Shown piece by piece: positions 1 to 64,000 of a stretch of 64,000 nucleotides of DNA. The stretch spans positions 1-64,000 of the forward strand of contig JAJDCY010000013.1 in the NCBI GenBank assembly GCA_029260595.1, written 5' to 3'. The notes beneath the pieces are model-generated. The model searched no databases. It had not been told where the DNA came from and was given only the letters and a program-made list of their open reading frames with translations. The first letter of the stretch is position 1. Each line of letters begins with the position of its first letter. The DNA comes from Phycisphaeraceae bacterium. GTDB lineage: Bacteria > Planctomycetota > Phycisphaerae > Phycisphaerales > Phycisphaeraceae. The position numbers and the translations under genes were made by a program.

Positions 1-543
1 GGGCAGACGATGTTTCGTGAACTGTTCGCCGGGCTCACGTTCGGGGGTGACCGTCAGGACCTGGACCGGACCGCCCACGAGCCATTCACCTTCCTGGATG
101 ACCGCCATGACGCCGGGATGGGCTCCATCCTCGGTGCCGAAGACGTTGGGAATCTCCAGGTCCTTGTCGTGGGGGTAGATGTCCTCGAGGTCGATGACCG
201 CCATGAGGGTGCCGTCGGCATGCTTCAAGACCGCCTGGGAACCTTCGGACAGGGTCGCCTTGGTCTCATCATCGACGGCCAAGGTGATGGGAATGGGCCA
301 GACGGTTCCGTCAGCGAGCCTCATATCCTTGCAGATCGACTCGAAATCGGCCTTGCCGACGAATCCCGTCAAGGGGCTGAAGGCGCCGATGGCGATCATC
401 TCCAGGTCGCAACTCTGCTTGGTGGATAGCGTGATACGGGGCACAGCCGCGGCCTCGGCCGTCATCGCGGCGGCCCGCTCGGCACCGACGAATCGGTCGA
501 CCAGGGTGCCGCCGTGGGGTGTGATTAGGCTCGGCGTGCTCAT
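1..543 (-). CDS. sat: ATP sulfurylase (sulfate adenylyltransferase), N-terminal part, runs off left edge
   Basis: Reading leftwards from an ATG at 543, the frame stays open for 181 codons to the window edge. The protein begins MSTPSLITPHGGTLVDRF, then has the ITLSTKQSCDLEMIAIGAFSPLTGF region and the LEDIYPHDK / VFGTEDGAHPGV stretch typical of the PUA-like N-terminal domain of Sat/Met3-type ATP sulfurylase. The family makes adenosine phosphosulfate from ATP and sulfate in the cytoplasm, for assimilation or in reverse for sulfur oxidation. The catalytic nucleotide-binding half lies outside the window. A GGGAG sits about 10 nt before the start, just after an A/T-rich TTTATATAT that may be the -10 element, so the leader would be very short. 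The next gene on this strand lies 167 bp upstream. Family is clear; role (assimilatory or dissimilatory) cannot be told. Confidence 0.9.
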   Translation of the reverse strand, partial: MSTPSLITPHGGTLVDRFVGAERAAAMTAEAAAVPRITLSTKQSCDLEMIAIGAFSPLTGFVGKADFESICKDMRLADGTVWPIPITLAVDDETKATLSEGSQAVLKHADGTLMAVIDLEDIYPHDKDLEIPNVFGTEDGAHPGVMAVIQEGEWLVGGPVQVLTVTPEREPGEQFTKHRLP

Positions 544-710
544 CGGTCTGCTACTCCCATATATAAAGGTTGGCGCCAGCGGGCCAGCGTGTTGCCGGCG
601 ACCTGCTCGTACGCGGGTCGGCGATGGTAGTGGTCCCTGAGAAAGGATTCAAACGGACGGATCGGCGGCATCCTGAGAGGTCGCTGGTCTAGCTCCCAAA
701 ACGATACGCC

Positions 711-1496
711 TCACTGATCCGTTTGGGCGTTGAGTTCCCAGGAATAAGGCTGAAACGACACGTCGTATCCGGCGACGTACTCGGGATGATATCGGTCGAT
801 GTACGTTGCGAGATTGGCGCGGCCGCCGAAATCGTCGGCATACCAATCAAAGATCGAAGACAAGTACAGTTTCTTGTCGCGCCCGTCGATTCGGTTGCGC
901 GAACCGTCAGTTACAAAGCGCCGCATATTCTCATCAAGTGTCTTGTCGAGCTCCGCGGCGCGGTACGCACGCGGCAGCAGCGGCGGACATGATCGGGCCC
1001 CGCAGACCAGCGCGACGTGGATGCGTGGGTCCTGAAACGTCGGGCGGATGATGTTGTTCTCAAGGTGATTCAGGGAGATGGTCTTGCCTACGAGGCGGAC
1101 CAGCGGGTCCTTGAAGACCGAGAAGTCGTTCTCGTCCGGACGGTAGCCGGGGCGGTAACGGTCGATGACAGCTTTGATCATCGTCGCGTTGTAGAGATTG
1201 ATGTAGAACGCAAGTTGTTCGGACAGCGGCATTATGTCGGGGCGGGTGTCCGCAAGACGGTCAAGGTACGCGGTAAGGTCGGGCAGGAACTCGCGACGGA
1301 TCAGTGTGTAGTCGACCAACTCGTTGCTGACGGCGCGGGCGAGGATCGTGTCGAAGGCGGTGTGGTCGAACGAGGGCGCGACCGCGGAGGGTCGGCTGAT
1401 CGTTGCGGGGTCGGCGTCGATCGGCGCATCGGGTTGAGCCTGCAGGCAGCCTGCGAGCAAGAGTGTTAAACAGGCCGAATATAGGCATCGAGGCAT
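711..1496 (-). CDS. DUF547 domain lipoprotein
   Basis: A 261-residue protein of the DUF547 (PF04784) family, of unknown biochemical function. The start at 1496 is chosen because it gives a lipoprotein signal peptide, MPRCLYSACLTLLLAGC, with the lipobox LLAGC; upstream in-frame starts would spoil it. The DUF547 core includes YINLYNATMIKAVIDRY, the ISLNHLENNIIR segment and the VALVCGARSCPPL motif with two conserved cysteines, then WYADDFGG near the end. The protein is expected to be anchored in a membrane facing the periplasm. It starts 34 bp after the stop of the flavoprotein/polyferredoxin gene, so it is probably the third gene of the P460 redox operon. The conserved Cys pair and this context suggest a redox or metal link, but this is inference. 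Confidence 0.85.
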   Translation of the reverse strand: MPRCLYSACLTLLLAGCLQAQPDAPIDADPATISRPSAVAPSFDHTAFDTILARAVSNELVDYTLIRREFLPDLTAYLDRLADTRPDIMPLSEQLAFYINLYNATMIKAVIDRYRPGYRPDENDFSVFKDPLVRLVGKTISLNHLENNIIRPTFQDPRIHVALVCGARSCPPLLPRAYRAAELDKTLDENMRRFVTDGSRNRIDGRDKKLYLSSIFDWYADDFGGRANLATYIDRYHPEYVAGYDVSFQPYSWELNAQTDQ

Positions 1497-1530
1497 CTTG
1501 AGAACCCTTTGAAGTCCGGTGCGATGCAAC

Positions 1531-3945
1531 TCACAACGCGATCGGTTGGCCGTTGACGCGCAACTCGGCCATCTGCACCGGCGAGGCGGCAAGCCTGTCG
1601 GTGCCCAGGATATTACCGGACTTCGGATCGATACGGCCGAACGTCAACACGCCGGTCGGGCAACTCTGCACGCAGGCCGAGCAGCGGACGCACTCGGGGT
1701 CCTGCATCGGCAGCCCCTTGTTGGCGAAGTTCATGATGTCGATGCCCTGATGGCAAACCGAGGTGCAGACGTTGCAGGAGATGCATTTTTTCTTGTCGGC
1801 GAGGATGCGGAACCGCGAGAACCGCGCATAGATGTGCATCAGCGCGGCCAGCGGACACGCGAAGCGGCACCACACCCGCCCGCTGAACCAGAAGTAAAAC
1901 GCGACGCCGAACACCCCAGCCCAGAGCAGATCAACGAACCATGCGTAGTTCAGGAAGTTCATCGGAAACGGCAGCGATTGCCAATCCGTGCCAACTCCCA
2001 TCAGCCCACCCATGTACGCGGCGCGAACGGCGTCATGGACGGCAGTCCCCTGTGGCGTGCTCCAGCCAACGATGCGGAGCACGAGCAGCACCAGCGCCAT
2101 CGCCAGGAACACCTGGCCGAGCATGTTCAGCCGGTTCCACACCGGCCCGTGCGGCATCTTGTGTCGGTGTGCATCACCCATCGTCTCGGCCAGCGCACCG
2201 CACGAACAGATCCACCCGCAGTAGGCGCCCTTGCCCCACCGGTAGATCAGCAGAGGGATGATGACGAAGGTCTGGATCAGGCTGATGATCAGCCATGTCC
2301 ACATCGGTTGGTCCGTGAACACGTTCCAGATCATCAGCGGCCAGGCAAGGATGAAGCCAACGCTGCGCCAATACTCGCGCCCCTGCACGTCCCACTCGGT
2401 CAGCGGGAAGAGTGCATCGGCGACCGTGCGACCAACACCTTCGTTGAACCAACCGTTGTGCCCTATCCACGGGAGCAGGATGTACGGGAGCAGGAAGAGT
2501 GGGACGCATTGGATAGCCATGAGGCTGAGCGTCTGTACTTTGACGTAGGGCGTCTTGCGGCGGCGGATGCGGCGGAACCCGAAAATGATGATGCACAAAC
2601 AGTATGCCAGCGAGTAATAGAAGCTCGGCGAGAGCATCGACAGCTTGATCGTGCCGAACAGGTGCGCGGGGTTGTCCGGCGTCGCGAGGTTAAACGGGAA
2701 CCAGTGGTTGTCCTTGAACCATGCCTTGACAGGGATGCCCAGGTCGCTCTTCCAGTGGTAGAGGAATACGCAGAACGAAAAGAAGGCGATGAACCCGACC
2801 CACGCGGCTTTGGACCACTCGCCGTTAATGCGGACACCGGACTTTCGGAAGAAACTCAGCGGCGCCTCGCGGCCAATCATCGCGAACACCGCATCGTTCG
2901 GGATACGCCGGTCCTGGCCCTCGCTGTCGGTGATCACGACTTCGTTCTCGAGGATCTCCTTCGGCTTCGAGGCCATCATCAGCGAGGCCGATCCCGGCTG
3001 GCGGTGCTCGTCCATGAAGCGCCCCGCGGCGGTAGTAACGCGCTCCGATGACGGGTTCTCAACGGCAACGTCAGCATTGGGGTTGGCCGCGAGCGCCTGG
3101 AGCTTCTCAATATTCTCGGGCTTGGGGCGGCTAAACTCGGGCTTGCGGTACGACAACGTGACCTTGCAGCCACACGTCGCCAAGGCGATTGCGGTTTCCA
3201 TCGCGCTGTCGCCACCGCCTACAACCAGGACATCCTTGCCGCAATAATCCTTGGGGTCGTGCAACCGGTTGTAGACCTTGTCGAGATTCTCGCCAAGGAC
3301 GCCAAGCTTGCGAAAATTGCCCGACCGGCCGATACCGACGATCACGCGGTGGGCAAGCAGATTGTCGGCTTTGGTCAGGACGACCTCGAGGAGTTTGCCT
3401 TTTCGCGCGACGTGATCGGCATGCGCGTTGAGCGGCTCAATCCCTTGCCCAAGGGTTTTCTCACGCAGCTCGGCGACGAGCGGTTCCTTCACACTCGCGG
3501 CGTCGGAAAACTGCAACTGCCCCGCCGGGGTCATGTCAGTCGGGTAGGTGTAGATCGGTTTCCCCTTGGGGAAATTAACGATCGTGGAGAACGGCTCGGA
3601 CGCCTCAACGATCACGAAATGCAAACCCTGTTGCTTGGCCTCGAGCGCCGCCGCCATGCCGGCGACTCCGGCACCGATAATGACCAGGTCGTAAGCGGTG
3701 TTATTGCCGGTTGAGGCTGATCGATCGCGTTTCTGGAAGTCGGGGTCGGCAACAATCGTCTGCACCGCCCGGGCGCCGGTGTGCGACGAGAACTTGAGCA
3801 GCGGAATACCGGTGATATCACCGACGATGTACAGCCCGGGGACACTGGTTGATCCGTCTTCACGCGTCTCCGGCAGTCGCTCGACATGCCCGGCCGGCCA
3901 CCGCGTGTGCAGCCAGTGCGTGTAGCGCTTCGCCAGTGAGATCAT
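1531..3945 (-). CDS. FAD-dependent NAD(P)H oxidoreductase fused to a NapH/CcoG-like membrane polyferredoxin
   Basis: 804 residues combining two modules. Residues about 85-380 are a thioredoxin-reductase-like flavoprotein: YDLVIIGAGVAGMAAALEA (FAD-binding GxGxxG) and DVLVVGGGDSAMETAIALA (NAD(P)-binding). An extra segment at residues 36-60, GLYIVGDITG, resembles the C-terminal FAD motif of that family moved to the front. From about residue 380 there are several membrane helices with the cysteine loops YCGWICSCGALAE and VWCRFACPLAAL, as in NapH/NosR/CcoG proteins, then two 4Fe-4S motifs near residues 720-770, CISCNVCTSVC and CVRCSACVQSCP. The layout implies electron flow from NAD(P)H through FAD to iron-sulfur clusters at the membrane. 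It lies between cytochrome P460 and DUF547 genes. The electron acceptor is unknown. Confidence 0.85.
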   Translation of the reverse strand: MISLAKRYTHWLHTRWPAGHVERLPETREDGSTSVPGLYIVGDITGIPLLKFSSHTGARAVQTIVADPDFQKRDRSASTGNNTAYDLVIIGAGVAGMAAALEAKQQGLHFVIVEASEPFSTIVNFPKGKPIYTYPTDMTPAGQLQFSDAASVKEPLVAELREKTLGQGIEPLNAHADHVARKGKLLEVVLTKADNLLAHRVIVGIGRSGNFRKLGVLGENLDKVYNRLHDPKDYCGKDVLVVGGGDSAMETAIALATCGCKVTLSYRKPEFSRPKPENIEKLQALAANPNADVAVENPSSERVTTAAGRFMDEHRQPGSASLMMASKPKEILENEVVITDSEGQDRRIPNDAVFAMIGREAPLSFFRKSGVRINGEWSKAAWVGFIAFFSFCVFLYHWKSDLGIPVKAWFKDNHWFPFNLATPDNPAHLFGTIKLSMLSPSFYYSLAYCLCIIIFGFRRIRRRKTPYVKVQTLSLMAIQCVPLFLLPYILLPWIGHNGWFNEGVGRTVADALFPLTEWDVQGREYWRSVGFILAWPLMIWNVFTDQPMWTWLIISLIQTFVIIPLLIYRWGKGAYCGWICSCGALAETMGDAHRHKMPHGPVWNRLNMLGQVFLAMALVLLVLRIVGWSTPQGTAVHDAVRAAYMGGLMGVGTDWQSLPFPMNFLNYAWFVDLLWAGVFGVAFYFWFSGRVWCRFACPLAALMHIYARFSRFRILADKKKCISCNVCTSVCHQGIDIMNFANKGLPMQDPECVRCSACVQSCPTGVLTFGRIDPKSGNILGTDRLAASPVQMAELRVNGQPIAL

Positions 3946-4054
3946 CGTAGGGATTCCTGATTGCGGCGCGGCGAATGGAAGGTGCCGAAACGAGCGTCGT
4001 CATCAGAACTAGCGGATGCCAACCATTATTCCCGACGACCGATCCGCTCGTGGA

Positions 4055-4738
4055 TTACGGCGATTCGTCATCGGCTTCGAGGTCGTCCGGCGGGGTACTG
4101 AAATTATCCGCCGTGGCCGCCTCGGCTTTGAGTGCCCGCAGGACCGGGTAGTACTGCGTGAACACCCAGTCTTCGACGGCGGACGTCGCGTGGCAGGAGT
4201 TGCACGAAGCCGTCGGCATGGCGTCGGTAGTAAGCTCCATGTTGGGCTCCTTCCCGAAGCTGAAGTACGCCCAGTTACCCGGCTCGTTAGGGAACCGCAT
4301 CGCGTCTTTCACCGCGGCTTCCAGCCCGAGGAACTCGCCCATGAAATACCCCTTACCGCTCACCGCTTGCGTTGACCCCACGCTGACGAGCTCCTTAAGC
4401 AGGACCGTCCCGTCGGGGAATACACCGGTACGCCGGTAGATCGAGTAGGCGTAGGGGTTGATGTAGACGTTGTGAAACTCGGGGAACGCGGCTTTGCCGC
4501 CGTTGAGCTCGTTCGGCGTGAGCGGCGCCCCAACAAAAACCCAGCGGTGGTACTCATCCGGCCGAACCAATTCATTGTGCCGAGTGAACAACGGTTTGGT
4601 CAGGTCAACATCATCCTGTGCGGTGGCTTCAGGTGGGCTATTCACAACTGCCAGACCTGTGAGCGCCGCGGCGAAACCGACAATCGGCATGACTCTCGAG
4701 ACGCGCGACAAGTTATGGCTGCGGCGTGCTGACTTCAT
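4055..4738 (-). CDS. Cytochrome P460 family c-type haem protein
   Basis: 227 residues, exported: the N-terminus has basic residues followed by VMPIVGFAAALTGLAVV and a likely cleavage site at AQD. The family signature is present: a P460-type body (HRWVFVGAPLTPNELNG, FHNVYINP, GTVLLKELVSVGS) and one haem c attachment site, CNSCH, at residues 179-183, followed by EDWVFTQYYPVL. Cytochrome P460 proteins oxidise hydroxylamine or related N compounds, or act as c'-beta cytochromes; which applies cannot be told here. The start at 4738 is supported by a strong GAGGAG seven bases upstream. It is the first gene of the minus-strand set that continues, after 109 bp, with the flavoprotein/polyferredoxin fusion, a plausible electron partner. 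Confidence 0.88.
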   Translation of the reverse strand: MKSARRSHNLSRVSRVMPIVGFAAALTGLAVVNSPPEATAQDDVDLTKPLFTRHNELVRPDEYHRWVFVGAPLTPNELNGGKAAFPEFHNVYINPYAYSIYRRTGVFPDGTVLLKELVSVGSTQAVSGKGYFMGEFLGLEAAVKDAMRFPNEPGNWAYFSFGKEPNMELTTDAMPTASCNSCHATSAVEDWVFTQYYPVLRALKAEAATADNFSTPPDDLEADDESP

Positions 4739-4834
4739 CGGGGTCTCCTCGGGGCTCGAATTTTCGCGCGACATGAAGATTTTCGCTGAATCACCTCCGC
4801 CCGGCAAACCTGTCGCCGCACCAACCCCCTGCCC

Positions 4835-5839
4835 CTACGGCCAGACGACCATCTCGCGCTCCAGAGTGATCCCGAAACGGTCGTGAACAACGTGGGCGGC
4901 GTAGTCGACCAAGGCGACGATGTCTGTCGCGGAACAGCCGTGGTGGGCAACGATGAAGTTTGCGTGACGGGTCGAGACCTCGGCACCACCGATCGAATAA
5001 CCCTTAAGGCCCGCAAGGTCGATCAGTTGCCCGGCGGAGAGGCGGCCGTGCGTGTCGGGCGTACAACCCTGCGGCGGGTCGTCCGGACATACCGGGTTCT
5101 TGAACGCGCACCCGGCCGATGCATCCCCGAGTGGCTGGCTGTCCTTCTTACTTAGAAAAATCTCTTTGACACGGTCAACCAATCGGGCCGGGTCATCCGG
5201 ATTGGTGCGAAACTCCGCTTCGAGGATGTACGCAGCAGACGCGGCACTGGTGCGATAACCAAATGCCATGCCCTGTTGATCAACGTCGCGGACCGTGCCG
5301 TCGGCGTCGCAGACACGGACGCGTTCAACGGCGGCGCCGATCTCGCCGAACGCACCCCCGGCGTTCATCCGGATCGCCCCGCCGACCGTTGCCGGGACAC
5401 CGGCGAGGCATTCAAGCCCGGCGCGACCGGCTTTGGCGGACTGCAGAACGAGTTTGGCAAGGTCAAACCCGCCACCGGCGATGATCGTGTCACGGTCGAT
5501 GCTCAACTGTTTGAATACAGGATGATCGAGGCGCACGACCACTCCCTCAACACCCGAATCGGCGACTAGCAGGTTGGCGCCCCTGCCCAGGATGCGGACA
5601 GGGACGGCTGCATCGCGGCAATGCGCGATTAACTCAGTGAACTGTCGAGTGTCCGTCGGGCTGGCCAACACTTTCGCTCGACCGCCGATCCCGTACCAGG
5701 TGAGCGGACCGAGATCGGCATCGCATTGGTGAGGTATGCCCAGGCCTTCGGTCAGTGTTTGCGGTGCGGTAGTGCTCAAAACCGTTACGGGCTTGTGTCG
5801 AACTCTGATACGTCCCGAATCAGCAGTCCGCATTCTCAT
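4835..5839 (-). CDS. murB: UDP-N-acetylenolpyruvoylglucosamine reductase MurB
   Basis: 334 residues. MurB reduces UDP-GlcNAc-enolpyruvate to UDP-MurNAc with FAD and NADPH in peptidoglycan precursor synthesis. Visible family motifs are the FAD-binding LTWYGIGGRAKVLASP and ILGRGANLLVADSG, AGVPATVGGAIRMNAGG, and AGCAFKNP near the C-terminus. In E. coli MurB the catalytic proton donor is the Ser of the equivalent GSFFKNP segment; here that position is Cys, as in some other MurB proteins. The start overlaps the 3' end of mnmA by 20 bp, so the two are probably translated together; a second ATG lies at 5833. A murB gene fits the finding that planctomycetes do make peptidoglycan. Confidence 0.93.
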   Translation of the reverse strand: MRMRTADSGRIRVRHKPVTVLSTTAPQTLTEGLGIPHQCDADLGPLTWYGIGGRAKVLASPTDTRQFTELIAHCRDAAVPVRILGRGANLLVADSGVEGVVVRLDHPVFKQLSIDRDTIIAGGGFDLAKLVLQSAKAGRAGLECLAGVPATVGGAIRMNAGGAFGEIGAAVERVRVCDADGTVRDVDQQGMAFGYRTSAASAAYILEAEFRTNPDDPARLVDRVKEIFLSKKDSQPLGDASAGCAFKNPVCPDDPPQGCTPDTHGRLSAGQLIDLAGLKGYSIGGAEVSTRHANFIVAHHGCSATDIVALVDYAAHVVHDRFGITLEREMVVWP

Positions 5840-6983
5840 GAATCGGCTCAGTGATCCAGCCGCCCCCGATCAGGTGGTCCTCGAAATAGCAGACGACGGC
5901 CTGACCTGGGGTGACGGCTTCATGAGGGACGGCGAAACGGATTTCAAGGGCGTCGCGCGCCGTGGCATGGACCGTAGCCGGGACGGGCGTGCTGTTGTAG
6001 CGTGTCTTCGCCTGGCAAGGAATCGGCGCAGCGGTCGGTGGGTCGATCAGCCAGTTGGTCTGATTGGCGCGCAGGCCGTCGGCAAGAAGCCGCTCACGTG
6101 GGCCAAGAGTTACCGTGTTGGCGACGGGGTCTTTCGCGACCACGTACGCCGGCTCAGCAAGCGCAACACCCAAGCCGCGACGCTGCCCGATCGTGAAGCG
6201 CTGGTGCCCCGCGTGTCGGCCGATCGCCTGCCCCTCCGTGTCGAGCACCTCACCGGCGCGGACCCGATCCGGTGTCGATCGCTGGATCATCCCGAAATAA
6301 TCGTTGTCGGGGACAAAACAGATCTCCTGGCTATCGGGCTTGTTGTACACAGGCAGATTCGCCTCCTGGGCGATCCGTCGGACCTCGCGCTTCTCCAGGT
6401 TGCCGATCGGCAGCAGCATGTGGTCGAGTTGCTTGCGCGGCGTCCCAAATAACACGTAGCTCTGATCCTTGCGCACGTCATGCCCACGCATCAGCCGCGC
6501 CGGAACATCGGCGTTTGCCCGATCGATGCGCGCGTAATGACCGGTGGCGACATAGCTGGCATCGATGGATTTTGCGTACTCGGCAAGCCGCCCGAACTTG
6601 AGCCAGTCGTTGCAACGCACGCACGGATTCGGTGTGCGGCCGGCGTTGTATTCAGCGACGAAGTAGTCCTTGATCCGACCGAAATCTTTCTTGAAGTTCA
6701 ACACGTAGAAAGGGATCCCCAACTCGGCGGCAACCCGCCGGGCGTCCGCGGCGTCATTGAGTGAGCAGCACCCCTGATGATTAACTTTGAGGCTGATCGA
6801 CGCGGCACGATTACCGGCCGTCGTTCCCTTCGAATCGGTGGGGTCCTCATCATCGTCCGAACCAAGGCGCATGAAGCATCCGACCACCTCGTACCCGTCG
6901 CGTTGAAGTAAGACCGCTGCGACAGAGCTGTCCACCCCCCCGCTCATCGCTAGCAAGACCTTGTTGTTTTGGCGCCCGCCCAT
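5820..6983 (-). CDS. mnmA: tRNA-specific 2-thiouridylase MnmA
   Basis: 387 residues. MnmA (TrmU) adenylates and thiolates U34 of tRNA Lys, Glu and Gln. The PP-loop is VLLAMSGGVDSSVAAVLL right at the N-terminus, and the catalytic cysteines lie in NPCVRCND (first Cys) and SQEICFVPDNDY (second Cys). There is an acidic insertion after the PP-loop (GSDDDEDPTDSKG). The start at 6983 is preferred: it puts the PP-loop at the usual distance, and the upstream in-frame extension is not family-like. There is no clear Shine-Dalgarno; instead an extended -10, TGCTACAAT, ends six bases before the ATG, so the mRNA may be leaderless. murB follows with a 20-bp overlap. Confidence 0.94.
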   Translation of the reverse strand: MGGRQNNKVLLAMSGGVDSSVAAVLLQRDGYEVVGCFMRLGSDDDEDPTDSKGTTAGNRAASISLKVNHQGCCSLNDAADARRVAAELGIPFYVLNFKKDFGRIKDYFVAEYNAGRTPNPCVRCNDWLKFGRLAEYAKSIDASYVATGHYARIDRANADVPARLMRGHDVRKDQSYVLFGTPRKQLDHMLLPIGNLEKREVRRIAQEANLPVYNKPDSQEICFVPDNDYFGMIQRSTPDRVRAGEVLDTEGQAIGRHAGHQRFTIGQRRGLGVALAEPAYVVAKDPVANTVTLGPRERLLADGLRANQTNWLIDPPTAAPIPCQAKTRYNSTPVPATVHATARDALEIRFAVPHEAVTPGQAVVCYFEDHLIGGGWITEPIHENADC

Positions 6984-6989
6984 CAATCC

Positions 6990-6998
6990 ATTGTAGCA
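6990..6998 (-). promoter_or_regulatory. Extended -10 promoter directly upstream of mnmA
   Basis: On the minus strand TGC-TACAAT is followed by GGATTG and the mnmA ATG. The -10 hexamer ends six bases before the start codon, so transcription would begin at or next to the A of ATG. No convincing -35 is seen, but the TGn extension can compensate. The same geometry recurs before several genes in this window. Confidence 0.5.
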
Positions 6999-7080
6999 GA
7001 GGTGGCCGGTGCACTGCGGTGATAGACGGGGCGAATCTCGAATGCAGCCAGCATGACCAACGAACACTGTGACAGCAAAA

Positions 7081-10000
7081 TCACCCACCGCTCTCATCGG
7101 CAACGAGCCGATTGACCAAGCCGATCAACTCGTCCATCTGGAACGGCTTCCGCAGCGTGACGACCGAAGTATGTGCTGCCTCGTCCATGTCGGGCGTCAC
7201 GTTCCCGGTCACCAGCACGATGGGGAGAGTCTGGCCGGACTCGTGGATCTCAGTAATACACGTTAACCCAGACTTCTTAGGCATATCGAGGTCGAGCACA
7301 GCCAGGGCGATCTGATCCTGGCAGGAACGGTACCGCTCCATTGCCTCCGCGCCGTCGTTCGCCGCGGCCACCCGGTAACCGGCGGACTCGAGTGCGCCAA
7401 TCATCAAGGGTCGCACAAACTCGTTGTCCTCGGCCAAGAGGATAAGCCGGCTCGCGGCGTCGGTAGGCGTCTCTGAGATCTGTGCCGGGTCAGGCGTGCC
7501 CGGTGGTGGAGTTCGTGGTAGTCGGATGGTGATACAGGTGCCCTCCCCTTCGGTTGACGCGGCGTCAATCGATCCGCCATGGTCGGTGATGATCCCGTGG
7601 GCGACGGCTAATCCCAGACCGGTGCCCGCGCCGCGCGACTTGGTCGTGAAGAACGGCTCGAACACGCGCGGCAACGTCTGGTCGCTCATCCCCAGCCCGT
7701 TGTCCTCGACAACGATCACCGCCGTGCCTATCCCGCCTGTGTCATCCACCTCGGGAGCAGAATCAGCCTGAACCGTGACGCTGATCCGCCCGGTGTCGTC
7801 TTCAAACGCGTCGCGCGCATTCACAAAGAGATTCACCAGGACTTGTTGGATCAGTCCGCCGTCTGACCGCACCCATACTTTCTCCGCATCGGGGTAGTTT
7901 TCGACAATCTCGATCGACGCGGGCAGCAACCGGCGAAGCATCATCACGGCCTGGCGGACCAGTTCCGACAGCTCGACGTCTGTCCGGTCCAATGGTGCCT
8001 TGTGGGCGAACGTAAGAAGCGCGCGGGTCACAGACCGTCCCTGCCCGGCGACGCGCTCGATCATTTCCAGCGACTCGCGTACAGCGTTCCGATCGTCCAG
8101 GTTCTCCTTGGCTCCTGCAACATAGCCAAACACGGCCGCGAGGACGTTATTCAGGTCGTGCGCGATACCCGCCGCGAGAGTCCCGACCGCATCGAGCTTC
8201 TGAGACTGACGGAGCTCCTGCTCAAGCCGAACCTTTTGCTCTTCGGCTAGCACCCGGTCGGTGATATCGACCGAGACCCCGCCGAGCAGGTGCGGGCGAC
8301 CCTCACGGAATATCGGGAACTTGTGCGTCAGGTAGTGGTGAGTCCGGCCGCCGTGGTGGATCTGCTCAATGACCTCAACCGGGCCTGAGTTTTTCATGAC
8401 GCGATCGTCCGTGTCAAAGATCGCGCGGGCCGCCTCGGCGGGGAGCGTCTCGTGGGCCGTATGCCCGACCCACTGGTCGAGCGGTCGTCCAAACGCTTTC
8501 TGAAAATACTCGTTAACAAACACCACACGGTGGTCCGTATCCTTCATGTAGGCGAAACCGGGCAGGTACTTCATGAACAGCGAGAAGCGCTCCTCGGTAT
8601 CCTTCAGCGCCATCTCCGCCTGCTTCCGCGCGGTCACGTCACGCGCAACGGCGTAGTAGAACGGCCCCCCCTGGGCCGGCATCGAGTTCCACTCAAGCCA
8701 GCGGCGCGATCCATCTTTACAGACATACCGATTCGCGAACTGCTTGACGGCATTCCCCGAGCGGAGCGCGTCCATCGCTTCCAACGTGGCTTCACGGTCC
8801 TCGGGGTCGACAAACTCGAGGAATGGCTTAGCTAACAGTTCCTCATCACTGTAACCAAGCGTCCTGCCGAATTGTGGGTTCACACGCTTGAAGTACCCGT
8901 CCGCCGTGGCCAGGCACATCAATTCGAGCGACAGCGTGAAAAAGCGATCCAGGTTCTCTTCGGCCTGCGCCCTTACTGAGATGTCTCGGGCGAACGCACA
9001 ACACCGTTCCATTCCCTCATAAACGAAATAACGGATCACAAGCTCAACGGGAAACGCACGCCCGTCCTTGGTGCGATGCTTCGATACGACCGAGGCGCCA
9101 CCGGTGGTCCGGATCTCCTCCCAGAGGCCATCCCACGCCTCCCGCGGATACTCGACATTGATATCCCACACGCCCATGCCCAGCAGTTCGTCACGCGAAT
9201 ACCCAAGCCGGCTGCAGGCGGTCTCGTTCACATCGACGAAGTGCCCATCGTCACTGACCGTGAACACCGCATCCCCCGCGTGATCGATCAGGAACTGGGT
9301 AAACCGCAGCCGCTCATCATTACGCTTGCGGTCAGTGATGTCGTGGAAAAATATCGACAGCCCATCTTTGGATGGATAGATTCGGTTCTCAAACCATCGA
9401 TCCATCGGCGCGTAGTATTCCTCCAGGTAGATATTCTTCTGCTCCGCGACCGCCCGGCGGTACGCCTCGTGGAACGGCTGACCGACGCCTTCGGGGAACT
9501 CGGTCCAGATATGCTTACCGATCAGATCCTCAGGCCGCCTGCCCAGGATCTTGCCGGCCTTCTCATTGACGAACCGATAGTTCCACTCGTTATCAAGCGC
9601 GACAAACGCCTCGCCAACCTGCTCAAGGATATCGACCGTCTCGCGCCTGGCCGCCTCAGCGTCCGACCGGGCGCGGCGCTCCTTGTCGAGCGCCTCTTCG
9701 CGAGCATTCTGATCCTTGATGCGTTGGGAGATGTCCATCGAGATCCCGCAGATTCCGCGGACCTCATCGTCGACACCGATGAACGGAAACTTATTGGAAA
9801 GGTATGAGTGTCGCTCGCCATCCTCGGCATGGACGGCAACCTCCTCAAACTCGACCGGCTCACGCCGCCTGATCACTTCCCGGTCGTTCTCGGTGAACGC
9901 GTCCGCCAGGTCCGCGGAGAAGATCTCATGGTCGGTGCGGCCGATGACCTTTCCGCGGGGAATGCTGAACAGTTGTTCGAAGCGATGGTTGGCCAGCAGG

Positions 10001-10938
10001 TATCGGCCGAGCGTGTCTTTGATGTAGATCACCGACTGCGTGTTGTCGACGATCGTCTGAAGCATCTGCTTGCGGTCATCAATCGCGCGGCGCGATCTGT
10101 CGCGCTCGAACACACGGCCGAGTTCGACTCCGATGGACGACATCACCTTGATCAGTTCATCGTCACACGGGCGGGGTGTATCGGCGAAAAACTCAAGCAC
10201 CGCGACAAGCTGGTCGCCCACCACAACCGGGAACGCGCACGCGGCACACAGCCCCGCGCCTGCCGCTTCGGCCCGCAGCGAGAACCCGGGATCGGACGCG
10301 ATGTCCGTCACCCAGACCGGTCCGTCCCCCTCAACAACGCGCCGCGAGAATTCAACGCCGGGTTGCAGCGATTCCGATTCCGAGCAGCGGCTGAACTCGG
10401 CGTACCGGTCCTCATCAGCCAGCCACCACGCGACGGACGACATAGCCGCGGCCTCACTCGCGCCGCCCATGCGATACGCATGCCCCACGGGCCAATCGGC
10501 GTGCTTGCAGACGGCTTCAATTGTCGCGGAGAGCGCGTCGCTGACATCGGTCGCATTGCTGCAAGTGGCTGTGACCTGCTGAAGTAGCCTCAACTGAGCG
10601 TTGCGGCGACGAAGCTGGTCCTCGTTGGCCTGCAGCGCCTGCCTGGATTCGAGCTGCTCCTCGATGATCCGCTTGATCGCTATGACGGCGAGGAACGCCA
10701 GGATGCTGACCACCAAGCCGGGGATCTCGATCAGGTGGACAGACAGATGCTCCCAATCGAAGCAAAACAGACAGAGCGACTCCGCATAGACCACCGTCAG
10801 GATCTGACGGGTGGCCAGTATCGCCAGCATGCCCGATAGCAGACCAACTCGAGCGTCACGCAGCCGGCGCAAGATCGCCACCGACCACGCCAATGCGAAC
10901 ACCCGAATCACGATCGACAACAGGAGGATCATCCCCAT
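7081..10938 (-). CDS. Multi-PAS hybrid sensor histidine kinase with C-terminal receiver
   Basis: 1285 residues. Order of parts: two or three N-terminal membrane helices (residues 1-95); a GAF-like domain (about 110-270); five PAS domains beginning near residues 290, 440, 550, 665 and 785; HisKA with the phospho-acceptor His927 in AGIAHDLNNVLAAVFGYV; an HATPase_c domain (VEDNGLGMSD, TGLGLAVAHGI); and a receiver (about 1165-1280) with Asp1216 in LAVLDLDMPKKSG and the LRKPF lysine. This is a typical integrating sensor in which the phosphate may return to the internal receiver; no output regulator is next to it, so its targets are unknown. The HDLNN type H-box is the form common in hybrid kinases. 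The gene precedes mnmA by 97 bp. Its ATG lies six bases after TGCTAAAAT, with no Shine-Dalgarno. Confidence 0.92.
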   Translation of the reverse strand: MGMILLLSIVIRVFALAWSVAILRRLRDARVGLLSGMLAILATRQILTVVYAESLCLFCFDWEHLSVHLIEIPGLVVSILAFLAVIAIKRIIEEQLESRQALQANEDQLRRRNAQLRLLQQVTATCSNATDVSDALSATIEAVCKHADWPVGHAYRMGGASEAAAMSSVAWWLADEDRYAEFSRCSESESLQPGVEFSRRVVEGDGPVWVTDIASDPGFSLRAEAAGAGLCAACAFPVVVGDQLVAVLEFFADTPRPCDDELIKVMSSIGVELGRVFERDRSRRAIDDRKQMLQTIVDNTQSVIYIKDTLGRYLLANHRFEQLFSIPRGKVIGRTDHEIFSADLADAFTENDREVIRRREPVEFEEVAVHAEDGERHSYLSNKFPFIGVDDEVRGICGISMDISQRIKDQNAREEALDKERRARSDAEAARRETVDILEQVGEAFVALDNEWNYRFVNEKAGKILGRRPEDLIGKHIWTEFPEGVGQPFHEAYRRAVAEQKNIYLEEYYAPMDRWFENRIYPSKDGLSIFFHDITDRKRNDERLRFTQFLIDHAGDAVFTVSDDGHFVDVNETACSRLGYSRDELLGMGVWDINVEYPREAWDGLWEEIRTTGGASVVSKHRTKDGRAFPVELVIRYFVYEGMERCCAFARDISVRAQAEENLDRFFTLSLELMCLATADGYFKRVNPQFGRTLGYSDEELLAKPFLEFVDPEDREATLEAMDALRSGNAVKQFANRYVCKDGSRRWLEWNSMPAQGGPFYYAVARDVTARKQAEMALKDTEERFSLFMKYLPGFAYMKDTDHRVVFVNEYFQKAFGRPLDQWVGHTAHETLPAEAARAIFDTDDRVMKNSGPVEVIEQIHHGGRTHHYLTHKFPIFREGRPHLLGGVSVDITDRVLAEEQKVRLEQELRQSQKLDAVGTLAAGIAHDLNNVLAAVFGYVAGAKENLDDRNAVRESLEMIERVAGQGRSVTRALLTFAHKAPLDRTDVELSELVRQAVMMLRRLLPASIEIVENYPDAEKVWVRSDGGLIQQVLVNLFVNARDAFEDDTGRISVTVQADSAPEVDDTGGIGTAVIVVEDNGLGMSDQTLPRVFEPFFTTKSRGAGTGLGLAVAHGIITDHGGSIDAASTEGEGTCITIRLPRTPPPGTPDPAQISETPTDAASRLILLAEDNEFVRPLMIGALESAGYRVAAANDGAEAMERYRSCQDQIALAVLDLDMPKKSGLTCITEIHESGQTLPIVLVTGNVTPDMDEAAHTSVVTLRKPFQMDELIGLVNRLVADESGG

Positions 10939-10944
10939 GGGGCC

Positions 10945-10953
10945 ATTTTAGCA
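10945..10953 (-). promoter_or_regulatory. Extended -10 promoter directly upstream of the hybrid kinase gene
   Basis: Minus strand reads TGC-TAAAAT-GGCCCC-ATG. The hexamer matches five of six consensus bases with a TGn extension and ends exactly six bases before the start codon, pointing to a leaderless mRNA. No ribosome binding site is present. Confidence 0.5.
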
Positions 10954-11094
10954 CGATCGGAGATCCCTCCCGCACGATGGCGTGGGAGCCACCTCGCTGG
11001 ATCCGGCAACACCTGGACTGAGCCGAAACATGCCGCCCCTTGCAGTGCCAAGCTTCCATTATCAGTGCCGATATCGCCGCTGCACACCCGCGGC

Positions 11095-11100
11095 TATAAT
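11095..11100 (+). promoter_or_regulatory. -10 element TATAAT of the zinc metallopeptidase gene
   Basis: A perfect TATAAT lies 34 bp before the ATG at 11134; a transcript starting near 11107 would carry the CGAGG ribosome binding site at about 11118. No good -35 is seen at 16-18 bp. Confidence 0.5.
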
Positions 11101-11133
11101 GCGGTGCTGGCAACACACGAGGTTTGACAAGCG

Positions 11134-12243
11134 ATGCGTACATTTAGTTGCTCGTGTGGTGAGACACTTTTCTTTGATAACACCCGCTGCGAATCATGCG
11201 GGAGCGAAGCCGGGTTCTGCCCCGTCTGCCACCTGCTGGTCGCCCTCCGCGGCACGGCCGCTGACGGATACCGATGCGGCAATCCGCATTGCGGCACGGC
11301 CCTGGCCAAGTGTCACAACTATCAGGTCCAGCAGGTGTGCAACTTCTGCATCCCCGTGGCCCCGGCCGGCCGCGTCACCGAGATGTTCTGCGGCTGCTGC
11401 CGCTACAACACGACCATCCCCGATCTGACCAAGCAGGGCAACCGCGAGAAGTGGCGTCGCCTCGAAGCGGCCAAGCGTCGGATGTTCTACCAGCTCGACC
11501 TGCTCGGCCTGCCGCGAGGCAAAGCCGTGGACGGGTTCAATCCACCCCTGTCGTTTGAGTTCAAGGAAGACTTCACATCGGCCGGGTCGCCCGAATTCAC
11601 AGGGATCCTCAGCGACACCGAGGTGGTGATGACCGGCCACCTCAACGGCAAGATCACGATCAATACGCGCGAGGCCGACCCGATCGAGCGCGAGCGGCTG
11701 CGCGTCCAGTTTGGCGAGGCGCACCGCTCATTGATCGGCCACTTCCGCCACGAGATGGGCCACTACTACTGGGCACTGCTCGTCCGCGGCAAATGTGAAG
11801 ACGCATTCAAATCAGCCTTCGGTGACCACAACAACCCACTCTACTCCGATGCGCTGCAACAGTACTACCAGCAGGGACCGCCCGCCGACTGGGCGCAGCG
11901 TTATGCGAGCGCCTACGCCTCAATGCACCCCTGGGAGGACTTCGCCGAGACTTTCGCCGCCTACCTCGAGATGGTCGGCGCACTCGATACGTCGGCCCAC
12001 ACCGGGCTCGGCGCGTCGTGGATCCCGCAGGTCTCACCGAATACGGGGTTTGATGACATGATCTCGGCTTACGCGAAGCTGGGCACCGCGATGAACGAGA
12101 TGAACAGGACGATGGGGTTAAAGGACCTGCTCGCGCGCCCGCTGGTTGCCCCGGTGATCGACAAGATGCGATTTGTACACCAACTCGTCCACGATGCACG
12201 AGACGGCCGCGTCCACAGCGGCATCGGTCGGCCGGTGATATGA
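11134..12243 (+). CDS. Zinc-ribbon / putative zinc-binding metallopeptidase
   Basis: 369 residues. The N-terminal 95 residues carry a series of zinc-ribbon Cys pairs (CSCGETLFF, CESCG, CPVC, CGNPHCG, CNFC, CGCCRYNT). The remainder matches the Peptidase_Mx type of putative zinc-binding peptidases: an HExxH-like active site in IGHFRHEMGHYYW, followed by an acidic YSDALQQYYQQGPPADW stretch and HPWEDFAETFAAYLEM, whose Glu is a likely third zinc ligand. No signal peptide is seen, so it is cytoplasmic. In other genomes this family is often found beside alpha-E and circularly permuted ATP-grasp genes; here it converges on exactly that pair (stop codons 51 bp apart). Substrate unknown; it may process a peptide made or modified by its neighbours. 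Confidence 0.85.
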   Translation: MRTFSCSCGETLFFDNTRCESCGSEAGFCPVCHLLVALRGTAADGYRCGNPHCGTALAKCHNYQVQQVCNFCIPVAPAGRVTEMFCGCCRYNTTIPDLTKQGNREKWRRLEAAKRRMFYQLDLLGLPRGKAVDGFNPPLSFEFKEDFTSAGSPEFTGILSDTEVVMTGHLNGKITINTREADPIERERLRVQFGEAHRSLIGHFRHEMGHYYWALLVRGKCEDAFKSAFGDHNNPLYSDALQQYYQQGPPADWAQRYASAYASMHPWEDFAETFAAYLEMVGALDTSAHTGLGASWIPQVSPNTGFDDMISAYAKLGTAMNEMNRTMGLKDLLARPLVAPVIDKMRFVHQLVHDARDGRVHSGIGRPVI

Positions 12244-12294
12244 TTCTGATCGAGGTGGTCTAAGCCAACCTAAACTCGCTGGATTGACCTCATC

Positions 12295-13281
12295 TCAGGC
12301 GAAAATTGATTTGAGATCGCCCGGCAAGCCGGACATCGGTGTCACCGCGAAGAACGTGTCAAAGATCGCGTCATCAAAATCATTCAGCTCGATCTGGAAC
12401 TGATCGAGATACCCGTGCAGCCCCGCGTCGAGCGTCTCCTGGATCTCGGCGTAATCCAGATCGGCCCGCAGCCGCCCGACGCGCTGCTCTGCGAGATTAG
12501 TGAATGTCGCCGGCGGTGTCCCGGTGATCGCGTGCAGCGATTCCTCGGCTTTGATCACACAGTAATGGAGCGACCTGGGGAACTGCCGGTCAAGGATCAG
12601 GAACTCAGCCACGTGCTTGGGCGTGATCTGGTGGAACCGCTTGCGGTACATCTCGAACGCGCTCAACGACCGCAGCAGCGCCGCCCACTGCAAGCTGTCG
12701 TACGGTGAACCGACATAATCCACCCGCGGCAACAACACAAAGTATTTCACATCGATCATCCGCGACGTCTTGTCCGCCCGCTCGATCAACCGCCCCATAC
12801 GCCCGAAGTGCCACCCCTCGTTATGGGTCATCGTCGTATCAGTCAAACCGATGAACAGGTGACACGCCTTCTTCAGGTGGCTAAAAAACGCGGCCGGGTC
12901 GTCGTCGATGCGGTCGCTCGCCTGCGAGTCCTTCACCATCAGGTACGAGCGATTGATCTGCTCCCACATCTCGGAAGAGATCGCCTCGCGCACGGACCGC
13001 GCGTTCTCCCGCGCCGACCAAAGGCACGACAAGATCGAGTTCGGGTTGTCGCGGTCAAAGGTCAGGAACCGGATCACGTTCGCCTCGGTCGCTGCCGCGT
13101 GCCGCTCCTCGAACCGCTCATGGTCCCCGGTTGCCTCAACCAACGACTCCCACTGGTTGCTGACCTGATCCGGCAGATCCAGAACCAGGTGGCGCACAAC
13201 ATCGACAAACCGCGCGATGTTTTCCGCCCGCTCGATGTAGCGGCTCATCCAGTAGATCGAATTGGCGACGCGGCTGAGCAT
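12295..13281 (-). CDS. Alpha-E domain protein (DUF403)
   Basis: 328 residues spanning a whole alpha-E domain (PF04168). The family hallmark starts the protein, MLSRVANSIYWMSRYIERAE, followed by NARSVREAISSEMWEQIN and the later HKxDKTSRMIDVKY-like RADKTSRMIDVKYF. It is an all-helical protein without a known reaction, which in many bacteria is encoded with a circularly permuted ATP-grasp enzyme and is thought to take part in making or attaching a peptide. It begins 11 bp after the stop of that ATP-grasp gene, so the two are one transcription unit. Confidence 0.9.
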   Translation of the reverse strand: MLSRVANSIYWMSRYIERAENIARFVDVVRHLVLDLPDQVSNQWESLVEATGDHERFEERHAAATEANVIRFLTFDRDNPNSILSCLWSARENARSVREAISSEMWEQINRSYLMVKDSQASDRIDDDPAAFFSHLKKACHLFIGLTDTTMTHNEGWHFGRMGRLIERADKTSRMIDVKYFVLLPRVDYVGSPYDSLQWAALLRSLSAFEMYRKRFHQITPKHVAEFLILDRQFPRSLHYCVIKAEESLHAITGTPPATFTNLAEQRVGRLRADLDYAEIQETLDAGLHGYLDQFQIELNDFDDAIFDTFFAVTPMSGLPGDLKSIFA

Positions 13282-13292
13282 GGGTTTGTTCT

Positions 13293-14771
13293 CTATTGCT
13301 GCTGTGACTGCGATCCCGCTCCCGCGTTAGCCTCGGGTCCATCCGCGATCACCCACGTGTCCTTGCTGCCGCCGCCCTGCGATGAGTTAACCACCAGCGA
13401 CCCCTTACGCAGCGCCACACGAGTCAGCCCGCCGGGCAGGACATGGATTTCCTTCCCGTACAAAATATAAGGCCGAAGGTCGACGTGCCTGCCCTCGAAG
13501 TGATCGCCCACAATCACCGGTGCCCGCGACAGCGACACAACGGGTTGGGCGATGTAGTTGCGCGGCGACGCCTGGATCTGCTCGGCGAATGCATCGCGTT
13601 CCTGTTTCGATGATGCCGGCCCGATCAGCATCCCGTAACCGCCTGATTCATTCGCCGCCTTGACCACTAACTCCTCGAGATGGCCGAGCACGTGCTGACG
13701 GTCCTTATCACGCCAGCACAGATACGTCGGGACATTCGGCAGGATCGCATCCTGATCCAGGTAATACTTGATCATGTCCGGAACGTACGCGTAGACCACT
13801 TTATCGTCCGCGATACCCGTGCCCGGGGCATTGGCCAGCGCGACACGCCCGCTGCGGTACGCCTCCATCAACCCGGGCACACCGAGCACCGAGTCGTGGC
13901 GAAACTCCAACGGGTCCATAAAGTCGTCATCGATTCGCCGGTAGATCACATCCACCCGAGCCAACCCACGGGTGGTACGCATCATCACAAACCCGTCATG
14001 GACAATAAGGTCACTGCCTTCGACCAACTCGACACCCATCTGCTGAGCCAAAAACGAGTGCTCGAAATACGCCGAGTTGTACAGCCCCGGCGTAAGCACC
14101 ACGACAGTCGGGCTAAGAACGCCGTTGGGTGCCAGATGCTCGAGCGTCTGCCCCAACCGGCTGGGATAATCGTTCACCGGCCGCACACGCGACTCGGCGA
14201 AGACCTTCGGGAACGTCCGCTTGAGCAGCTGCCGGTTCTCAAGTACATAACTCACGCCCGACGGGCAGCGCAGGTTGTCTTCCAACACATAGAACTGCCC
14301 GGCTTGATCGCGGACCAGGTCTGTGCCCGTAATATGACACCAGATCCCCTCCGGCGGGTTCAGCCCGATGCACTGCCGGCGGAAGCTGGTCGCCGACTGG
14401 ATCACCTCTTCGGGGATTACCTTGTCTCGCAGAATATTCTGGTCGTGGTAGACGTCGTTTATAAAAAGGTTCAGCGCGAGGATGCGCTGGGTCAGCCCGG
14501 CTTCGATCTGCCGCCAGTCCTGCGGTTCGACGATTCTCGGGATGATGTCGAACGGGAAGATCTTCTCGGCACCCTGGTCATCGCCGTAGACCGCGAACGT
14601 GATCCCCAGATTCATCAACGCCGTCTCGGCGGCCGCCTGACGGCGGAGCAGGTCCCCATCCGGAAGGTTCTCTACGCGATCAGCAAGAATCGACGCGCCC
14701 GGCCTGGGCCGACTGCCAGCCTCGAAAAGCTCATCGAAAAACCCTTCGGTATCGTAGTTTTTGAAGTCCAT
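13293..14771 (-). CDS. Circularly permuted type 2 ATP-grasp protein
   Basis: 492 residues from the ATG at 14771 ([17 protein letters not shown], the usual N-terminus of this family; upstream in-frame codons look non-coding). Motifs of CP_ATPgrasp_2 proteins (PF14403/DUF404-407) include [13 protein letters not shown], the [22 protein letters not shown] region, [53 protein letters not shown] and [18 protein letters not shown]-grasp enzymes form amide or ester bonds through acyl phosphates, here probably a peptide-type product. It is cotranscribed with the alpha-E gene. No Shine-Dalgarno is visible; TGGTACATT lies nine bases before the start. Confidence 0.9.
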
Positions 14772-14858
14772 GCCGCGGGCAATGTACCACAACTGCGTAT
14801 CGAAATCCGAAACATACCGCCCACAACACACCTGCCACGTCACCGCTCGTACAAGAAA

Positions 14859-14917
14859 CGGAGAGGGTGAGATTCGAACTCACGGTGACGCATCACGGCA
14901 CCGGTTGTCGAGATCGG
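14859..14917 (-). pseudogene. 3' fragment of a tRNA-Ser gene (CGA-type anticodon loop)
   Basis: On the minus strand this stretch contains the 3' half of a serine tRNA: anticodon loop CTCGACA, variable arm, T-arm GTGAGTTCGAATCTCAC and acceptor end CCTCTCCG. It aligns with the intact tRNA-Ser at 27854-27941 with about eight differences and a 2-nt gap; the similarity stops at the anticodon stem and no D-arm or 5' acceptor strand is found upstream. The T-stem differs from the intact gene at two paired positions (A-T replacing G-C), so base pairing is kept. It therefore descends from a tRNA that was functional rather than from recent decay of the 27.85-kb gene. The rest of 14772-15135 holds nothing else that I recognise. 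Confidence 0.7.
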
Positions 14918-15135
14918 ATCCCCAGGCCCCAAGCATTTGACAACTCAATTGCTGGCGTCAGCCCTGAAAAAAACTTGTGTCCCGCTGGTCACTATTGAAA
15001 CAAACCTCCCCAGGCTTAGCACTCGGAAGGTCCTAGTCTGCCAAGCGGCGTTCTAAGGTTGGAGGGAAAAATGCGCCCCGCCGTCCCAACCCCCAGTCGT
15101 CCGATCGCTTATTGGGAATTCCTACCAACATACCT

Positions 15136-17343
15136 TCAGCTTTCGAGCGCCATGCCCCCAGCGTTATTCACCAGGATCACGCGTGGCAGCCCGCCCATCA
15201 CCCGTTCCGTATTGTTGTAGAATAGGCCGTTATCCGTATCCGCATCGGGCGCATCGAATCCCAGCAGCGCAACCGATGCGGCGCGCGACACCTCATGGAT
15301 GGTTTCCAGCGGATTGTCCGTGACATACGTGGTGATCTCCGCCGCGATGCGCGCGGTATTCGCGAGCTCTTCGAGGTGTCGGCGTACTTCGTCCTGCGCC
15401 GCCTTATTCGGAACGGCTCGGAGCAAGCGGATTGTTCGGTTCCGCCACCCGGGGTTCTTGGTCAGCAGGTGGGCGATCATCAGCATCAACGGCCCGTTGG
15501 ACTGCCCGCGCCACCACACGTCGATCGGCCCGGCGGGCGGCACCCAAAGCTGTTCGTCTTCCCCGACCGAGCGCACCAGCAGGATGCTCCGGTTCAATCC
15601 GCCAATCGTCCGCAACAGCCGGGCGAACTCGGGCCCGCGATCTTCCTGGTTCGGCCAACCCAGCAGCACCGTATTCGGCTCCAGCCCGCCAAGCCCGTGC
15701 GCCTGAACCAAAGACACGATCCCCTCGCGCACAGTCGCGGCGACGACCACAGCCGGGAACGCGATCAGCTCCTCCTCACGGATAAATGCCCGTAGCACAT
15801 CCCGCTGATTCTTGCGCCGATCCATCTGCTTACCGATCTCACCCTCGATCACCTGCCCCAGTGTCTGGATCCCGTGCCCCGCCGTCATCCAATGTCCGTA
15901 GACCGCCAGGTGCCTGCGCGAGTCCCCCGCACCGCTCATCGTCAGCAGCATCGGCCGCCAGTTCTTCGGGTGGTACAACTCATCTTCGAGGATGCTCAGG
16001 TTCCGTCGCGCCCGCTCAAACGCGATCCCGCTCCGCAGGTTCCCCCAGTTTGATTCGATCTCGCGCTGACTGATCAGCCAGTAAAGCCCACCCATCGCCG
16101 CAACGGCCACCCCCGCCCACGCCCACGAGATCACCACCATCACCACCAGACACATCAGCGCCCCGGCCAGCGACACGCTCCAGTGGCAGTACCGAAACCG
16201 CGGACGATAGCTCGGGTTCCGCGTAAACGACTCATAGAATGTCGCCAGGTTCAGTGTCCCGTACGTGATCATGAACGCCATCGTGATCACCGGCGCGATT
16301 GCGTTGAGGTCACCGAGCATTACGCAACACTGTGCGATCAGAAACGTCAGCACCGTCGCGCGCCGCGGCTCACCGCCCGACCCACTCCCAGCCGCGAATG
16401 GACCGAGCACCGGCAGCACCCGGTCGCGCGCGAACGCCTGAAGGATCCGCGGCGAGCCCATCATGCTGCCCATCGCGGAGCTCAACGTCGCCGCAAACAC
16501 CCCCGCCGTGATCAACCACGGCACCAATGCCACGTCCGCCATTACCAGGTTGTCGCTCAGCAGACTCCCACGCGTCCGCACCGACCCGAGCAGCAGCGGC
16601 AACGTCAGATAGATCACCGCCGTAAACGCGATCGCCATCAGCGTCCCGCGCGGGATCGAACGCGAAGGATCCTTCAAGTCGCCCGACATGTTCGCCCCCG
16701 CCATCAACCCGGTGACCGCCGGGAAAAACAGGGCGAACATCGTCACCCACCCCTGGCCCGATTCGTATCCCGTGCTGAGATTCTCTTGTAGTAGCTGCGT
16801 CGACGCCTGTCCGGCTGCCCCGGCATAGAACGACACCAGAGAGGCCAGAAGGACACCCAGGATCACGTACTGAACCTTGATCGCCCAGCCCGCCCCGATA
16901 TAGACGCAGACGAACACGGCAACATTGGTGACCGTCCCAACCGCCACCAGCGAAAAGCCCATCGCCGGAACCGCCGATACGAACGCCTCCGAGAAACCGA
17001 TCACATACATGGCCACCGAGATCGCCTGGGCACCGAAAAACACCAGCCCGATCGTCCCGCCGAACTCGACGCCCAGGCTCCGGCTGATCAGGAAGTACGC
17101 CCCACCGCCCTTGACCCGCGTGTTGGTGGCAATCGCTGATAGTGACAGGGCGGTCAGCAAGGTGATGACCTTCGCCGCCAGCACGATGACGATCGCCTGG
17201 ATCACCCCGGCGTTCCCGACGACCTCCCCGAACCGGAGGAACATGATCACACCGAGGATCGTCAACACGCACGGTGTAAACACCCCCCCGAATGTCCCGA
17301 ACCGGTTCGGTTCGTGTTCCGCAGACTTATCGTCGTTAGGCAT
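15136..17343 (-). CDS. SLC12/cation-chloride-cotransporter-like amino acid permease
   Basis: 735 residues with about twelve membrane helices in the first 430 and a soluble C-terminal region. The start PNRFGTFGGVFTPCVLTILGVIMFLRFGEVVGNAG and the IATNTRVKGGGAYFLISRSLG segment are typical of bacterial relatives of the Na-K-Cl cotransporters within the APC superfamily. FFPAVTGLMAGANMSGDLKDPSRSIPRGT is the second family signature. Substrates of the bacterial members are mostly unknown. The gene follows the succinate-semialdehyde dehydrogenase gene on the same strand by 74 bp, inside a cluster for a polyamine- or amino acid-like compound; so it may import the substrate, though an ion role is possible. 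Confidence 0.85.
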   Translation of the reverse strand: MPNDDKSAEHEPNRFGTFGGVFTPCVLTILGVIMFLRFGEVVGNAGVIQAIVIVLAAKVITLLTALSLSAIATNTRVKGGGAYFLISRSLGVEFGGTIGLVFFGAQAISVAMYVIGFSEAFVSAVPAMGFSLVAVGTVTNVAVFVCVYIGAGWAIKVQYVILGVLLASLVSFYAGAAGQASTQLLQENLSTGYESGQGWVTMFALFFPAVTGLMAGANMSGDLKDPSRSIPRGTLMAIAFTAVIYLTLPLLLGSVRTRGSLLSDNLVMADVALVPWLITAGVFAATLSSAMGSMMGSPRILQAFARDRVLPVLGPFAAGSGSGGEPRRATVLTFLIAQCCVMLGDLNAIAPVITMAFMITYGTLNLATFYESFTRNPSYRPRFRYCHWSVSLAGALMCLVVMVVISWAWAGVAVAAMGGLYWLISQREIESNWGNLRSGIAFERARRNLSILEDELYHPKNWRPMLLTMSGAGDSRRHLAVYGHWMTAGHGIQTLGQVIEGEIGKQMDRRKNQRDVLRAFIREEELIAFPAVVVAATVREGIVSLVQAHGLGGLEPNTVLLGWPNQEDRGPEFARLLRTIGGLNRSILLVRSVGEDEQLWVPPAGPIDVWWRGQSNGPLMLMIAHLLTKNPGWRNRTIRLLRAVPNKAAQDEVRRHLEELANTARIAAEITTYVTDNPLETIHEVSRAASVALLGFDAPDADTDNGLFYNNTERVMGGLPRVILVNNAGGMALES

Positions 17344-17417
17344 TGAGGATCATCTCGGGGACAGGGTCTGCACCAACACAGGAATTTCTGACTGCGGGAA
17401 ACACCCCGGCCATGGGA

Positions 17418-18857
17418 TCAGGCACAAGCAATCGCTTGAGGCTCCGTAAATTCGAAGAGGCCCTCGGTGCCACCTTCGCGTCCGAACCCCGATTGTTTCA
17501 TCCCACCGAACGGGGCTTCGGGCGTTGGCCCGGCACCGGTGTTCAGGCCAACATGCCCGAATTGCAGCATGCCCGCGACCCGCTCGGCCCGTTTGGGATC
17601 CGCGGTGAACACGTACGCGGCCAAGCCGTACTCCGTCCCATTGGATCGTCGGACCGCGTCTTGTTCATCTTCGAATTCGATCACCGGCAACACCGGGCCG
17701 AAGATCTCTTCTCTCGTGCACGGCATCTCGTCGGTGACGCCGCGCAGGACAGTCGGCGGGAAGAAGCATCCGTCGTCGGCCGCGGACCAGGCTTTCCCTG
17801 CGACGCGTGTGGCACCTTGAGTCAACGCGTCGTCAACAAGCGTGGCGACTCTCTGCACCGCACCGCGGTCGATCAGTGGACCGATGTCGACGCCGTCTTC
17901 CATCCCGTTGCCGACCTTCAACCCTGATACCCGGGCAGCCACTTTCTCGATAAACGCAGCCGCAGCACTCCGCTGGATGTAGACACGGTTGGTGCACACG
18001 CAGGTCTGCCCGGCGCCGCGGAACTTGTTCTGGATCAGGTGCTCGGCCGCACGGTCGAGATCCGCATCGTCAAAAACGACAAACGGGGCGTTGCCGCCGA
18101 GTTCGAGGGATAGCTTTTTGACGTGCGGGGCGGTCGCGGCGATCAGTAGCCTGCCCACGCGCGTGGACCCGGTAAAACTGATCGTTCGAACCGCCGGGTG
18201 TTCACACAGCACACGGCCGATCTGGTCAGCGTGCCCCATCACCAGGTTGACCTTGCCCGCCGCAAGCCCGACCTGGTCAAGCAGTGAAAACAGAGCGACC
18301 ATGCTCAACGGGGTTTTCTCCGCGGGTTTGATCACGCTGGGGCAATCCGCGGCCAGCGCGGCGGAGAGCTTCTTAGCGATCATCGCTAGGGGGAAATTCC
18401 AGGGTGTGATCAACCCCACGACGCCGGCTGGCCGGTGGTGGACCGTCCACGTGTGATTCTTGGGTTGCTCCTGTAGGTGCCTGGTCTTGAGCTTTTCAAT
18501 ATGAGTTGCACAATAGCGGTAGAATCCTGCCGCGTATTCGGCTTCGGCTTGAGCCTCTTTCCATGGCTTGCCGTTCTCAAGCGTGATGATGCGCCCCAGC
18601 TCTTTCTTGTGTTCAATGTGCAAGTCGGCGACCTGGTTCAGCCATTGTCTGCGCTGCTCGATCGGCGCAGGTTGGGCCAATGCGGATTGCGCCGACTCGA
18701 CCGCGAGACGGGTTTCGTCGTGACCCATCAGGGGTACCTTGGACAAGGTCTCGCCGGTAGCGGGGTTGATGACCGCGAGTGTCTGGCCCGACTGGGCCTG
18801 AGCCCAGTCGCCATTGATAAATCCTTGAACGTGTTCGAGCAGTGGGGATTCAATCAT
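17418..18857 (-). CDS. gabD: NAD(P)-dependent succinate-semialdehyde dehydrogenase
   Basis: 479 residues, full length for the aldehyde dehydrogenase family. Motifs: TPWNFPLAMIAKKLSAALAA, the glycine motif FTGSTRVGR, the general base Glu in LSLELGGNAPFVVFD, the catalytic Cys286 in GAGQTCVCTNR (with a second Cys two residues later, as in GabD proteins), and EIFGPVLPV near the end. The closest family is GabD/SSADH, which oxidises succinate semialdehyde to succinate, the last step of GABA breakdown. This fits the GABA transaminase gene on the other side of the regulator. A GGGAGAG lies 10 bases before the ATG. The specificity is inferred from sequence and neighbours. Confidence 0.88.
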   Translation of the reverse strand: MIESPLLEHVQGFINGDWAQAQSGQTLAVINPATGETLSKVPLMGHDETRLAVESAQSALAQPAPIEQRRQWLNQVADLHIEHKKELGRIITLENGKPWKEAQAEAEYAAGFYRYCATHIEKLKTRHLQEQPKNHTWTVHHRPAGVVGLITPWNFPLAMIAKKLSAALAADCPSVIKPAEKTPLSMVALFSLLDQVGLAAGKVNLVMGHADQIGRVLCEHPAVRTISFTGSTRVGRLLIAATAPHVKKLSLELGGNAPFVVFDDADLDRAAEHLIQNKFRGAGQTCVCTNRVYIQRSAAAAFIEKVAARVSGLKVGNGMEDGVDIGPLIDRGAVQRVATLVDDALTQGATRVAGKAWSAADDGCFFPPTVLRGVTDEMPCTREEIFGPVLPVIEFEDEQDAVRRSNGTEYGLAAYVFTADPKRAERVAGMLQFGHVGLNTGAGPTPEAPFGGMKQSGFGREGGTEGLFEFTEPQAIACA

Positions 18858-18901
18858 CTATCAGTCTCTCCCAGTCAGGACGCGTGGTCATCGCGTGTTA
18901 A

Positions 18902-19495
18902 TTAGAATGTCGGTGGCGTGCACGCGCTGATCACCTCACACGGATCGTCGGCGATGTTGCGGAACCGATGTGGGAGTCGGCTGTCGAAGCTGTACGCGTC
19001 TCCCTCGCACAGAACCCGGGTCTGGCCCGCCACCGTGACCTCGACCCTGCCCTTTATGACCACACCCGCTTCCTCGCCGGGGTGTGACAGCATCATCTTG
19101 CCCGTGTCGCCTCCAGGCGCATACCGCTCGTGCAGGACTTGTAGCTTCATGCCGGGCCGGCCTTTACCCACGAGTCGCAGCGAGACCTTGCCACCGGCGA
19201 TCTCTTTTAGTTGGTTAGCGGAGTGAAACACCTCGCCACAGTGGCGCGGATCAAAACTAAAGAACTCCGCCATCGACATCGGGAACCCGTCGAGCACGTT
19301 CTTGAGGGATGAGACAGACGGGCTGACGCGGTTTTGTTCGATCAACGAGATCGTGCCGTTGGTGATGCCCGCACGCCTGGCCAGCTCGCGCTGAGACAAT
19401 CCATAGAGTAGGCGCAGCGACTTGAGCCTTGGCCCGACCTCCGCCGTTGTCATGCTGCCCCCGCCAGCTCGCTTGCTCGTGGACGCTTTAGCCAT
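18902..19495 (-). CDS. XRE-type helix-turn-helix regulator with C-terminal cupin (PuuR-like)
   Basis: 197 residues: an HTH_3 domain (about residues 20-75, RLKSLRLLYGLSQRELARRAGITNGTISLIEQ) followed by a cupin_2 domain (about 115-190, HPGEEAGVVIKGRVEVTVAGQ, SFDSRLPHRFRN). This is the architecture of PuuR, which represses putrescine utilisation genes in E. coli and is released by the substrate. It lies between the dehydrogenase (44 bp downstream) and the divergent GABA transaminase gene. The intergenic region has a 15-bp inverted repeat that is a good operator candidate. TACATT ends six bases before the ATG, so the gene may be leaderless and autoregulated. The ligand is unknown; the neighbours suggest a polyamine, amino acid or conjugate. 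Confidence 0.88.
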   Translation of the reverse strand: MAKASTSKRAGGGSMTTAEVGPRLKSLRLLYGLSQRELARRAGITNGTISLIEQNRVSPSVSSLKNVLDGFPMSMAEFFSFDPRHCGEVFHSANQLKEIAGGKVSLRLVGKGRPGMKLQVLHERYAPGGDTGKMMLSHPGEEAGVVIKGRVEVTVAGQTRVLCEGDAYSFDSRLPHRFRNIADDPCEVISACTPPTF

Positions 19496-19545
19496 ACGTT
19501 GAATGTATTAAACTGCTGCGGACATGTCGAGCACGTTAGATCCAC

Positions 19546-19651
19546 GAAAACCGCGCATCATTGCGTTGCGCGTCGATTATTCTAAAATGACATTCCGATC
19601 GGACGCCACCGCAGCCGTCGGATAAATTGAGCGCGGTGATTCGCGGTTTTC
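19546..19651. promoter_or_regulatory. Divergent promoter region with a 15-bp inverted repeat (probable operator pair)
   Basis: GAAAACCGCGCATCA at 19546-19560 recurs on the opposite strand at 19637-19651 as GAAAACCGCGAATCA, 14 of 15 bases identical, with centres 91 bp apart. One copy lies upstream of the regulator gene, the other just before the ribosome binding site of the transaminase gene, flanking a likely transaminase promoter (TAAAAT at 19582-19587). This spacing would suit two regulator dimers, possibly with DNA looping. Confidence 0.6.
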
Positions 19652-19662
19652 AGGAGTCCAGC

Positions 19663-20979
19663 ATGGCGGACAACGAAGAGTTGCTCAAACGCAGAGAGGC
19701 CGTTACGCCCCGGGGAATACCGCGCGCCACAACGGCCACCGTTGAGTCGGCCAGCGGCGCGCTGTTGCGCGACCATGAGGGCCGTGAGTTAATCGACTTC
19801 ACAGGAGGGATCGGGGTGATGAACGCGGGGCACTGCCAACAGGCGGTCGTCGACGCGATCCATCAGCAGGCGAAGAAGTTGTTGCACATCGGCATCCATG
19901 TAGCCACGTATGAGCCTTATATAGCCCTGTGTGAAAAGCTGGTGCGGCTTCTGCCCCACGGACCACAGACCAAGGCCATGCTCGTCAACAGTGGCGCCGA
20001 GGCGGTTGAGAACGCGGTCAAAATCGCCCGTCAAGCCACACAGCGTGACGCGGTGATTTGCTTCACAGACGGGTTTCACGGGCGGACGTTAATGGGCATG
20101 TCTCTGACCTCGAAGGTCGGCTACAAAGCCGGGTGCGGGCCGTTCGCCCCGGAGGTTTATAGGCTGCCGTTCCCCAATTACTACCGGCACGGAGACGGGT
20201 TGGATGAAGACGCGTTCGGCAATCGCGAGTTGGTACGGCTCAAGCAAGCCTTCTCAAATGTAGTGTCCCCCCAGGACGTTGCGGCGATGGTGATCGAGCT
20301 TGTTCAGGGCGAGGGAGGGTTCAACCCGGTCCCGCGGGCTTACCTGGAAAAGTTGCGGCAGCTCTGTGATGAACACGGGATCATGCTCATATTTGACGAG
20401 GTGCAGACCGGGTTCTGCCGCACCGGTCATTGGGGCGCTTTCCAGCACTATGAGGTCACGCCCGACTTGTCGACCTGGGCCAAGTCGATGAGTGGCGGTC
20501 TGCCGATCGGCGCGGTTGTCGGCAAGACCCACGTCATGGACGCCGCTCAGCCCGGCACCATAGGAGGTACCTTCGGCGGCAACCCGGTTGCCTGTGCCGC
20601 GGCGCTGGCGACGATCAAGATCATGGAAGAACTGGACCTCAACAAGCGGGCCCAACAGATCGGCAGTCGTGTCCGCGAGCGGTTCTTGACATTGAAACAA
20701 AAATGTGAGCTCGTCAGTGATGTTCGGGGCTTGGGTGCGATGATCGGAGTGGAATTGGTCTTAGACGGTGACCCCACCAAACCCGCGACGGGTTTGGTCA
20801 AGCAAATCATCGCCGAATGCGTGAGTAACGGTTTGATTCTGATTGTCGCGGGCACATACGGAAACGTGATCCGTGTGTTGTCGCCGCTCGTCATCACGGA
20901 CGACCAGCTCGATCGTGGGTTGGACATCATTGAATATCAGGTGCTCCGCCACGCACCGACACCCTCCAGAGTAGGTTAA
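19663..20979 (+). CDS. gabT: 4-aminobutyrate (GABA) aminotransferase family, class III
   Basis: 438 residues from the ATG at 19663, which has CAGGAGT six bases upstream; the earlier in-frame ATG at 19627 has no such site. Class III aminotransferase motifs: HEGRELIDFTGGIGVMN-like N-terminal region, NSGAEAVENAVKIAR (phosphate binding), FTDGFHGRTLMGMSLT, the Asp in MLIFDEVQTGF, and the PLP lysine Lys274 in TWAKSMSGGLPIG. It most resembles GabT/PuuE, which move the amino group of GABA to 2-oxoglutarate giving succinate semialdehyde, the substrate of the divergent dehydrogenase. First gene of a five-gene plus-strand operon; the next gene starts 46 bp later after a short GCCCT/AGGGC hairpin. Other omega-amines (putrescine, 5-aminovalerate) are possible substrates. 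Confidence 0.9.
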   Translation: MADNEELLKRREAVTPRGIPRATTATVESASGALLRDHEGRELIDFTGGIGVMNAGHCQQAVVDAIHQQAKKLLHIGIHVATYEPYIALCEKLVRLLPHGPQTKAMLVNSGAEAVENAVKIARQATQRDAVICFTDGFHGRTLMGMSLTSKVGYKAGCGPFAPEVYRLPFPNYYRHGDGLDEDAFGNRELVRLKQAFSNVVSPQDVAAMVIELVQGEGGFNPVPRAYLEKLRQLCDEHGIMLIFDEVQTGFCRTGHWGAFQHYEVTPDLSTWAKSMSGGLPIGAVVGKTHVMDAAQPGTIGGTFGGNPVACAAALATIKIMEELDLNKRAQQIGSRVRERFLTLKQKCELVSDVRGLGAMIGVELVLDGDPTKPATGLVKQIIAECVSNGLILIVAGTYGNVIRVLSPLVITDDQLDRGLDIIEYQVLRHAPTPSRVG

Positions 20980-21025
20980 CCGTATGCCCTATCAGGGCGC
21001 ATGCCATAAGAAAGTGATTGATTAG

Positions 21026-21973
21026 ATGAAACCTTTCGCCATCGCCGGACTACAACTGAATGTGACCGCTACGCAAGACAACTTACCGCATCTGTCCGCC
21101 CGACTGGCGTACCTGATGCAGGTATTCCCCTGGGTACAGATGGTCGTGTTCAGTGAGCTTGCGGCCTACGGCGCATGGACCGGCAAAGCCGAGGCGCTGC
21201 CCGGCCATTCCGAGAAAGTCTTTCAGGACATGGCCGCCTATCACAAGCTGTGGCTTGTCAACGGCTCGGTATTCGAGCTCAAGGACGGCAAGACGTTCAA
21301 CACCGCCTCGGTAATCAGTCCCGACGGGGCCGTGGTGACCCGGTACCGGAAGATGTTCCCGTTTCAGCCCTATGAGATGGATGTACAGCCCGGAGATGCG
21401 TTTTGTATTTTCGATGTCCCGGAGGTAGGCCGGTTCGGGCTGTCGATCTGCTACGACATGTGGTTCCCCGAGACCTCCCGAACACTCGCGGCGATGGGGG
21501 CCGAGGTCCTGCTTCACCCAACCATGACCGCCACGATCGACCGCGACGTGGAACTGGCAATGGTCCGAGCCACCGCCGCGATGAACCAGTGTTTCGTTGT
21601 AGATGTCAACGGCGTCGGGGACGGTGGTATCGGCAAGTCGAGCATCGTCGGCCCGGCCGGCGACGTCCTTTATCAAGCAGGCTCAAGTGAAGAACTGATC
21701 CCTATCGAACTCAATTTTGATCGTGTACGCCGCAGCCGCGAGGTCGGTGTTCGCGGGCTGGGCCAGCCGCTCAAGAGTTTCCGCGACTGCCAAGTCGATT
21801 TCACCGTGTATCAGGGTGACCCCAAGGCACGGGAGTATCTGCAAACACTGGGCCCGTTGGCCAAACCGCTGCGGGGATCGCGGGCCGGCATCGGACCACC
21901 ACCGCTCGCTCAGCCTGCACCACCGCCCGTTGAGCCGGCCACCGCTCAACCCTTACCCGGAGAAGCGCGATGA
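21026..21973 (+). CDS. Carbon-nitrogen hydrolase (nitrilase superfamily amidase)
   Basis: 315 residues. The Glu-Lys-Cys triad of the nitrilase superfamily is visible: Glu44 (VVFSELAAYG), Lys109 (TRYRKMFPFQP) and Cys142 (GLSICYDMWFPE). These enzymes hydrolyse amide or carbamoyl C-N bonds; relatives include AguB (N-carbamoylputrescine amidohydrolase) and aliphatic amidases. The C-terminus ends in a Pro-rich tail (about residues 288-312). The stop overlaps the start of the decarboxylase gene as ATGA, so they are translationally coupled. Given the neighbours it probably removes or splits an amide or carbamoyl group on a polyamine-type intermediate; the substrate is not known. Confidence 0.85.
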   Translation: MKPFAIAGLQLNVTATQDNLPHLSARLAYLMQVFPWVQMVVFSELAAYGAWTGKAEALPGHSEKVFQDMAAYHKLWLVNGSVFELKDGKTFNTASVISPDGAVVTRYRKMFPFQPYEMDVQPGDAFCIFDVPEVGRFGLSICYDMWFPETSRTLAAMGAEVLLHPTMTATIDRDVELAMVRATAAMNQCFVVDVNGVGDGGIGKSSIVGPAGDVLYQAGSSEELIPIELNFDRVRRSREVGVRGLGQPLKSFRDCQVDFTVYQGDPKAREYLQTLGPLAKPLRGSRAGIGPPPLAQPAPPPVEPATAQPLPGEAR

Positions 21974-24807
21974 TCGGTAAACCCGAAGGGCTGTGTCTTG
22001 GCCAATCAAGGAACCCATCGACCGGCACGCTCTACAACGTTCCCCGGTTGCGTACCGACATCTGGAACCGCATCCGCGATAGCGCCCGGCGGCTGCGGAA
22101 GGTTGCCGACCGGAGTGACGAGGCGACCGATTTGAAGCGTATCTGTACCGAGGGATTTGAATTCCTCAAGCTGATCGAGCCCTACAACGCCTTCCCCGGC
22201 AAGCTGGTGCTTGAGCAGGTCCGTCGCCATTTCGAACGTGGCAAGTACGAACCGTTTGCACGACAGGTGATCCGGCTAGTTCGCCTGATGAACACCAACG
22301 CCTACCGCAAGATCGACCTGACCACATCGAACCTCAACGACTATTCCGATCTGCTGAACATCTCCAACCTCAGCGAGGCGATCCACAGCCGGATCCGCCA
22401 GGAGCGGCGGCCTTACTTCGAGGTCCTGGTCGTGGACGACCTGAGCACTCAGGAGGAGATGGACCTTCGGGTACACATGCGAGAGCTTCGCCAACCGGAG
22501 GACAAGTTCATCTATGAGGTGGTAGTGGTGCCGACCTTCGAAGATGCCCTGTTGGCGAGCATGAACAATTTTAATTTAGAGACCTGCGTCATCCGAAACA
22601 CCTTCCCGTTCGCATCACCCAACCAGATGGAGATGCTCCATGCCATCTACGCGGTCCTTGAGACGACCGCGAAAGCCATGGCCGCCATGATGCCCGGCGA
22701 GCGGACGATGGTCCTGGGGCGTGTGTTGAAACGACTGCGGCCGGAACTCGACCTGTTCCTCGTCACCGACGCTCCGGTCGAGGATGTCGCCGGCGAACCC
22801 ACCCGAAACTTCCGCCGGGTGTTCTACCAGCAGGACGACTACCACGACCTGCACCTGAGCATTCTGAAGGGTTTGCACGAGCGGTATCAGACGCCCTTCT
22901 TCGACGCTCTTCGGAGTTACAGCCAGAAGCCAACGGGCATGTTTCATGCGCTGCCGATCTCCCGCGGCCGGACGATCGCCAAGAGTCACTGGATCAAAGA
23001 CATGGGCCGGTTCTACGGGAAGAACATCTTCCTAGCCGAAACCTCGGCCACCACAGGCGGCTTGGATTCACTGCTACAGCCGACGGGATCGCTCAAGAGC
23101 GCACAGGAACTGGCCGGACGCGCGTTCGGTTCTCGTCACACCTATTTCGTCACCAACGGGACGTCGACCGCGAACAAGATCGTGATGCAGGCACTGATCC
23201 GCCCGGGGGATATCGTGCTGCTGGCCCACGACTGCCACAAGTCTCACCCCTACGCGGTGATCCTCGCCGGCGCGATGCCGGTCTACCTGGATGCCTACCC
23301 GCTAACCGAGTATTCGATGTACGGGGGTGTTCCGTTGCGTTCGATCAAGAAGCACCTGCTCGAGCTCAAACGCGCCGGGAAGCTCGATCGCGTGCGCATG
23401 CTCCTGCTGACCAACCTTACCTTCGACGGGATCACCTACGACCCGATCCGCATCATGGAAGAAGTCCTGGCGATCAAGCCGGACATGATCTTTGTATGGG
23501 ACGAGGCCTGGTTCGCGTACGGGCGGTTCTCGCCTGTCCTTCGGCGGCGCACCGCGATGGAGTCGACGCGTCGGCTGCTCGAACGGCTGCGTAGCGACAC
23601 CTACCGCGAGGAATACCGCGCCTGGAAAACGCGCTTCGATGAGGCCGATCCAGACGACGACGCGACGTGGCTGGATCAACGGCTGATGGCCGAGCCGGGC
23701 CGTGCACGGCTGCGGGTCTACGCGACCCAGTCCACGCACAAGACACTCACGGCATTGCGTCAAGGGTCGATGATCCATGTCCACGACCAGGACTTCGAAC
23801 AACATGTCCAGGAGGTATTCCACGAGGCGTTCATGACGCACACCTCGACCTCACCGAACTACCAGATCCTCGCGTCGATGGACGTCGGCCGGCGGCAGGT
23901 GGAGTTGGAGGGATACGAACTAATCGAGAAGAGCATCGAGCTTGCGATGACCGTGCGGGAGCGCATCACATCCGACGATCGCCTGCAAAAGTATTTCCGC
24001 GTGCTGGCACCGGAGGACATGGTCCCCAGCGCCTACCGACCCAGCGGGCTGGAGTTTTACTTCGACCCCGAGCGCGGGTGGAGCAACATGGAAGACGCGT
24101 GGCGCCAAGACGAGTTTGTGCTCGACCCGACGCGCGTGACCCTGCACATCGGCCGAACCGGGATGGACGGCGACACCTTCAAGAAGCTCCTGATGGACCG
24201 CTACGACATCCACATCAACAAGACCTCCCGCAACACCGTGCTATTCCTGGTGCACATTGGCATGACGCGTGGGACCGTTGCGCACCTGATCAAGGTGCTC
24301 ACGCAGATCGCTCAAGACCTCGACGACCGGCTCGAGCACCAGAACGCGGCGCATCAGAAAGCCCACGAGCGCAAGGTCGCCTCGCTAACAGAAGAACTGC
24401 CACCCTTACCAAACTTCAGCCGATTCCACCGGGCGTTTCTTCCCACGCGCGACAGCACCACGCCGGAGGGCGACATGCGCAGTGCGTTCTTCCTGGCCTA
24501 CGACGACATCGCCTGTGAGTTCCTGATGCTTGATGGGGCCATCAAACGTGCCGTCGAGTCCGGCCGAGAGGTGGTCTCGGCCAGCTTCGTGACTCCTTAT
24601 CCACCGGGGTTCCCGATCCTTGTGCCCGGACAGGTGCTCAGCACCGAGATCCTTACTTATCTCAAAGCCCTGGACGTCAAAGAGATTCACGGCTACGACC
24701 CGGCCTATGGCCTGCGCGTGTTCACCGAAGCGGCGTTGGAACAGCTAGAACAAACCGAACCTCCCGCCCGAACGTCAATCCCCCGACCCCAAGGAGTCAC
24801 CGCATGA
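21970..24807 (+). CDS. Orn/Lys/Arg decarboxylase family PLP enzyme (large form)
   Basis: 945 residues, the size of the large prokaryotic inducible-type amino-acid decarboxylases with extra N-terminal sequence. The first roughly 310 residues hold a receiver-like wing region (FEVLVVDDLSTQEE). The fold-type I PLP core starts near SHWIKDMGRFYGKNIFLAETSATTGG and includes FVTNGTSTANKIVMQ, HDCHKSHPYAVILAG, FVWDEAWFAYGRF (the PLP-pyridine Asp) and the PLP lysine Lys591 in TQSTHKTLTALRQG. The ending LVPGQVLSTEILTYLKAL is like the family's C-terminal domain. These enzymes decarboxylate arginine, ornithine or lysine, giving agmatine, putrescine or cadaverine. Start and stop overlap both neighbours as ATGA, marking a coupled operon. 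Which amino acid is used cannot be read from sequence. Confidence 0.88.
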   Translation: MIGKPEGLCLGQSRNPSTGTLYNVPRLRTDIWNRIRDSARRLRKVADRSDEATDLKRICTEGFEFLKLIEPYNAFPGKLVLEQVRRHFERGKYEPFARQVIRLVRLMNTNAYRKIDLTTSNLNDYSDLLNISNLSEAIHSRIRQERRPYFEVLVVDDLSTQEEMDLRVHMRELRQPEDKFIYEVVVVPTFEDALLASMNNFNLETCVIRNTFPFASPNQMEMLHAIYAVLETTAKAMAAMMPGERTMVLGRVLKRLRPELDLFLVTDAPVEDVAGEPTRNFRRVFYQQDDYHDLHLSILKGLHERYQTPFFDALRSYSQKPTGMFHALPISRGRTIAKSHWIKDMGRFYGKNIFLAETSATTGGLDSLLQPTGSLKSAQELAGRAFGSRHTYFVTNGTSTANKIVMQALIRPGDIVLLAHDCHKSHPYAVILAGAMPVYLDAYPLTEYSMYGGVPLRSIKKHLLELKRAGKLDRVRMLLLTNLTFDGITYDPIRIMEEVLAIKPDMIFVWDEAWFAYGRFSPVLRRRTAMESTRRLLERLRSDTYREEYRAWKTRFDEADPDDDATWLDQRLMAEPGRARLRVYATQSTHKTLTALRQGSMIHVHDQDFEQHVQEVFHEAFMTHTSTSPNYQILASMDVGRRQVELEGYELIEKSIELAMTVRERITSDDRLQKYFRVLAPEDMVPSAYRPSGLEFYFDPERGWSNMEDAWRQDEFVLDPTRVTLHIGRTGMDGDTFKKLLMDRYDIHINKTSRNTVLFLVHIGMTRGTVAHLIKVLTQIAQDLDDRLEHQNAAHQKAHERKVASLTEELPPLPNFSRFHRAFLPTRDSTTPEGDMRSAFFLAYDDIACEFLMLDGAIKRAVESGREVVSASFVTPYPPGFPILVPGQVLSTEILTYLKALDVKEIHGYDPAYGLRVFTEAALEQLEQTEPPARTSIPRPQGVTA

Positions 24808-26396
24808 GCCAGCGTCCATCGACTGTTGGAGCCAAGCAGGGCAAGGCCAAGCCGCCGGCCAGCGCGGGGGCCCCAGCAACCACGAAAGAACCCGCCAAGA
24901 CCGGGCTGAAGCGACGCTCCGCCGGGCCAAAACCCGTGCTGCGGGGGATCTCCGATATCCGCCGATTCTTCTTCCGCAACGAAGTACCGATCTACTTCAT
25001 CAGTGCCACCAATTTCAACCTGCTGGGGATTGACGAGTGGGTTCGAAACTTCAAATACATCAACTACATCGATTGCTTTGACGGCGCGCACCCCAACCTG
25101 TTTTCACCGGCCGAGGTGCCACACCACCCGTTCACCTGCATCGAGGACATCAACAACTACCTGCTCGAACACAAAGAAGTCGTTGATTTTATTCAGGATC
25201 GCTCGGTTCATGGTGTCGTAGGCAAAGCTGTATTCCTAATGTTCGATGAACAGACCGAGAAGCTGTGCCGTCAGTTGGGTTTGGAAGTCTGCTTCCCGCC
25301 GGCGAGCCTGCGTAGCAAGATCGACGACAAGATTTCCGCCACGCGAATCGCCGACAAGGCCGGAATCGCATCCGTACCCAATGTCCTGGCCAAGGTCGGC
25401 AGCTACGCCAAACTGCGCACAGCATCAAGAGCGCTGGGCGAAGATTTGGTTGTGCAGACCGCTTTCGGGGATTCCGGCCACACCACGTTCTTCATCTCGA
25501 ATGAACAGGATTGGCAGAAGCACGCCAAAGAAATTATCGAGGCGCCCAAAGTCAAGATCATGAAGCGGATCCAATGCCGCGGCGCGGCGCTGGAAGCCTG
25601 CGTCACCCGACACGGGACGATCGTCGGCCCGCTGATGACCGAACTGGTCGGGTTTAAGGAGCTCACGCCATACCGCGGTGGGTGGTGCGGCAACGAGGTG
25701 GCGTCCGAGGTGTTCTCCAGCGACGTACGCGAGAAGGCCAAGCAGATCACCATTGCGTTCGGCCAACAACTGAAAAAAATGGGTTACCGCGGTTACTTTG
25801 AACTAGATTTTCTGCGAGACCTGGACACCGACGAGCTTTACTTGGGGGAGGTCAACCCCCGCGTAACCGGCGCCAGCGCGATGACCAACCTGGCTTCATT
25901 CGCCCACGCCGACGCCCCGTTATTCCTGTTCCATCTGTTGGAATGGGCGGGCGTGAATTATGAACTCGATACCGACGAGATCAACACACGCTGGGCCGAC
26001 CCGGAAAACATTGACGGCTGGGGCCAACTCGTCCTCAAGCACACGCAAGACAGTGTGTCGCTAGTGACCGACGCCCCGCGGTCCGGGGTGTGGCAGATGG
26101 AAAGCGACGGCCGGGTGGTCTTTCATCACGTGCAGACCCACCGGCGCACCGTCGCCAATGAGTCCAGGGCGTTCTTCCTGCGAATCACCAAACCCGGCGA
26201 TTACTTCTATGAAGGAGCCGACCTGGGTATCCTGATCACGCCCGGCCGGCTCATGACCGACGACTTCCAGCTCAACGACCGGGCCAAGGCTTGGATCAAA
26301 GGCATCCGGGCACACTACAAGACCCGCCCGGTTGATCCGGCAAAAGCCGCTGTCGAAGCGCCCGCGGTCGAGGTCGGTAATTTTAAGATAATGTAG
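24804..26396 (+). CDS. ATP-grasp domain ligase (biotin carboxylase-like)
   Basis: 530 residues. A Pro/Ala/Lys-rich N-terminal tail of about 45 residues is followed by a domain with VPIYFISATNFNLLGIDEWV, then the ATP-grasp fold: LRSKIDDKISATRIADKAGI, the lysine-bearing LGEDLVVQTAFGDSGHTTFFI and the metal-binding YFELDFLRDL / LYLGEVNPRVTGASAMTN (Glu and Asn ligands). It lacks the biotin carboxylase C-terminal pattern, so biotin-related activity is unlikely even though similar proteins are often called biotin carboxylase. ATP-grasp ligases join a carboxylate to an amine, which here could be gamma-glutamyl-type protection of the amine made by the upstream decarboxylase. That role is inference. 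It overlaps the decarboxylase by four bases and precedes the Ntn-hydrolase gene by eight. Confidence 0.82.
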   Translation: MSQRPSTVGAKQGKAKPPASAGAPATTKEPAKTGLKRRSAGPKPVLRGISDIRRFFFRNEVPIYFISATNFNLLGIDEWVRNFKYINYIDCFDGAHPNLFSPAEVPHHPFTCIEDINNYLLEHKEVVDFIQDRSVHGVVGKAVFLMFDEQTEKLCRQLGLEVCFPPASLRSKIDDKISATRIADKAGIASVPNVLAKVGSYAKLRTASRALGEDLVVQTAFGDSGHTTFFISNEQDWQKHAKEIIEAPKVKIMKRIQCRGAALEACVTRHGTIVGPLMTELVGFKELTPYRGGWCGNEVASEVFSSDVREKAKQITIAFGQQLKKMGYRGYFELDFLRDLDTDELYLGEVNPRVTGASAMTNLASFAHADAPLFLFHLLEWAGVNYELDTDEINTRWADPENIDGWGQLVLKHTQDSVSLVTDAPRSGVWQMESDGRVVFHHVQTHRRTVANESRAFFLRITKPGDYFYEGADLGILITPGRLMTDDFQLNDRAKAWIKGIRAHYKTRPVDPAKAAVEAPAVEVGNFKIM

Positions 26397-26404
26397 ACCC
26401 TCTG

Positions 26405-27397
26405 ATGCCCACAACGTTTCGTTCGATCCAAGAGTTTGAACCCGGGCAGAAGTGGGCACGCCTATTCGAAGAATTTTGGCCCGGCTACCGGCGGTGGTAT
26501 TTGCAGGAGGGTGAGCAGGCCAGTCCCGGCTACCTCACGTGTCTGACCGCCCTGCGGGAACACATGCAGGAACTGGTTCCCACCTATGAAAAGCTGGTGC
26601 AACTCGCCGGTGGTGGCGACACAGCCGCGCGGTTCCTGAGCCTGTACCGCCCCACCCCTTACCTGACCGGCTGTTCGCAAGCCGTCTGGACCCGAGACGC
26701 GCCCTTGCTGGTCCGAAACTACGACTACAGCACGAACCTTTGGGAAGCGGTCATGCTGCACACCGCGTGGAACGGCCGACACGTCATCGCGATGAGCGAT
26801 TGCCTCTGGGGTGTCCTCGACGGGATCAACGAATCGGGATTAGCGGTGTCGCTATCGTTCGGAGGCAGCCGCGCGGTGGGTGACGGTTTCGGTATCCCGC
26901 TGGTATTGCGTTATATCCTCGAATTTTGCGAGGATACCGCACAGGCCGTCGAGGTGCTTCAGCGCGTCCCCTGCCACATGGCCTACAACGTCACGGTCCT
27001 CGACGCGACGGGGCAGTTTGCCACGGTGTGGGTCGGTCCCGACCGACCCGCCACCGTCACGAATCAGCCTGTGGCGACCAACCATCAAGAGTCAGTGGCG
27101 TGGGCCCAACACGCGCACGCCACATCCACACTCGACCGCGAAAAAGCGCTCTACGTAAACCTCAACGACCCCCATGAAAACCGGCATCGCTTCGTGCAGC
27201 GCTTCCTCGAACCGCCGGTTTACGCCCTTAACCACGACCGGGGCTGGGGGACGCTGTACACCGCCACATACGACCCCATCCATCGAACGGCGACATGCCT
27301 ATGGCCGGGCCGGGAACTGTCTCAAACATTCACCGGTTACAGTGAGCAGACGTTAACCCTGACTTACCCCGTGACTGACCACCATCGATTGATGTGA
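26405..27397 (+). CDS. C45-type Ntn-hydrolase (acyl-CoA:6-aminopenicillanate acyltransferase-like)
   Basis: 330 residues. The segment YLTGCSQAVW puts a Gly-Cys at residues 89-90, where C45 enzymes cut themselves to expose the nucleophilic Cys; residues 1-89 would be the pro-segment or alpha chain. PLLVRNYDYS and GVLDGINESGLAVSLSFGG are further family motifs, as is VATNHQE. Relatives hydrolyse or transfer acyl groups on amide bonds (penicillin acyltransferase, ceramidase- and bile-salt-hydrolase-like enzymes). As last gene of the operon it could remove an acyl group that the ATP-grasp enzyme attached. No signal peptide, so cytoplasmic. A 7-bp hairpin starts at the stop codon. Confidence 0.82.
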   Translation: MPTTFRSIQEFEPGQKWARLFEEFWPGYRRWYLQEGEQASPGYLTCLTALREHMQELVPTYEKLVQLAGGGDTAARFLSLYRPTPYLTGCSQAVWTRDAPLLVRNYDYSTNLWEAVMLHTAWNGRHVIAMSDCLWGVLDGINESGLAVSLSFGGSRAVGDGFGIPLVLRYILEFCEDTAQAVEVLQRVPCHMAYNVTVLDATGQFATVWVGPDRPATVTNQPVATNHQESVAWAQHAHATSTLDREKALYVNLNDPHENRHRFVQRFLEPPVYALNHDRGWGTLYTATYDPIHRTATCLWPGRELSQTFTGYSEQTLTLTYPVTDHHRLM

Positions 27398-27411
27398 CCC
27401 GTAGCGGGTCA
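27395..27411 (+). terminator. Hairpin at the end of the decarboxylase operon
   Basis: TGACCCG-TAG-CGGGTCA, a perfect 7-bp stem that includes the stop codon of the Ntn-hydrolase gene. No U-run follows, so it may be a weak terminator or an mRNA end-protecting hairpin. Confidence 0.4.
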
Positions 27412-27853
27412 GCAAGATGGTATGCGTCACTGGATAGTTGACTGAAGCAGGAATAGGGCAGACACACTTCCCCCGCGCCCTTCGATCGGGGACAAACTGC
27501 AGCGGTTCTTAGCGCACGTTTCGCCTGTGGGGTTCATCCCAAAGTAGCGCAGACATTAGCCCGTCACTCCACGATCACGCTGACCATGGACCGGTACACC
27601 CACAGCTACCACGGTGAGCAATCTGAAGCGCTGGCCACATTGCCAGACCTGTCTGTAGAAAAACAAGAAGAAGCGCGTGCCACGGGCACCGACGATGCGC
27701 ATAAGTCTGATTCTGTCTTGGCGTCCTGCTGGGCGCCAAACCGTGGGCGAGGTGAGACCGCAAGAGGCGCAGGTAGGCGCGCCACGCGGTCCACTGGCAA
27801 ACCAAGAAATGCAAACGCAACAAGACGTTACGACGTAAGTCCTGTTGAGAAAA
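27412..27853. other. 442-bp region with no gene I can support
   Basis: Open frames here show no family resemblance, and those reaching rightwards translate across the tRNA. The only structure noted is a TTGGCG/CGCCAA hairpin near 27719-27740, which on the minus strand lies about 110 bp downstream of the tRNA-Ser gene and could take part in ending its transcript. Confidence 0.4.
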
Positions 27854-27941
27854 CGGAGAGGGTGGGATTCGAACCCACGGTGACGCATAACGCCACACCG
27901 GTTTTCGAGACCGGCACCTTAAACCGCTCGGACACCTCTCC
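27854..27941 (-). tRNA. tRNA-Ser (anticodon CGA)
   Basis: 88 nt on the minus strand: acceptor GGAGAGG pairing with CCTCTCC, discriminator G (typical for serine tRNA), D-arm, anticodon stem CCGGT/ACCGG around loop CTCGAAA (anticodon CGA, reads UCG), a long class II variable arm, T-arm GTGGGTTCGAATCCCAC. CCA is not encoded. A TTGACA lies about 55 bp upstream of the 5' end with a weaker -10 (ACGATA region). The T-arm-containing half is repeated at 14859-14917. Confidence 0.95.
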
Positions 27942-28082
27942 AAACACTGTTCACCAGCAACGGCTATCGTTCCAAACACACTCTATACTGTCAACCGATC
28001 ATGTCACGGCTCGGCTAAGATCGGCCAGCCGTGTCGCCGCGGCGACGGGCGCGTCACCGAGCATGCCCAGGAGACTATCGTC

Positions 28083-28445
28083 ATGACCCAATCAACCACT
28101 ACATTCCAACCCGGGCAACGCGTGTTGGTCACGCAACAAATCCCCCAGCGGGACGAGTCGTGGTCGACGCGGATCGAAGGAACCGTGGTCCGCTACGAAC
28201 AAGCCAAGACCGGGTCGTGGTACGCCCACTCCAAAGACGACAAGCTCTGGCTCGATCGGCTGGTGCTAAAAACGGACGACGGCGAGATCGTCGACTGCTC
28301 GCTCGACGAATACACAAGCATCCAGACCCTCGCCCAGCCCGTGGCGGATGAGTCAGAGGCGGCGACGCCGGATGCGGATGATGCGGAAAACCAACAGCCC
28401 GCAGACGACCCAGATCCCGCAGCCGACACAGCCGCTACGCCGTGA
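28083..28445 (+). CDS. Small hypothetical protein with acidic Pro/Ala-rich tail
   Basis: 120 residues; I do not recognise a named family. Residues 1-80 look like a small beta-rich domain (FQPGQRVLVTQQIPQRD, IEGTVVRYEQAKTGSWYAHSKDDKLWLDRLVLKT), of the kind found in SH3-like or translation-associated folds, and the last 40 residues are an acidic, low-complexity Ala/Asp/Pro tail. CAGGAGAC sits nine bases before the ATG, a good ribosome binding site for this genome, which supports it as a real gene. Transcribed away from the tRNA-Ser gene and followed by a hairpin, so probably monocistronic. Similar short proteins occur in other planctomycetes as far as I recall, but that is not checked here. Confidence 0.75.
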   Translation: MTQSTTTFQPGQRVLVTQQIPQRDESWSTRIEGTVVRYEQAKTGSWYAHSKDDKLWLDRLVLKTDDGEIVDCSLDEYTSIQTLAQPVADESEAATPDADDAENQQPADDPDPAADTAATP

Positions 28446-28448
28446 TCC

Positions 28449-28474
28449 GATGCATCGTTCATCGGCGATGCGTC
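28449..28474 (+). terminator. Hairpin downstream of the small hypothetical gene
   Basis: GATGCATCG and CGATGCGTC form a 9-bp stem with one G-U pair and an 8-nt loop, four bases after the stop codon. There is no U-run, so it is either a weak terminator or a 3'-end structure separating this gene from the sigma-54 peptide array. Confidence 0.4.
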
Positions 28475-28613
28475 GAATCCACACTGCCTGGCCCCTCCGC
28501 GACCGTCACGATACCCAGACCGCACAAACCCACCTCGGCTCTGTGACAACATAGCTCGCCCAAACACCTTTTGACACGCTGCTTACAGGCGTATTCGCGG
28601 TCTCTGATCGCGC

Positions 28614-28629
28614 TGGCACAGCCGTTGCA
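28614..28629 (+). promoter_or_regulatory. Sigma-54 promoter of micropeptide gene 1
   Basis: TGGCAC-AGCCG-TTGCA: the -24 GG (28615-28616) and -12 GC (28627-28628) are separated by exactly 10 bases, as sigma-54 requires. The predicted start of transcription is near 28640, two bases before the ATG. A GCTTAC 33 bp upstream is shared with copy 2. Confidence 0.75.
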
Positions 28630-28641
28630 ATTTCGTCGGGC

Positions 28642-28746
28642 ATGACGCAACTCGCCCACACGACGGTCGGCCTCATCACGACCAACCGCTCGTTCAGCGT
28701 CAAGACGATCGGCATGGCCGTGCTGACGTTCATCGCGATGTGCTAG
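28642..28746 (+). CDS. Micropeptide 1 of the sigma-54 array (34 aa)
   Basis: Reads MTQLAHTTVGLITTNRSF then SVKTIGMAVLTFIAMC and a TAG stop. It shares length, the R-S-F-x-V-K-T-I core, a hydrophobic C-terminal third and the terminal Met-Cys with copies 2 and 3, although many codons differ (for example TCG against AGC for Ser, ACG against ACC for Thr). That pattern, protein kept while DNA changes, argues for real coding. There is no ribosome binding site; the sigma-54 promoter's GC lies 14 nt before the ATG, so the message would be leaderless. The peptide is cationic in the middle and hydrophobic at the end, so it could sit in a membrane or be exported. No known family recognised. Confidence 0.6.
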   Translation: MTQLAHTTVGLITTNRSFSVKTIGMAVLTFIAMC

Positions 28747-28832
28747 AGCGGATGATCCTGAGTCCCCCGCGTAGTCACAGCCCCGCACAGATGTCGCGCC
28801 GCAACAACGTATGCGCTTAGGTTGTTGGCTTC

Positions 28833-28909
28833 GCGGCGTTAATCGTTACAACCCCCCTTGCGACCCCGACCCGACGCCGCCATCTAATTAATTTTGAAAC
28901 AATCGCTTA
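28833..28909 (+). promoter_or_regulatory. Candidate enhancer (activator-binding) blocks of micropeptide gene 2
   Basis: GCGGCGTTAATCGTTACAAC (28833-28852) starts 104 bp, and AAACAATCGCTTA (28897-28909) 40 bp, upstream of the -24 element. Both occur before copy 3 at exactly the same distances. Each contains AATCG followed by TTA, perhaps a shared half-site. Position fits a bacterial enhancer-binding protein acting on the sigma-54 promoter. Confidence 0.55.
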
Positions 28910-28936
28910 CGAGATATTTTCTCGGCACGTACGCAA

Positions 28937-28952
28937 TGGCACAAACCTTGCA
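28937..28952 (+). promoter_or_regulatory. Sigma-54 promoter of micropeptide gene 2
   Basis: TGGCAC-AAACC-TTGCA with GG (28938-28939) and GC (28950-28951) exactly 10 bases apart. Predicted transcription start about 28963, two bases before the ATG at 28965. Confidence 0.8.
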
Positions 28953-28964
28953 ATAACCCTTAAC

Positions 28965-29066
28965 ATGACACGCATCGCCAACAACATCACGATGATCGCC
29001 GCCAGCCGCAGCTTCGGCGTCAAGACCATCGCCACCGCCATCATGATCTTCGCCGCGATGTGCTAG
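28965..29066 (+). CDS. Micropeptide 2 of the sigma-54 array (33 aa)
   Basis: Reads MTRIANNITMIAASRSF then GVKTIATAIMIFAAMC and TAG. Net positive (Arg3, Arg15, Lys20) with a hydrophobic C-terminal helix of about 13 residues and a final Cys. The amino-acid sequence is identical to that of copy 3, and the DNA differs at one silent position. No Shine-Dalgarno; translation would start two bases from the 5' end. Possible roles are a membrane-active peptide, an exported signal or pheromone precursor, or a small membrane-protein regulator; the sequence does not decide. The last residue being Cys raises the chance of a disulfide or lipid link. Confidence 0.65.
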   Translation: MTRIANNITMIAASRSFGVKTIATAIMIFAAMC

Positions 29067-29158
29067 ACCGAAACACCCGCGATCGGTACGCCAGATCGCT
29101 GATCGAAAGCCTCATGTTGTCGCACCGCCACCACAGGGTGGGCGGGCGCGATCGGTTT

Positions 29159-29235
29159 GCGGCGTTAATCGTTACAACCGCCCTTTCGCCCCCGGCTTAA
29201 CACCAGCCTCTAATCACTTGTAAAACAATCGCTTA
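29159..29235 (+). promoter_or_regulatory. Candidate enhancer blocks of micropeptide gene 3
   Basis: The same two blocks as before copy 2, GCGGCGTTAATCGTTACAAC at 29159-29178 and AAACAATCGCTTA at 29223-29235, again 104 and 40 bp upstream of TGGCAC. Flanking sequence differs, so the blocks and the spacing are what is kept. Confidence 0.55.
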
Positions 29236-29262
29236 AGCGGTAATTTTGCGTTGTGCTCGCAA

Positions 29263-29278
29263 TGGCACGAGCATTGCA
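29263..29278 (+). promoter_or_regulatory. Sigma-54 promoter of micropeptide gene 3
   Basis: TGGCACG-AGCA-TTGCA, a full match to the consensus, GG (29264-29265) and GC (29276-29277) 10 bases apart. Predicted start of transcription about 29289; ATG at 29291. Confidence 0.82.
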
Positions 29279-29290
29279 ATAACCCTTAAC

Positions 29291-29392
29291 ATGACACGCA
29301 TCGCCAACAACATCACAATGATCGCCGCCAGCCGCAGCTTCGGCGTCAAGACCATCGCCACCGCCATCATGATCTTCGCCGCGATGTGCTAG
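29291..29392 (+). CDS. Micropeptide 3 of the sigma-54 array (33 aa)
   Basis: Encodes the same peptide as copy 2 (one silent difference, ACA for ACG at the Thr of NNITM). The GC of its promoter is again exactly 14 bases before the ATG. It is the last copy; 71 bp further on the VOC-protein gene ends from the other strand. No terminator hairpin is evident between, so copies may be read through. Confidence 0.65.
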   Translation: MTRIANNITMIAASRSFGVKTIATAIMIFAAMC

Positions 29393-29463
29393 ACCGCACC
29401 ACCGCTCGCAACTCGACTCAACTCACCCAGCCTCGCGGCAAACCCCCTAAATTAACAACCCGC

Positions 29464-29913
29464 TCAGCACCCCGGTGTCTTAGCCGGGTCGAAGTCGGCC
29501 ACGTTCGTCGCCAGCGTCCAGCCGTACCCGTCCGGGTCCTCGACGGTCCCCATGCGGTCACCCCAGAACATAGTCTCCGGCTCGGTCTTGGCGGTGCAAC
29601 CGGCGTCGACGGCCCGCTTGAACGCCGCGTCGACGTCGTCCACATAGAAGTACAGCCCGAGCGGGCACTCCGCACCGCTGTTGGCCGGGGTCTTGGTGGT
29701 GCAGCCGAACGCCCCTTCCTTGCCGAACATGATCACCATGTCATGCCAACGGACCTCACCATGCACCGGCTGCCCATCGGGGCCGGGCATCGTCATGCTT
29801 TTTTCAAACCCGAACGCCTTCTCATAGAAGTCAGCCGCGGCCGCGACATCTCGGACAGTCAGGTACGGGGAAAGCCAAGGCATGTTGGGCGGGCACGGGG
29901 GTCGTTTGGCCAT
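29464..29913 (-). CDS. VOC family (glyoxalase/bleomycin-resistance-like, PhnB-type) protein
   Basis: 149 residues forming one vicinal-oxygen-chelate unit pair: SPYLTVRDVAAAADFYEKAFGFE at the start, VRWHDMVIMFG, the glyoxalase-type LYFYVDDVDAAFKRAVDAG, and EDPDGYGWTLATN at the end. This is the PhnB/YbaJ-like single-domain form, whose substrates are usually unknown. GGAGGATC lies 4-11 bases before the ATG, one of the best ribosome binding sites in the window. It stands alone between the micropeptide array and rimO. Confidence 0.85.
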   Translation of the reverse strand: MAKRPPCPPNMPWLSPYLTVRDVAAAADFYEKAFGFEKSMTMPGPDGQPVHGEVRWHDMVIMFGKEGAFGCTTKTPANSGAECPLGLYFYVDDVDAAFKRAVDAGCTAKTEPETMFWGDRMGTVEDPDGYGWTLATNVADFDPAKTPGC

Positions 29914-30077
29914 CGGGATCCTCCATCAGCATCGCAGGGATTGACCTGCTGGGATTGTGTTTCGCCCGCAGCCGATCACCATGAATCAGGCCCGCAAGGC
30001 GACCGGGAAACAACGATGTGTATGGTAACGCAGCGGCGACCCGGACTATTCCTACCCCGTCCTACCGCCACCGCTTA

Positions 30078-31625
30078 TCATGGTGCGGCGTCGGCTAGGC
30101 GGTTGGGTGAGTTGACTGTGATGACCGGAAGCGCGACCGACCCACCCGCCGACTGCGACTGCGGCTTGGCGATCAGGTCGTAGCCGTCCGCTTCGACGAC
30201 TTCGCAGCGGACCAACTCGCCCGGCGATAGCGGCTCATCGCTGTCGATGTAGGTCACGCCGTCAATCTGCGGGGCCTGGTGGTACGCACGGCCGACGTAG
30301 CGGTTGTCCTCGCTATCGATCCCGTCAACCAGGACGTCGCAAGTTGCTCGGTCATCAGCCAATCGTTCGTTGCGGGCAAAGGCGACTTGTTGCTGAGCGA
30401 GCATCAGTTCGTCAAGGCGTTCGACGACGACCTCGGGGTCGACGGCCTGACCGTCGGTGTGCTGGGTGCCGGCCGGGGTGCCGGGCTCGGGTGAGTATGG
30501 GAACACCCCCATGGCCTCAAACCCGGCGGCGCGGACGAAATCGACCAGCTCGCGGTGGTCGGCGTCGGTTTCGCCGGGGTACCCGGTGATAAACGTGGTG
30601 CGTATGGCGATCCCATTGACCCGTGTGCGCAGCTTGCCGAGCAGCGTCTCGATCAGCGAACGCGACGTCCGCCTGCGCATCTGATCGAGTATGCGGTCGT
30701 TGATGTGCTGCAGGGGCATGTCGATGTACTTGACGACGCTGGACAGCCTGGCGATCGCGTCGATCATCGCGTCGGTGAACGTCGATGGGTACGCGTACAT
30801 CAGCCGCAGCCAACCGGCGCCGGGGCCGAGGGCGGACGCGGCTTCGCGGTCGAGTTCTTCGAGCAAACCGGTCAGACCCGGTGCATATCCGATGTCGTCC
30901 CCGTAGCTGGTCGTGTCCTGGCCGATCAGGTTCAGCTCGAACGCCCCGTCCGCGATCAGCTCGCGCGCCTCGGCCAAGATGCGCTGCGGCGGCTTGGACC
31001 GCATCTTGCCGCGGATCGACGGGATCGTGCAAAACGAGCAGTTCTGATTGCACCCCTCGCTGACGCGCAGGTAGGCGTAGTGGCGCGGGGTCAGGCGCAG
31101 GCGGCCTGTGTCGTCCTCGTGATACCCGACAGGCGCCGCATCGGGTCGCGACTGGCGTGCGATCGCGTCGTTGGCGGCGATGCTCGAATAGACCGGCAGC
31201 GGTGTGTTGCTCGTGCTAGTCGATGAAGTATCTGATTGATCGGCGCCCGTCACGGCGCACACGATGCGGTCGCGATCGAACACACCGATCAGCGCATCAA
31301 CTTCGGGACACCAATCGAGCAGCTTGGCGCGGTGGCGCTGCACGAGGCAACCGGCCACGATCAGCCGCTTGCACCCGCCGTCGGATTTGAACCCGGCGGC
31401 GCGGCGGATCTCGTCGAGCGATTCCTGCTTGGACGCTTCGAGGAACCCGCAGGTATTGATGACGATCGCATCCGCTTGGGACTCATCCGAAACAGGCACA
31501 AGCCCGCCCTCGGCGAGCAGGCCGAGCATCTTTTCGGAGTCAACCAGATTCTTCGGGCACCCCAGGCTGACCAGGGCGACCGTCGTGATCGGGTCGGCTT
31601 GCGATGGAGGTGCGTTGTGGGTCAT
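30078..31625 (-). CDS. rimO: Ribosomal protein S12 methylthiotransferase RimO
   Basis: 515 residues. RimO is a radical-SAM enzyme that methylthiolates the conserved Asp of ribosomal protein S12. Visible: the UPF0004 domain (VALVSLGCPKNLVDSEKMLGLL, VINTCGFLEASKQES, VAGCLVQR with its three Cys), the radical-SAM CxxxCxxC in SEGCNQNCSFCTIPSIRG, the LNLIGQDTTSYG motif, and a C-terminal TRAM domain (LVDGIDSEDNRYVGRAYHQAP). It is about 70 residues longer than usual, largely because of a Ser/Thr-rich insertion between the two N-terminal domains (around SDTSSTSTSNTPLP). Faces the Kelch gene across a 118-bp divergent gap. Confidence 0.94.
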   Translation of the reverse strand: MTHNAPPSQADPITTVALVSLGCPKNLVDSEKMLGLLAEGGLVPVSDESQADAIVINTCGFLEASKQESLDEIRRAAGFKSDGGCKRLIVAGCLVQRHRAKLLDWCPEVDALIGVFDRDRIVCAVTGADQSDTSSTSTSNTPLPVYSSIAANDAIARQSRPDAAPVGYHEDDTGRLRLTPRHYAYLRVSEGCNQNCSFCTIPSIRGKMRSKPPQRILAEARELIADGAFELNLIGQDTTSYGDDIGYAPGLTGLLEELDREAASALGPGAGWLRLMYAYPSTFTDAMIDAIARLSSVVKYIDMPLQHINDRILDQMRRRTSRSLIETLLGKLRTRVNGIAIRTTFITGYPGETDADHRELVDFVRAAGFEAMGVFPYSPEPGTPAGTQHTDGQAVDPEVVVERLDELMLAQQQVAFARNERLADDRATCDVLVDGIDSEDNRYVGRAYHQAPQIDGVTYIDSDEPLSPGELVRCEVVEADGYDLIAKPQSQSAGGSVALPVITVNSPNRLADAAP

Positions 31626-31743
31626 GCCTTGGGAATTACCTATCGAACACGGTATCTTAGCGATTTAAGCGGATTTAGGCGAACAGGCTGCGGGATGATC
31701 GACCCAACCGGCAACCGGCGGCGTCTGCCCAACGGAGTGTGTG

Positions 31744-32934
31744 ATGCGGATCGCTTCATGGATGATCGGCGTGGTGATCGTCGCGGCGGCCGGCGTGCGG
31801 GCCGAATCAGCCAATCAGGTCCGGTGGCACGGGCTGGCGGATATGCCGGTCGGCGTGTTCGTTGCGGCAGCCAGCCGCACCGCAAATACAGTCGTGGTGA
31901 CCGGCGGGATCACCCAGGGCGGGACGGCGTCCGATCTAGTCCAATCGCTTGACCTCAAATCCGGGATGTGGACTGCGGCGTTGCGTCTCAAACACGGACG
32001 CCGCGCGCACGCTCAGGTCACGCTGGCTGATGGGCGGATTCTGGTGGTCGGTGGGGAAACCGGCACTCGGCCGGGCGAGTTCGACGCGACGACGAGTTGC
32101 GAGTTGATCGACCTGTCCGCCAATCGCGTTGATGAAGTCGAACCGTTAGGAAAACCCGCGAAGCGCCCGACCGCGCACCTGCTCAGCGACGGACGCGTTG
32201 TGGTGATCGCGGGCAAGGCCGCGAGTGTCTTCGATCCGGCGTCATGCCGTTGGGTCAAACAGATTTCGCTGCATCATTCTCGCAAAGGCCACGCATCGGT
32301 GTTGCTGCCCGGTAGCGACCGTGTATTGATCGTTGGCGGGATGCGCAGTGCCAGCATGGAGGTTGTTGACATGCGCGCCGGGGATTCGATTCTCCTTGAA
32401 GCATCGCTGCCAACCCGGATGGACGACATGCCCGTCGTTGCATTGGATACGGACCGTGCAATCGTGCTCGGCGGGCAGGACTCGCAAACCGGGCGCACAA
32501 CCGATCGGACGTGGATCGTCGATCTGGCAGGGCTGGGGGAACCGGCAGAACCGGGGCGCGGCTCGGTCACCGATGGGCCGCGCCTAGGCATCACCGGCGG
32601 TGTGGCCGACCACGTCGCGATCAGGATCGGCCGGTGGATCGTGATCGCCGGCGGCGAGACGGAGCAAGGCGGGCGCGATCGCGAGTTGGCGACTTCGCGG
32701 CTGCTCGACTGCGAGACCATGGCGGTGTGGTCGCTGCCACCGATGATGGTCGCGCATGACGACGCGGTCGCGGTGCGGGTCGATCAATCGGCGCTGGTCA
32801 TCGGCGGGTACCGCGTCGGCACGCCGGGGCTGATCGGCGTGTGGACGGGCGCGCGAGCGCCGATCGCGGTGCGACAGGTCGAGCGGCTGGAGTTGCCGAC
32901 CGCGGCGGCGGGCCAGGACGGCTCGAGTCGTTGA
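31744..32934 (+). CDS. Exported Kelch-repeat protein
   Basis: 396 residues. A signal peptide (MRIASWMIGVVIVAAAGVRA-E) precedes about five Kelch-type repeats with the usual diglycine turns and R-G-H/A-R spacing: VVTGGITQGG, RRAHAQVTLADGRILVVGGE, RPTAHLLSDGRVVVIAG, RKGHASVLLPGSDRVLIVGGM, AIVLGGQDSQTGR, WIVIAGGETEQGG, ALVIGGYRVG. These fold as a beta-propeller and commonly bind partners or sugars; no catalytic residues can be assigned. The ATG at 31744 is preferred over the GTG just before it because ACGGAGTG then lies at a normal distance. Expected in the periplasm or outside the cell. Confidence 0.82.
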   Translation: MRIASWMIGVVIVAAAGVRAESANQVRWHGLADMPVGVFVAAASRTANTVVVTGGITQGGTASDLVQSLDLKSGMWTAALRLKHGRRAHAQVTLADGRILVVGGETGTRPGEFDATTSCELIDLSANRVDEVEPLGKPAKRPTAHLLSDGRVVVIAGKAASVFDPASCRWVKQISLHHSRKGHASVLLPGSDRVLIVGGMRSASMEVVDMRAGDSILLEASLPTRMDDMPVVALDTDRAIVLGGQDSQTGRTTDRTWIVDLAGLGEPAEPGRGSVTDGPRLGITGGVADHVAIRIGRWIVIAGGETEQGGRDRELATSRLLDCETMAVWSLPPMMVAHDDAVAVRVDQSALVIGGYRVGTPGLIGVWTGARAPIAVRQVERLELPTAAAGQDGSSR

Positions 32935-33033
32935 CGATGCCGCTCGGGGAGTCTTAGATTAGGATTCATCAGCCGGCCTGTGGATGAGGCCGTCGCCGTG
33001 TCGGCCCCTGTTTCTCTGACGCTCGGAGCCCGG

Positions 33034-33936
33034 ATGCCCAGTCAGTCGCAGCGAAAAAAGCGATCGAACTTTCGGCGGTTTTTCTTTCGCGGTCTTGCGA
33101 TCCTCCTGCCGAGCATCCTCACGATCTGGATCCTGATGGCTGCCTACGGGTTTGTGCAGCAGAAAATCGCACAGCCGATCAACACAGGCGTGCGCGAATC
33201 GATCCTCTGGGTGTCGCCCTGGCCGACGGTCTTGGCTGAGCGAGTCGAGGATCACAAAAAAGTCATCCGCGCGGACAATCAGCGGCTGGCGGCGTGGGAG
33301 GCGGCCGGGGGCGAGTCCAACCCGCTGTGGGCGAAACGCGACGCCCGGCGAGCGGTGCTCGAACAGTGGTGGAACAAAAATAGCGTGCTGCTGGACCTGA
33401 TCGGACTGATGATCGCGGTGGTTGCGATCTACATTGTTGGTGCGTTCCTCGGGAGTTTGATTGGACGCAAATTGGTCTCCCGCGGCGAGGGCGTGCTCAA
33501 GAAAGTCCCCCTGATCGGCCAGGTCTACCCCTCGGTGAAACAGGTGACCGACTTCCTGGTCGGGTCCGATGACAAGCCGATCCGGTTCAGCAGAGTCGTG
33601 GCCGTCGAGTACCCGCGCAAAGGCCTGTGGTCCATTGGGCTGGTCACCGGCGACACGATGCGGACCATCGCCGAAAACACCGGGGGCGACTGCATCACGG
33701 TGTTCGTGCCCAGCTCGCCAACACCGTTTACAGGTTACGTGGTGACCGTGCCGCGATCGGATACGATAGTCCTGCCCGTGACGATCGAGGAGGCGCTGCG
33801 GTTTACCGTCAGCGGGGGCGTGATCGTCCCGGCCACGCAGCAGGTCGGCCGGAAGGTGGCGGTCGATGAAGTGGCCGTCGACGGGATTGCGGACAAGGCG
33901 GTTACCAGTGGCCCGGACGAGCCGCCCGCATCGTAG
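33034..33936 (+). CDS. DUF502 family membrane protein
   Basis: 300 residues from the ATG at 33034, chosen for CGGAG seven bases upstream; an ATG at 32980 is possible but gives an unlikely leader. A basic start (KKRSNFRRFFFRG) is followed by a first membrane helix (LAILLPSILTIWILMAAYGFV) and a second near residues 115-140 (LIGLMIAVVAIYIVGAFLGS). The DUF502 motifs VPLIGQVYPSVKQVTDFL and VAVEYPRKGLWSIGLVTG then FVPSSPTPFTGYVVTVPR are clear. Function unknown in bacteria; plant relatives are involved in endocytic trafficking. An insertion of about 50 residues lies between the two helices. It precedes hpf by 55 bp. Confidence 0.88.
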   Translation: MPSQSQRKKRSNFRRFFFRGLAILLPSILTIWILMAAYGFVQQKIAQPINTGVRESILWVSPWPTVLAERVEDHKKVIRADNQRLAAWEAAGGESNPLWAKRDARRAVLEQWWNKNSVLLDLIGLMIAVVAIYIVGAFLGSLIGRKLVSRGEGVLKKVPLIGQVYPSVKQVTDFLVGSDDKPIRFSRVVAVEYPRKGLWSIGLVTGDTMRTIAENTGGDCITVFVPSSPTPFTGYVVTVPRSDTIVLPVTIEEALRFTVSGGVIVPATQQVGRKVAVDEVAVDGIADKAVTSGPDEPPAS

Positions 33937-33991
33937 ATCAACCTCGGATGCCACCGCCGGCGCGACGGCATCCCCAGACGGAGTACCACCG

Positions 33992-34294
33992 ATGGAAATT
34001 ACTGTGACGGGGAGACACATGGAGATCACCGAGCCGATCCGCCAGTATGCCCAAGAGAAGGTGGGCAAGCTGCCACGCTACTTCGACCGCGTGCAGGCCA
34101 TCGACGTGATCGCCGTGAAGGTGGACCGCAACCACGAGCTCGAGGTGATCGTCCGTGCCGAAAAAACCGATCCATTCATCTGCAGGATCACCGGCCCCGA
34201 CCTTTACGCCTGCATCGATGAAGCCGTCAACAAGCTCGAACGGCAACTGACCGACCACAAGGACAAGCTGCGCAACCGAAAACACAATGTCTAA
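33992..34294 (+). CDS. hpf: Ribosome hibernation-promoting factor, short form
   Basis: 100 residues covering one HPF/RaiA domain: MEITVTGRHMEITEPIRQY, the VKLxRYFDRVQAIDVI-like KLPRYFDRVQAIDVIAVKV, then DLYACIDEAVNKLERQL and a basic tail. It binds the 30S decoding centre and shuts down idle ribosomes. Short-form proteins lack the dimerising C-terminal domain. GGAG lies nine bases before the ATG. In proteobacteria hpf sits between rpoN and ptsN; here the hpf-ptsN pairing is kept (ptsN 105 bp on) without rpoN in the window. Confidence 0.93.
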   Translation: MEITVTGRHMEITEPIRQYAQEKVGKLPRYFDRVQAIDVIAVKVDRNHELEVIVRAEKTDPFICRITGPDLYACIDEAVNKLERQLTDHKDKLRNRKHNV

Positions 34295-34399
34295 GAGCGG
34301 CGGGCCACGGTGCCGGGATCGGGCGGCGGCGATGGGGTATGATGCCCGGCCGCGGTAAGTAGTCGGTGGGTGACACTATTCGAGAAGGCAATCTGACTT

Positions 34400-34876
34400 A
34401 TGAAACTCCTTGATTTTATCCGGCCCGAAGCGATCGTTCCGCAGTTGGCCAGCACCGATCGTGACGGGGTGCTCAGCGAGTTGGTCGACGGGCTGATCAA
34501 AGCCAAAGCCGCCCCCCCGGAACTGCGCGACGAGCTGCTCGCCATGATCATCGACCGCGAGACCAAGGGGTCCACCGGTTTTGGCAAAGGCGTGGCCGTC
34601 CCCCACGTCAAGCACCCCACGGTCCAGACCATGGCCGCCGCTGTCGGGATCAGCCAGGCCGGCGTCGATTTCAACGCGTTAGATAAGCTGCCGGTATTCA
34701 CGGTCGTGTTGCTGCTGAGCCCCGAGAACCAGCCCGACCAACACCTGCAGGCGATGGAAAATATCTTCTCGAACCTGCAGAAGGACGCATTCAGACGGTT
34801 CCTACGCCAGTCGACCACGGCTGAGCAGGTGCTGGACACCCTCCAGGACGCCGACAGCCAACACCTGTATGGATAG
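34400..34876 (+). CDS. ptsN: PTS IIA-like nitrogen-regulatory protein PtsN
   Basis: 158 residues of the EIIA-fructose/Ntr type. The phosphorylated histidine is His69 in GFGKGVAVPHVKHP, and RETKGSTGFG upstream is part of the family signature. PtsN receives phosphate from HPr/NPr and controls processes such as K+ uptake and sigma-54-linked genes rather than carrying a sugar. It lies between hpf and an HPr gene, with no sugar permease nearby, so a regulatory nitrogen-PTS role fits. AGAAGG lies 10 bases before the ATG. Confidence 0.93.
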   Translation: MKLLDFIRPEAIVPQLASTDRDGVLSELVDGLIKAKAAPPELRDELLAMIIDRETKGSTGFGKGVAVPHVKHPTVQTMAAAVGISQAGVDFNALDKLPVFTVVLLLSPENQPDQHLQAMENIFSNLQKDAFRRFLRQSTTAEQVLDTLQDADSQHLYG

Positions 34877-34993
34877 TCGACGCCACGCCGGATTCTTGCA
34901 ACCCCTGATCGGGGTGGTGCCGGCGTCGAATCACCAACGCCACCCCCTTGAGGGCTCGCCCACTCGTGAACCGCAACTCATGGAACGGACACC

Positions 34994-35281
34994 TTGAAAG
35001 TTGACGGCGAAACGGTGCAGACGCTGGTCACGATCAGCAACCGGCTCGGGCTGCACGCCCGCCCGGCTATGTCGTTCGTGGACATAGCCAACACCTTCTC
35101 CAGCGACATCAAAATCAGCAACGGCGAGCAGAAAGTCGACGGCAAGAGCATCATGCAAATGATGATGCTCGGGGCCACCAAGGGCACCGAACTAACCATC
35201 GCCGCCCAGGGCCCCGACGCCCAAGCCGCCGTGACGGCCCTGACCGATTTGGTCAATTGTGGATTCAACGAAGAGGGCTAG
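34994..35281 (+). CDS. ptsH: HPr family phosphocarrier protein
   Basis: 95 residues starting at a TTG; no in-frame ATG or GTG fits. The active histidine is His21 in SNRLGLHARPAMSFVD, and the regulatory-site serine region is present as VDGKSIMQMMMLGA (Ser52), so control by an HPr kinase is conceivable. It carries phosphate from enzyme I to PtsN, encoded just upstream. Its TAG stop and the TAG of pssA on the other strand share the palindrome CTAG at 35278-35281. Confidence 0.9.
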   Translation: MKVDGETVQTLVTISNRLGLHARPAMSFVDIANTFSSDIKISNGEQKVDGKSIMQMMMLGATKGTELTIAAQGPDAQAAVTALTDLVNCGFNEEG

Positions 35282-36201
35282 GCGGCGCGCCGCAGCAGCT
35301 TTGCCCACACCCACCCGACCGGTGCGGATAGCGCGTAGAAGGTGAACCCGCCGGCGATCGAGCCTTGCGGGTGGATCAGCAGCAGCAGGCCCAACGCGAC
35401 GATCATCGCGATCGTGCCGAAGCCCGCACGGCCGCGCACATAGCGGTTGACCACATGCACATATCGCAGGCGGCTGACCATCGCGAAACCGGCGAGCATC
35501 ATGATGGCGACCATCCCCACGGCGGCGATGCGGATGGACCAATGCGTCGCCACACGGTCAATTAGGAAGTGCTGGTGCAGCAGCCCCAGGCTGGCAACCG
35601 TCCCGGCCGCACCGGGTGACGGCAGGCCCTCAAAACTACTGTGGTCGGCCTGCTCAGGGTTGGCCAGTTCAATATTAAAACGTGCCAGGCGCAACGCCGC
35701 GCACGCGATGTAGATGCAGGCGATCACAATGACAACGCGGTCGAACAGGCGGTCGCCAGCTTCTGAAAAGAACGGGGTCTCGACGCCGATCAGTTGCACG
35801 GCCAGGAATGCGGGTGCGACGCCGAACGTGACCATGTCGGCCATGGAGTCGAGTTGTTCGCCCAGGTCGCTGGTGTGGCGGGTCAGCCTTGCGATGCGGC
35901 CGTCTAGCCCATCGAACACCATGCCGAGAAAGATGAACGCGGCGGCTAAGGCTAGCGGGCTCCAACCTAGCGGCAGGTCGGTCGCCGGCGATCGGCTGGC
36001 GTAGAAGACCGATCCGAAACCGCACAGCAGGTTGCCCAGCGTAAAGAGAGTCGGCAGGACGGCGATGGTGCGCATTGCCGCGCGGCGGCGGCGGGTCGGC
36101 GGCTTGGTGGCGGGCTCGGGCCAATCCGGGTCGGCCGCGACGCGCTCGTCTTGTTGGCTGGGTGAGACCATGTTGGGCATTGTAGGTACGACCGGCAACA
36201 T
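35278..36201 (-). CDS. pssA: CDP-diacylglycerol-serine O-phosphatidyltransferase (PssA-type)
   Basis: 307 residues with about seven membrane helices. The CDP-alcohol phosphotransferase signature D-G-x2-A-R-x8-G-x3-D-x3-D is complete in DGRIARLTRHTSDLGEQLDSMAD. The N-terminal FTLGNLLCGFGSVFYA and the SFEGLPSPGAAGTVASL loop match PssA of the Bacillus/epsilon type, the membrane enzyme making phosphatidylserine for phosphatidylethanolamine. Other members of the family (archaetidylserine synthase) are less likely. The start is uncertain: ATGs at 36201, 36180 and 36171 all precede the basic segment; the last has TACAAT seven bases upstream. Confidence 0.85.
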   Translation of the reverse strand: MLPVVPTMPNMVSPSQQDERVAADPDWPEPATKPPTRRRRAAMRTIAVLPTLFTLGNLLCGFGSVFYASRSPATDLPLGWSPLALAAAFIFLGMVFDGLDGRIARLTRHTSDLGEQLDSMADMVTFGVAPAFLAVQLIGVETPFFSEAGDRLFDRVVIVIACIYIACAALRLARFNIELANPEQADHSSFEGLPSPGAAGTVASLGLLHQHFLIDRVATHWSIRIAAVGMVAIMMLAGFAMVSRLRYVHVVNRYVRGRAGFGTIAMIVALGLLLLIHPQGSIAGGFTFYALSAPVGWVWAKLLRRAA

Positions 36202-36297
36202 GAGTCATATCGGCACGCCGCCCCGCTCGGGTGATCCGAGTCCGCCGTAGAATAGGACGGCCGGGTCGCTACCGGCCGACGTCGGGTTCAATCACTC

Positions 36298-36798
36298 ATG
36301 CTGCGTACCTTTATGCAAGCGATCACTGCCCATCATGACGGCCGACCGGCGGCGGGGCTGCGGTGGTGGCCGGCGGTGGCGCCGCGTCTGGGGGCGGTGC
36401 TGCTGCTGGCGGTGTCGATCGCACCGCTGATCGTCGCAGCGGGGCTCGAGCCGGATCCCGCGGGGATGGGCACCCATGAGCAACTGTCGCTGCCGAGTTG
36501 TGGAATCCTCATCCGAACCGGTATGCCGTGCGCGACGTGCGGGATGACGACCGCGTTCGCCTACGCGGCCGACGGGCGGCTGATAGCGGCGCTGGTTGTG
36601 CAACCGATGGGGGCCGCGCTGGCGGTAGCGCTCGCCGGGTTGTCGATTATTGCCACCTACGCGATGTGGGCTGGGATCTCTTTGGGCCCGCTGGTGCGGT
36701 CTGTTGCACGGCCACGCTTCTTGATCGGTGTTGGCGGGGTGGTGATCCTATCGTGGGTGTACAAAGCCGTGATGGTTTTGGGAGGTTACAGCGCTTGA
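36298..36798 (+). CDS. DUF2752 membrane protein
   Basis: 166 residues with three predicted membrane helices. The family motif is visible as LPSCGILIRTGMPCATCGMTTAFAY (cysteine-rich loop, PF10825-like), followed by GRLIAALVVQPMGAALAV. The Cys pattern suggests metal or redox chemistry, but function is unknown. No ribosome binding site is seen. Upstream, TAGAAT (36247-36252) could be a -10, and the leader it would give contains a GGCCGG/CCGGCC hairpin (36260-36278). Its stop overlaps the TTG start of the lipoprotein gene, so the two are coupled. Confidence 0.82.
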   Translation: MLRTFMQAITAHHDGRPAAGLRWWPAVAPRLGAVLLLAVSIAPLIVAAGLEPDPAGMGTHEQLSLPSCGILIRTGMPCATCGMTTAFAYAADGRLIAALVVQPMGAALAVALAGLSIIATYAMWAGISLGPLVRSVARPRFLIGVGGVVILSWVYKAVMVLGGYSA

Positions 36799-37457
36799 AT
36801 CAAACTCCCCTCAGATTGACCTCCTTGATGAGTGGATTTTTGTCTTGCGTGCTCGTGGGCGCGACGGCCGGGTGCAATCTGGTCGCGTTCGGCGCGTACG
36901 TGCTCGAAGGCGATGACGGTGCCAAGCGTGTAATCGTCGAGGCCGATTACGCCGGGTTGGCCGGGCAATCGGTTGCCGTGCTTGTCGAAGCCAACGAATA
37001 CGTCCTCTACGAAGACACGGCTGCACCGGGCGACCTCGCGGCCGGTATCGCAAGCGTGTTGAGAGCACAGGTTCCGGACTGCCGAGTGCTCGACTCAAAG
37101 ATTGTCGCGAAGTTCCAGACTGACCACCCGCACTGGTCAACCATGAGCCGAGCCGACGTGATGGATCAGCTCGATGCGGACCGGTTGCTGCAAATCGAGC
37201 TGCTCGAATACACCCTTAATGAACCGGGGAACCCGTACGTGTGGCGGGGAGCGGCGAGCGCGCGGGCAAGCGTTACCGAGCGCGGCGACGACGACGCGGA
37301 TGAGGCGGCCTACGCTAACACAGTGAGGGTGGCCTACCCGCCCGGGCGGGTCGCCGGCGAGGTTAATTCGGATCGCGACACAATCCGTAGGGGCACCCTT
37401 GGGCTGCTCTCGCACAAGATCGCGCAACTGTTTTACACGCGAGAAATGACACAGTAA
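36795..37457 (+). CDS. Hypothetical lipoprotein, paralogue A
   Basis: 220 residues. The TTG start at 36795 is chosen because GGGAGG lies nine bases upstream, inside the end of the DUF2752 gene, giving a TTGA stop/start overlap. The signal peptide ends in the lipobox VGATAGC. The mature part has a beta-rich domain (AGQSVAVLVEANEYVLY), then DLAAGIASVLRAQVPDCRVLDSK, a helical MSRADVMDQLDADRLLQIELLEYTLNE and IRRGTLGLLSHKIAQLFYTRE at the end. I do not recognise a named family. The same architecture is seen in the next gene, 83 bp on, so they are probable paralogues. Expected to be a membrane-anchored envelope protein. Confidence 0.75.
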   Translation: MNQTPLRLTSLMSGFLSCVLVGATAGCNLVAFGAYVLEGDDGAKRVIVEADYAGLAGQSVAVLVEANEYVLYEDTAAPGDLAAGIASVLRAQVPDCRVLDSKIVAKFQTDHPHWSTMSRADVMDQLDADRLLQIELLEYTLNEPGNPYVWRGAASARASVTERGDDDADEAAYANTVRVAYPPGRVAGEVNSDRDTIRRGTLGLLSHKIAQLFYTREMTQ

Positions 37458-37540
37458 CCAGGAAGATTGATCGCGTAATCGCAACGTCGCCCGCCGGTCC
37501 GGCGTGATGGATCCGCGGGTGTGGGGTATGGTGTGAATCC

Positions 37541-38227
37541 ATGAATCGATCGCGTCAACACGTCGGCCCCGTTCAACTGATCATCGCATTGCTGATCTGC
37601 ATGAGCGTGGCGGGTATGTCCGGGTGCAAGGCCATCGCGTTTTTGGCCTACTCGCTGTTCCCACCGAAGACCAATGCGTTCTATCACCCGCAGGACCGGC
37701 CGACGCTGGTGCTGGTAGACGACCCAGCCGACCTGCTGGGATTCCCCGGCCTGACGACCGAGCTGGCCCACCATGTCGGGACACATCTGTTGGATCGGGA
37801 TGTGGTCACGACCGTCGTCTCGCCGCGCGAAATGCACGAGTTGGCCGAGCGCTTGGGTGACGAGTTTGTCCGGACGCCGATCGATCGCATCGGTCGCGAG
37901 GTCAACGCCGAGCAGGTCGTCCACATCCACGTCGAGTCGATCAGCGTGGGCGATGAACCGGGGCTCTACCGCCCCACCGCCACGGTGCGAGTAAAACTAA
38001 TCGACGCGGTCGATCGCGTGCGGCTGTACCCGTCGCCCATCACCGCGAGCACGAGCCCGCTACATCGCAGCTACCACTCGGTCACAATCAGCCTGCCGTA
38101 CAGCACGGCCAAGAATGGCGGCAAGGACGAGCTGCGGGCGATCGGCAAGCAGATCACCGAGAAACTAGGGCTGGAAGTCGCGCGTCTGTTCTATGACTAC
38201 GTGCCTGATGAGATCGGCGGCGGGTAG
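37541..38227 (+). CDS. Hypothetical lipoprotein, paralogue B
   Basis: 228 residues with signal peptide and lipobox (MSVAGMSGCKAIAFLAYSLFP). Layout as in the preceding gene: PTLVLVDDPADLLGFPGLTTELAHHVGTHLL, a mid-part with VVSPREMHELAERLGDEFVRTPIDRIGREVNAEQVVHIHVESISV, and ELRAIGKQITEKLGLEVARLFYDY at the C-terminus. The order strand, helix, Asp-rich helix, strand, long final helix is like that of paralogue A, but sequence identity is low. Function unknown. No clear ribosome binding site. Confidence 0.75.
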   Translation: MNRSRQHVGPVQLIIALLICMSVAGMSGCKAIAFLAYSLFPPKTNAFYHPQDRPTLVLVDDPADLLGFPGLTTELAHHVGTHLLDRDVVTTVVSPREMHELAERLGDEFVRTPIDRIGREVNAEQVVHIHVESISVGDEPGLYRPTATVRVKLIDAVDRVRLYPSPITASTSPLHRSYHSVTISLPYSTAKNGGKDELRAIGKQITEKLGLEVARLFYDYVPDEIGGG

Positions 38228-38313
38228 GCTGGTTTGACGCGGTCGCCCCGGCTCAATCAGAGCGTGCGCCCCGCTTGTGATGTCGTGATCAAATCGATTC
38301 TGAAAGTGACCCG

Positions 38314-39480
38314 ATGCGCGTGCTCCATTTGATCGATGCGGCTAGCCGCCAGGCGACCGGCACCTGTCTGGCGATGCTGGGCGAGTCGTCACGAGCGATC
38401 GGAGCGGATTCGAGTAACGTCATGCTGCTCGGCGGACGCCGGCTGCGCGAGGCGGCGCGGGCGGCGGGGATCGAAAACCCGATTTCTGTAGGAGTCCCGT
38501 ACGGGCGAGCCGTGCTGGGGTTGGCAGGCGTGTCGCGCGCGACGCGGGGCTTGCCGGTGCCCGATGTGGTCCATTGCTGGTCTGTCGGCGCCTTGGCGGT
38601 CGCGGCTGCGTTGTTTCGAAACCAACCGAAGCTGCTGACGATCACCGCGCCACTGTCGGCGCGTCAGGTCTTGCTGCTCCGTGCGCTCGCGTTGGAAAAA
38701 TCAGGATCACTTGGCTTCCTGCCGATCAGCTCAACCCTTCGGCATACGTTGATCAGCCGTGGAGTCGCCCCGGCATCGGCCCAGGTTCTACGCCCGGGTA
38801 TCGACATGTCGCGTGTCCGACACGAATCACGCCGCGCGCTGCGCGAGAGCTGGGGTGTGCAGGACGCCAGCGACTGGGTGATCGCTCTGCTCAATGATCC
38901 ACCGGGTGCCTGCGAGAGTGCGCTGGCTGCGATGACCTGCGTGTTAATCGACGACAGCGTTGCGACCAAGCCTGTTCGCCCGCGTGTGCTGGTGATGCCC
39001 GGGCAAACGCACCGGTTGGCCGCGCAACGCTTGCTCGAAAGTCTGGGCAAGGGTGTGTGTCTGATTCAGGAAGCGCGGCTGGACCGGCCTTGGCAGGTGC
39101 TACCGGGGTGCGACGCGGCGTTGGCGATCGGACCGGATGCCGGGGGGTTGAGCCTGCTCTGGGCGATGGCCGCGAACGTGCCGATCGTTGGCGAAGCGAC
39201 CTATGCGGTGAGCGAGATCGTCGAGGACCGTCACTCCGCGTTGCTCGCCAAGCCCGACCTGACGCGGGCACTCGCCAGCCGGGCGGTGCGGTTGATGAAC
39301 GAACCTCGACTCGCCTGGCAACTGCGCGACACCGCGCGACACGAGGCGTACAGTTTTTTCTCGTGCAAGCGTTACCGCGAATCGCTTGTGGAGGTATACC
39401 GCCAAGCGATGGTCGGGCAACCCATCGAGGTGCCGCCGATGGAGGTTACCGGCGGATTGCGTTTCGCCGGGCGTGCATAA
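38314..39480 (+). CDS. Glycosyltransferase, GT4-like
   Basis: 388 residues with the two-domain GT-B layout. N-terminal domain: MRVLHLIDAASRQATGTCLAML, PDVVHCWSVGALAVA, PISSTLRHTLISRG and VLRPGIDMSRV, the last being the usual linker motif between the domains. C-terminal domain: a degenerate sugar-nucleotide-binding region GCDAALAIGPDAGGLSLLWAMAANVPIVGEA ending in VSEIVEDRHSALLAKPDLTRALA, which is the GT4 E-x7-E region in weak form. Donor and acceptor are unknown, and the degenerate motif leaves open a non-catalytic role. No neighbouring polysaccharide genes. Confidence 0.75.
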   Translation: MRVLHLIDAASRQATGTCLAMLGESSRAIGADSSNVMLLGGRRLREAARAAGIENPISVGVPYGRAVLGLAGVSRATRGLPVPDVVHCWSVGALAVAAALFRNQPKLLTITAPLSARQVLLLRALALEKSGSLGFLPISSTLRHTLISRGVAPASAQVLRPGIDMSRVRHESRRALRESWGVQDASDWVIALLNDPPGACESALAAMTCVLIDDSVATKPVRPRVLVMPGQTHRLAAQRLLESLGKGVCLIQEARLDRPWQVLPGCDAALAIGPDAGGLSLLWAMAANVPIVGEATYAVSEIVEDRHSALLAKPDLTRALASRAVRLMNEPRLAWQLRDTARHEAYSFFSCKRYRESLVEVYRQAMVGQPIEVPPMEVTGGLRFAGRA

Positions 39481-39481
39481 A

Positions 39482-39508
39482 GTGAGATTGAGATCGCGAT
39501 CTCGTCAC
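39482..39508. terminator. Palindrome between convergent genes
   Basis: The 14-bp perfect palindrome GAGATCGCGATCTC (39490-39503) is extended by GTGA/TCAC at its outer ends. It fills the 30-bp gap between the stops of the glycosyltransferase gene and the facing membrane-protein gene and can fold on either strand, so it may serve as a bidirectional terminator though U-runs are lacking. Confidence 0.45.
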
Positions 39509-39510
39509 GC

Positions 39511-40332
39511 TCAAAACACCAAACCGGTCGTCCCGAGCAGCGACCAGCCGATCCCCTCGCCGATCCAGACCAACACGGTGGCGACATAAAGAATGCCCGT
39601 CGCCGATTGGTTCGCACGCCGCCGCACGCACTCGTCGATCATGTAGATGAACACGCCGGGGACGATCAGCCCAACCGCGAATCGTGACGCAATCATCATC
39701 GTCGCCCACGACTGGTGCGCGTGGACGATCTGATCACTCGATCCAAAGAAGTAAGGCCAAGCCCCGAATCCCACGGCGAGGGCCGCACGGACGACCAACA
39801 GCGCGGCCAGCACGAGCACCAGTCTGCGAAACGGCGCCTGGGTCATCTCGCCGCCGGCGGTGAGATACGCGTGCCCGAGCAGCATGGTCATCAGCAACCC
39901 ACCGAGCAGGCTTGCGCTGGCCGCAGCCGCCGCTGCCAACCCGACCATCTGATTGGCGACCGGCCACCCGACAGCCTCGGCGACATGGTCGTGGGCAGTG
40001 GCGAGCAGCCCCTCGTCCATCAGTCCGCTAAATGCACCGACAAAACACACGACCCAGCACGCGGCCGCGGCGACGCGTTGGACCACTCGCTTACCGCACT
40101 GCACAGCAATGAGTTGGCCGACAACAAGGATCGCGGGCGCGATAAGCAGCAGTGCCACGTCGGCGAGCCGCAGCCCGTCGTGGGAAAACACCGCATACGC
40201 CGACACCGCCAGCAACCCGGCCGCGATCAGCCCGCCGAGTCGCAGCCAGCGCAGCGTCACCTGGTAAGGATCGCTGACCGCCTGGGCGAACCCGATCCCG
40301 CCGACGATCGTTAGTAAAAAGACAGACAGCAT
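39511..40332 (-). CDS. Hypothetical multi-pass membrane protein
   Basis: 273 residues from the ATG at 40332, with about seven hydrophobic helices (for example IMLSVFLLTIVGGIGFAQA, LAVSAYAVFSHDGL, VVCFVGAFSGLMDEG, LAAAAAASASLLGGLLMTMLLGHAYL, FAVGLIVPGVFIYMI, ILYVATVLVWIGEGIGWSLL). The LLGHAYLTAGGEMTQAP stretch is the most distinctive. I do not recognise the family with confidence. It faces the glycosyltransferase gene tail to tail and is divergent from the zinc-ribbon membrane gene, 58 bp apart. Confidence 0.7.
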   Translation of the reverse strand: MLSVFLLTIVGGIGFAQAVSDPYQVTLRWLRLGGLIAAGLLAVSAYAVFSHDGLRLADVALLLIAPAILVVGQLIAVQCGKRVVQRVAAAACWVVCFVGAFSGLMDEGLLATAHDHVAEAVGWPVANQMVGLAAAAAASASLLGGLLMTMLLGHAYLTAGGEMTQAPFRRLVLVLAALLVVRAALAVGFGAWPYFFGSSDQIVHAHQSWATMMIASRFAVGLIVPGVFIYMIDECVRRRANQSATGILYVATVLVWIGEGIGWSLLGTTGLVF

Positions 40333-40375
40333 GATCGCAGTTCCGTGTCGGCTCGATCGGCGGCACCGCCGAGAT

Positions 40376-40384
40376 TGGTATTGT
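40376..40384 (+). promoter_or_regulatory. Extended -10 directly upstream of the zinc-ribbon membrane gene
   Basis: TGG-TATTGT-ACTGGC-ATG: the hexamer ends exactly six bases before the start codon at 40391, and no ribosome binding site is present, so a leaderless message is likely. Confidence 0.4.
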
Positions 40385-40390
40385 ACTGGC

Positions 40391-41086
40391 ATGCCGGAAA
40401 ACGGATTCCCAAGTGACGACCACCTCTGCGAACGGTGCGGGTATGCGCTGCGGGGCTTGTCGAGTGATCAGAGTTGCCCCGAGTGCGGCAACGGCGTTGG
40501 CGAATCCGATCCGGCGTTGCGCACGGGGCTGGCATGGCAGAACCGGATATCACCTATCGCGTGGCTCGCAACGTGCTGGGCGATCGTGGCCCGACCAACC
40601 CGTAGTTACCGACGCCTACGCATTGGCGACGACCGCGGACGACGGCGGGACCGTTGTTTTTTGGCAATCTGGGCGCTGCTGATCGGACTGACTTGGGGCT
40701 TATCCAGGCTCGATCGCGGCTGGGAGATGGCTATCGACTGGGGGCTTGGCGCGGCTTTTGGAGTTGTGTTTCTGACCTACATCGAAGCTTTCGGCGTGGC
40801 GTACTTCAGCCGCAAGCGCGGTTGGCGTGTCCCGTGGCCGCTGGCGGAGCGCGTCGCCTGCTACGCCGCCATCGGCTGGGTACCCGCCGCGATCATCCTG
40901 TGGAAGCTCAACGACCTAATCCTAGACGGATCGATCAAGCATTGGTGGCCGCAGCAGCTCGGCCCATGGACACTGCGCACTGAAGTTCTCGTGCTCACAC
41001 TCGCAGGCGGCATCGGCATCCTGTGGTTCGAGACACTCGTGTGGCTGGGCGTGCGGCAGGTGAGATACGCGAACCAGCCTGCCTAA
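40391..41086 (+). CDS. Zinc-ribbon membrane protein
   Basis: 231 residues. The N-terminus carries a zinc ribbon, CERCGYALRGLSSDQSCPECG (two CxxC knuckles), a form frequent at the start of planctomycete membrane proteins of unknown function. Four or so membrane helices follow (FLAIWALLIGLTWGLSRL, AIDWGLGAAFGVVFLTYIEAFG, ACYAAIGWVPAAIILW, VLVLTLAGGIGILWFETLVWLGV). No function can be assigned. The ATG at 40391 starts just before the ribbon; an upstream ATG at 40331 would add a non-conserved arginine-rich stretch. Confidence 0.75.
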   Translation: MPENGFPSDDHLCERCGYALRGLSSDQSCPECGNGVGESDPALRTGLAWQNRISPIAWLATCWAIVARPTRSYRRLRIGDDRGRRRDRCFLAIWALLIGLTWGLSRLDRGWEMAIDWGLGAAFGVVFLTYIEAFGVAYFSRKRGWRVPWPLAERVACYAAIGWVPAAIILWKLNDLILDGSIKHWWPQQLGPWTLRTEVLVLTLAGGIGILWFETLVWLGVRQVRYANQPA

Positions 41087-41201
41087 TTGGCTGACCGCAG
41101 CCGGATGGGGACGGGCCGATACAGGTCGAAATCAGCCCCAGCCAGTCTGAAAACGCTGATTTTACGTATCCTAAGACTGCAAACCCACGTGACTGTTTGA
41201 T

Positions 41202-41231
41202 TTGACTGCGCCGTCTGATCGCGAGTACGAT
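41202..41231 (+). promoter_or_regulatory. Sigma-70-type promoter inside the long gap before rny
   Basis: TTGACT (41202-41207), an 18-bp spacer, and TACGAT (41226-41231). Transcription from about 41238 would give either a 540-nt leader for rny or a separate RNA. The 693-bp gap 41087-41779 holds no supportable gene. It contains the palindrome CGGGCTAGCCCG (41377-41388) and a CCGGC/GCCGG hairpin (41742-41758) just before the rny ribosome binding site. Confidence 0.45.
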
Positions 41232-41779
41232 GGTTCAGTTAGGCTTGCCTGTCGTCGTGTTGGTGTCGATCCACGCTAGGGTCATTCCAGCCAGGCAGAT
41301 GCGAGCACGGTGCCGCGAGTGACGCGGCGTCGATTTTCCGGCAGGTGCCTATTACTGGCACACCGCACGGACCGGGCGGGCTAGCCCGGGGTTTCGCGGG
41401 TCTTGACGGCTTGGCTGCGCGACGCGCGGCGGCTGACCACCGACCCGGTTATGAGAACGATGATGCTTTATCGCTTGCTGATTCCAGTGCGGCCGACCGC
41501 CGTGACCGATCCGATACACCACCGACGGGCCCGCCAGCCCGAGTCCTGCACGAACGCCGTGCCCCGCCGCTGGCCATGCCCGATCCTATGCGACACGTGG
41601 CTATCGGATTGATCGATCAAGCGACCCCATCGTTTCGAACCGGTTAGGCGACCTGCGAACTCCACGACTACGCCCCCACGGACGCATTCTGGCGTCACGG
41701 TTACCGGTGGTGTGCCCCTCGACCCGGGCTACCCGGTGACGCCGGCCAAATCAGCCGGTGATAGAAAGGGGCTTCTCTC

Positions 41780-43402
41780 GTGGATCTCACATTACTAGCT
41801 CAGGCGGATGGAGCGGCCGGATGGGGAATCGGGCTGGTCATCGGTGTGGCCATCGGCGTGGCGGTTGTCGTGGTGATGGGCAAGGTCACCGGGCGCCAGA
41901 TCCTTGGTGGTGCCAAACGCGAAGCCGAGCAGGTGCTCAAAGAAGCCCGCCAGGAAGCGCAGGCCATCCAGAAGCAGACCGAGCTGGACGCACGCAACGA
42001 TGTCGCCAAGCTCCGCGAGGAACACGAACGCCAAACCAGTGATTCTCGCAACGAATTGAAGGAGGCCGAGCGCCGCCTGGTCAAACGCGAGGACAACCTG
42101 GATCGCAAACTCGACACGCTGACGACCAAGGAACGCTACCTCGACGAGTTTGAGGGCAAGATCAAGCAGCGTGAGGAAACCGTCGCGGCCAAGGATGCCA
42201 AGCTCGACGACCTGCTCAAGCACCACCAGGAGTTGATCGACAACGCGACCCAGGAGCAGAAGCAGGCCATGCTCCGCATCGCCCACCTTTCCGAGGAGGA
42301 CGCCCGGCGCGAGTCGCTCAAACTCGTCGAGCAGGAAGTCCAGCACGAGGCCGCTCAACTCATCCAGCGCGAGATGGAGCGGGCCGAGGAAGAAGCCAAG
42401 GACAACGCACTCAAGATCACCCTCCAGGCCATCCAGCGCTACGCCTCCGAGCACACCACCGACAACACCGTCACCGCGATCACAATCACTTCGGACGATA
42501 TGAAGGGCCGGATCATCGGCCGTGAGGGCCGCAACATCCGGGCGTTTGAGAAGGCGACCGGGGTCGATGTGATCGTGGACGATACGCCCGGCGTTGTGGT
42601 TGTGTCGTGCTTCGACCCGATCCGCCGGGCGGTGGCATCACAGGCCATGCTCAAGCTGCTCGACGACGGGCGGATCCACCCAACGCGGATCGAAGAAGTG
42701 GTTGAGCAAGTCGAAAAAGAAATCGCCCAGAGTGTCGTGCGGGTCGGCAAGGAGGCGTGCATCGAGGCGGACGTCCAGGGCCTGCACCCGAAGATCTCCG
42801 AGATGGTTGGCCGGCTTCAGTACCGCTCCAGCTACGGGCAAAACATCCTGCGCCACTCGCTGGAGGTGGCGTACTTATGCCAGGTCATGGCCAACGAGCT
42901 CGGGCTTGACGGGACGATCGCGCGGCGCTGCGGGTTCCTGCACGACATCGGCAAGGCGATGGACCACGAGGTCGACGGCGGGCACCCACAGATCGGCATG
43001 GACTTTTGCAAGAAGCTCGGCGAGCGTGAGGAGGTCCTCAACGCCATCGGCGGGCACCACAACGATATCCCATCCACATCGCCGTACACGCCGATCGTGA
43101 TGGCGGCGGATGCGATCAGCGGCGCCCGCCCGGGCGCGCGGCGAGAGACGCTGGACCGGTACGTCAAGCGCCTCGAACAGCTCGAAACCATCGCAACCGG
43201 GATGAAGGGCGTGAAGCAGGCCTACGCGATCCAAGCCGGACGCGAGGTCCGCGTCGTGGTCGACCCCGAATCGGTAGACGATGCGAACTGCGTCTACATC
43301 GCGCGCGACATCGCCAAGCGAGTCAGTGACGAGATGACGTTTCCCGGCGAGATCAAGGTCACCGTGTTACGAGAAATGCGCACCGTTCAGTACGCGCGAT
43401 AG
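41780..43402 (+). CDS. rny: Ribonuclease Y
   Basis: 540 residues, the normal size for RNase Y, the membrane-bound endoribonuclease that starts mRNA decay. Order: one N-terminal membrane helix ([18 protein letters not shown]), a long charged coiled coil (about residues 40-215), a KH domain ([21 protein letters not shown]), and an HD domain with His-Asp in [19 protein letters not shown]. It ends in the usual [17 protein letters not shown]. The GTG start is supported by AAAGGGG ten bases upstream. A very long untranslated or RNA-coding region precedes it. Confidence 0.96.
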
Positions 43403-43426
43403 GCGTGGCGTCCGGCGACCGTTGCT

Positions 43427-43876
43427 TCAAGTGAGAAAGCGGCTGGCGAGCTCGGGCGTCGGGACACGGCAGGTGTCCTGCTTCCCGAACCATCGGTAGC
43501 GATTGCGAGCAACCCAGTTGTAGACCATGTCGCGAAGCGGAGCCGGGATCACGATCAACAGAAACGCGACTCGCCACAACCCCCGCATCCGACGCGCGAT
43601 CCGCAACGCCGCCCCGGACTTGGCCACGCACCGGCCACCTTCGATCAGCAGGATGCTGTCGAGATAGTCGCCTGACAACCCGTGCTGTTCGATCAACCGC
43701 CGACCCGCATCCGATTGCAACGCAGCGAATTGGAAGTACCCGCCCCGGTCACGATCAATCACGAAGTTCACCGAGCTATTGCAGAGATTGCACACCCCGT
43801 CGAACAGGATCACCGCCCCGGTATCGCCGGCGGCAGCGGATGAAGGATCAAGGGTCGGCGTCTCGGACACGGCCAT
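43427..43876 (-). CDS. DCC family thiol-disulfide oxidoreductase-like protein
   Basis: 149 residues from the ATG at 43876. The DCC signature (PF04134) begins at AVILFDGVCNLCNSSVNFVIDRD with its CxxC pair, followed by FQFAALQSDAGRRLI, SILLIEGGRCVAKSGAALRI and the W-rich end PLRDMVYNWVARNRYRWFGKQ. These thioredoxin-like proteins are thought to exchange disulfides; partners are unknown. Upstream in-frame ATGs extend into the neighbouring gene's promoter and are not used. TATGAT ends six bases before the chosen ATG, the same leaderless arrangement as at mnmA. Divergent from fhcA. Confidence 0.88.
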   Translation of the reverse strand: MAVSETPTLDPSSAAAGDTGAVILFDGVCNLCNSSVNFVIDRDRGGYFQFAALQSDAGRRLIEQHGLSGDYLDSILLIEGGRCVAKSGAALRIARRMRGLWRVAFLLIVIPAPLRDMVYNWVARNRYRWFGKQDTCRVPTPELASRFLT

Positions 43877-44025
43877 ACCTTTATCATAGGCCTGCACGCC
43901 CCGCGATCGAAGGTGGCGGGCCGATATCCCGTCAATCCGCGCCACGGCTGTGTTGATAACCGTCAGGATCGCTACAAGCAGCCGTTGGTGTTCGGCCTTG
44001 CTCAAGACACGGATGGGCGGGGACA

Positions 44026-45537
44026 ATGCCTGGTGAAATGCATCCACTCTGCCTGAAGATCACCGGCGGACTTGTATACGACCCATCGAACGGGGTCGAG
44101 GGGCAGCCGCGTGACGTCCTTATCGCCGACGGGCGGGTGGTCGATCAACTCCCACCCGGGATGCCAACTGAGCGCGTGCGCATCATCGATGCCCGTGGGT
44201 GCACGGTGATGCCGGGCGGGATTGATATGCACACGCACATCGTCGCGCTGCCGCAAACCACCGATCAGTCTGAGGTGAAGAGCATGGGCGAGTCAGGCAC
44301 GGGGTTCGCGCTCCCCTCGCCTAAGGATGCGGGCATCGTCTACGCCCGGCTGGGCTACACCACCGTCATCGAGGCCGCCGTCACACCGGATCAAGCTGAT
44401 CAGGTCCGCGCTGCGATCCAACAAACCCCGATCCTCGACATCGGATTCTTGCTGGAGCTAACCGATTGGCCGGCTGTCATTGATTCGCTTCGACAGGGCG
44501 ACGAGGCATCGGCGTTGCGTGAAGTGGCTCGGCTGATGCGTGAGACCGGCGCGTACGGTATCAAAGCGGTGTTGGGCATCGGCGCGAACACTGACGCCGG
44601 TGCACGACCAAAGATAAATGAGGGATTTCTCGATCAGCCGATGAAACCGGGCGGTGTTTCGCCGCGGCGGCTGCTTACGTTTCTCAGCGACGCGGCGCAT
44701 GAACTAAATCTGCCGCACCCCCCCCACCTCCATGCGGCGTACCTCGGTATTCCGGGCAACATCGAACCCACACTCCAAACGCTTGAGTTGTTTGGTGATC
44801 GCCCCGTCCATCTCGCCCACGCACAGTTCTACGCATACGGGCAGTCTGCCGATGGTGGGTTCGCCAGCGCAGCCGGCCGCCTCGGGGCATTCGTCAAATC
44901 GCACCCCAACGTAACACTGGACACCGGGCAAGTTGTCTTCGGGCCGGCGTGGGTCGTCACGCGCGATCGGGTATTGCATCGGTGGCTTCGGTACACCTTG
45001 CTCAACTCAGACGCCCCGACCGAGGCCTGCGATCCGTTCGGCTTCGAGTATTCACAGGCCGACCCGATAAACGCCCTTCAGTGGGCGATCGGGCTGGAAC
45101 TGGCATTGGCCACGATCGATACCGACCAGGCAACGCTGTCGATGGACCACCCCAACGGTGGGCCGTTCTGGGCATACCCGCAGGTGCTCGGTTGGCTGAT
45201 GGACAAGCAGTCGCGCGACCGGCGGCTAGCCGACGCTCACCCGCTGGCCACATCCCACAGTGGGTTGGCCGGGCAGGATAGGGTGTTATCGATCGCAGAT
45301 GTCGTGCGGCTGACGCGATCGAATCCGGCGCGGGCACTTGGCCTAAAGAATAAGGGGCACTTGGCCGGCGGCGCCGACGCCGATGTCGCGATCTATAAAG
45401 TACAGCCCGATGGCCCCGCCAAGATGTTTAAACGCGCCGAGTGGGTTGTCAAAGGTGGCCTGGTAGTCGTCGAACGCGGCGAATTGTGTCAGACACCGGC
45501 GGCGACGCTTCTTAGTCCCTTCTCCGATCGGATGTAG
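44026..45537 (+). CDS. fhcA: Formylmethanofuran dehydrogenase subunit A-like protein (FhcA/FwdA)
   Basis: 503 residues of the FwdA branch of the amidohydrolase superfamily. Metal-binding and family motifs: GGIDMHTHIVALP (first His pair), a carboxylated-lysine candidate in AYGIKAVLGIGANTD, LPHPPHLHAAYLG, PVHLAHAQFYAYG, SMDHPNGGPFWAYP (the typical FwdA Asp-His-Pro-Asn-Gly), and NPARALGLKNKGHLAGGADADV. In methylotrophs the FhcABCD complex transfers or hydrolyses the formyl group from tetrahydromethanopterin; planctomycetes have this pathway. Subunits B, C and D are not beside it, so either they are elsewhere or this is a stand-alone hydrolase. Faces uppS with only four bases between stops. Confidence 0.88.
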   Translation: MPGEMHPLCLKITGGLVYDPSNGVEGQPRDVLIADGRVVDQLPPGMPTERVRIIDARGCTVMPGGIDMHTHIVALPQTTDQSEVKSMGESGTGFALPSPKDAGIVYARLGYTTVIEAAVTPDQADQVRAAIQQTPILDIGFLLELTDWPAVIDSLRQGDEASALREVARLMRETGAYGIKAVLGIGANTDAGARPKINEGFLDQPMKPGGVSPRRLLTFLSDAAHELNLPHPPHLHAAYLGIPGNIEPTLQTLELFGDRPVHLAHAQFYAYGQSADGGFASAAGRLGAFVKSHPNVTLDTGQVVFGPAWVVTRDRVLHRWLRYTLLNSDAPTEACDPFGFEYSQADPINALQWAIGLELALATIDTDQATLSMDHPNGGPFWAYPQVLGWLMDKQSRDRRLADAHPLATSHSGLAGQDRVLSIADVVRLTRSNPARALGLKNKGHLAGGADADVAIYKVQPDGPAKMFKRAEWVVKGGLVVVERGELCQTPAATLLSPFSDRM

Positions 45538-45541
45538 GCAA

Positions 45542-46324
45542 TCAATCCGCCCCGGGAACCCCTCCGAATTTGCGCCGTCGGTTCGCGAAAGCGCGGATCG
45601 CTTTGCGCAGCTCCTCCACATCGAACTGCGGCCAGCAGACATCGGTGACGTACATCTCCGCGTAGCTGATCTGCCAGAGAAGGTAGTTGCTCACACGCAA
45701 CTCGCCCGCTGTGCGCACAAGCAGGTCCGGATCGGGCAAACCGGCCGTGTACAGATGATCGCTGACCGTCTGTTCGGTGATCGCCTCAGGGTCGATCTGC
45801 CCGTCAGCCGCCTGCTGCGCGATCCGCCGCACCGCGTCGGTAATCTCAGTCCGCGACCCATAATTGATCGCCAGCGCTAGGGTTAGGCCGGTGTTGGGGG
45901 CGGTGAGTTCGACGGTTTCGTCCATTTTTTTGAGTAGTTTTGAGGGGAGGCCCTCGCGTCGGCCGACCTGGATGAAGCGGACGTTGTTGGCCATCATTTC
46001 CTCGCGTTCGGCGAGGATGTAGTGCTCAAATAATCCCATGAGGAAGTTAATTTCGTGCGCAGGGCGTTTCCAGTTCTCCATGGAGAAGCTGTAGAGGGTG
46101 AGCACATCGAGCTCGAGGCGGGCGCATTCTGTGACGATGGGGCGGACACCGGCGGCGCCGGCGCGGTGTCCGAACATTCGGAACTTGCCCTGTTGCTGGG
46201 CCCATCGGCCGTTGCCGTCCATGATGATGGCGATGTGGCGTGGTAGGGCCTCGGGTGGGAGGCCGAGTTGTGCGAAGGACTCGGCGGTATCTTTGGCGCG
46301 GTTTTGCTCGACCGTTGAGTTCAC
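45542..46324 (-). CDS. uppS: Isoprenyl transferase (undecaprenyl pyrophosphate synthase family)
   Basis: 260 residues. Makes the long-chain isoprenyl diphosphate carrier for cell-wall precursors. Motifs: HIAIIMDGNGRWAQQQGK (catalytic Asp), FGHRAGAAGVRPIV, LTLYSFSMENWKRP, AINYGSRTEITDAVR, and LPDPDLLVRTAGELRVSNYLLWQISYAE near the end. The start is a GTG at 46324 with GGAGAG six bases upstream. It follows purA on the same strand after 50 bp, so may share its transcript. Confidence 0.95.
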   Translation of the reverse strand: MNSTVEQNRAKDTAESFAQLGLPPEALPRHIAIIMDGNGRWAQQQGKFRMFGHRAGAAGVRPIVTECARLELDVLTLYSFSMENWKRPAHEINFLMGLFEHYILAEREEMMANNVRFIQVGRREGLPSKLLKKMDETVELTAPNTGLTLALAINYGSRTEITDAVRRIAQQAADGQIDPEAITEQTVSDHLYTAGLPDPDLLVRTAGELRVSNYLLWQISYAEMYVTDVCWPQFDVEELRKAIRAFANRRRKFGGVPGAD

Positions 46325-46374
46325 CGATCACTCTCCAGGACGTTGCTGACGGTTGACGCGGCGGCGACAGTCGA

Positions 46375-47757
46375 TCATGCGTGGATGGCTTGGTCGCGTC
46401 GTGGGCCGACCCCGATCATACGCACGGGGACGCCGACGTGTTCCTCGATGCGGCGGACATAGGCCATTGCGTTGGGCGGCAAGCGATCGATCGAGGTGCA
46501 GTCGGTGATCGGCTCGGAGAAGCCGGGCATTTGCTCGTACACCGGTTCGGCTTCGGCCAGCACCGCGGCGTCCGACGGGAAGCCGTCGATCGCCTGGCCG
46601 CCGACGCGGTATCCCACGCAAAGCTTGAGCGGGTCCAGTCCGGACAGGACATCGAGCAGTGTGAGGCATAACTCGGTCGCGCCGCTGATTCTGGCGGTGT
46701 ATTTCACGGCGACGAGGTCGAGCCAACCGCATCGGCGTGGGCGGCCGGTGGTAGTGCCGAATTCGTTGCCTGCTTTTCGGATCCGCTCGCCGGTTTGGTC
46801 GTCTAGCTCGGTTGGCATCGGGCCGCCGCCGACGCGGGTCGCGTAGGCCTTGACGACGCCGAGCACCCTGGCGAGGTTGCGTCCCGGGACGCCGGTTCCG
46901 GTTCCGATGCCGAGCGACGAGCAGTTGCTGGAAGTGACGAACGGGTAGGTTCCGTGATCGATATCGAGCAGTGTCGCGTTGGCGCCTTCGAACAGGAGGC
47001 GTCGGCCTGCGTCGATGGAATCGTGGAGCAAGGTCGCGGTGTTGGTGATGTGTGGGCGGAGTGCCTGGCCATAGGCGCCGTATTGCTTGGCGAGTTGTGC
47101 GGCGTCGATGGGTTCAAACGATTGCCCACACTGTTTGGCCAGTGCGGCGAGGACGACTTCTTTCACACTGACGATGTAGCGGAGTTTCTCGGCGAGCCGG
47201 TCGGGGTCGAGCAATTCGCCGACACGGACCGCGGTCGACCGCAAGGCTTTGTCGGCGTAGCAGGGTCCGATGCCGCGGCCTGTTGTGCCGATGACTGAAT
47301 CCCCGCCGCGTGCGTGGTTGATGGCCTGCTCGCGCAGGAGGTCTTCGGCCTGGTGGTAGGGGAACACAACGTGGGCGCGATCGCTGATACGCAGATTGTC
47401 TTCGACGCGGACGCCGCGCCGGCGGAGGCCCTCGATCTCGCCGAGCAGTGCGCCGGGGTCGACGACGACGCCGTTGCCCAAGACGCTGTGCTTGTCGGGG
47501 TAGAGGATCCCGGAGGGGACCTGGTGCAGTGCGTAGCGGTCGTCGCCGACCTGCACGCTGTGCCCGGCGTTGGCGCCGCCGTTGTAGCGGATCACCAGGT
47601 CGAAATCGGGTGCGAGCAGGTCGACGATCTTGCCCTTGCCCTCATCGCCCCACTGCAAACCGACGACGGCTGCGTGCTCGACACCCGTTTGCGGGCCCTT
47701 GTGGGCGGTGTTTGTCGCGCGCGATGCTTCCGTGGGGTTGGGCATTAGGGTGCTCAT
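46375..47757 (-). CDS. purA: Adenylosuccinate synthetase
   Basis: 460 residues. PurA joins IMP and aspartate with GTP in AMP synthesis. Clear motifs: VVGLQWGDEGKGKIVDLLA (P-loop), YNGGANAGHSV, GTTGRGIGPCYADKALR, LFEGANATLLDIDHGTYPFVTSSN and TTTGRPRRCGWLD. The N-terminus is about 25 residues longer than in E. coli (ATGs at 47757 and 47745), of no obvious function. An extended -10, TGCTACCAT, about 45 bp before the start fits a promoter. The C-terminal part contains a short insertion relative to compact PurA proteins. Confidence 0.96.
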   Translation of the reverse strand: MSTLMPNPTEASRATNTAHKGPQTGVEHAAVVGLQWGDEGKGKIVDLLAPDFDLVIRYNGGANAGHSVQVGDDRYALHQVPSGILYPDKHSVLGNGVVVDPGALLGEIEGLRRRGVRVEDNLRISDRAHVVFPYHQAEDLLREQAINHARGGDSVIGTTGRGIGPCYADKALRSTAVRVGELLDPDRLAEKLRYIVSVKEVVLAALAKQCGQSFEPIDAAQLAKQYGAYGQALRPHITNTATLLHDSIDAGRRLLFEGANATLLDIDHGTYPFVTSSNCSSLGIGTGTGVPGRNLARVLGVVKAYATRVGGGPMPTELDDQTGERIRKAGNEFGTTTGRPRRCGWLDLVAVKYTARISGATELCLTLLDVLSGLDPLKLCVGYRVGGQAIDGFPSDAAVLAEAEPVYEQMPGFSEPITDCTSIDRLPPNAMAYVRRIEEHVGVPVRMIGVGPRRDQAIHA

Positions 47758-47869
47758 CCAGTCGTGTCCGTGAGAGATCGTCGGCCATCCCAGGCCAAAG
47801 CGTATGGTAGCAGAACGTGACTATGCGGCCGCGTCGACAATGGTCCGCGGTGACCCGCTACCCGACCCG

Positions 47870-48967
47870 CTAATCGCCGAAACTTGTGCCGATGTCGCGG
47901 GCCGCGATCACGAGTGGGTGGTCGGGGCTGACGAGGCGTTGTTTGTCGGCTGCGATGAGTAGATCGGCGTCCGTAACGGTCCGGCCTTTCATCGCGATGA
48001 GGCGGCTTTGCTTTCCCTCCATGAGGACACGGATCGCGGCGTGGCCGAACTCGGTGGCGAGGACGCGGTCTTCGGGGACGGGTGTGCCGCCGCGCTGGAC
48101 GTGGCCGAGCACGGTGGTGCGCGTCTCGATCCCGGTGCGCTTCTCGATCTGGTCGCCGACGACACGGCTGACCCCGCCCAGGCGGATGGGGTCGGCGCTG
48201 GTCGGGTCGACACGATCGACGACCTGCTCGCCATCGACCGGCTTAGCGCCCTCGGACACGCAGATGATGCTGAAGCGCTTGCCGTGGCGGGAGCGGCTGG
48301 TCACGGCGTCGCAGACTTTGTCGATATCGAATGGGATCTCGGGCAGGAGGATGACGTCCGCCCCGGAAGCAACGCCGGCGTGGAGGGCGATCCAGCCGGC
48401 GTGTCGGCCCATGACTTCGACGAGCATCGCGCGGTGGTGGCTGGCGGCGGTGGTGTGGATGCGGTCCAACGCCATGGTGGCGACGTAGCGCGCGGTCGCA
48501 AAACCAAAGGTGATGTCCGTGCCCTCAAGGTCGTTGTCGATCGTCTTGGGGACGCCGATGCAGTTGAGCCCCTTCTTGACGAAGTGGGACGCGACGGTCA
48601 TCGTCCCATCCCCGCCGATCACGATTAGTGCGTCGATCTTGCGCTGCTCGATGTGGTCCATCACCCGATCGGTGACGTCCTGTATCCGCACCTGGCCATC
48701 GGTCTTGACGGGGTATCGTGTGGGGTCGCATTTGTTGTTGGTGCCGAGGATCGTCCCGCCAAGGGTCAGGATGTTGCTGACGTCGGCTGCTTCGAGGCGG
48801 TGGATACGGTTCTGCACCAGTCCGAGGAAGCCGTCCTCGATGCCGAATACCTCGAGCCCGTGGCGATAGATCGCACACTTGGTCACGGCGCGGATGACGG
48901 CGTTGAGGCCGGGGCAGTCGCCGCCACCGGTCAGGATCCCGATCCGCTTGATGTTGGTTGCTCCCAA
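47870..48967 (-). CDS. pfkA: 6-phosphofructokinase, group III type
   Basis: 365 residues. The start is a TTG with AAGGAG nine bases upstream. Motifs: RIGILTGGGDCPGLNAVIRAV, VIGGDGTMTVA and VPKTIDNDL, MGRHAGWIALHAG, LGHVQRGGTPVPEDRVLA. The residue pair that usually tells donors apart is mixed: GGDGT carries the Gly of ATP-using enzymes, while PKTIDND carries the Lys common in pyrophosphate-using ones. This mix is seen in group III ATP-dependent enzymes of actinobacterial type, so ATP is the better guess. Divergent from the Rrf2 regulator; the shared region carries a perfect palindrome that could control both. Confidence 0.92.
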   Translation of the reverse strand: MGATNIKRIGILTGGGDCPGLNAVIRAVTKCAIYRHGLEVFGIEDGFLGLVQNRIHRLEAADVSNILTLGGTILGTNNKCDPTRYPVKTDGQVRIQDVTDRVMDHIEQRKIDALIVIGGDGTMTVASHFVKKGLNCIGVPKTIDNDLEGTDITFGFATARYVATMALDRIHTTAASHHRAMLVEVMGRHAGWIALHAGVASGADVILLPEIPFDIDKVCDAVTSRSRHGKRFSIICVSEGAKPVDGEQVVDRVDPTSADPIRLGGVSRVVGDQIEKRTGIETRTTVLGHVQRGGTPVPEDRVLATEFGHAAIRVLMEGKQSRLIAMKGRTVTDADLLIAADKQRLVSPDHPLVIAARDIGTSFGD

Positions 48968-48999
48968 AGACCATCACTCCTTGTTATCTTTTTTTTGAG

Positions 49000-49020
49000 C
49001 GGTCAAAATAATATTGACCG
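49000..49020. promoter_or_regulatory. Perfect palindrome between pfkA and the Rrf2 gene
   Basis: CGGTCAA-AATAATA-TTGACCG, two perfect 7-bp arms around an A/T-rich 7-bp spacer. The right arm contains TTGACC, which could act as the -35 of a rightward promoter. It lies 70 bp before the Rrf2 start and 33 bp upstream of pfkA. Size and A/T centre suit a dimeric winged-helix regulator such as the Rrf2 protein itself. Confidence 0.6.
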
Positions 49021-49090
49021 GTTAAGGGTTATATCTGATGGCAATTGGACATCTTGAGGCTCTACCCACTCTGGTGGAAGGACTTATCCT

Positions 49091-49564
49091 ATGATTTACT
49101 CCAATGCGTGTGCCTATGCGATCCGGGCCATCAGCCGGCTGGCGATGATACAGCCGAAGGGGTATGTGCTGCTTGATGACCTGTGTGAGGGGACGGAGCT
49201 GCCGCGTCACTTCGTCGCGAAGATCTTCCAAGACCTTGTGAGGAAAGGGCTTTTGACGAGTGCGAAGGGCCGTGGCGGGGGATTCGCCCTGACGCGTGAT
49301 CCGGGGAAGATCAACCTTCATGAGATTGTCGCGGCAGTGGATGGCGTGGAGCAGTTGGATCACTGCGTGGTTGGGTTGTCGCTATGCGATGCGAGCCAGC
49401 CTTGCCCTCAGCACGATCACTGGCAGCCGATCCGTGAGAACCTCAAGAGCTTTCTCAAGGAGACCACGCTCAAGGATATGAGCGAGACTCTGGAGCAGAA
49501 GATCAACCTCAGCGGCAGCCCCCTACCGACCGTGACGAAGCAATCCAAGCCTGTGGTGCTTTGA
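49091..49564 (+). CDS. Rrf2 family transcriptional regulator
   Basis: 157 residues. Winged-helix N-terminus typical of Rrf2 (YAIRAISRLAMIQPKGYVLLDDLCEGTELPRHFVAKIFQDLVRKGLLTSAKGRGGGFALTRDP in segments), then a region with three cysteines in HCVVGLSLCDASQPCPQHDHW, spaced as in [Fe-S]-binding members such as NsrR/IscR. So it probably senses nitric oxide, oxygen or cluster status. The C-terminal tail from about residue 135 is poorly conserved. GGAAGG lies nine bases before the ATG. The palindrome upstream is the likely operator, making pfkA a possible target. Confidence 0.9.
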   Translation: MIYSNACAYAIRAISRLAMIQPKGYVLLDDLCEGTELPRHFVAKIFQDLVRKGLLTSAKGRGGGFALTRDPGKINLHEIVAAVDGVEQLDHCVVGLSLCDASQPCPQHDHWQPIRENLKSFLKETTLKDMSETLEQKINLSGSPLPTVTKQSKPVVL

Positions 49565-49597
49565 TCCGTCGTTCGGCCGGCAGGGGAATCATTGCGA

Positions 49598-50152
49598 TTA
49601 AGCGCTGCATTTCACGGGGTTTAAACCGATTTCAACGGGCTGCATCGCGGCCACGGCGGGCTCGATAGCGGGCTTGAGCGATGCTCGTCGAGCGGCCATC
49701 GCCGGCCAGGGGTATCGGTGTGTCAGGTGGTTGTGCAACGGGTCCGCCTCGGCCAACCAGAGCATTACCGGCTCACCGAAGCGCCGCCATGCGAACGCGC
49801 TGGCTCGCGGTAGGCGCTCGACGGTGGTGGCCAGGTGCAGTTGCCCGTCGCGTCGGTAGAGCGGGAGGAGTTGGAACTGCCACGCCTGTCGTCGAGACAG
49901 GAGGGCGTTGAGCCCCGCGTCGATTTGGATTGATTCCAGATTGACGGCTGTGCCGTGGTCGCGGTATTGGTCGGCCCAGGCGCGCTCGACGGCGGCGCGG
50001 CTGACGCCGAACATGCGCTCGGCAAGCTCGCCGAATGGACGGCCGGTCTTGCGTTGGACCATCAGGATTGTGGAGACCTGCAAGCCGGAGAGTTCACCAT
50101 GCTTGCGGAGAATGACACCGATGCGTGCGCTGTGCGCCCCATGAGAAGACAT
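49598..50152 (-). CDS. Stand-alone GspE/PilB N-terminal-like domain protein
   Basis: 184 residues. The sequence resembles the N-terminal MshEN/GspE_N domain (PF05157) of secretion and pilus ATPases: ILRKHGELSGLQVSTILMVQRKTGRPFGELAERMFGVSRAAVERAW, then VNLESIQIDAGLNALLSRRQAWQFQLLPLYRRDGQLHLATTVER. No ATPase domain follows; the last 45 residues are unrelated and basic. Such domains can bind cyclic di-GMP, but the typical RLGxx-L motif is only partial here. Role unknown; perhaps a c-di-GMP- or pilus-related adaptor. AAAGG lies nine bases before the ATG. Confidence 0.65.
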   Translation of the reverse strand: MSSHGAHSARIGVILRKHGELSGLQVSTILMVQRKTGRPFGELAERMFGVSRAAVERAWADQYRDHGTAVNLESIQIDAGLNALLSRRQAWQFQLLPLYRRDGQLHLATTVERLPRASAFAWRRFGEPVMLWLAEADPLHNHLTHRYPWPAMAARRASLKPAIEPAVAAMQPVEIGLNPVKCSA

Positions 50153-50340
50153 TATCGGGACCTTTATTGAACGGACGAGACAGCATAGAGATACCTATCG
50201 GCCGAGTCGGGGGCGCACTTAAGCGATCGGAAAATAAAAAGTGAAATTCTTTATCGGTTGTGACGATTTTGCGAGCGCAACTCGCCGCAGGCAGAGGAAT
50301 AACGCTGAAAACAAGTGGTTTTTCGCGCGCGGCGGTGCCC

Positions 50341-50368
50341 TTGACAGTCTTGCGAGACTGGGTACTAT
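50341..50368 (+). promoter_or_regulatory. Promoter of the candidate ncRNA
   Basis: A perfect -35 TTGACA (50341-50346), 16-bp spacer and TACTAT (50363-50368); transcription start expected near 50375. The spacer contains the inverted repeat AGTCT-TGCG-AGACT (50345-50358), a possible operator. Confidence 0.65.
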
Positions 50369-50693
50369 GCCCCTGTGAGGTGCAGAGAGAGTTGTGAGCG
50401 AATGGGTTCGCAACACCGCGCCGGCCCGCGATCCTGAGTAACCGAGGGTGAGGGGGGGGAGACGGGACGAGGGAGAGAAACGGTTACTCGGTTTGGTCGT
50501 AGGCCTGTCTGGGGCGACGGTAATCGTGATGAAAAACTAAGTCGGTTGGTTGCCGTCACGGGTGTGGCGGTTTCGTTACGCGGCGAGGGCAAGTGCGCGG
50601 CGTGGTTGGTTCGCGGTGAGAAGTTTGACGAAATGCAGGGGGTTGTTGACGAACAGCGACCCGGATCAGAGGAGCGGCGTACCGGATCAATAA

Positions 50694-50732
50694 AGAAAAA
50701 AACCCCAGGCACGAGGTCTTGTTCGTGCCTGG
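50694..50732 (-). terminator. Rho-independent terminator, minus strand
   Basis: A perfect 10-bp stem CCAGGCACGA/TCGTGCCTGG (8-nt loop, 50705-50732) followed on the minus strand by GGTTTTTTTCTTT. It is 373 bp beyond the serA stop and probably ends the hemL-serA message; an antisense RNA to the plus-strand ncRNA is the alternative. Confidence 0.75.
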
Positions 50733-50774
50733 AGCTTATCGGGGGGGAGGTTGGGTCGGAGGGTCCGGCCCGAG

Positions 50775-50812
50775 CCCGCGTCGTCTAGGGACAGCAGCGA
50801 CGCGGGTTTTTT
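50775..50812 (+). terminator. Rho-independent terminator, plus strand, of the candidate ncRNA
   Basis: CCCGCGTCG (50775-50783) and CGACGCGGG (50798-50806) form a perfect 9-bp GC-rich stem, followed at once by TTTTTT. No plus-strand gene lies upstream within 1.2 kb apart from the ncRNA candidate. Confidence 0.85.
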
Positions 50813-51104
50813 ATCGTCTATAGTGGGGGGTGAGTCACCAGTTTATTGCCCTTAACGCTTGCGGATCATAGGCTTGAGTCACGTCGATCCCGACCGGCGG
50901 TCCCAAGGCACCGATCGGTTAGCTGTGTTGTGGCAATGATTTACGATCGGCAGCCCGATCCCGCGGGTGTGAGGTGGGTTGCAGGAAATTTTTTTCGGTC
51001 AGGCGTGGTTTTTGGGATGAATCGAGGCTATTTTTGCGCGAACGCGGGCGGGGATCGGTTGATTTTGTCGCGAGAATGGTGCCTTGGCGAGTGGGTGGGC
51101 AGGC
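50813..51104. other. 292-bp region with no recognised feature
   Basis: Between the plus-strand terminator and the serA stop I see no gene; it would be the 3' untranslated part of the serA message read on the minus strand. Confidence 0.4.
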
Positions 51105-52712
51105 TTATTGAGGCAGTTCGGGCAGCTTAACGATCATCACTTTAAGGATGCCGGGGCGGTGGCGCAGCCGGTTGATCAGGGCCTCAGGCGGCTCGCCGTC
51201 GAGCTTGAGGGTCATCAATGCTTTGGTTTGTCGCCGGCTGATGGCCATGTCGGCGATGTTGACGCCGGCTTGCCCGAAGTCGGTGCCAACGAGGCCCACC
51301 GTGCCGGGCGTGTCTTCATTAAGGATCAGGACCATCACCCCGGCGGGGACGATGTCCATGTGGTAGCCGTTGATCTGGACCACGCGCGGGCGGTCGTCGT
51401 TGTAGACACGCCCGACGATCCGGCAGGTCTCTTCGCCGTGCTCGATTTCGATGGCTAACTCGAGCCCGCCGAGGCCGTCCTCTTCGGTTGTGACTGTGCG
51501 TAACGCGATGCCGCGCTGCTCGGCGATCGGTTTGACGTTCACGACGTTCAGCGGCACGTCCAGGTGCTTGCCGAGCAGCCCGATCAACGCCATGCGCTCG
51601 ATGGTGCCCGCCGCGGAGGCGAGTTGCTTGCCGGTCAACTCGAATGTCACGCGGTCGATGCCCTGGCAGAGCATCGGGGCGATCAGGCGTGCCATGCGCT
51701 GTGATAGATCGACGAAGCGCGCCTGGATCGGGTCGAGGTCCAGCCGTACGCCGCCTGCGTTGACCGCGCCGGAGATCCCCTCGCCTCGCAGGTATTCGAG
51801 CAGTGCGGTCGCGGCACCGACACTCACCGCGCGTTGAGCTTCGAGTGTGCTGGCGCCGAGGTGCGGCGTGACGAGCACTTTGGGGTGTGTGCGCAGCGGG
51901 CTGTCGGCTGGGGGCGGTTCGGTGTCGAATACATCGAGCGCCGCGCCGCCGCATTGGCCGGATTCGATGGCGGGGAGCAGGTCGGCTTCGCTGATGATTC
52001 CGCCGCGGGCGGCGTTGATGACGCGCACGCCCTGCCTGCACAGCGCGAAGGTTTGCTTGTTGAGCATGCCGCGCGTCTGGTCGTTGAGCGGGACGTGGAA
52101 TGTGAGAAAATCGCTGTGCGGGAGCAGTTCGGTGAACTCGCCGTACATCTTGACCTTGCCGTCGAGTGCCGTGGATGCGTTGAAGAACGGGTCGTAGGCG
52201 ACGACCTTCATGCCGAACGCGACGGCCCGCTCGGCGACGGTTCTGCCGATCCGCCCAAAGCCGACCACGCCCAGGGTTTTGCCGCTTAGCTGGCTGCCCT
52301 GGAATTTGTTGCGGTCCCACCCGCCCTCGTGCATCGTGTGGTAGGACTGGCCGATGTTGCGGGCCAGGGCCATCATCAGCGCGAAGGCGTGCTCGGCGGT
52401 GCTGGTCGTGCTGGCCTCGGCCGAGTTCATCACGAGGATGCCTTTGGCGGTGGCGGCTTCGATGTCGATGTTGTCGACTCCGACGCCCGCACGCGCTACG
52501 GCGCGCAGCCGCCCGGGGCGGTCTAGCACGGCAGCGGTGACCTGGACGCCGCTGCGGACGATTAGGCCGTCGTGCTCTCCGATGATGTCGGCGAGTTGCT
52601 GCTCGGTGAGTCCGGGCTTGTTGACGAGCTCGGCGTCTTTCTGGTCGCGGATAAAGGCCAAGCCCTCGTCGGCGAGTTTGTCGGCGGCCAGGATCTTGAA
52701 AGCTGGGGGCAT
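51105..52712 (-). CDS. serA: D-3-phosphoglycerate dehydrogenase, long form
   Basis: 535 residues, the type with substrate, nucleotide, intervening (ASB) and ACT domains, first step of serine synthesis. Motifs: [34 protein letters not shown], the NAD-binding [33 protein letters not shown] (catalytic Arg), LDVFDTEPP and [14 protein letters not shown] (catalytic His). The C-terminal ACT domain starts near [21 protein letters not shown] and usually binds serine for feedback inhibition. AAGGA lies seven bases before the ATG. It starts 9 bp after the hemL stop, so the two are cotranscribed. Confidence 0.96.
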
Positions 52713-52721
52713 CCCTGTTCC

Positions 52722-54053
52722 TTATTGGTTCGTCGGGGGAGTTTGTTTGATCGCCTCGAACGCCTGCCACGCGGCGCCGGCGGTTTCGGCGACGGTCTGG
52801 TCGTCGTGGGCGGTGCTGACGAACCAGGTCTCGAACTGGCTTGGAGGTAGCACGACGCCGCGGTCGAGCATGTGATTGAAGAACGATGCGAAGAGGTTCA
52901 TGCGGCAGCGCAGCGCCTGGTTGTAGTTGGTCACGGGCTTGGTTGAGAAGAAGCAGCTGACCATGGACCCGACGCGGTTGGTTACGGTTTTGATTCCGGC
53001 GGCGCCGGCGGCGTTGCGGATGGCGTCGGCGAGCGCGGCGGCGGTGCGATCGAGTTGGTCGTAGACACCGGGTTTTTTGAGCGCGTCGAGTGTGGCGATG
53101 CCGGCGGCCATGGCGAGGGGGTTGCCGCTTAGGGTTCCGGCTTGATAGACGGGGCCATCGGGTGAGACGAGGCGCATTAATTGTTCGCGGCCGCCGTATG
53201 CGGCACAGGGGAGGCCGCCGCCGACGATCTTGCCGAGGCAGGTCAGGTCGGGCGACACGCCGTATAGGTGTTGCGCGCCGCCGTAGGCGACGCGGAAGCC
53301 GGTCATGACTTCATCGAAAACAAGCAGCGCGCCGTGGCGATCGCACAGGTCGCGCAGGCCCGCGAGATACCCGTCGGCTGGGGGGATGCAACCCATGTTC
53401 CCGGCGACGGGCTCGACTAGTACGCAGGCGATCTGATCGCCGTGCTCGGCGAAGGCGGCGACGGTCGCGCCGAGGTCGTTGAACGGGACGATCACGGTGT
53501 CCTGGGTCGCGGCGTGTGGGACGCCGGGCGAGCTGGGGGTGCCGTGGGTTGTCGCGCCGCTGCCGGCGTCGACCAGCAAGGCATCGCTGTGGCCGTGGTA
53601 GCAGCCGGCGCACTTGACGATCTTGTCGCGCTTTGTTGCGGCACGCGCGAGGCGGATGGTGCTCATCACGGCTTCGGTGCCGCTGTTGACGAACCGGATC
53701 AGATCGATGGAGTCGAATGCGTCGACGACCATCGCGGCGAGGCGGGTCTCGGCTTGGGTCGGCATGCCGAACGCAGTGCCCAGGGAGGCTGCGTGGGTGA
53801 TGGCCTCGATCACCGGGTGCGGGGAGTGGCCTAGGATCAGTGGCCCGTAGGCGCCGACGTAGTCGATGTAGGAGTTGCCATCGAGGTCCGTGACGCGGGC
53901 GCCGTGTCCGGATTGGATAGTGATCGGTTCGCGGCCGACGGCTTGATAGGCCCGGACGGGCGAGTTGACGCCGCCGGGCATCACGGCCTGGGCCTGGGCA
54001 AACGCCTGGGTGGACGCCTGATACCGTTTCGCATGGCTGGTGCTTGTGGCCAT
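52722..54053 (-). CDS. hemL: Glutamate-1-semialdehyde 2,1-aminomutase
   Basis: 443 residues. HemL forms 5-aminolevulinate for tetrapyrrole synthesis. Typical motifs: AVMPGGVNSPVRAYQAVG, DYVGAYGPLILGHSPHPV, RFVNSGTEAVMSTIRLAR, CYHGHSDALLV, LLVFDEVMTGFRVAYGG, the PLP lysine in TCLGKIVGGGLPCAAYGG, and YQAGTLSGNPLAMAAG. The start at 54053 (MATSTSHAK) is preferred to an ATG 18 bp upstream. An extended -10, TGCTACACT, ends eight bases before it, and there is no ribosome binding site. It heads a transcript with serA. Confidence 0.95.
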   Translation of the reverse strand: MATSTSHAKRYQASTQAFAQAQAVMPGGVNSPVRAYQAVGREPITIQSGHGARVTDLDGNSYIDYVGAYGPLILGHSPHPVIEAITHAASLGTAFGMPTQAETRLAAMVVDAFDSIDLIRFVNSGTEAVMSTIRLARAATKRDKIVKCAGCYHGHSDALLVDAGSGATTHGTPSSPGVPHAATQDTVIVPFNDLGATVAAFAEHGDQIACVLVEPVAGNMGCIPPADGYLAGLRDLCDRHGALLVFDEVMTGFRVAYGGAQHLYGVSPDLTCLGKIVGGGLPCAAYGGREQLMRLVSPDGPVYQAGTLSGNPLAMAAGIATLDALKKPGVYDQLDRTAAALADAIRNAAGAAGIKTVTNRVGSMVSCFFSTKPVTNYNQALRCRMNLFASFFNHMLDRGVVLPPSQFETWFVSTAHDDQTVAETAGAAWQAFEAIKQTPPTNQ

Positions 54054-54139
54054 AGCGCCACAGTGTAGCAACCCCGCGAGGTGTCCAAAGGCATCCCCAC
54101 CGGGGTTGGGAACGACCGGTGAGCCGGTCGGGGGCGACC

Positions 54140-54167
54140 TTTACAAGCCTAGGTCAGGTGTTATACT
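54140..54167 (+). promoter_or_regulatory. rpsO promoter
   Basis: TTTACA (54140-54145), 16-bp spacer, TATACT (54162-54167) with TGT before the hexamer (extended -10). Start near 54174 gives a leader of about 56 nt, where S15 often regulates its own translation. Confidence 0.55.
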
Positions 54168-54229
54168 CTTGCGTTTGGTGTCGGTAAGGTTCTGTGATTC
54201 ATACCCGTAACCGCGATGAGACCCGCTCG

Positions 54230-54499
54230 ATGACGATTACTGCGAACCGTAAGACCGAGTTGATCAGTGAGTATCGGCGCGACGACCCGGACACCGGCTC
54301 TCCGGAGATCCAGATCGCGCTGCTCACCGAGCGCATCCTCGGTCTGACCGACCACCTGCGATCACACAAACACGACCACGCCTCGCGCCGGGGCCTGCTG
54401 ATGATGGTCAGCAAGCGCAACCGGTTGCTACGCTACCTTGCGCGGACCCAACGCCCGGCTTATCAGGCGTTGATCGGACGACTCGGGCTACGCAAGTAG
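54230..54499 (+). CDS. rpsO: 30S ribosomal protein S15
   Basis: 89 residues, the standard S15 size. Begins MTITANRKTELISEYRRDD; conserved DTGSPEIQIALLTERILGLTDHLRSHKHDHASRRGL and MVSKRNRLLRYL follow. S15 binds 16S rRNA early in 30S assembly. The ATG at 54230 is chosen over an earlier in-frame one at 54194 because it matches the family's N-terminus. Followed by pnp after 246 bp, the order kept in many bacteria. Confidence 0.96.
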   Translation: MTITANRKTELISEYRRDDPDTGSPEIQIALLTERILGLTDHLRSHKHDHASRRGLLMMVSKRNRLLRYLARTQRPAYQALIGRLGLRK

Positions 54500-54745
54500 G
54501 CACCGCAAGAAGTCTGTGCAAGCTGATTCGGATCAAGCCCGGCCGCTTCACCTCCCGATGTGACGGGATCGCCGGGTGCGGACGACAGTAGGCTCGATGC
54601 ACGCATCATTCCAAGTTCAGTGCGTGTGTTAAGCCTCCTGTCTTCTGCACCATGAAACGGTCGGCAACACTGGTACGGGCCGGCCCACACGGGTTGAGCC
54701 CGGTTGTCCGTAACCGTAACCCCTCTATAGAAGGATCGACCCAGC

Positions 54746-56899
54746 ATGGCAGTTACACGAGTAGAACTAGAGCTTGGCGGGCGCACGCTGAGCATTGAGA
54801 CAGGCCATATCGCCAAGCAGGCGGACGGCTCGGTATTGGTTCAGTATGGCGACACGGTGGTGCTCGGGACGGCGGTTCAAGACAGGCCGCGTGCGGGGAT
54901 CGACTTCTTCCCGCTGACGGTGGACTACCGCGAGAAGCTGTCGGCCGCGGGCAAGTTCCCCGGTGGGTTCCGCAAGCGTGAAGGCGCCCCGAACCAGAAA
55001 GAAATCCTCACGATGCGGAACATCGATCGGCCGATCCGACCGCTGTTCCCGAAGGGCTACTACGACGAGGTGCAGATCCAGACCTGGGTCCTCGCGGCCG
55101 ACGGTCAGAACGAGCCCGATGTGCTGGCGGGGATCGCGGCATCGGCGGCATTGTCGATCAGCTCGATCCCGTTTCAGGGGCCGGTTGGGAATGTCCGGGT
55201 CGGGCGGATTGACGGGCAATATGTGATCATGCCGACCGCGGCCCAGGCCGAGTACAGCGATTTGGACATGCTCCTGTGCGGGCACTCGGACGGGCTGAAC
55301 ATGATCGAGGTCGGGGCGAATGAGCTGCCGGAAGACGATGTCGCCGGTGCGATCGAGTTCGGGTTCGAGGCGATCAAGGGGATCGTCGGGATCATCGGCG
55401 ACCTGGTCGCTAAGGTGGGCAAGGAGAAGGTCACCAACCTGATCCTCCCCGCGGATTCGGTCGTCGAAACGGTCAAGGCCAAGCTCACCGAGCCGCTGCG
55501 TGCGGCCAAGACCAGCACGGGCACGAAGCTCGACCGGCAGGAAGCGGTCAAAACCGCGATAAAGAAGTTTGTCGATACCGAGTTCCCGCCGCCCGGCGAC
55601 AGCGCTTCCTACGCCGAACACAAGGCCTGGGAGCAGAACGTCACCGATTCGAAGATGGCGATTCACGACCTCGAAGAAGATCTCACCCGCGAGATCATCC
55701 GTACCGGCAGCCGCACGGACGGGCGAGCGCCGGATCAGTTGCGTGCGATCGAGTGTCTGACGGGTCTGCTGCCGCGTGTGCACGGGTCGGGGTTGTTCAC
55801 CCGTGGTGAGACGCAGGCGTTGGTGACGGTGACGCTTGGGACTTCGCGCGACGAGCAGATTGTCGACGGGCTGGGCGAGGAGTATTCCGAAAAGTTTTAT
55901 CTGCACTACAACTTCCCGCCGTTCTCGGTCGGCGAAGCCAAGCGCATCATGGGACCGGGTCGGCGCGAGATCGGCCACGGGAAGTTGGCTGAGCGTGCGT
56001 TGCAGCCGATCCTGCCGCCGGTTGAAAAGTTCCCCTATACGGTCCGTGCCGTCAGCGACATCATGGAGTCGAACGGGTCATCGAGTATGGCATCGGTCTG
56101 CGGCGGGACGCTGGCGTTGATGGATGCGGGCGTACCGATCACTGCACCGGTCGCGGGCATCAGCATCGGGATGATCAGTGCTGACTCGTCCGGCGGTGAC
56201 GATGTGTACCTCACCGATATTCAGGGCGAGGAAGACCACTTCGGCGACATGGACTTTAAGGTGACCGGGACCCGCGAAGGGATCACGGCGATCCAGCTCG
56301 ACCTGAAGATCCGCGGGCTGAACCTCGATCAGATTAAGAAGACGTTCGTGCTGGCCAAGAAGAACCGTATTGAGATCATCGAGATGATCGAAGCCGAGAT
56401 CGCCGAGCCGCGTGCCGAGCTGAGCAAGCACGCACCGCGGATGCTCTCGACGCATATTCAACCGGACAAGATCGGGCGGCTGATCGGGCCGGGCGGCAAG
56501 ACGATCCGCATGCTCGAAGAGACGACCGGTGCGACGATCACCGTGGAAGAGGACGGAACGGTGTTCCTGTCGGCGGTGGGTTCGGGCAAGGCCGAGAAGG
56601 CGCTCGAAGAAGTCGAGAAGCTGTGTGCCGAAGTCAAGGTCGGGCAGATCTACACCGGTCGTGTGAGCACGGTGAAAGACTTCGGTGCGTTCGTCGAGGT
56701 GATCCCCGGGCAGGACGGGCTGTGCCATATCTCTGAGCTTTCCGACGGGTTCGTCGATAAGGTCAGCGACATCGTCAAGGTCGGCGATACGGTCCGTGTT
56801 AAGGTGCTGCTCATCGATGACCAGGGCCGCGTCAAGCTGTCGCGCAAAGCCGCGATCATCGAGGAAAACGAAGAGGCCACCGTCGGGGCCCAGGACTAG
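54746..56899 (+). CDS. pnp: Polyribonucleotide nucleotidyltransferase (PNPase)
   Basis: 717 residues. Two RNase PH-like domains (GRTLSIETGHIAKQADGSVLV, then DGRAPDQLRAIECLTGLLPRVHGSGLFTRGETQALV in part), FPPFSVGEAKRIMGPGRREIGHG, SIGMISADSSGGDDVYLTDI with the metal-binding Asp residues, a KH domain (IGRLIGPGGKTIRMLEETTG) and an S1 domain (IYTGRVSTVKDFGAFVEVIPG). The enzyme degrades RNA 3' to 5' with phosphate and works with RNase Y in mRNA decay. AAGGA lies before the ATG. The 246-bp gap after rpsO contains GC-rich inverted repeats that may be a pnp autoregulatory leader. Confidence 0.97.
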   Translation: MAVTRVELELGGRTLSIETGHIAKQADGSVLVQYGDTVVLGTAVQDRPRAGIDFFPLTVDYREKLSAAGKFPGGFRKREGAPNQKEILTMRNIDRPIRPLFPKGYYDEVQIQTWVLAADGQNEPDVLAGIAASAALSISSIPFQGPVGNVRVGRIDGQYVIMPTAAQAEYSDLDMLLCGHSDGLNMIEVGANELPEDDVAGAIEFGFEAIKGIVGIIGDLVAKVGKEKVTNLILPADSVVETVKAKLTEPLRAAKTSTGTKLDRQEAVKTAIKKFVDTEFPPPGDSASYAEHKAWEQNVTDSKMAIHDLEEDLTREIIRTGSRTDGRAPDQLRAIECLTGLLPRVHGSGLFTRGETQALVTVTLGTSRDEQIVDGLGEEYSEKFYLHYNFPPFSVGEAKRIMGPGRREIGHGKLAERALQPILPPVEKFPYTVRAVSDIMESNGSSSMASVCGGTLALMDAGVPITAPVAGISIGMISADSSGGDDVYLTDIQGEEDHFGDMDFKVTGTREGITAIQLDLKIRGLNLDQIKKTFVLAKKNRIEIIEMIEAEIAEPRAELSKHAPRMLSTHIQPDKIGRLIGPGGKTIRMLEETTGATITVEEDGTVFLSAVGSGKAEKALEEVEKLCAEVKVGQIYTGRVSTVKDFGAFVEVIPGQDGLCHISELSDGFVDKVSDIVKVGDTVRVKVLLIDDQGRVKLSRKAAIIEENEEATVGAQD

Positions 56900-56933
56900 G
56901 CGTCGCGGCAACCCCTACTTAAAAGTCCACGAA

Positions 56934-56963
56934 GGGCAGGTCGGCGACCTGCCCTTTTTCTTT
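56934..56963 (+). terminator. Rho-independent terminator of pnp
   Basis: GGGCAGGT and ACCTGCCC form a perfect 8-bp stem around CGGCG, followed by TTTTTCTTT, 34 bp after the pnp stop codon. Confidence 0.9.
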
Positions 56964-57030
56964 GCCCTTATGGCGCGGCGAACCGGAGGCCGCGAAGCAG
57001 CCGCCCGCCCGTGGTATCCTCGATCGCAAG

Positions 57031-57921
57031 ATGACGTGGTTCTGGATCGGACTCGGTGTGGGGGTGTTGCTCACGATTCCGTTGGCTGCGGTCGCGGCCA
57101 ACCGGGCGGCGCAGCGGGTGCGCCGATTGTCTGAACGGGCGCGGTCGGCCGAGCGGCTGGCGGGGCTGGGTGCGCTGACCGGCGGGCTCGCCCACGAGAT
57201 CAAGAACCCGCTCTCGACCGTCGGGCTGAACATCCAATTGATCGAAGAAGACCTGGAGGAGTTGGCGCAGGCGATCCCGGCGGACGCGCCGGCACACGAT
57301 CAATTGGGGCGAGTTCAACGCCGCTTCGAGTCGCTGTCGCGCGAGACGCAACGCCTGCGCACGATCCTCGAAGACTTTCTGCGGTTCGCCGGGCGCGTCA
57401 AGCTCGATCGCACCCCCACCGACCTGAACGCCCTGGTCGGTGAGTTGGCCGACTTTTTCGCGCCCCAGGCGCAGGCGGGCAATGTGAACCTGCGGACCCA
57501 ACTATCGCCGCAACCGCCGCTGGCACGCATCGACGCGGGCCTGATGAAACAGGCGGTGCTCAATCTTTTGATCAACGCGACGCAGGCGATGACCGAGGCG
57601 CGCGATGCGGGCAAGCCGCACGGCGGGTGCGACGAGTTGATCGTGCGGACTGAGCGGATCGGCGTGCTCCGCGGCGACGAGGTTCGCATCCATGTGACTG
57701 ATACCGGGCCGGGCATCGCAGCCGATGAGATCGACAGAGTGCTACAGCCTTACTTCTCGACCAAGCGTGGTGGGACGGGGCTTGGGCTGCCGACGGCTCG
57801 GCGGATCGTTGAGGAACACGGCGGGACGTTGGCGGTGCATTCGGAGACCGGGCGCGGGACCGATTTCACGATCTCGATTCCGCTAAGCAAGCCTGATGAT
57901 GGTCCGTCGGATGCCGGGTAG
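57031..57921 (+). CDS. NtrB-like sensor histidine kinase
   Basis: 296 residues from the ATG at 57031 (MTWFWIGLGVGVLLTIPLAAVAANRA), which is one membrane helix. HisKA with His55 in LGALTGGLAHEIKNPLSTVGLNIQ, then HATPase_c with NLLINATQAM, VTDTGPGIAADEIDRVLQPYFSTKRGGTGLGL. The HEIKNPL box and the small size are typical of NtrB/AtoS-type kinases that signal to sigma-54 activators. No response regulator gene is beside it (the next gene, purF, is convergent), so it is an orphan. There is no extra sensory domain, so input may come through the helix or a partner. Confidence 0.88.
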   Translation: MTWFWIGLGVGVLLTIPLAAVAANRAAQRVRRLSERARSAERLAGLGALTGGLAHEIKNPLSTVGLNIQLIEEDLEELAQAIPADAPAHDQLGRVQRRFESLSRETQRLRTILEDFLRFAGRVKLDRTPTDLNALVGELADFFAPQAQAGNVNLRTQLSPQPPLARIDAGLMKQAVLNLLINATQAMTEARDAGKPHGGCDELIVRTERIGVLRGDEVRIHVTDTGPGIAADEIDRVLQPYFSTKRGGTGLGLPTARRIVEEHGGTLAVHSETGRGTDFTISIPLSKPDDGPSDAG

Positions 57922-57935
57922 CGGGCGGCGGAGCG

Positions 57936-59348
57936 CTAAGTGAACATCTTGTATTGGTTGCGTTCGAGGTCGAGTTTGTTGACCTGCTTATCAACGCTGA
58001 TCCGGTAGTCACCGCTGAAGCAGGCCGTGCAGTACTCGCCCGGCGGGCGCGAGACGCAGCCAAGCATCCCCTCAAGCGACAGAAAATGCAGGCTGTCGAC
58101 CGCGAGGAAATCGCGGATCTCCTCGACACTCCGTTGGTTCGCGATCAACTGGCTTGGGTCGGGGAAATCGACACCGAAGTAACAGGCGTGGCGGATCGGC
58201 GGGCAACTGATCCGCAGGTGGATTTCCTTGGCACCAGCGCGCCGAAGCTGGGCCATCTTCCCGCGGGTTGTCGTGCCGCGAACGATCGAGTCATCAACAA
58301 CAATCAGCCGCTTGCCGGACACGACATCGGGCACGGCGTTGAGCTTGATCTGGACCGCGGTGTCGCGCTGCTTCTGCGTCGGGCGGATGAAGGTTCGGCC
58401 GACATAGCGATTCGGGACGATCCCCTCGCGGTACGGGATCTCACTCGCCCGTGCATAGCCCAAGGCGGCTGACCGACCGGAGTCGGGCATGGGGATCACG
58501 CAATCCGCTTCGACGGGTGCTTCGCGGGCGAGCACCTCGCCCAGCCGCTCGCGCACGATCTGTACCGTGTCGCCGAACACACTGGAACTGGGGTTGGCAA
58601 AGTAAACGTGCTCGAAGATGCAGTGGGCGGGCACCTGTGACTCGGCGAACCGGCGGGTTGAGACGCCGTTGTCGCTGAGCGTGACGATCTCACCCGGGAG
58701 GACCTCGCGCACCATGGTGGCGCCGATGGCGTCGAGCGCGACTGTTTCACTTGCGACGCAGTCGTACCCGTCGTCGGTTTTCCCGAGCACCAATGGCCGC
58801 CAACCCCAGGGGTCGCGCACCGCTTCGATGCGATCGGCGAACAGAAAAACCAGCGAGTAGGCGCCCTGCAGGTGCAGCAGTGATTCGGCTAACGGGTCGT
58901 CCTTGGACAGGTGGTGCGACGCCAGCAGGTGCGTGATGACCTCGGTATCGGTCGAGGTGTGAAAGATGTGCCCGCGGGTCTCGTAGTCGCGGCGCAGGCG
59001 GGCGGCGTTGACGAGATTTCCGTTGTGCGCGACGGCGACCTGCCCGCCGATGTATTCTTCGAGCAGCGGTTGTGCGTTGCATGCACGGCTGGACCCGGTC
59101 GTCGAGTAGCGGTTGTGGCCGATACCGGCGTTGCCGGCGAGTTTGTCCAGAATAGTTTCGTTGAATACCTCGGGCACGAGGCCCATGCCGACGTGGGCGC
59201 CCAGACGCGATCCGTTGCTGACCGCGATGCCGGCTGACTCCTGGCCGCGGTGTTGCTGCGCGAATAAGGCTGTGTACACCCGGTGGGCGCTGTCGCTTGG
59301 CCCCCAGACCCCGAACACACCACACTTGTCTTTCGCTTCACGGGCCAT
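57936..59348 (-). CDS. purF: Amidophosphoribosyltransferase
   Basis: 470 residues from the ATG at 59348; the nucleophilic cysteine is residue 9 (MAREAKDKC), giving an eight-residue propeptide as in the Bacillus type. N-terminal glutaminase: HRGQESAGIAVSNG, GNAGIGHNRYSTTGSS, VAVAHNGNLVNA. PRPP-binding: KRLIVVDDSIVRGTTTRGKM. The CxxC in GEYCTACFSGDY, with earlier cysteines, is the 4Fe-4S-binding pattern of that type. It performs the first step of purine synthesis. Tail-to-tail with the NtrB-like gene (14 bp). Confidence 0.96.
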   Translation of the reverse strand: MAREAKDKCGVFGVWGPSDSAHRVYTALFAQQHRGQESAGIAVSNGSRLGAHVGMGLVPEVFNETILDKLAGNAGIGHNRYSTTGSSRACNAQPLLEEYIGGQVAVAHNGNLVNAARLRRDYETRGHIFHTSTDTEVITHLLASHHLSKDDPLAESLLHLQGAYSLVFLFADRIEAVRDPWGWRPLVLGKTDDGYDCVASETVALDAIGATMVREVLPGEIVTLSDNGVSTRRFAESQVPAHCIFEHVYFANPSSSVFGDTVQIVRERLGEVLAREAPVEADCVIPMPDSGRSAALGYARASEIPYREGIVPNRYVGRTFIRPTQKQRDTAVQIKLNAVPDVVSGKRLIVVDDSIVRGTTTRGKMAQLRRAGAKEIHLRISCPPIRHACYFGVDFPDPSQLIANQRSVEEIRDFLAVDSLHFLSLEGMLGCVSRPPGEYCTACFSGDYRISVDKQVNKLDLERNQYKMFT

Positions 59349-59468
59349 ATCGGGGGTCACGCACGCGGTGGGTCTGGGTCGGGCAAGCCGTCGGACAGGC
59401 AAGGAACCGTAGCGGGCGGCTGACGGGGGGTCAAACGGTTGCGCAGATCTATGGGGTGGGACGGCGTT

Positions 59469-59846
59469 CTAACCGCAGGGGGCGGTATCGGCGGGCGTAA
59501 AATAATGAGCTTCGAGGAACCGCGCGACGTAGTCGATGATGCTCATGGCCTGTGGGATCTGCGGGTTGGTGGTCTGGCCCATCGGCTCGAAGCGCATTCC
59601 TTTGAATCGCAGGACGGCTTCGTCCAGCGGGAGTCCGAATTGCAATGCGAGGCTGAAGGCGCGGCAAAAGCCCTGGATCAAGCCGCTGAGGGTCGAGCCC
59701 TCTTTGGACATTTTGATGAAGATCTCGCCCGGGCTGCCGTCGTCGAAGAGGCCGATGGTCAGGTAGCCTTCGTGCCCGGCGATCTGGAACTTGTGCGTCA
59801 GCGATGTCCGGGTGGTGGGTAGGGTCAGTCTGGTGTCACTTACCAC
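59469..59846 (-). CDS. Stand-alone class II ribonucleotide reductase C-terminal (TSCPD-like) module
   Basis: 125 residues from a GTG at 59846 with GAGGGAC about 12 bases upstream; no ATG is available in the conserved part. The sequence HKFQIAGHEGYLTIGLFDD, GSPGEIFIKMSKEGSTLSGL, FCRAFSLALQFGLPLDEAV and FKGMRFEPMGQTTNPQIPQA closely resembles the C-terminal TSCPD region of vitamin B12-dependent NrdJ, but the catalytic barrel is absent and the usual cysteine-rich redox tail is reduced to one Cys next to the C-terminus. It could be a detached subunit, as in split NrdJa/NrdJb systems, or a regulator of the reductase. The catalytic gene is not in this window. Confidence 0.82.
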   Translation of the reverse strand: MVSDTRLTLPTTRTSLTHKFQIAGHEGYLTIGLFDDGSPGEIFIKMSKEGSTLSGLIQGFCRAFSLALQFGLPLDEAVLRFKGMRFEPMGQTTNPQIPQAMSIIDYVARFLEAHYFTPADTAPCG

Positions 59847-60015
59847 GGCGTGGGTGTCCCTCGCGATTGGCGGGATGAGGCGTGGCGACGGGTAGCCACG
59901 GGAGGATCGTAATCTTCGCGGGGTCGAAACACCAACGAGGCCGGGGGCGGGTGTGGTGGGGGTAGGCGAGGTGTGCGGTTGGTCGTGCCTGGTGTGGGAA
60001 GTAGACTCGCGATCC

Positions 60016-61179
60016 GTGGTGAACGGCAAGAAAAAAAATATCAGCGGGGACAGGGCCGGTGGTCGGCTGGAGGATTCCGGGGTTACCAGGCGCCGGCGTC
60101 GGGGCCTGCTGGGGTGGTATCGCAAGCACTTTCGCGCGTTGCCGTGGCGCGTTGAACCGGGGCGCGGGCGTGCGCCGGGAAGCCGGAAGCAGCACCCGAA
60201 TCCGTACCATGTCCTGGTTAGCGAAGCGATGCTGCAGCAGACGCAGGTCGCCACGGTGATTGATTACTTTAAGCGGTTTGTCGACGAGTTCTCGACGATC
60301 CAAGCTCTGGCCGATGCCGATGAACAGGGGGTGCTGCGTGCGTGGCAGGGGCTCGGGTACTACCGGCGGGCACGCAACCTGCACGCGGCGGCGCGGCGGA
60401 TCGTTGAAGATCATGCGGGCCAAATCCCCGACAGTGTCGATGCGCTGCTATCGCTGCCGGGCGTTGGTCGATACACGGCGGGGGCGATCACGTCGATCGC
60501 GTATGGGCAGCGCGTCCCGGTGGTCGACGGCAATGTCGCGCGCGTGCTCGCCCGTTGGCACGGGATCAGCGAGGCGGTCGACACGACGCCGGTTATTAAG
60601 AAGCTGTGGCAACTCGCCGGGCACCATGTGCCTAAGTCTCGCCCCGGGGATTTCAACCAGGCTGTGATGGAGTTGGGCGCGCTGGTCTGTCGCCCGGGCG
60701 TGCCCGATTGCGGGGCGTGCCCGGTGGCTCGCGACTGTCACGCGCACCAGACCGGGCAAGCATCAGCACTCCCGGTGCTCACGAAGAAGGCCGCGCCGAA
60801 GAAGGTCACCCACCACACGCTGGCAGTGCGCCACGGGCGACGGTACCTGTTCGTGCAGCGCCCGGAGAAGGGCTTGTGGTCAAAGATGTGGGAGTTGCCG
60901 ACGGCGGAGCGCCTGGCGGGTCGGCCCGGCGGCGATCAACTGTGCGCCTGGGCCGATCGGCAACTTGGCTTACGCATTGACTCGCCCCGTCGGGTCAGCG
61001 GCTTCACACACCAGACCACACACCGCCGGATTGATTTCGTCATCTGGACGGCGACCGCGAAAAGCAGCATGAACACCAAAGGTGAGTGGCGAGCACTAGG
61101 CCGACTCAACGACCTGCCACTGGCCAAACCGCAGACCCGTGCGATCGCCGCGATCCAGGCTGACGAGATCACCGACTAA
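60016..61179 (+). CDS. mutY: A/G-specific adenine glycosylase MutY
   Basis: 387 residues from a GTG at 60016; the start is uncertain (GTG also at 60019, ATG at 59953). MutY removes adenine paired with 8-oxoguanine. Motifs: LPWRVEP, PYHVLVSEAMLQQTQVATVI (catalytic Glu), the helix-hairpin-helix LLSLPGVGRYTAGAITSIA, VPVVDGNVARVLAR (catalytic Asp), and the 4Fe-4S loop CRPGVPDCGACPVARDC (C-x6-C-x2-C-x5-C). A C-terminal NUDIX-like domain for 8-oxoG recognition follows (KGLWSKMWELPTAERL, VSGFTHQTTHRRIDFVIW). There is a short basic insertion before the catalytic region. Confidence 0.93.
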   Translation: MVNGKKKNISGDRAGGRLEDSGVTRRRRRGLLGWYRKHFRALPWRVEPGRGRAPGSRKQHPNPYHVLVSEAMLQQTQVATVIDYFKRFVDEFSTIQALADADEQGVLRAWQGLGYYRRARNLHAAARRIVEDHAGQIPDSVDALLSLPGVGRYTAGAITSIAYGQRVPVVDGNVARVLARWHGISEAVDTTPVIKKLWQLAGHHVPKSRPGDFNQAVMELGALVCRPGVPDCGACPVARDCHAHQTGQASALPVLTKKAAPKKVTHHTLAVRHGRRYLFVQRPEKGLWSKMWELPTAERLAGRPGGDQLCAWADRQLGLRIDSPRRVSGFTHQTTHRRIDFVIWTATAKSSMNTKGEWRALGRLNDLPLAKPQTRAIAAIQADEITD

Positions 61180-61348
61180 CGGGCACAAAAACCCGCACGC
61201 GGTGGGTACGATTATTTAGTTGTGTTTACTTGCGTCTAGTGCCTTCTCAACGCGATCGCCGCGTTTCATGCTGAGCGGAACCCGCTCCCTTACGGTCGCG
61301 GCTCGTTGTGGAGCCGCTACGGTTGAACTCGGTCTGCTCTAGTGAGGC

Positions 61349-61846
61349 CTAGGCCTCTTCGAAATGCTTTTGGACAAACGCGGTGACTCGTCGTGGGCCT
61401 AGGATGCCGACCACGTTCTCATCCAGATCGAGGATCGGGATATGGCGGAAGCCGCTGACGGCCATGAGGTTCATGGCTTGGGCGGGCGAGTCGGTCTCGT
61501 AGACCGAAACGGGGTTGGGTGTCATCACGTCGCGTACGGGGCCGTCTTTGATCTGCTCGTACTGCTCGGCGACTTTGTTGAGGATGTCGCGTTCGGAGAA
61601 GATCCCGACGAGCTTATCGCCCTCGGTGACGACCAGGCAGGCGATCCCGATCTTGTCCATGAGGCGCATGGTTTCTTCGACGCTGGTGCCGGGGTCGATC
61701 GCGAGGAAGGGCTTGATCTCCATCTCGGTGATGTCGCTCTCGCACAGCGATCGCTCGAGCTCGTCGGCGTACGTAGCGGGGCTGTAATCCTTGAGCGGAT
61801 CCTGGTACTCGCCCTCCTGTGTTCCACGACGCTTACGCCTAACCAC
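61349..61846 (-). CDS. CBS-domain pair protein, copy 2
   Basis: 165 residues. A charged N-terminal stretch (VRRKRRGTQEGEYQDPLKDY) leads into two CBS domains: FLAIDPGTSVEETMRLMDKIGIACLVVTEGDKLVGIFSERDIL and MTPNPVSVYETDSPAQAMNLM with GFRHIPILDLDENVVGILGP. CBS pairs bind adenine nucleotides and act as energy or ionic sensors. It is encoded two bases after the other CBS gene, so the two are surely translated together and may form one heteromeric sensor. Target unknown. Confidence 0.88.
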   Translation of the reverse strand: MVRRKRRGTQEGEYQDPLKDYSPATYADELERSLCESDITEMEIKPFLAIDPGTSVEETMRLMDKIGIACLVVTEGDKLVGIFSERDILNKVAEQYEQIKDGPVRDVMTPNPVSVYETDSPAQAMNLMAVSGFRHIPILDLDENVVGILGPRRVTAFVQKHFEEA

Positions 61847-61848
61847 GC

Positions 61849-62319
61849 CTACGCTCCTTCGCGCTGATCCATGAACAGCTTGGATTTCATTTTCTGGACC
61901 TTGACCTGTCGCGGGAAGTGGTCGGCCAGGTACTCCATCGCGCCGCGTTGCCCGGTGACGCCGACGGCTTTGCCCTGTTCATCGACCACACAGACGAATC
62001 GCCACTCGAGCGACTGGAGTTTTTCGATCACCGTCGCGATCGGGGCGTCCTGCCGCACGGACTTGTCGCTGCGGGACATGTGTTTGTCGATGGGATCGTC
62101 GAGCTGCTTGGGGTCGGCCAGGAGGAGTTTGATCAGGTGGCGTTCGGTGAACATCCCGCTGATGCGGCCGGCGTCGTCGAGGATCAGGACGTAGCCGAGT
62201 CGTTTGTCGCGCATGGTCGCGACGGCTTGGCGGCAGGTCGCGGTTGGGGGCACGGACATGACTTCGCGCAAAGGCAGGTCAGAAACCGGTGCGTTGGTGA
62301 TGTCGTTGCGCAGACCCAT
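61849..62319 (-). CDS. CBS-domain pair protein, copy 1
   Basis: 156 residues from the ATG at 62319, chosen for GAGGGAG eight bases upstream. Two CBS domains: LREVMSVPPTATCRQAVATMRDKRLGYVLILDDAGRISGMFTERHLIKLL and a second beginning DKHMSRSDKSVRQDAPIATVIEKL with RFVCVVDEQGKAVGVTGQRG. The C-terminal tail is basic (QVKVQKMKSKLFM). With the next gene, two bases downstream, it makes a four-CBS unit split over two polypeptides. No transporter or enzyme domain is attached. Confidence 0.88.
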   Translation of the reverse strand: MGLRNDITNAPVSDLPLREVMSVPPTATCRQAVATMRDKRLGYVLILDDAGRISGMFTERHLIKLLLADPKQLDDPIDKHMSRSDKSVRQDAPIATVIEKLQSLEWRFVCVVDEQGKAVGVTGQRGAMEYLADHFPRQVKVQKMKSKLFMDQREGA

Positions 62320-62514
62320 TACGTTGACTCCCTCAAAGCGGCAACCGCCTTGTAGCCCACTCAGCTTAGGGAAATCGCGCTGAATTGCAAGCGGAGCGGG
62401 TTTATCAACCCCGCGTCCACAGTTGCGTTTAGAGCCGCGTGTAAACCCCGGTCGGAGGCTCGCCGCCGCGGCGGGGCGCTGGCGAGGCAACCTAACGCGG
62501 CCCGGCCGGTGAGG

Positions 62515-63576
62515 TTACTTCGCGGCGAGGCGTTGGCGGATCAGGTCCGCCCGTGCCCGGCGTCGGCTGGCGGGGTCCAGCTCGCGCCCGGCGACCCGCT
62601 GGAGGTGGGCCGGTTGGGTGAGCAGCAACAGCTCATTGATTGTGGGGATATCAACGGTATCGATCCGGCCGAGGTTCACGCCGAGCCGCAGATGGCTAAG
62701 CAGGGAGAGTACCTCCTCGGTGCCCATCACCCGCGCGTGGGTCAGCACGGCCCAGGCGCGCCAGATTTTGTCGTCGAGCTCCCACTGGCGCTGCTGGAGC
62801 AGGGCCATCCGGGCTTTGGTTTCGTATGCGATCACCTGGGGGACGACCGAGTGCTGGAAGTAGGTGAGGATTTCCTGCTCGCTGCGGCCTAGCGTTGTCT
62901 GGTTGGAGATCTGGTAGAGGTCGCCCTGTGCCTCGGACCCTTCGCCGAAGAGCCCGCGCACCGCCAGGTGCATGTCGCGTGCGGCCCGGCGGACTTTTTC
63001 GATCTCGCCGGTCAGCTTCAACGCCGGGAGGTGGAGCATCACGCTCACGCGGATGCCCGAGCCGACATTGGTCGGGCATGCGGTGAGGTAACCGAAGCGT
63101 TTGGCGTAGGCGAAGTCGAGGTGTTCTTCGAGCGTGTCGTCGATCGCGTTGATCTGGGCGAACGCGTCGCCGACCTGCATCCCGCTGCGGAGGACCTGGA
63201 CGCGCAGGTGGTCTTCCTCGTTGACCATGATGGCGAAGGTCTCGTCGGCACCGATCGCGACGGCGCGCGGCAGGTCGAGCGTGGCTTTGACGTGCTGTCG
63301 GCTGGCGAGTTGGCGCTCGACGAGCAGTTGGCGGTCGAGCGCGGTGCTCTGTGTCAGGTCGACCCAGATGAGGCCCGCGCCGAGGCGACCGCTCATCACC
63401 TCTTCCTGGCAGCGCTGGACGACCTCCTGCTGCTGTGCCTTGCTGGCGCGGCCGACGAAGGGGAAGCCGGCGAGGTTGCGCGCCAGGCGGATGCGGCTGG
63501 AGATCACGACCTCGCTTTGCGGGCCCGCGCCGCGGAGCCACTCGCCCGCACGTTGGCTGATCTGGCCAAGGCTCAT
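62515..63576 (-). CDS. mcsB: Protein arginine kinase McsB
   Basis: 353 residues of the phosphagen-kinase fold without the N-terminal domain. Motifs: VVISSRIRLARNLAGFPF, the NEEDH loop in AIMVNEEDHLRVQ (catalytic Glu), and the active-site cysteine in FGYLTACPTNVGSGIRVSVMLHLPAL. McsB phosphorylates arginines on proteins and, in Firmicutes, marks them for ClpCP. It overlaps mcsA by four bases (ATGA). ctsR and clpC, its usual partners in Bacillus, are not visible here; they may lie beyond the right edge. Confidence 0.95.
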   Translation of the reverse strand: MSLGQISQRAGEWLRGAGPQSEVVISSRIRLARNLAGFPFVGRASKAQQQEVVQRCQEEVMSGRLGAGLIWVDLTQSTALDRQLLVERQLASRQHVKATLDLPRAVAIGADETFAIMVNEEDHLRVQVLRSGMQVGDAFAQINAIDDTLEEHLDFAYAKRFGYLTACPTNVGSGIRVSVMLHLPALKLTGEIEKVRRAARDMHLAVRGLFGEGSEAQGDLYQISNQTTLGRSEQEILTYFQHSVVPQVIAYETKARMALLQQRQWELDDKIWRAWAVLTHARVMGTEEVLSLLSHLRLGVNLGRIDTVDIPTINELLLLTQPAHLQRVAGRELDPASRRRARADLIRQRLAAK

Positions 63577-64000
63577 TCCGGTTGCTCCTCGATCCCGCGG
63601 ATATCGTCGCGCAGGCGGACGGCGAGTTCGTAGTCTTCACAATCGACGGCCTCGGCCAAGCGCTTGCGCATGCGCAGGAGGTGCTGCTGGCGTTCCTGCC
63701 CGGCGCCGGCGCGACGGGGGACTTTGCCAAGGTGGTGCGTGCCACCCTCGTGGGCGCGTTCGAGCAAGGGGCCGAGTTGTTCCTCGAACGCGGTGTAGCA
63801 ACTTTGACAGCCGAGCAAGCTGCTCTCGCGAAACTCCGAGAACCGCAGTCCGCAGTGCTCGCAGACTGTTTCCTGTGCCGCGCCGCCGCTGCGGACCTTG
63901 ACGAAGTTGGTGAGCAGCTCGTTGATCGGTGTGTGGACGGCTTTGATCGCCAAGCCGGCCTCCGCGGCGTGCGCATCGCAGAGGTGCTTCTCGATCTTCT
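63573..64000 (-). CDS. mcsA: McsA, activator of the arginine kinase (runs off right edge)
   Basis: At least 142 residues, cut at the window's right edge. The frame continues upstream of the first ATG-like codon through KIEKHLCDAHAAEAGLA, which is the first zinc-finger part of McsA, so the start is outside. Then VCEHCGLRFSEFRESSLLGCQSCY (second CxxC pair) and a UVR domain near the end (RMRKRLAEAVDCEDYELAVRLRDDIRGIEE). McsA binds zinc and activates McsB, whose gene overlaps its stop. Confidence 0.92.
   Translation of the reverse strand, partial: KIEKHLCDAHAAEAGLAIKAVHTPINELLTNFVKVRSGGAAQETVCEHCGLRFSEFRESSLLGCQSCYTAFEEQLGPLLERAHEGGTHHLGKVPRRAGAGQERQQHLLRMRKRLAEAVDCEDYELAVRLRDDIRGIEEQPE

What the first reader, a model, noticed from the sequence alone, without database searches (positions are those of the whole stretch)
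28614..29392. Three tandem sigma-54-driven micropeptide genes with a conserved Met-Cys end
In a stretch without ordinary genes, three tiny frames (34, 33 and 33 codons) each follow a full sigma-54 promoter. The peptides share a R-S-F-x-V-K-T-I core, a hydrophobic C-terminal third and a terminal Met-Cys; copies 2 and 3 encode the same peptide. Copy 1 differs at many bases yet keeps this pattern, including different codons for the same residues, which argues for coding. Strong, regulated expression of a duplicated cationic/hydrophobic peptide suggests a signal peptide, a membrane-active (toxin-like) peptide or a small regulator. I know of no described family like this.
Basis: partly seen in the sequence, partly recalled or inferred. 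Interest (0 to 1): 0.9.

Follow-up and report, generated by a model that had tools for sequence, protein, structure and literature searches.

The report
Orphan sigma-54 micropeptide gene triplet
A planctomycete draft genome carries three tandem 33-34-codon reading frames, each starting exactly 28 bases after the first base of a perfect sigma-54 promoter motif and found in no other genome searched; they likely encode a small membrane peptide that would be made in quantity when a sigma-54 activator switches all three on.

Summary
Three tandem frames (34, 33, 33 codons; copies 2 and 3 the same peptide) each start 28 nt after the first base of a perfect TGGCACR-N4-TTGCW box, the only three perfect boxes in this 2.88-Mb, 88%-complete Phycisphaeraceae-like genome. 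Predicted RNA would start 2 nt before the AUG; no copy has a Shine-Dalgarno.

Coding is likely, not proven. For: GC3 97%, codon adaptation above neighbouring genes, copies 2/3 differing at 1 of 102 frame bases (silent) against 33 of 146 outside, conservative replacements between copies 1 and 2. Against: only 3 of 16 shared residues use different codons; dN/dS for copies 1/2 is about 1 by one method.

No relative was found in 51 family genomes, 400 order genomes, viral and genome contigs or 5.8 billion proteins. rpoN was not found in the assembly (32 of 33 near-complete family genomes have it); three GAFTGA activators were.

Best reading: a dose-amplified, sigma-54-switched, near-leaderless gene for a single-helix membrane peptide ending Met-Cys. 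Rivals: type I toxin, sibling sRNA, signal-sequence-like secreted peptide, relic. Expression and function are untested.

The parts
28614..28629 (+). sigma-54 -24/-12 type box of copy 1, TGGCACAGCCGTTGCA
   Evidence: perfect match to TGGCACR-N4-TTGCW; 28 nt from ATG
28642..28746 (+). copy 1 micropeptide frame, 34 aa plus TAG, ends Met-Cys
   Evidence: listed as a 34-aa predicted protein P0002
28835..28852 (+). GGCGTTAATCGTTACAAC, candidate upstream activator site of copy 2 (-128 to -111)
   Evidence: identical 18-mer at the same distance in copy 3; no other match with up to 2 mismatches in the genome, one with 3; role inferred; not in copy 1
28937..28952 (+). sigma-54 box of copy 2, TGGCACAAACCTTGCA
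28965..29066 (+). copy 2 micropeptide frame, 33 aa plus TAG
   Evidence: predicted protein P0001
29161..29178 (+). candidate upstream activator site of copy 3, same 18-mer
   Evidence: role inferred
29263..29278 (+). sigma-54 box of copy 3, TGGCACGAGCATTGCA
29291..29392 (+). copy 3 micropeptide frame, 33 aa plus TAG, same peptide as copy 2
   Evidence: one silent base difference from copy 2
28830..29403 (+). tandem repeat of 248 nt, two copies (28830-29077, 29156-29403), spacing 326
   Evidence: 86% identity; differences concentrated outside the frame

Best explanation
Three tandem 33-34-codon frames, each starting 28 bases after the first base of a perfect sigma-54 promoter motif, likely form three separate genes for one small peptide that is predicted to be a helix in the inner membrane and would be switched on together by a sigma-54 activator. 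Shown: the frames, the boxes, the fixed spacing, the conserved R-S-F-x-V-K-T-I core and Met-Cys end, the codon bias, and the lack of relatives in what was searched. Inferred: an enhancer-binding activator bound near -120 opens the promoter; RNA starts about 2 nt before the AUG, so the messages are near-leaderless and are read without a Shine-Dalgarno; three gene copies and optimal codons give much peptide quickly; Arg/Lys keep the middle at the inner face while the hydrophobic last third enters the membrane and presents the terminal Cys, where it would modulate a membrane partner or the membrane itself. The last step is the least certain.
For: Boxes and spacing. Coding: GC3 33/34 (copy 1) and 32/33 (copy 2) against 57% GC in flanks; BLOSUM score of copy 1 against copy 2 above random placement of the same changes (p 0.006) and highest of the six frames; codon adaptation 0.87 and 0.93, reached by about 2.5% and 0.24% of 1236 overlapping 33-codon stretches from 30 window genes that I picked; the block shared by copies 2/3, one silent change inside, ends 4 nt after the stop. 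Sigma-54 in the lineage: PF04552 in 44 of 51 family genomes, 32 of 33 near-complete; three strong PF00158 hits with GAFTGA in the own genome; TGGCACCGGGATTGCC, two mismatches from the pattern, 59 nt before the flgB-like frame (one region looked at, no chance control). Peptide: net charge +2/+3, hydrophobic last third; AlphaFold single helix 2-33, mean pLDDT 78 from a three-row alignment. SD-like motif in 0 of 3 copies against 15 of 30 window genes. PMC5397173 (passages; one planctomycete species in it) links Planctomycetes, with few SD genes, to leaderless and/or RPS1 initiation.
Against: rpoN not found in the assembly. dN/dS copy 1 against copy 2 is 1.0 by NG86, 0.43 by LWL85; differences by codon position 12/9/11, no third-position excess; 13 of 16 shared residues keep the same codon. 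Residue identity alone is borderline (p 0.05). One antisense frame also has gene-like codon adaptation (0.74 and 0.77; the 30 genes range 0.59-0.80), and another antisense frame scores 80 against 90. No homologue, so no independent selection test. The hydrophobic tail (13 residues after the Lys) is short for a full membrane span; several weak profile matches in relatives are signal-sequence-like stretches of longer frames, so the tail may be a signal sequence rather than an anchor. Candidate activator site absent before copy 1. Transcript ends unknown.
Confidence: 0.47

Rival explanations
1. A type I toxin array: tandem genes for a small hydrophobic peptide that harms the cell's own membrane when released from an antisense RNA.
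For: [quoted passage not shown] Predicted single helix, cationic, 33-34 aa.
Against: In that review the toxin message is held back by an antisense RNA, for ZorO also by a 5' leader structure; here the predicted leader is 2 nt. Codons are optimal. The one sigma-70-like site found in 28440-29520 is on the + strand at the start of copy 3, none is antisense (planctomycete promoters may differ). The review says membrane type I toxins were described only in Proteobacteria and Firmicutes.
Confidence: 0.14
2. Sibling regulatory small RNAs from sigma-54 promoters, working like Qrr or GlmY/GlmZ, with the frames incidental.
For: The conserved block starts at the predicted +1 and is about 106 nt; several sibling sRNA pairs are tandem, and a cited title gives GlmY a sigma-54 promoter (PMC4211561, passages). 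One terminator-like site lies between copies 2 and 3, at 29228-29241.
Against: Folding of the block is ordinary (z 0.04 and -1.07). The terminator-like site is 162 nt after the stop of copy 2 and shuffles give 1.4 on average. Rfam rows at copies 2 and 3 are at E 4, far under the gathering score. Codon bias and a 3-nt indel fit coding. In the review's table Qrr and GlmY/GlmZ are distal, not tandem.
Confidence: 0.14
3. A stand-alone signal-sequence-like peptide: a secreted pheromone precursor, or a lipoprotein-type leader cut before the last Cys.
For: Charged middle, hydrophobic run and Cys look like a signal sequence; weak profile matches in four other genomes (L045, L190, L193, L194) are stretches of 183-403-aa frames that by eye look like signal peptides near the start.
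Against: The residue before Cys is Met in all copies, not A/G/S as in the lipobox (recalled rule). No receptor, peptidase or exporter was recognised by eye in the neighbouring genes.
Confidence: 0.15
4. A relic: repeats of a promoter and a frame without a working product.
For: No relative in any collection searched; rpoN not in the assembly; dN/dS about 1 by NG86.
Against: Frame and boxes of copies 2 and 3 are all but unchanged while the rest of the repeat differs at 33 of 146 bases, three of these between the two elements of the box. Gene conversion could also do this, but would have to stop at these borders.
Confidence: 0.1

Closest known systems
Type I toxins of the Ldr/Ibs/ZorO kind
   Same: small hydrophobic predicted helix; tandem duplication as for ZorO (PMC8309996, passages)
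   Different: sigma-54 boxes, predicted leaderless message, optimal codons, no antisense promoter found, no family match, another phylum
Qrr and GlmY/GlmZ sibling sRNAs
   Same: several related small transcripts from sigma-54 promoters (Qrr part recalled; GlmY from a reference title seen in PMC4211561)
   Different: those are encoded at distal sites; here tandem, with a conserved frame and strong codon bias, ordinary folding and no terminator just after the block
Short hydrophobic pheromone precursors (SHP/ComS type, recalled)
   Same: 20-35 aa, charged then hydrophobic C-terminus
   Different: no Rgg/ComR-type receptor or exporter recognised beside it; sigma-54 boxes; Met-Cys end
Small single-helix membrane regulators of bacteria (recalled kind)
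   Same: size, predicted helix, regulated promoter
   Different: three tandem genes, terminal Cys, predicted near-leaderless message, no family match

Membership tests
sigma-54 (RpoN) regulon | -24/-12 box TGGCAC-N5-TTGC | tested here: met
   three perfect boxes
sigma-54 (RpoN) regulon | RpoN encoded in the genome | tested here: inconclusive
   PF04552 no match, PF04963 only 14.4 bits, under the cut-off, in an 88% complete assembly; PF04552 in 44 of 51 family genomes
sigma-54 (RpoN) regulon | GAFTGA activators present | tested here: met
   three strong PF00158 hits with GAFTGA; two further hits are weak
sigma-54 (RpoN) regulon | activator site upstream of each promoter | tested here: inconclusive
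   shared 18-mer at -128 to -111 in copies 2 and 3 only
sigma-54 (RpoN) regulon | RNA depends on rpoN | not testable with these tools
   needs RNA from cells
type I toxin-antitoxin | small hydrophobic helical peptide | tested here: met
   predicted only:
type I toxin-antitoxin | sequence match to a known toxin family | tested here: not met
   Pfam and NCBIfam no match
type I toxin-antitoxin | antisense RNA antitoxin | tested here: inconclusive
   no antisense sigma-70-type site in 28440-29520; planctomycete promoters may differ
type I toxin-antitoxin | toxicity on overproduction | not testable with these tools
   bench only
sibling sRNA (Qrr/GlmYZ) | stable structure and intrinsic terminator | tested here: not met
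   fold z 0.04 and -1.07; one terminator-like site, 29228-29241, 162 nt after the stop of copy 2, no more than shuffles give
sibling sRNA (Qrr/GlmYZ) | match to a known sRNA family | tested here: not met
   Rfam rows at the copies at E 4, far under gathering
lipoprotein signal peptide | A, G or S before the lipobox Cys (recalled rule) | tested here: not met
   Met precedes Cys in all three
peptide pheromone | cognate receptor gene beside it | tested here: inconclusive
   neighbours are a 120-aa protein without Pfam match and a glyoxalase-fold protein; others judged by eye

The most novel reading that the evidence does not exclude
A new class of switchable micropeptide gene: sigma-54 promoters fused directly to start codons, so that an activator turns on three near-leaderless messages at once and floods the envelope with a lineage-specific Met-Cys-ended helix.
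Probability: 0.28. Interest if true: 0.75.

Novelty: new variant of a known kind. Interest (0 to 1): 0.5.

Why it matters
If true, it shows a very young gene family with tight on/off control and high output, a sigma-54 promoter joined to the AUG with almost no leader, and a small membrane peptide in a phylum where, by the review read in passages (PMC8309996), no membrane type I toxin was described. It would give a clean test case for how orphan micropeptides arise and get wired to a regulator.

Tried and rejected
Homologues: single-sequence search in 61 genomes (8 of 61 with a row at E<=10, own included; the others at E 0.27 or worse); profile in 51 family genomes (24 of 51 with a row at E<=1, own included; best other 0.011); profile in 400 order genomes drawn from a larger group (12 of 400 at E<=0.05, own included; best other 0.007); viral contigs (57 stretches, none confirmed) and genome contigs (50 stretches, none confirmed). 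Protein database: own contig only. My first reading of six order rows and of L004 showed the + strand although L190, L192, L194, L196 and L004 match on the - strand, and for L190 the wrong place; reread the 11 foreign rows, L004 and L048 on the right strand: none of these 13 ends in Met-Cys or has a box-like site in the 200 nt before it; L045, L190, L193 and L194 look by eye like signal-peptide stretches of longer frames. Profile rescan of the loci then held (186, own-genome loci left out): best row E 0.008, L048.

Other boxes: the 26 own-genome sites with one mismatch (the reversed pattern gives 74 sites with up to one mismatch) were read on both strands and no further micropeptide was recognised by eye. 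Perfect boxes in 51 family genomes: 177 against 88 reversed controls. Of 30 loci examined, 24 have some mechanical frame after the box; 5 have an ATG 18-35 nt after the box start, and in two of them (L206 at 27 nt, a 400-codon frame; L217 at 29 nt, a 157-codon frame that looks like an ABC ATPase) it opens a long frame, so the close spacing may not be unique to this locus. The match list was cut, so tandem boxes in the unlisted part (rest of G073, G074, G030) cannot be excluded.

Rejected: assembly duplication (copies 2 and 3 differ at 34 of 248 bases); strong hairpins after the copies (z -1.36, -0.41, -0.50). Paper searches were seen as listings; only PMC8309996, PMC4211561 and PMC5397173 were opened, and only in passages.

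Full report
Where it is. The window is bases 1-64000 of contig C13 (134,775 nt) of a 2,876,150-nt assembly in 40 contigs, 88.12% complete (contig length). The RimO-like protein encoded next door (30078-31625) has its nine best named matches, 62-67% identical, in genomes labelled Phycisphaeraceae, Phycisphaera or Planctomycetota, so this is a planctomycete near that family. The locus lies between a 120-aa protein gene (28083-28445; no Pfam or NCBIfam match; a match in 47 of 51 family genomes, own included) and a glyoxalase-fold gene on the other strand (29464-29913).

What is there. Three frames on the + strand: 28642-28746, 28965-29066, 29291-29392. Copy 1 has 34 aa, copies 2 and 3 the same 33 aa; 16 of 33 aligned residues are shared with copy 1, among them R-S-F-x-V-K-T-I and the last A-M-C. 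Each frame follows a perfect TGGCACR-N4-TTGCW box whose first base is 28 nt before the ATG in all three. This genome has only these three perfect matches; the reversed pattern gives one. Over 51 family genomes there are 177 perfect boxes against 88 reversed controls, so about half of such sites may be chance; the case here rests on repetition, spacing and conservation, not on the count.

Conservation between copies. Copies 2 and 3 share a 248-nt repeat at 86% identity. Differences: 1 of 102 in the frame (silent), 33 of 146 outside (Fisher p 1e-7). The block from the -12 element to 4 nt past the stop holds only that one change; TGGCAC is also unchanged while 3 bases between the two elements differ. 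Purifying selection or gene conversion could both produce this.

Is it coding? For: GC at third positions is 97% in copies 1 and 2 against 57% GC in the flanks and GC3 of 74-83% in six neighbouring genes. Codon adaptation, measured against 30 window genes that I picked from the mechanical ORF list, is 0.87 and 0.93, equalled by about 2.5% and 0.24% of 1236 overlapping 33-codon stretches of those genes. Random placement of the 32 observed base changes gives a BLOSUM sum as high as observed in 0.6% of 20,000 trials, and identity as high in 5%. Of six frames, the proposed one scores highest, 90; the next is 80, on an antisense frame. The indel is 3 nt. The public protein set lists a 34-aa and a 33-aa predicted protein for these frames, from this contig alone. 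Against: differences by codon position are 12/9/11, only 3 of 16 shared residues have different codons, NG86 gives dN/dS about 1.0 and LWL85 0.43; of the other frames, which give codon adaptation of 0.36-0.77, one antisense frame reaches 0.74 and 0.77, within the range of the 30 genes (0.59-0.80). I judge coding likely.

Is it sigma-54? The assembly shows no RpoN domain over cut-off (PF04552; PF04963 best 14.4 bits). But PF04552 is found in 44 of 51 family genomes and 32 of 33 near-complete ones. This genome has three strong PF00158 hits with GAFTGA (two more hits are weak, and all 14 control genomes give PF00158 hits, so a hit alone says little). TGGCACCGGGATTGCC, two mismatches from the pattern, stands 59 nt before the frame that I take for flgB from recall; this was one region looked at, without a chance control. 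rpoN is therefore probably in the missing part. An 18-mer, GGCGTTAATCGTTACAAC, lies at -128 to -111 of both copies 2 and 3 and nowhere else with up to 2 mismatches (one place with 3); it is a candidate activator site. It is absent before copy 1.

Message start and end. With the usual sigma-54 geometry (recalled), +1 falls at 28640, 28963 and 29289, 2 nt before each ATG. None of the three has an SD-like motif; 15 of 30 window genes do. PMC5397173 (passages seen; it holds one planctomycete species) says that species of Planctomycetes and other phyla with few SD genes tend to show signs of leaderless and/or RPS1 initiation. Two of 30 perfect-box loci examined in relatives also have an ATG 27 and 29 nt after the box start that opens a long frame, so the geometry may occur elsewhere in the family. 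One terminator-like site lies between copies 2 and 3 (29228-29241), 162 nt after the stop of copy 2; shuffles give 1.4 on average.

The peptide. Net charge +2 and +3, mean hydropathy 0.91 and 1.05, hydrophobic last third. AlphaFold2 from the three-row alignment gives one helix, residues 2-33, mean pLDDT 78, 86-89 from residue 21 on; with so shallow an alignment this is a helix prediction, no more. No Pfam, NCBIfam or PHROG match. Weak profile matches in four other genomes are stretches of longer frames that by eye look like signal sequences, so a signal-sequence-like role is a real rival.

Relatives. None found: 61 genomes, 51 family genomes, 400 order genomes, viral contigs, genome contigs, 5.77 billion proteins. 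These searches need shared words or a profile from two distinct sequences, so a much diverged relative could be missed.

Literature. Searches for sigma-54 with leaderless (8 papers), for tandem small hydrophobic toxins (173 papers, 15 listed), for planctomycetes with sigma-54 and small proteins (11), for redundant sigma-54 sRNAs (11), for leaderless mRNA with planctomycetes (3) and for small membrane proteins with sigma54 (1) showed, in their listings, no description of such a locus; subscription journals are mostly not held.

Mechanism. I commit to an activator-switched, dose-amplified gene set for a small inner-membrane peptide. The predicted absence of a leader and the optimal codons speak for control at transcription and for large output; this is unlike the type I toxins described in PMC8309996 (passages), whose messages are held back by antisense RNA, for ZorO also by a 5' leader structure. 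It is also unlike a sigma-54 sibling sRNA, because the block folds little better than shuffled sequence. What the peptide does in the membrane, and why it ends in Cys, is open.

Verdict. A real, well-formed and unusual locus; orphan in what was searched; likely coding; expression and function untested. New variant of a known kind (small membrane peptide genes), with the sigma-54 box set directly before the start codon in three tandem copies as its novel point.

Noticed in passing
28083-28445: 120-aa protein with no Pfam or NCBIfam match but found in 47 of 51 family genomes: a conserved family of unknown function.
   Followed up: partly
17418-27397: Run of genes that by eye look like aldehyde dehydrogenase, cupin-HTH regulator, aminotransferase, nitrilase-like, PLP decarboxylase-like (945 aa), ATP-grasp and C45-like proteins: possible polyamine or small-molecule pathway (names from recall).
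   Followed up: no
33992-34876: hpf-like and PTS IIA-Ntr-like genes in a row (named by eye), often the company of rpoN (recalled), but no rpoN was found in the assembly.
   Followed up: no
L217 around 1501: In a relative (G027) a perfect sigma-54 box starts 29 nt before an ATG that opens an ABC-ATPase-like frame: the same close spacing as here.
   Followed up: no
L038 and L039 around 1501: Contig C38 carries repeated inverted sequences of the type ACACTGCTTGCAAGCAAGCAGTG that mimic a sigma-54 box.
   Followed up: no
L025 around 1501: CGGCACGCCGGTTGCA, one mismatch from the box, on the - strand a short way before a frame that resembles htpX by eye; a possible further sigma-54 target.
   Followed up: no
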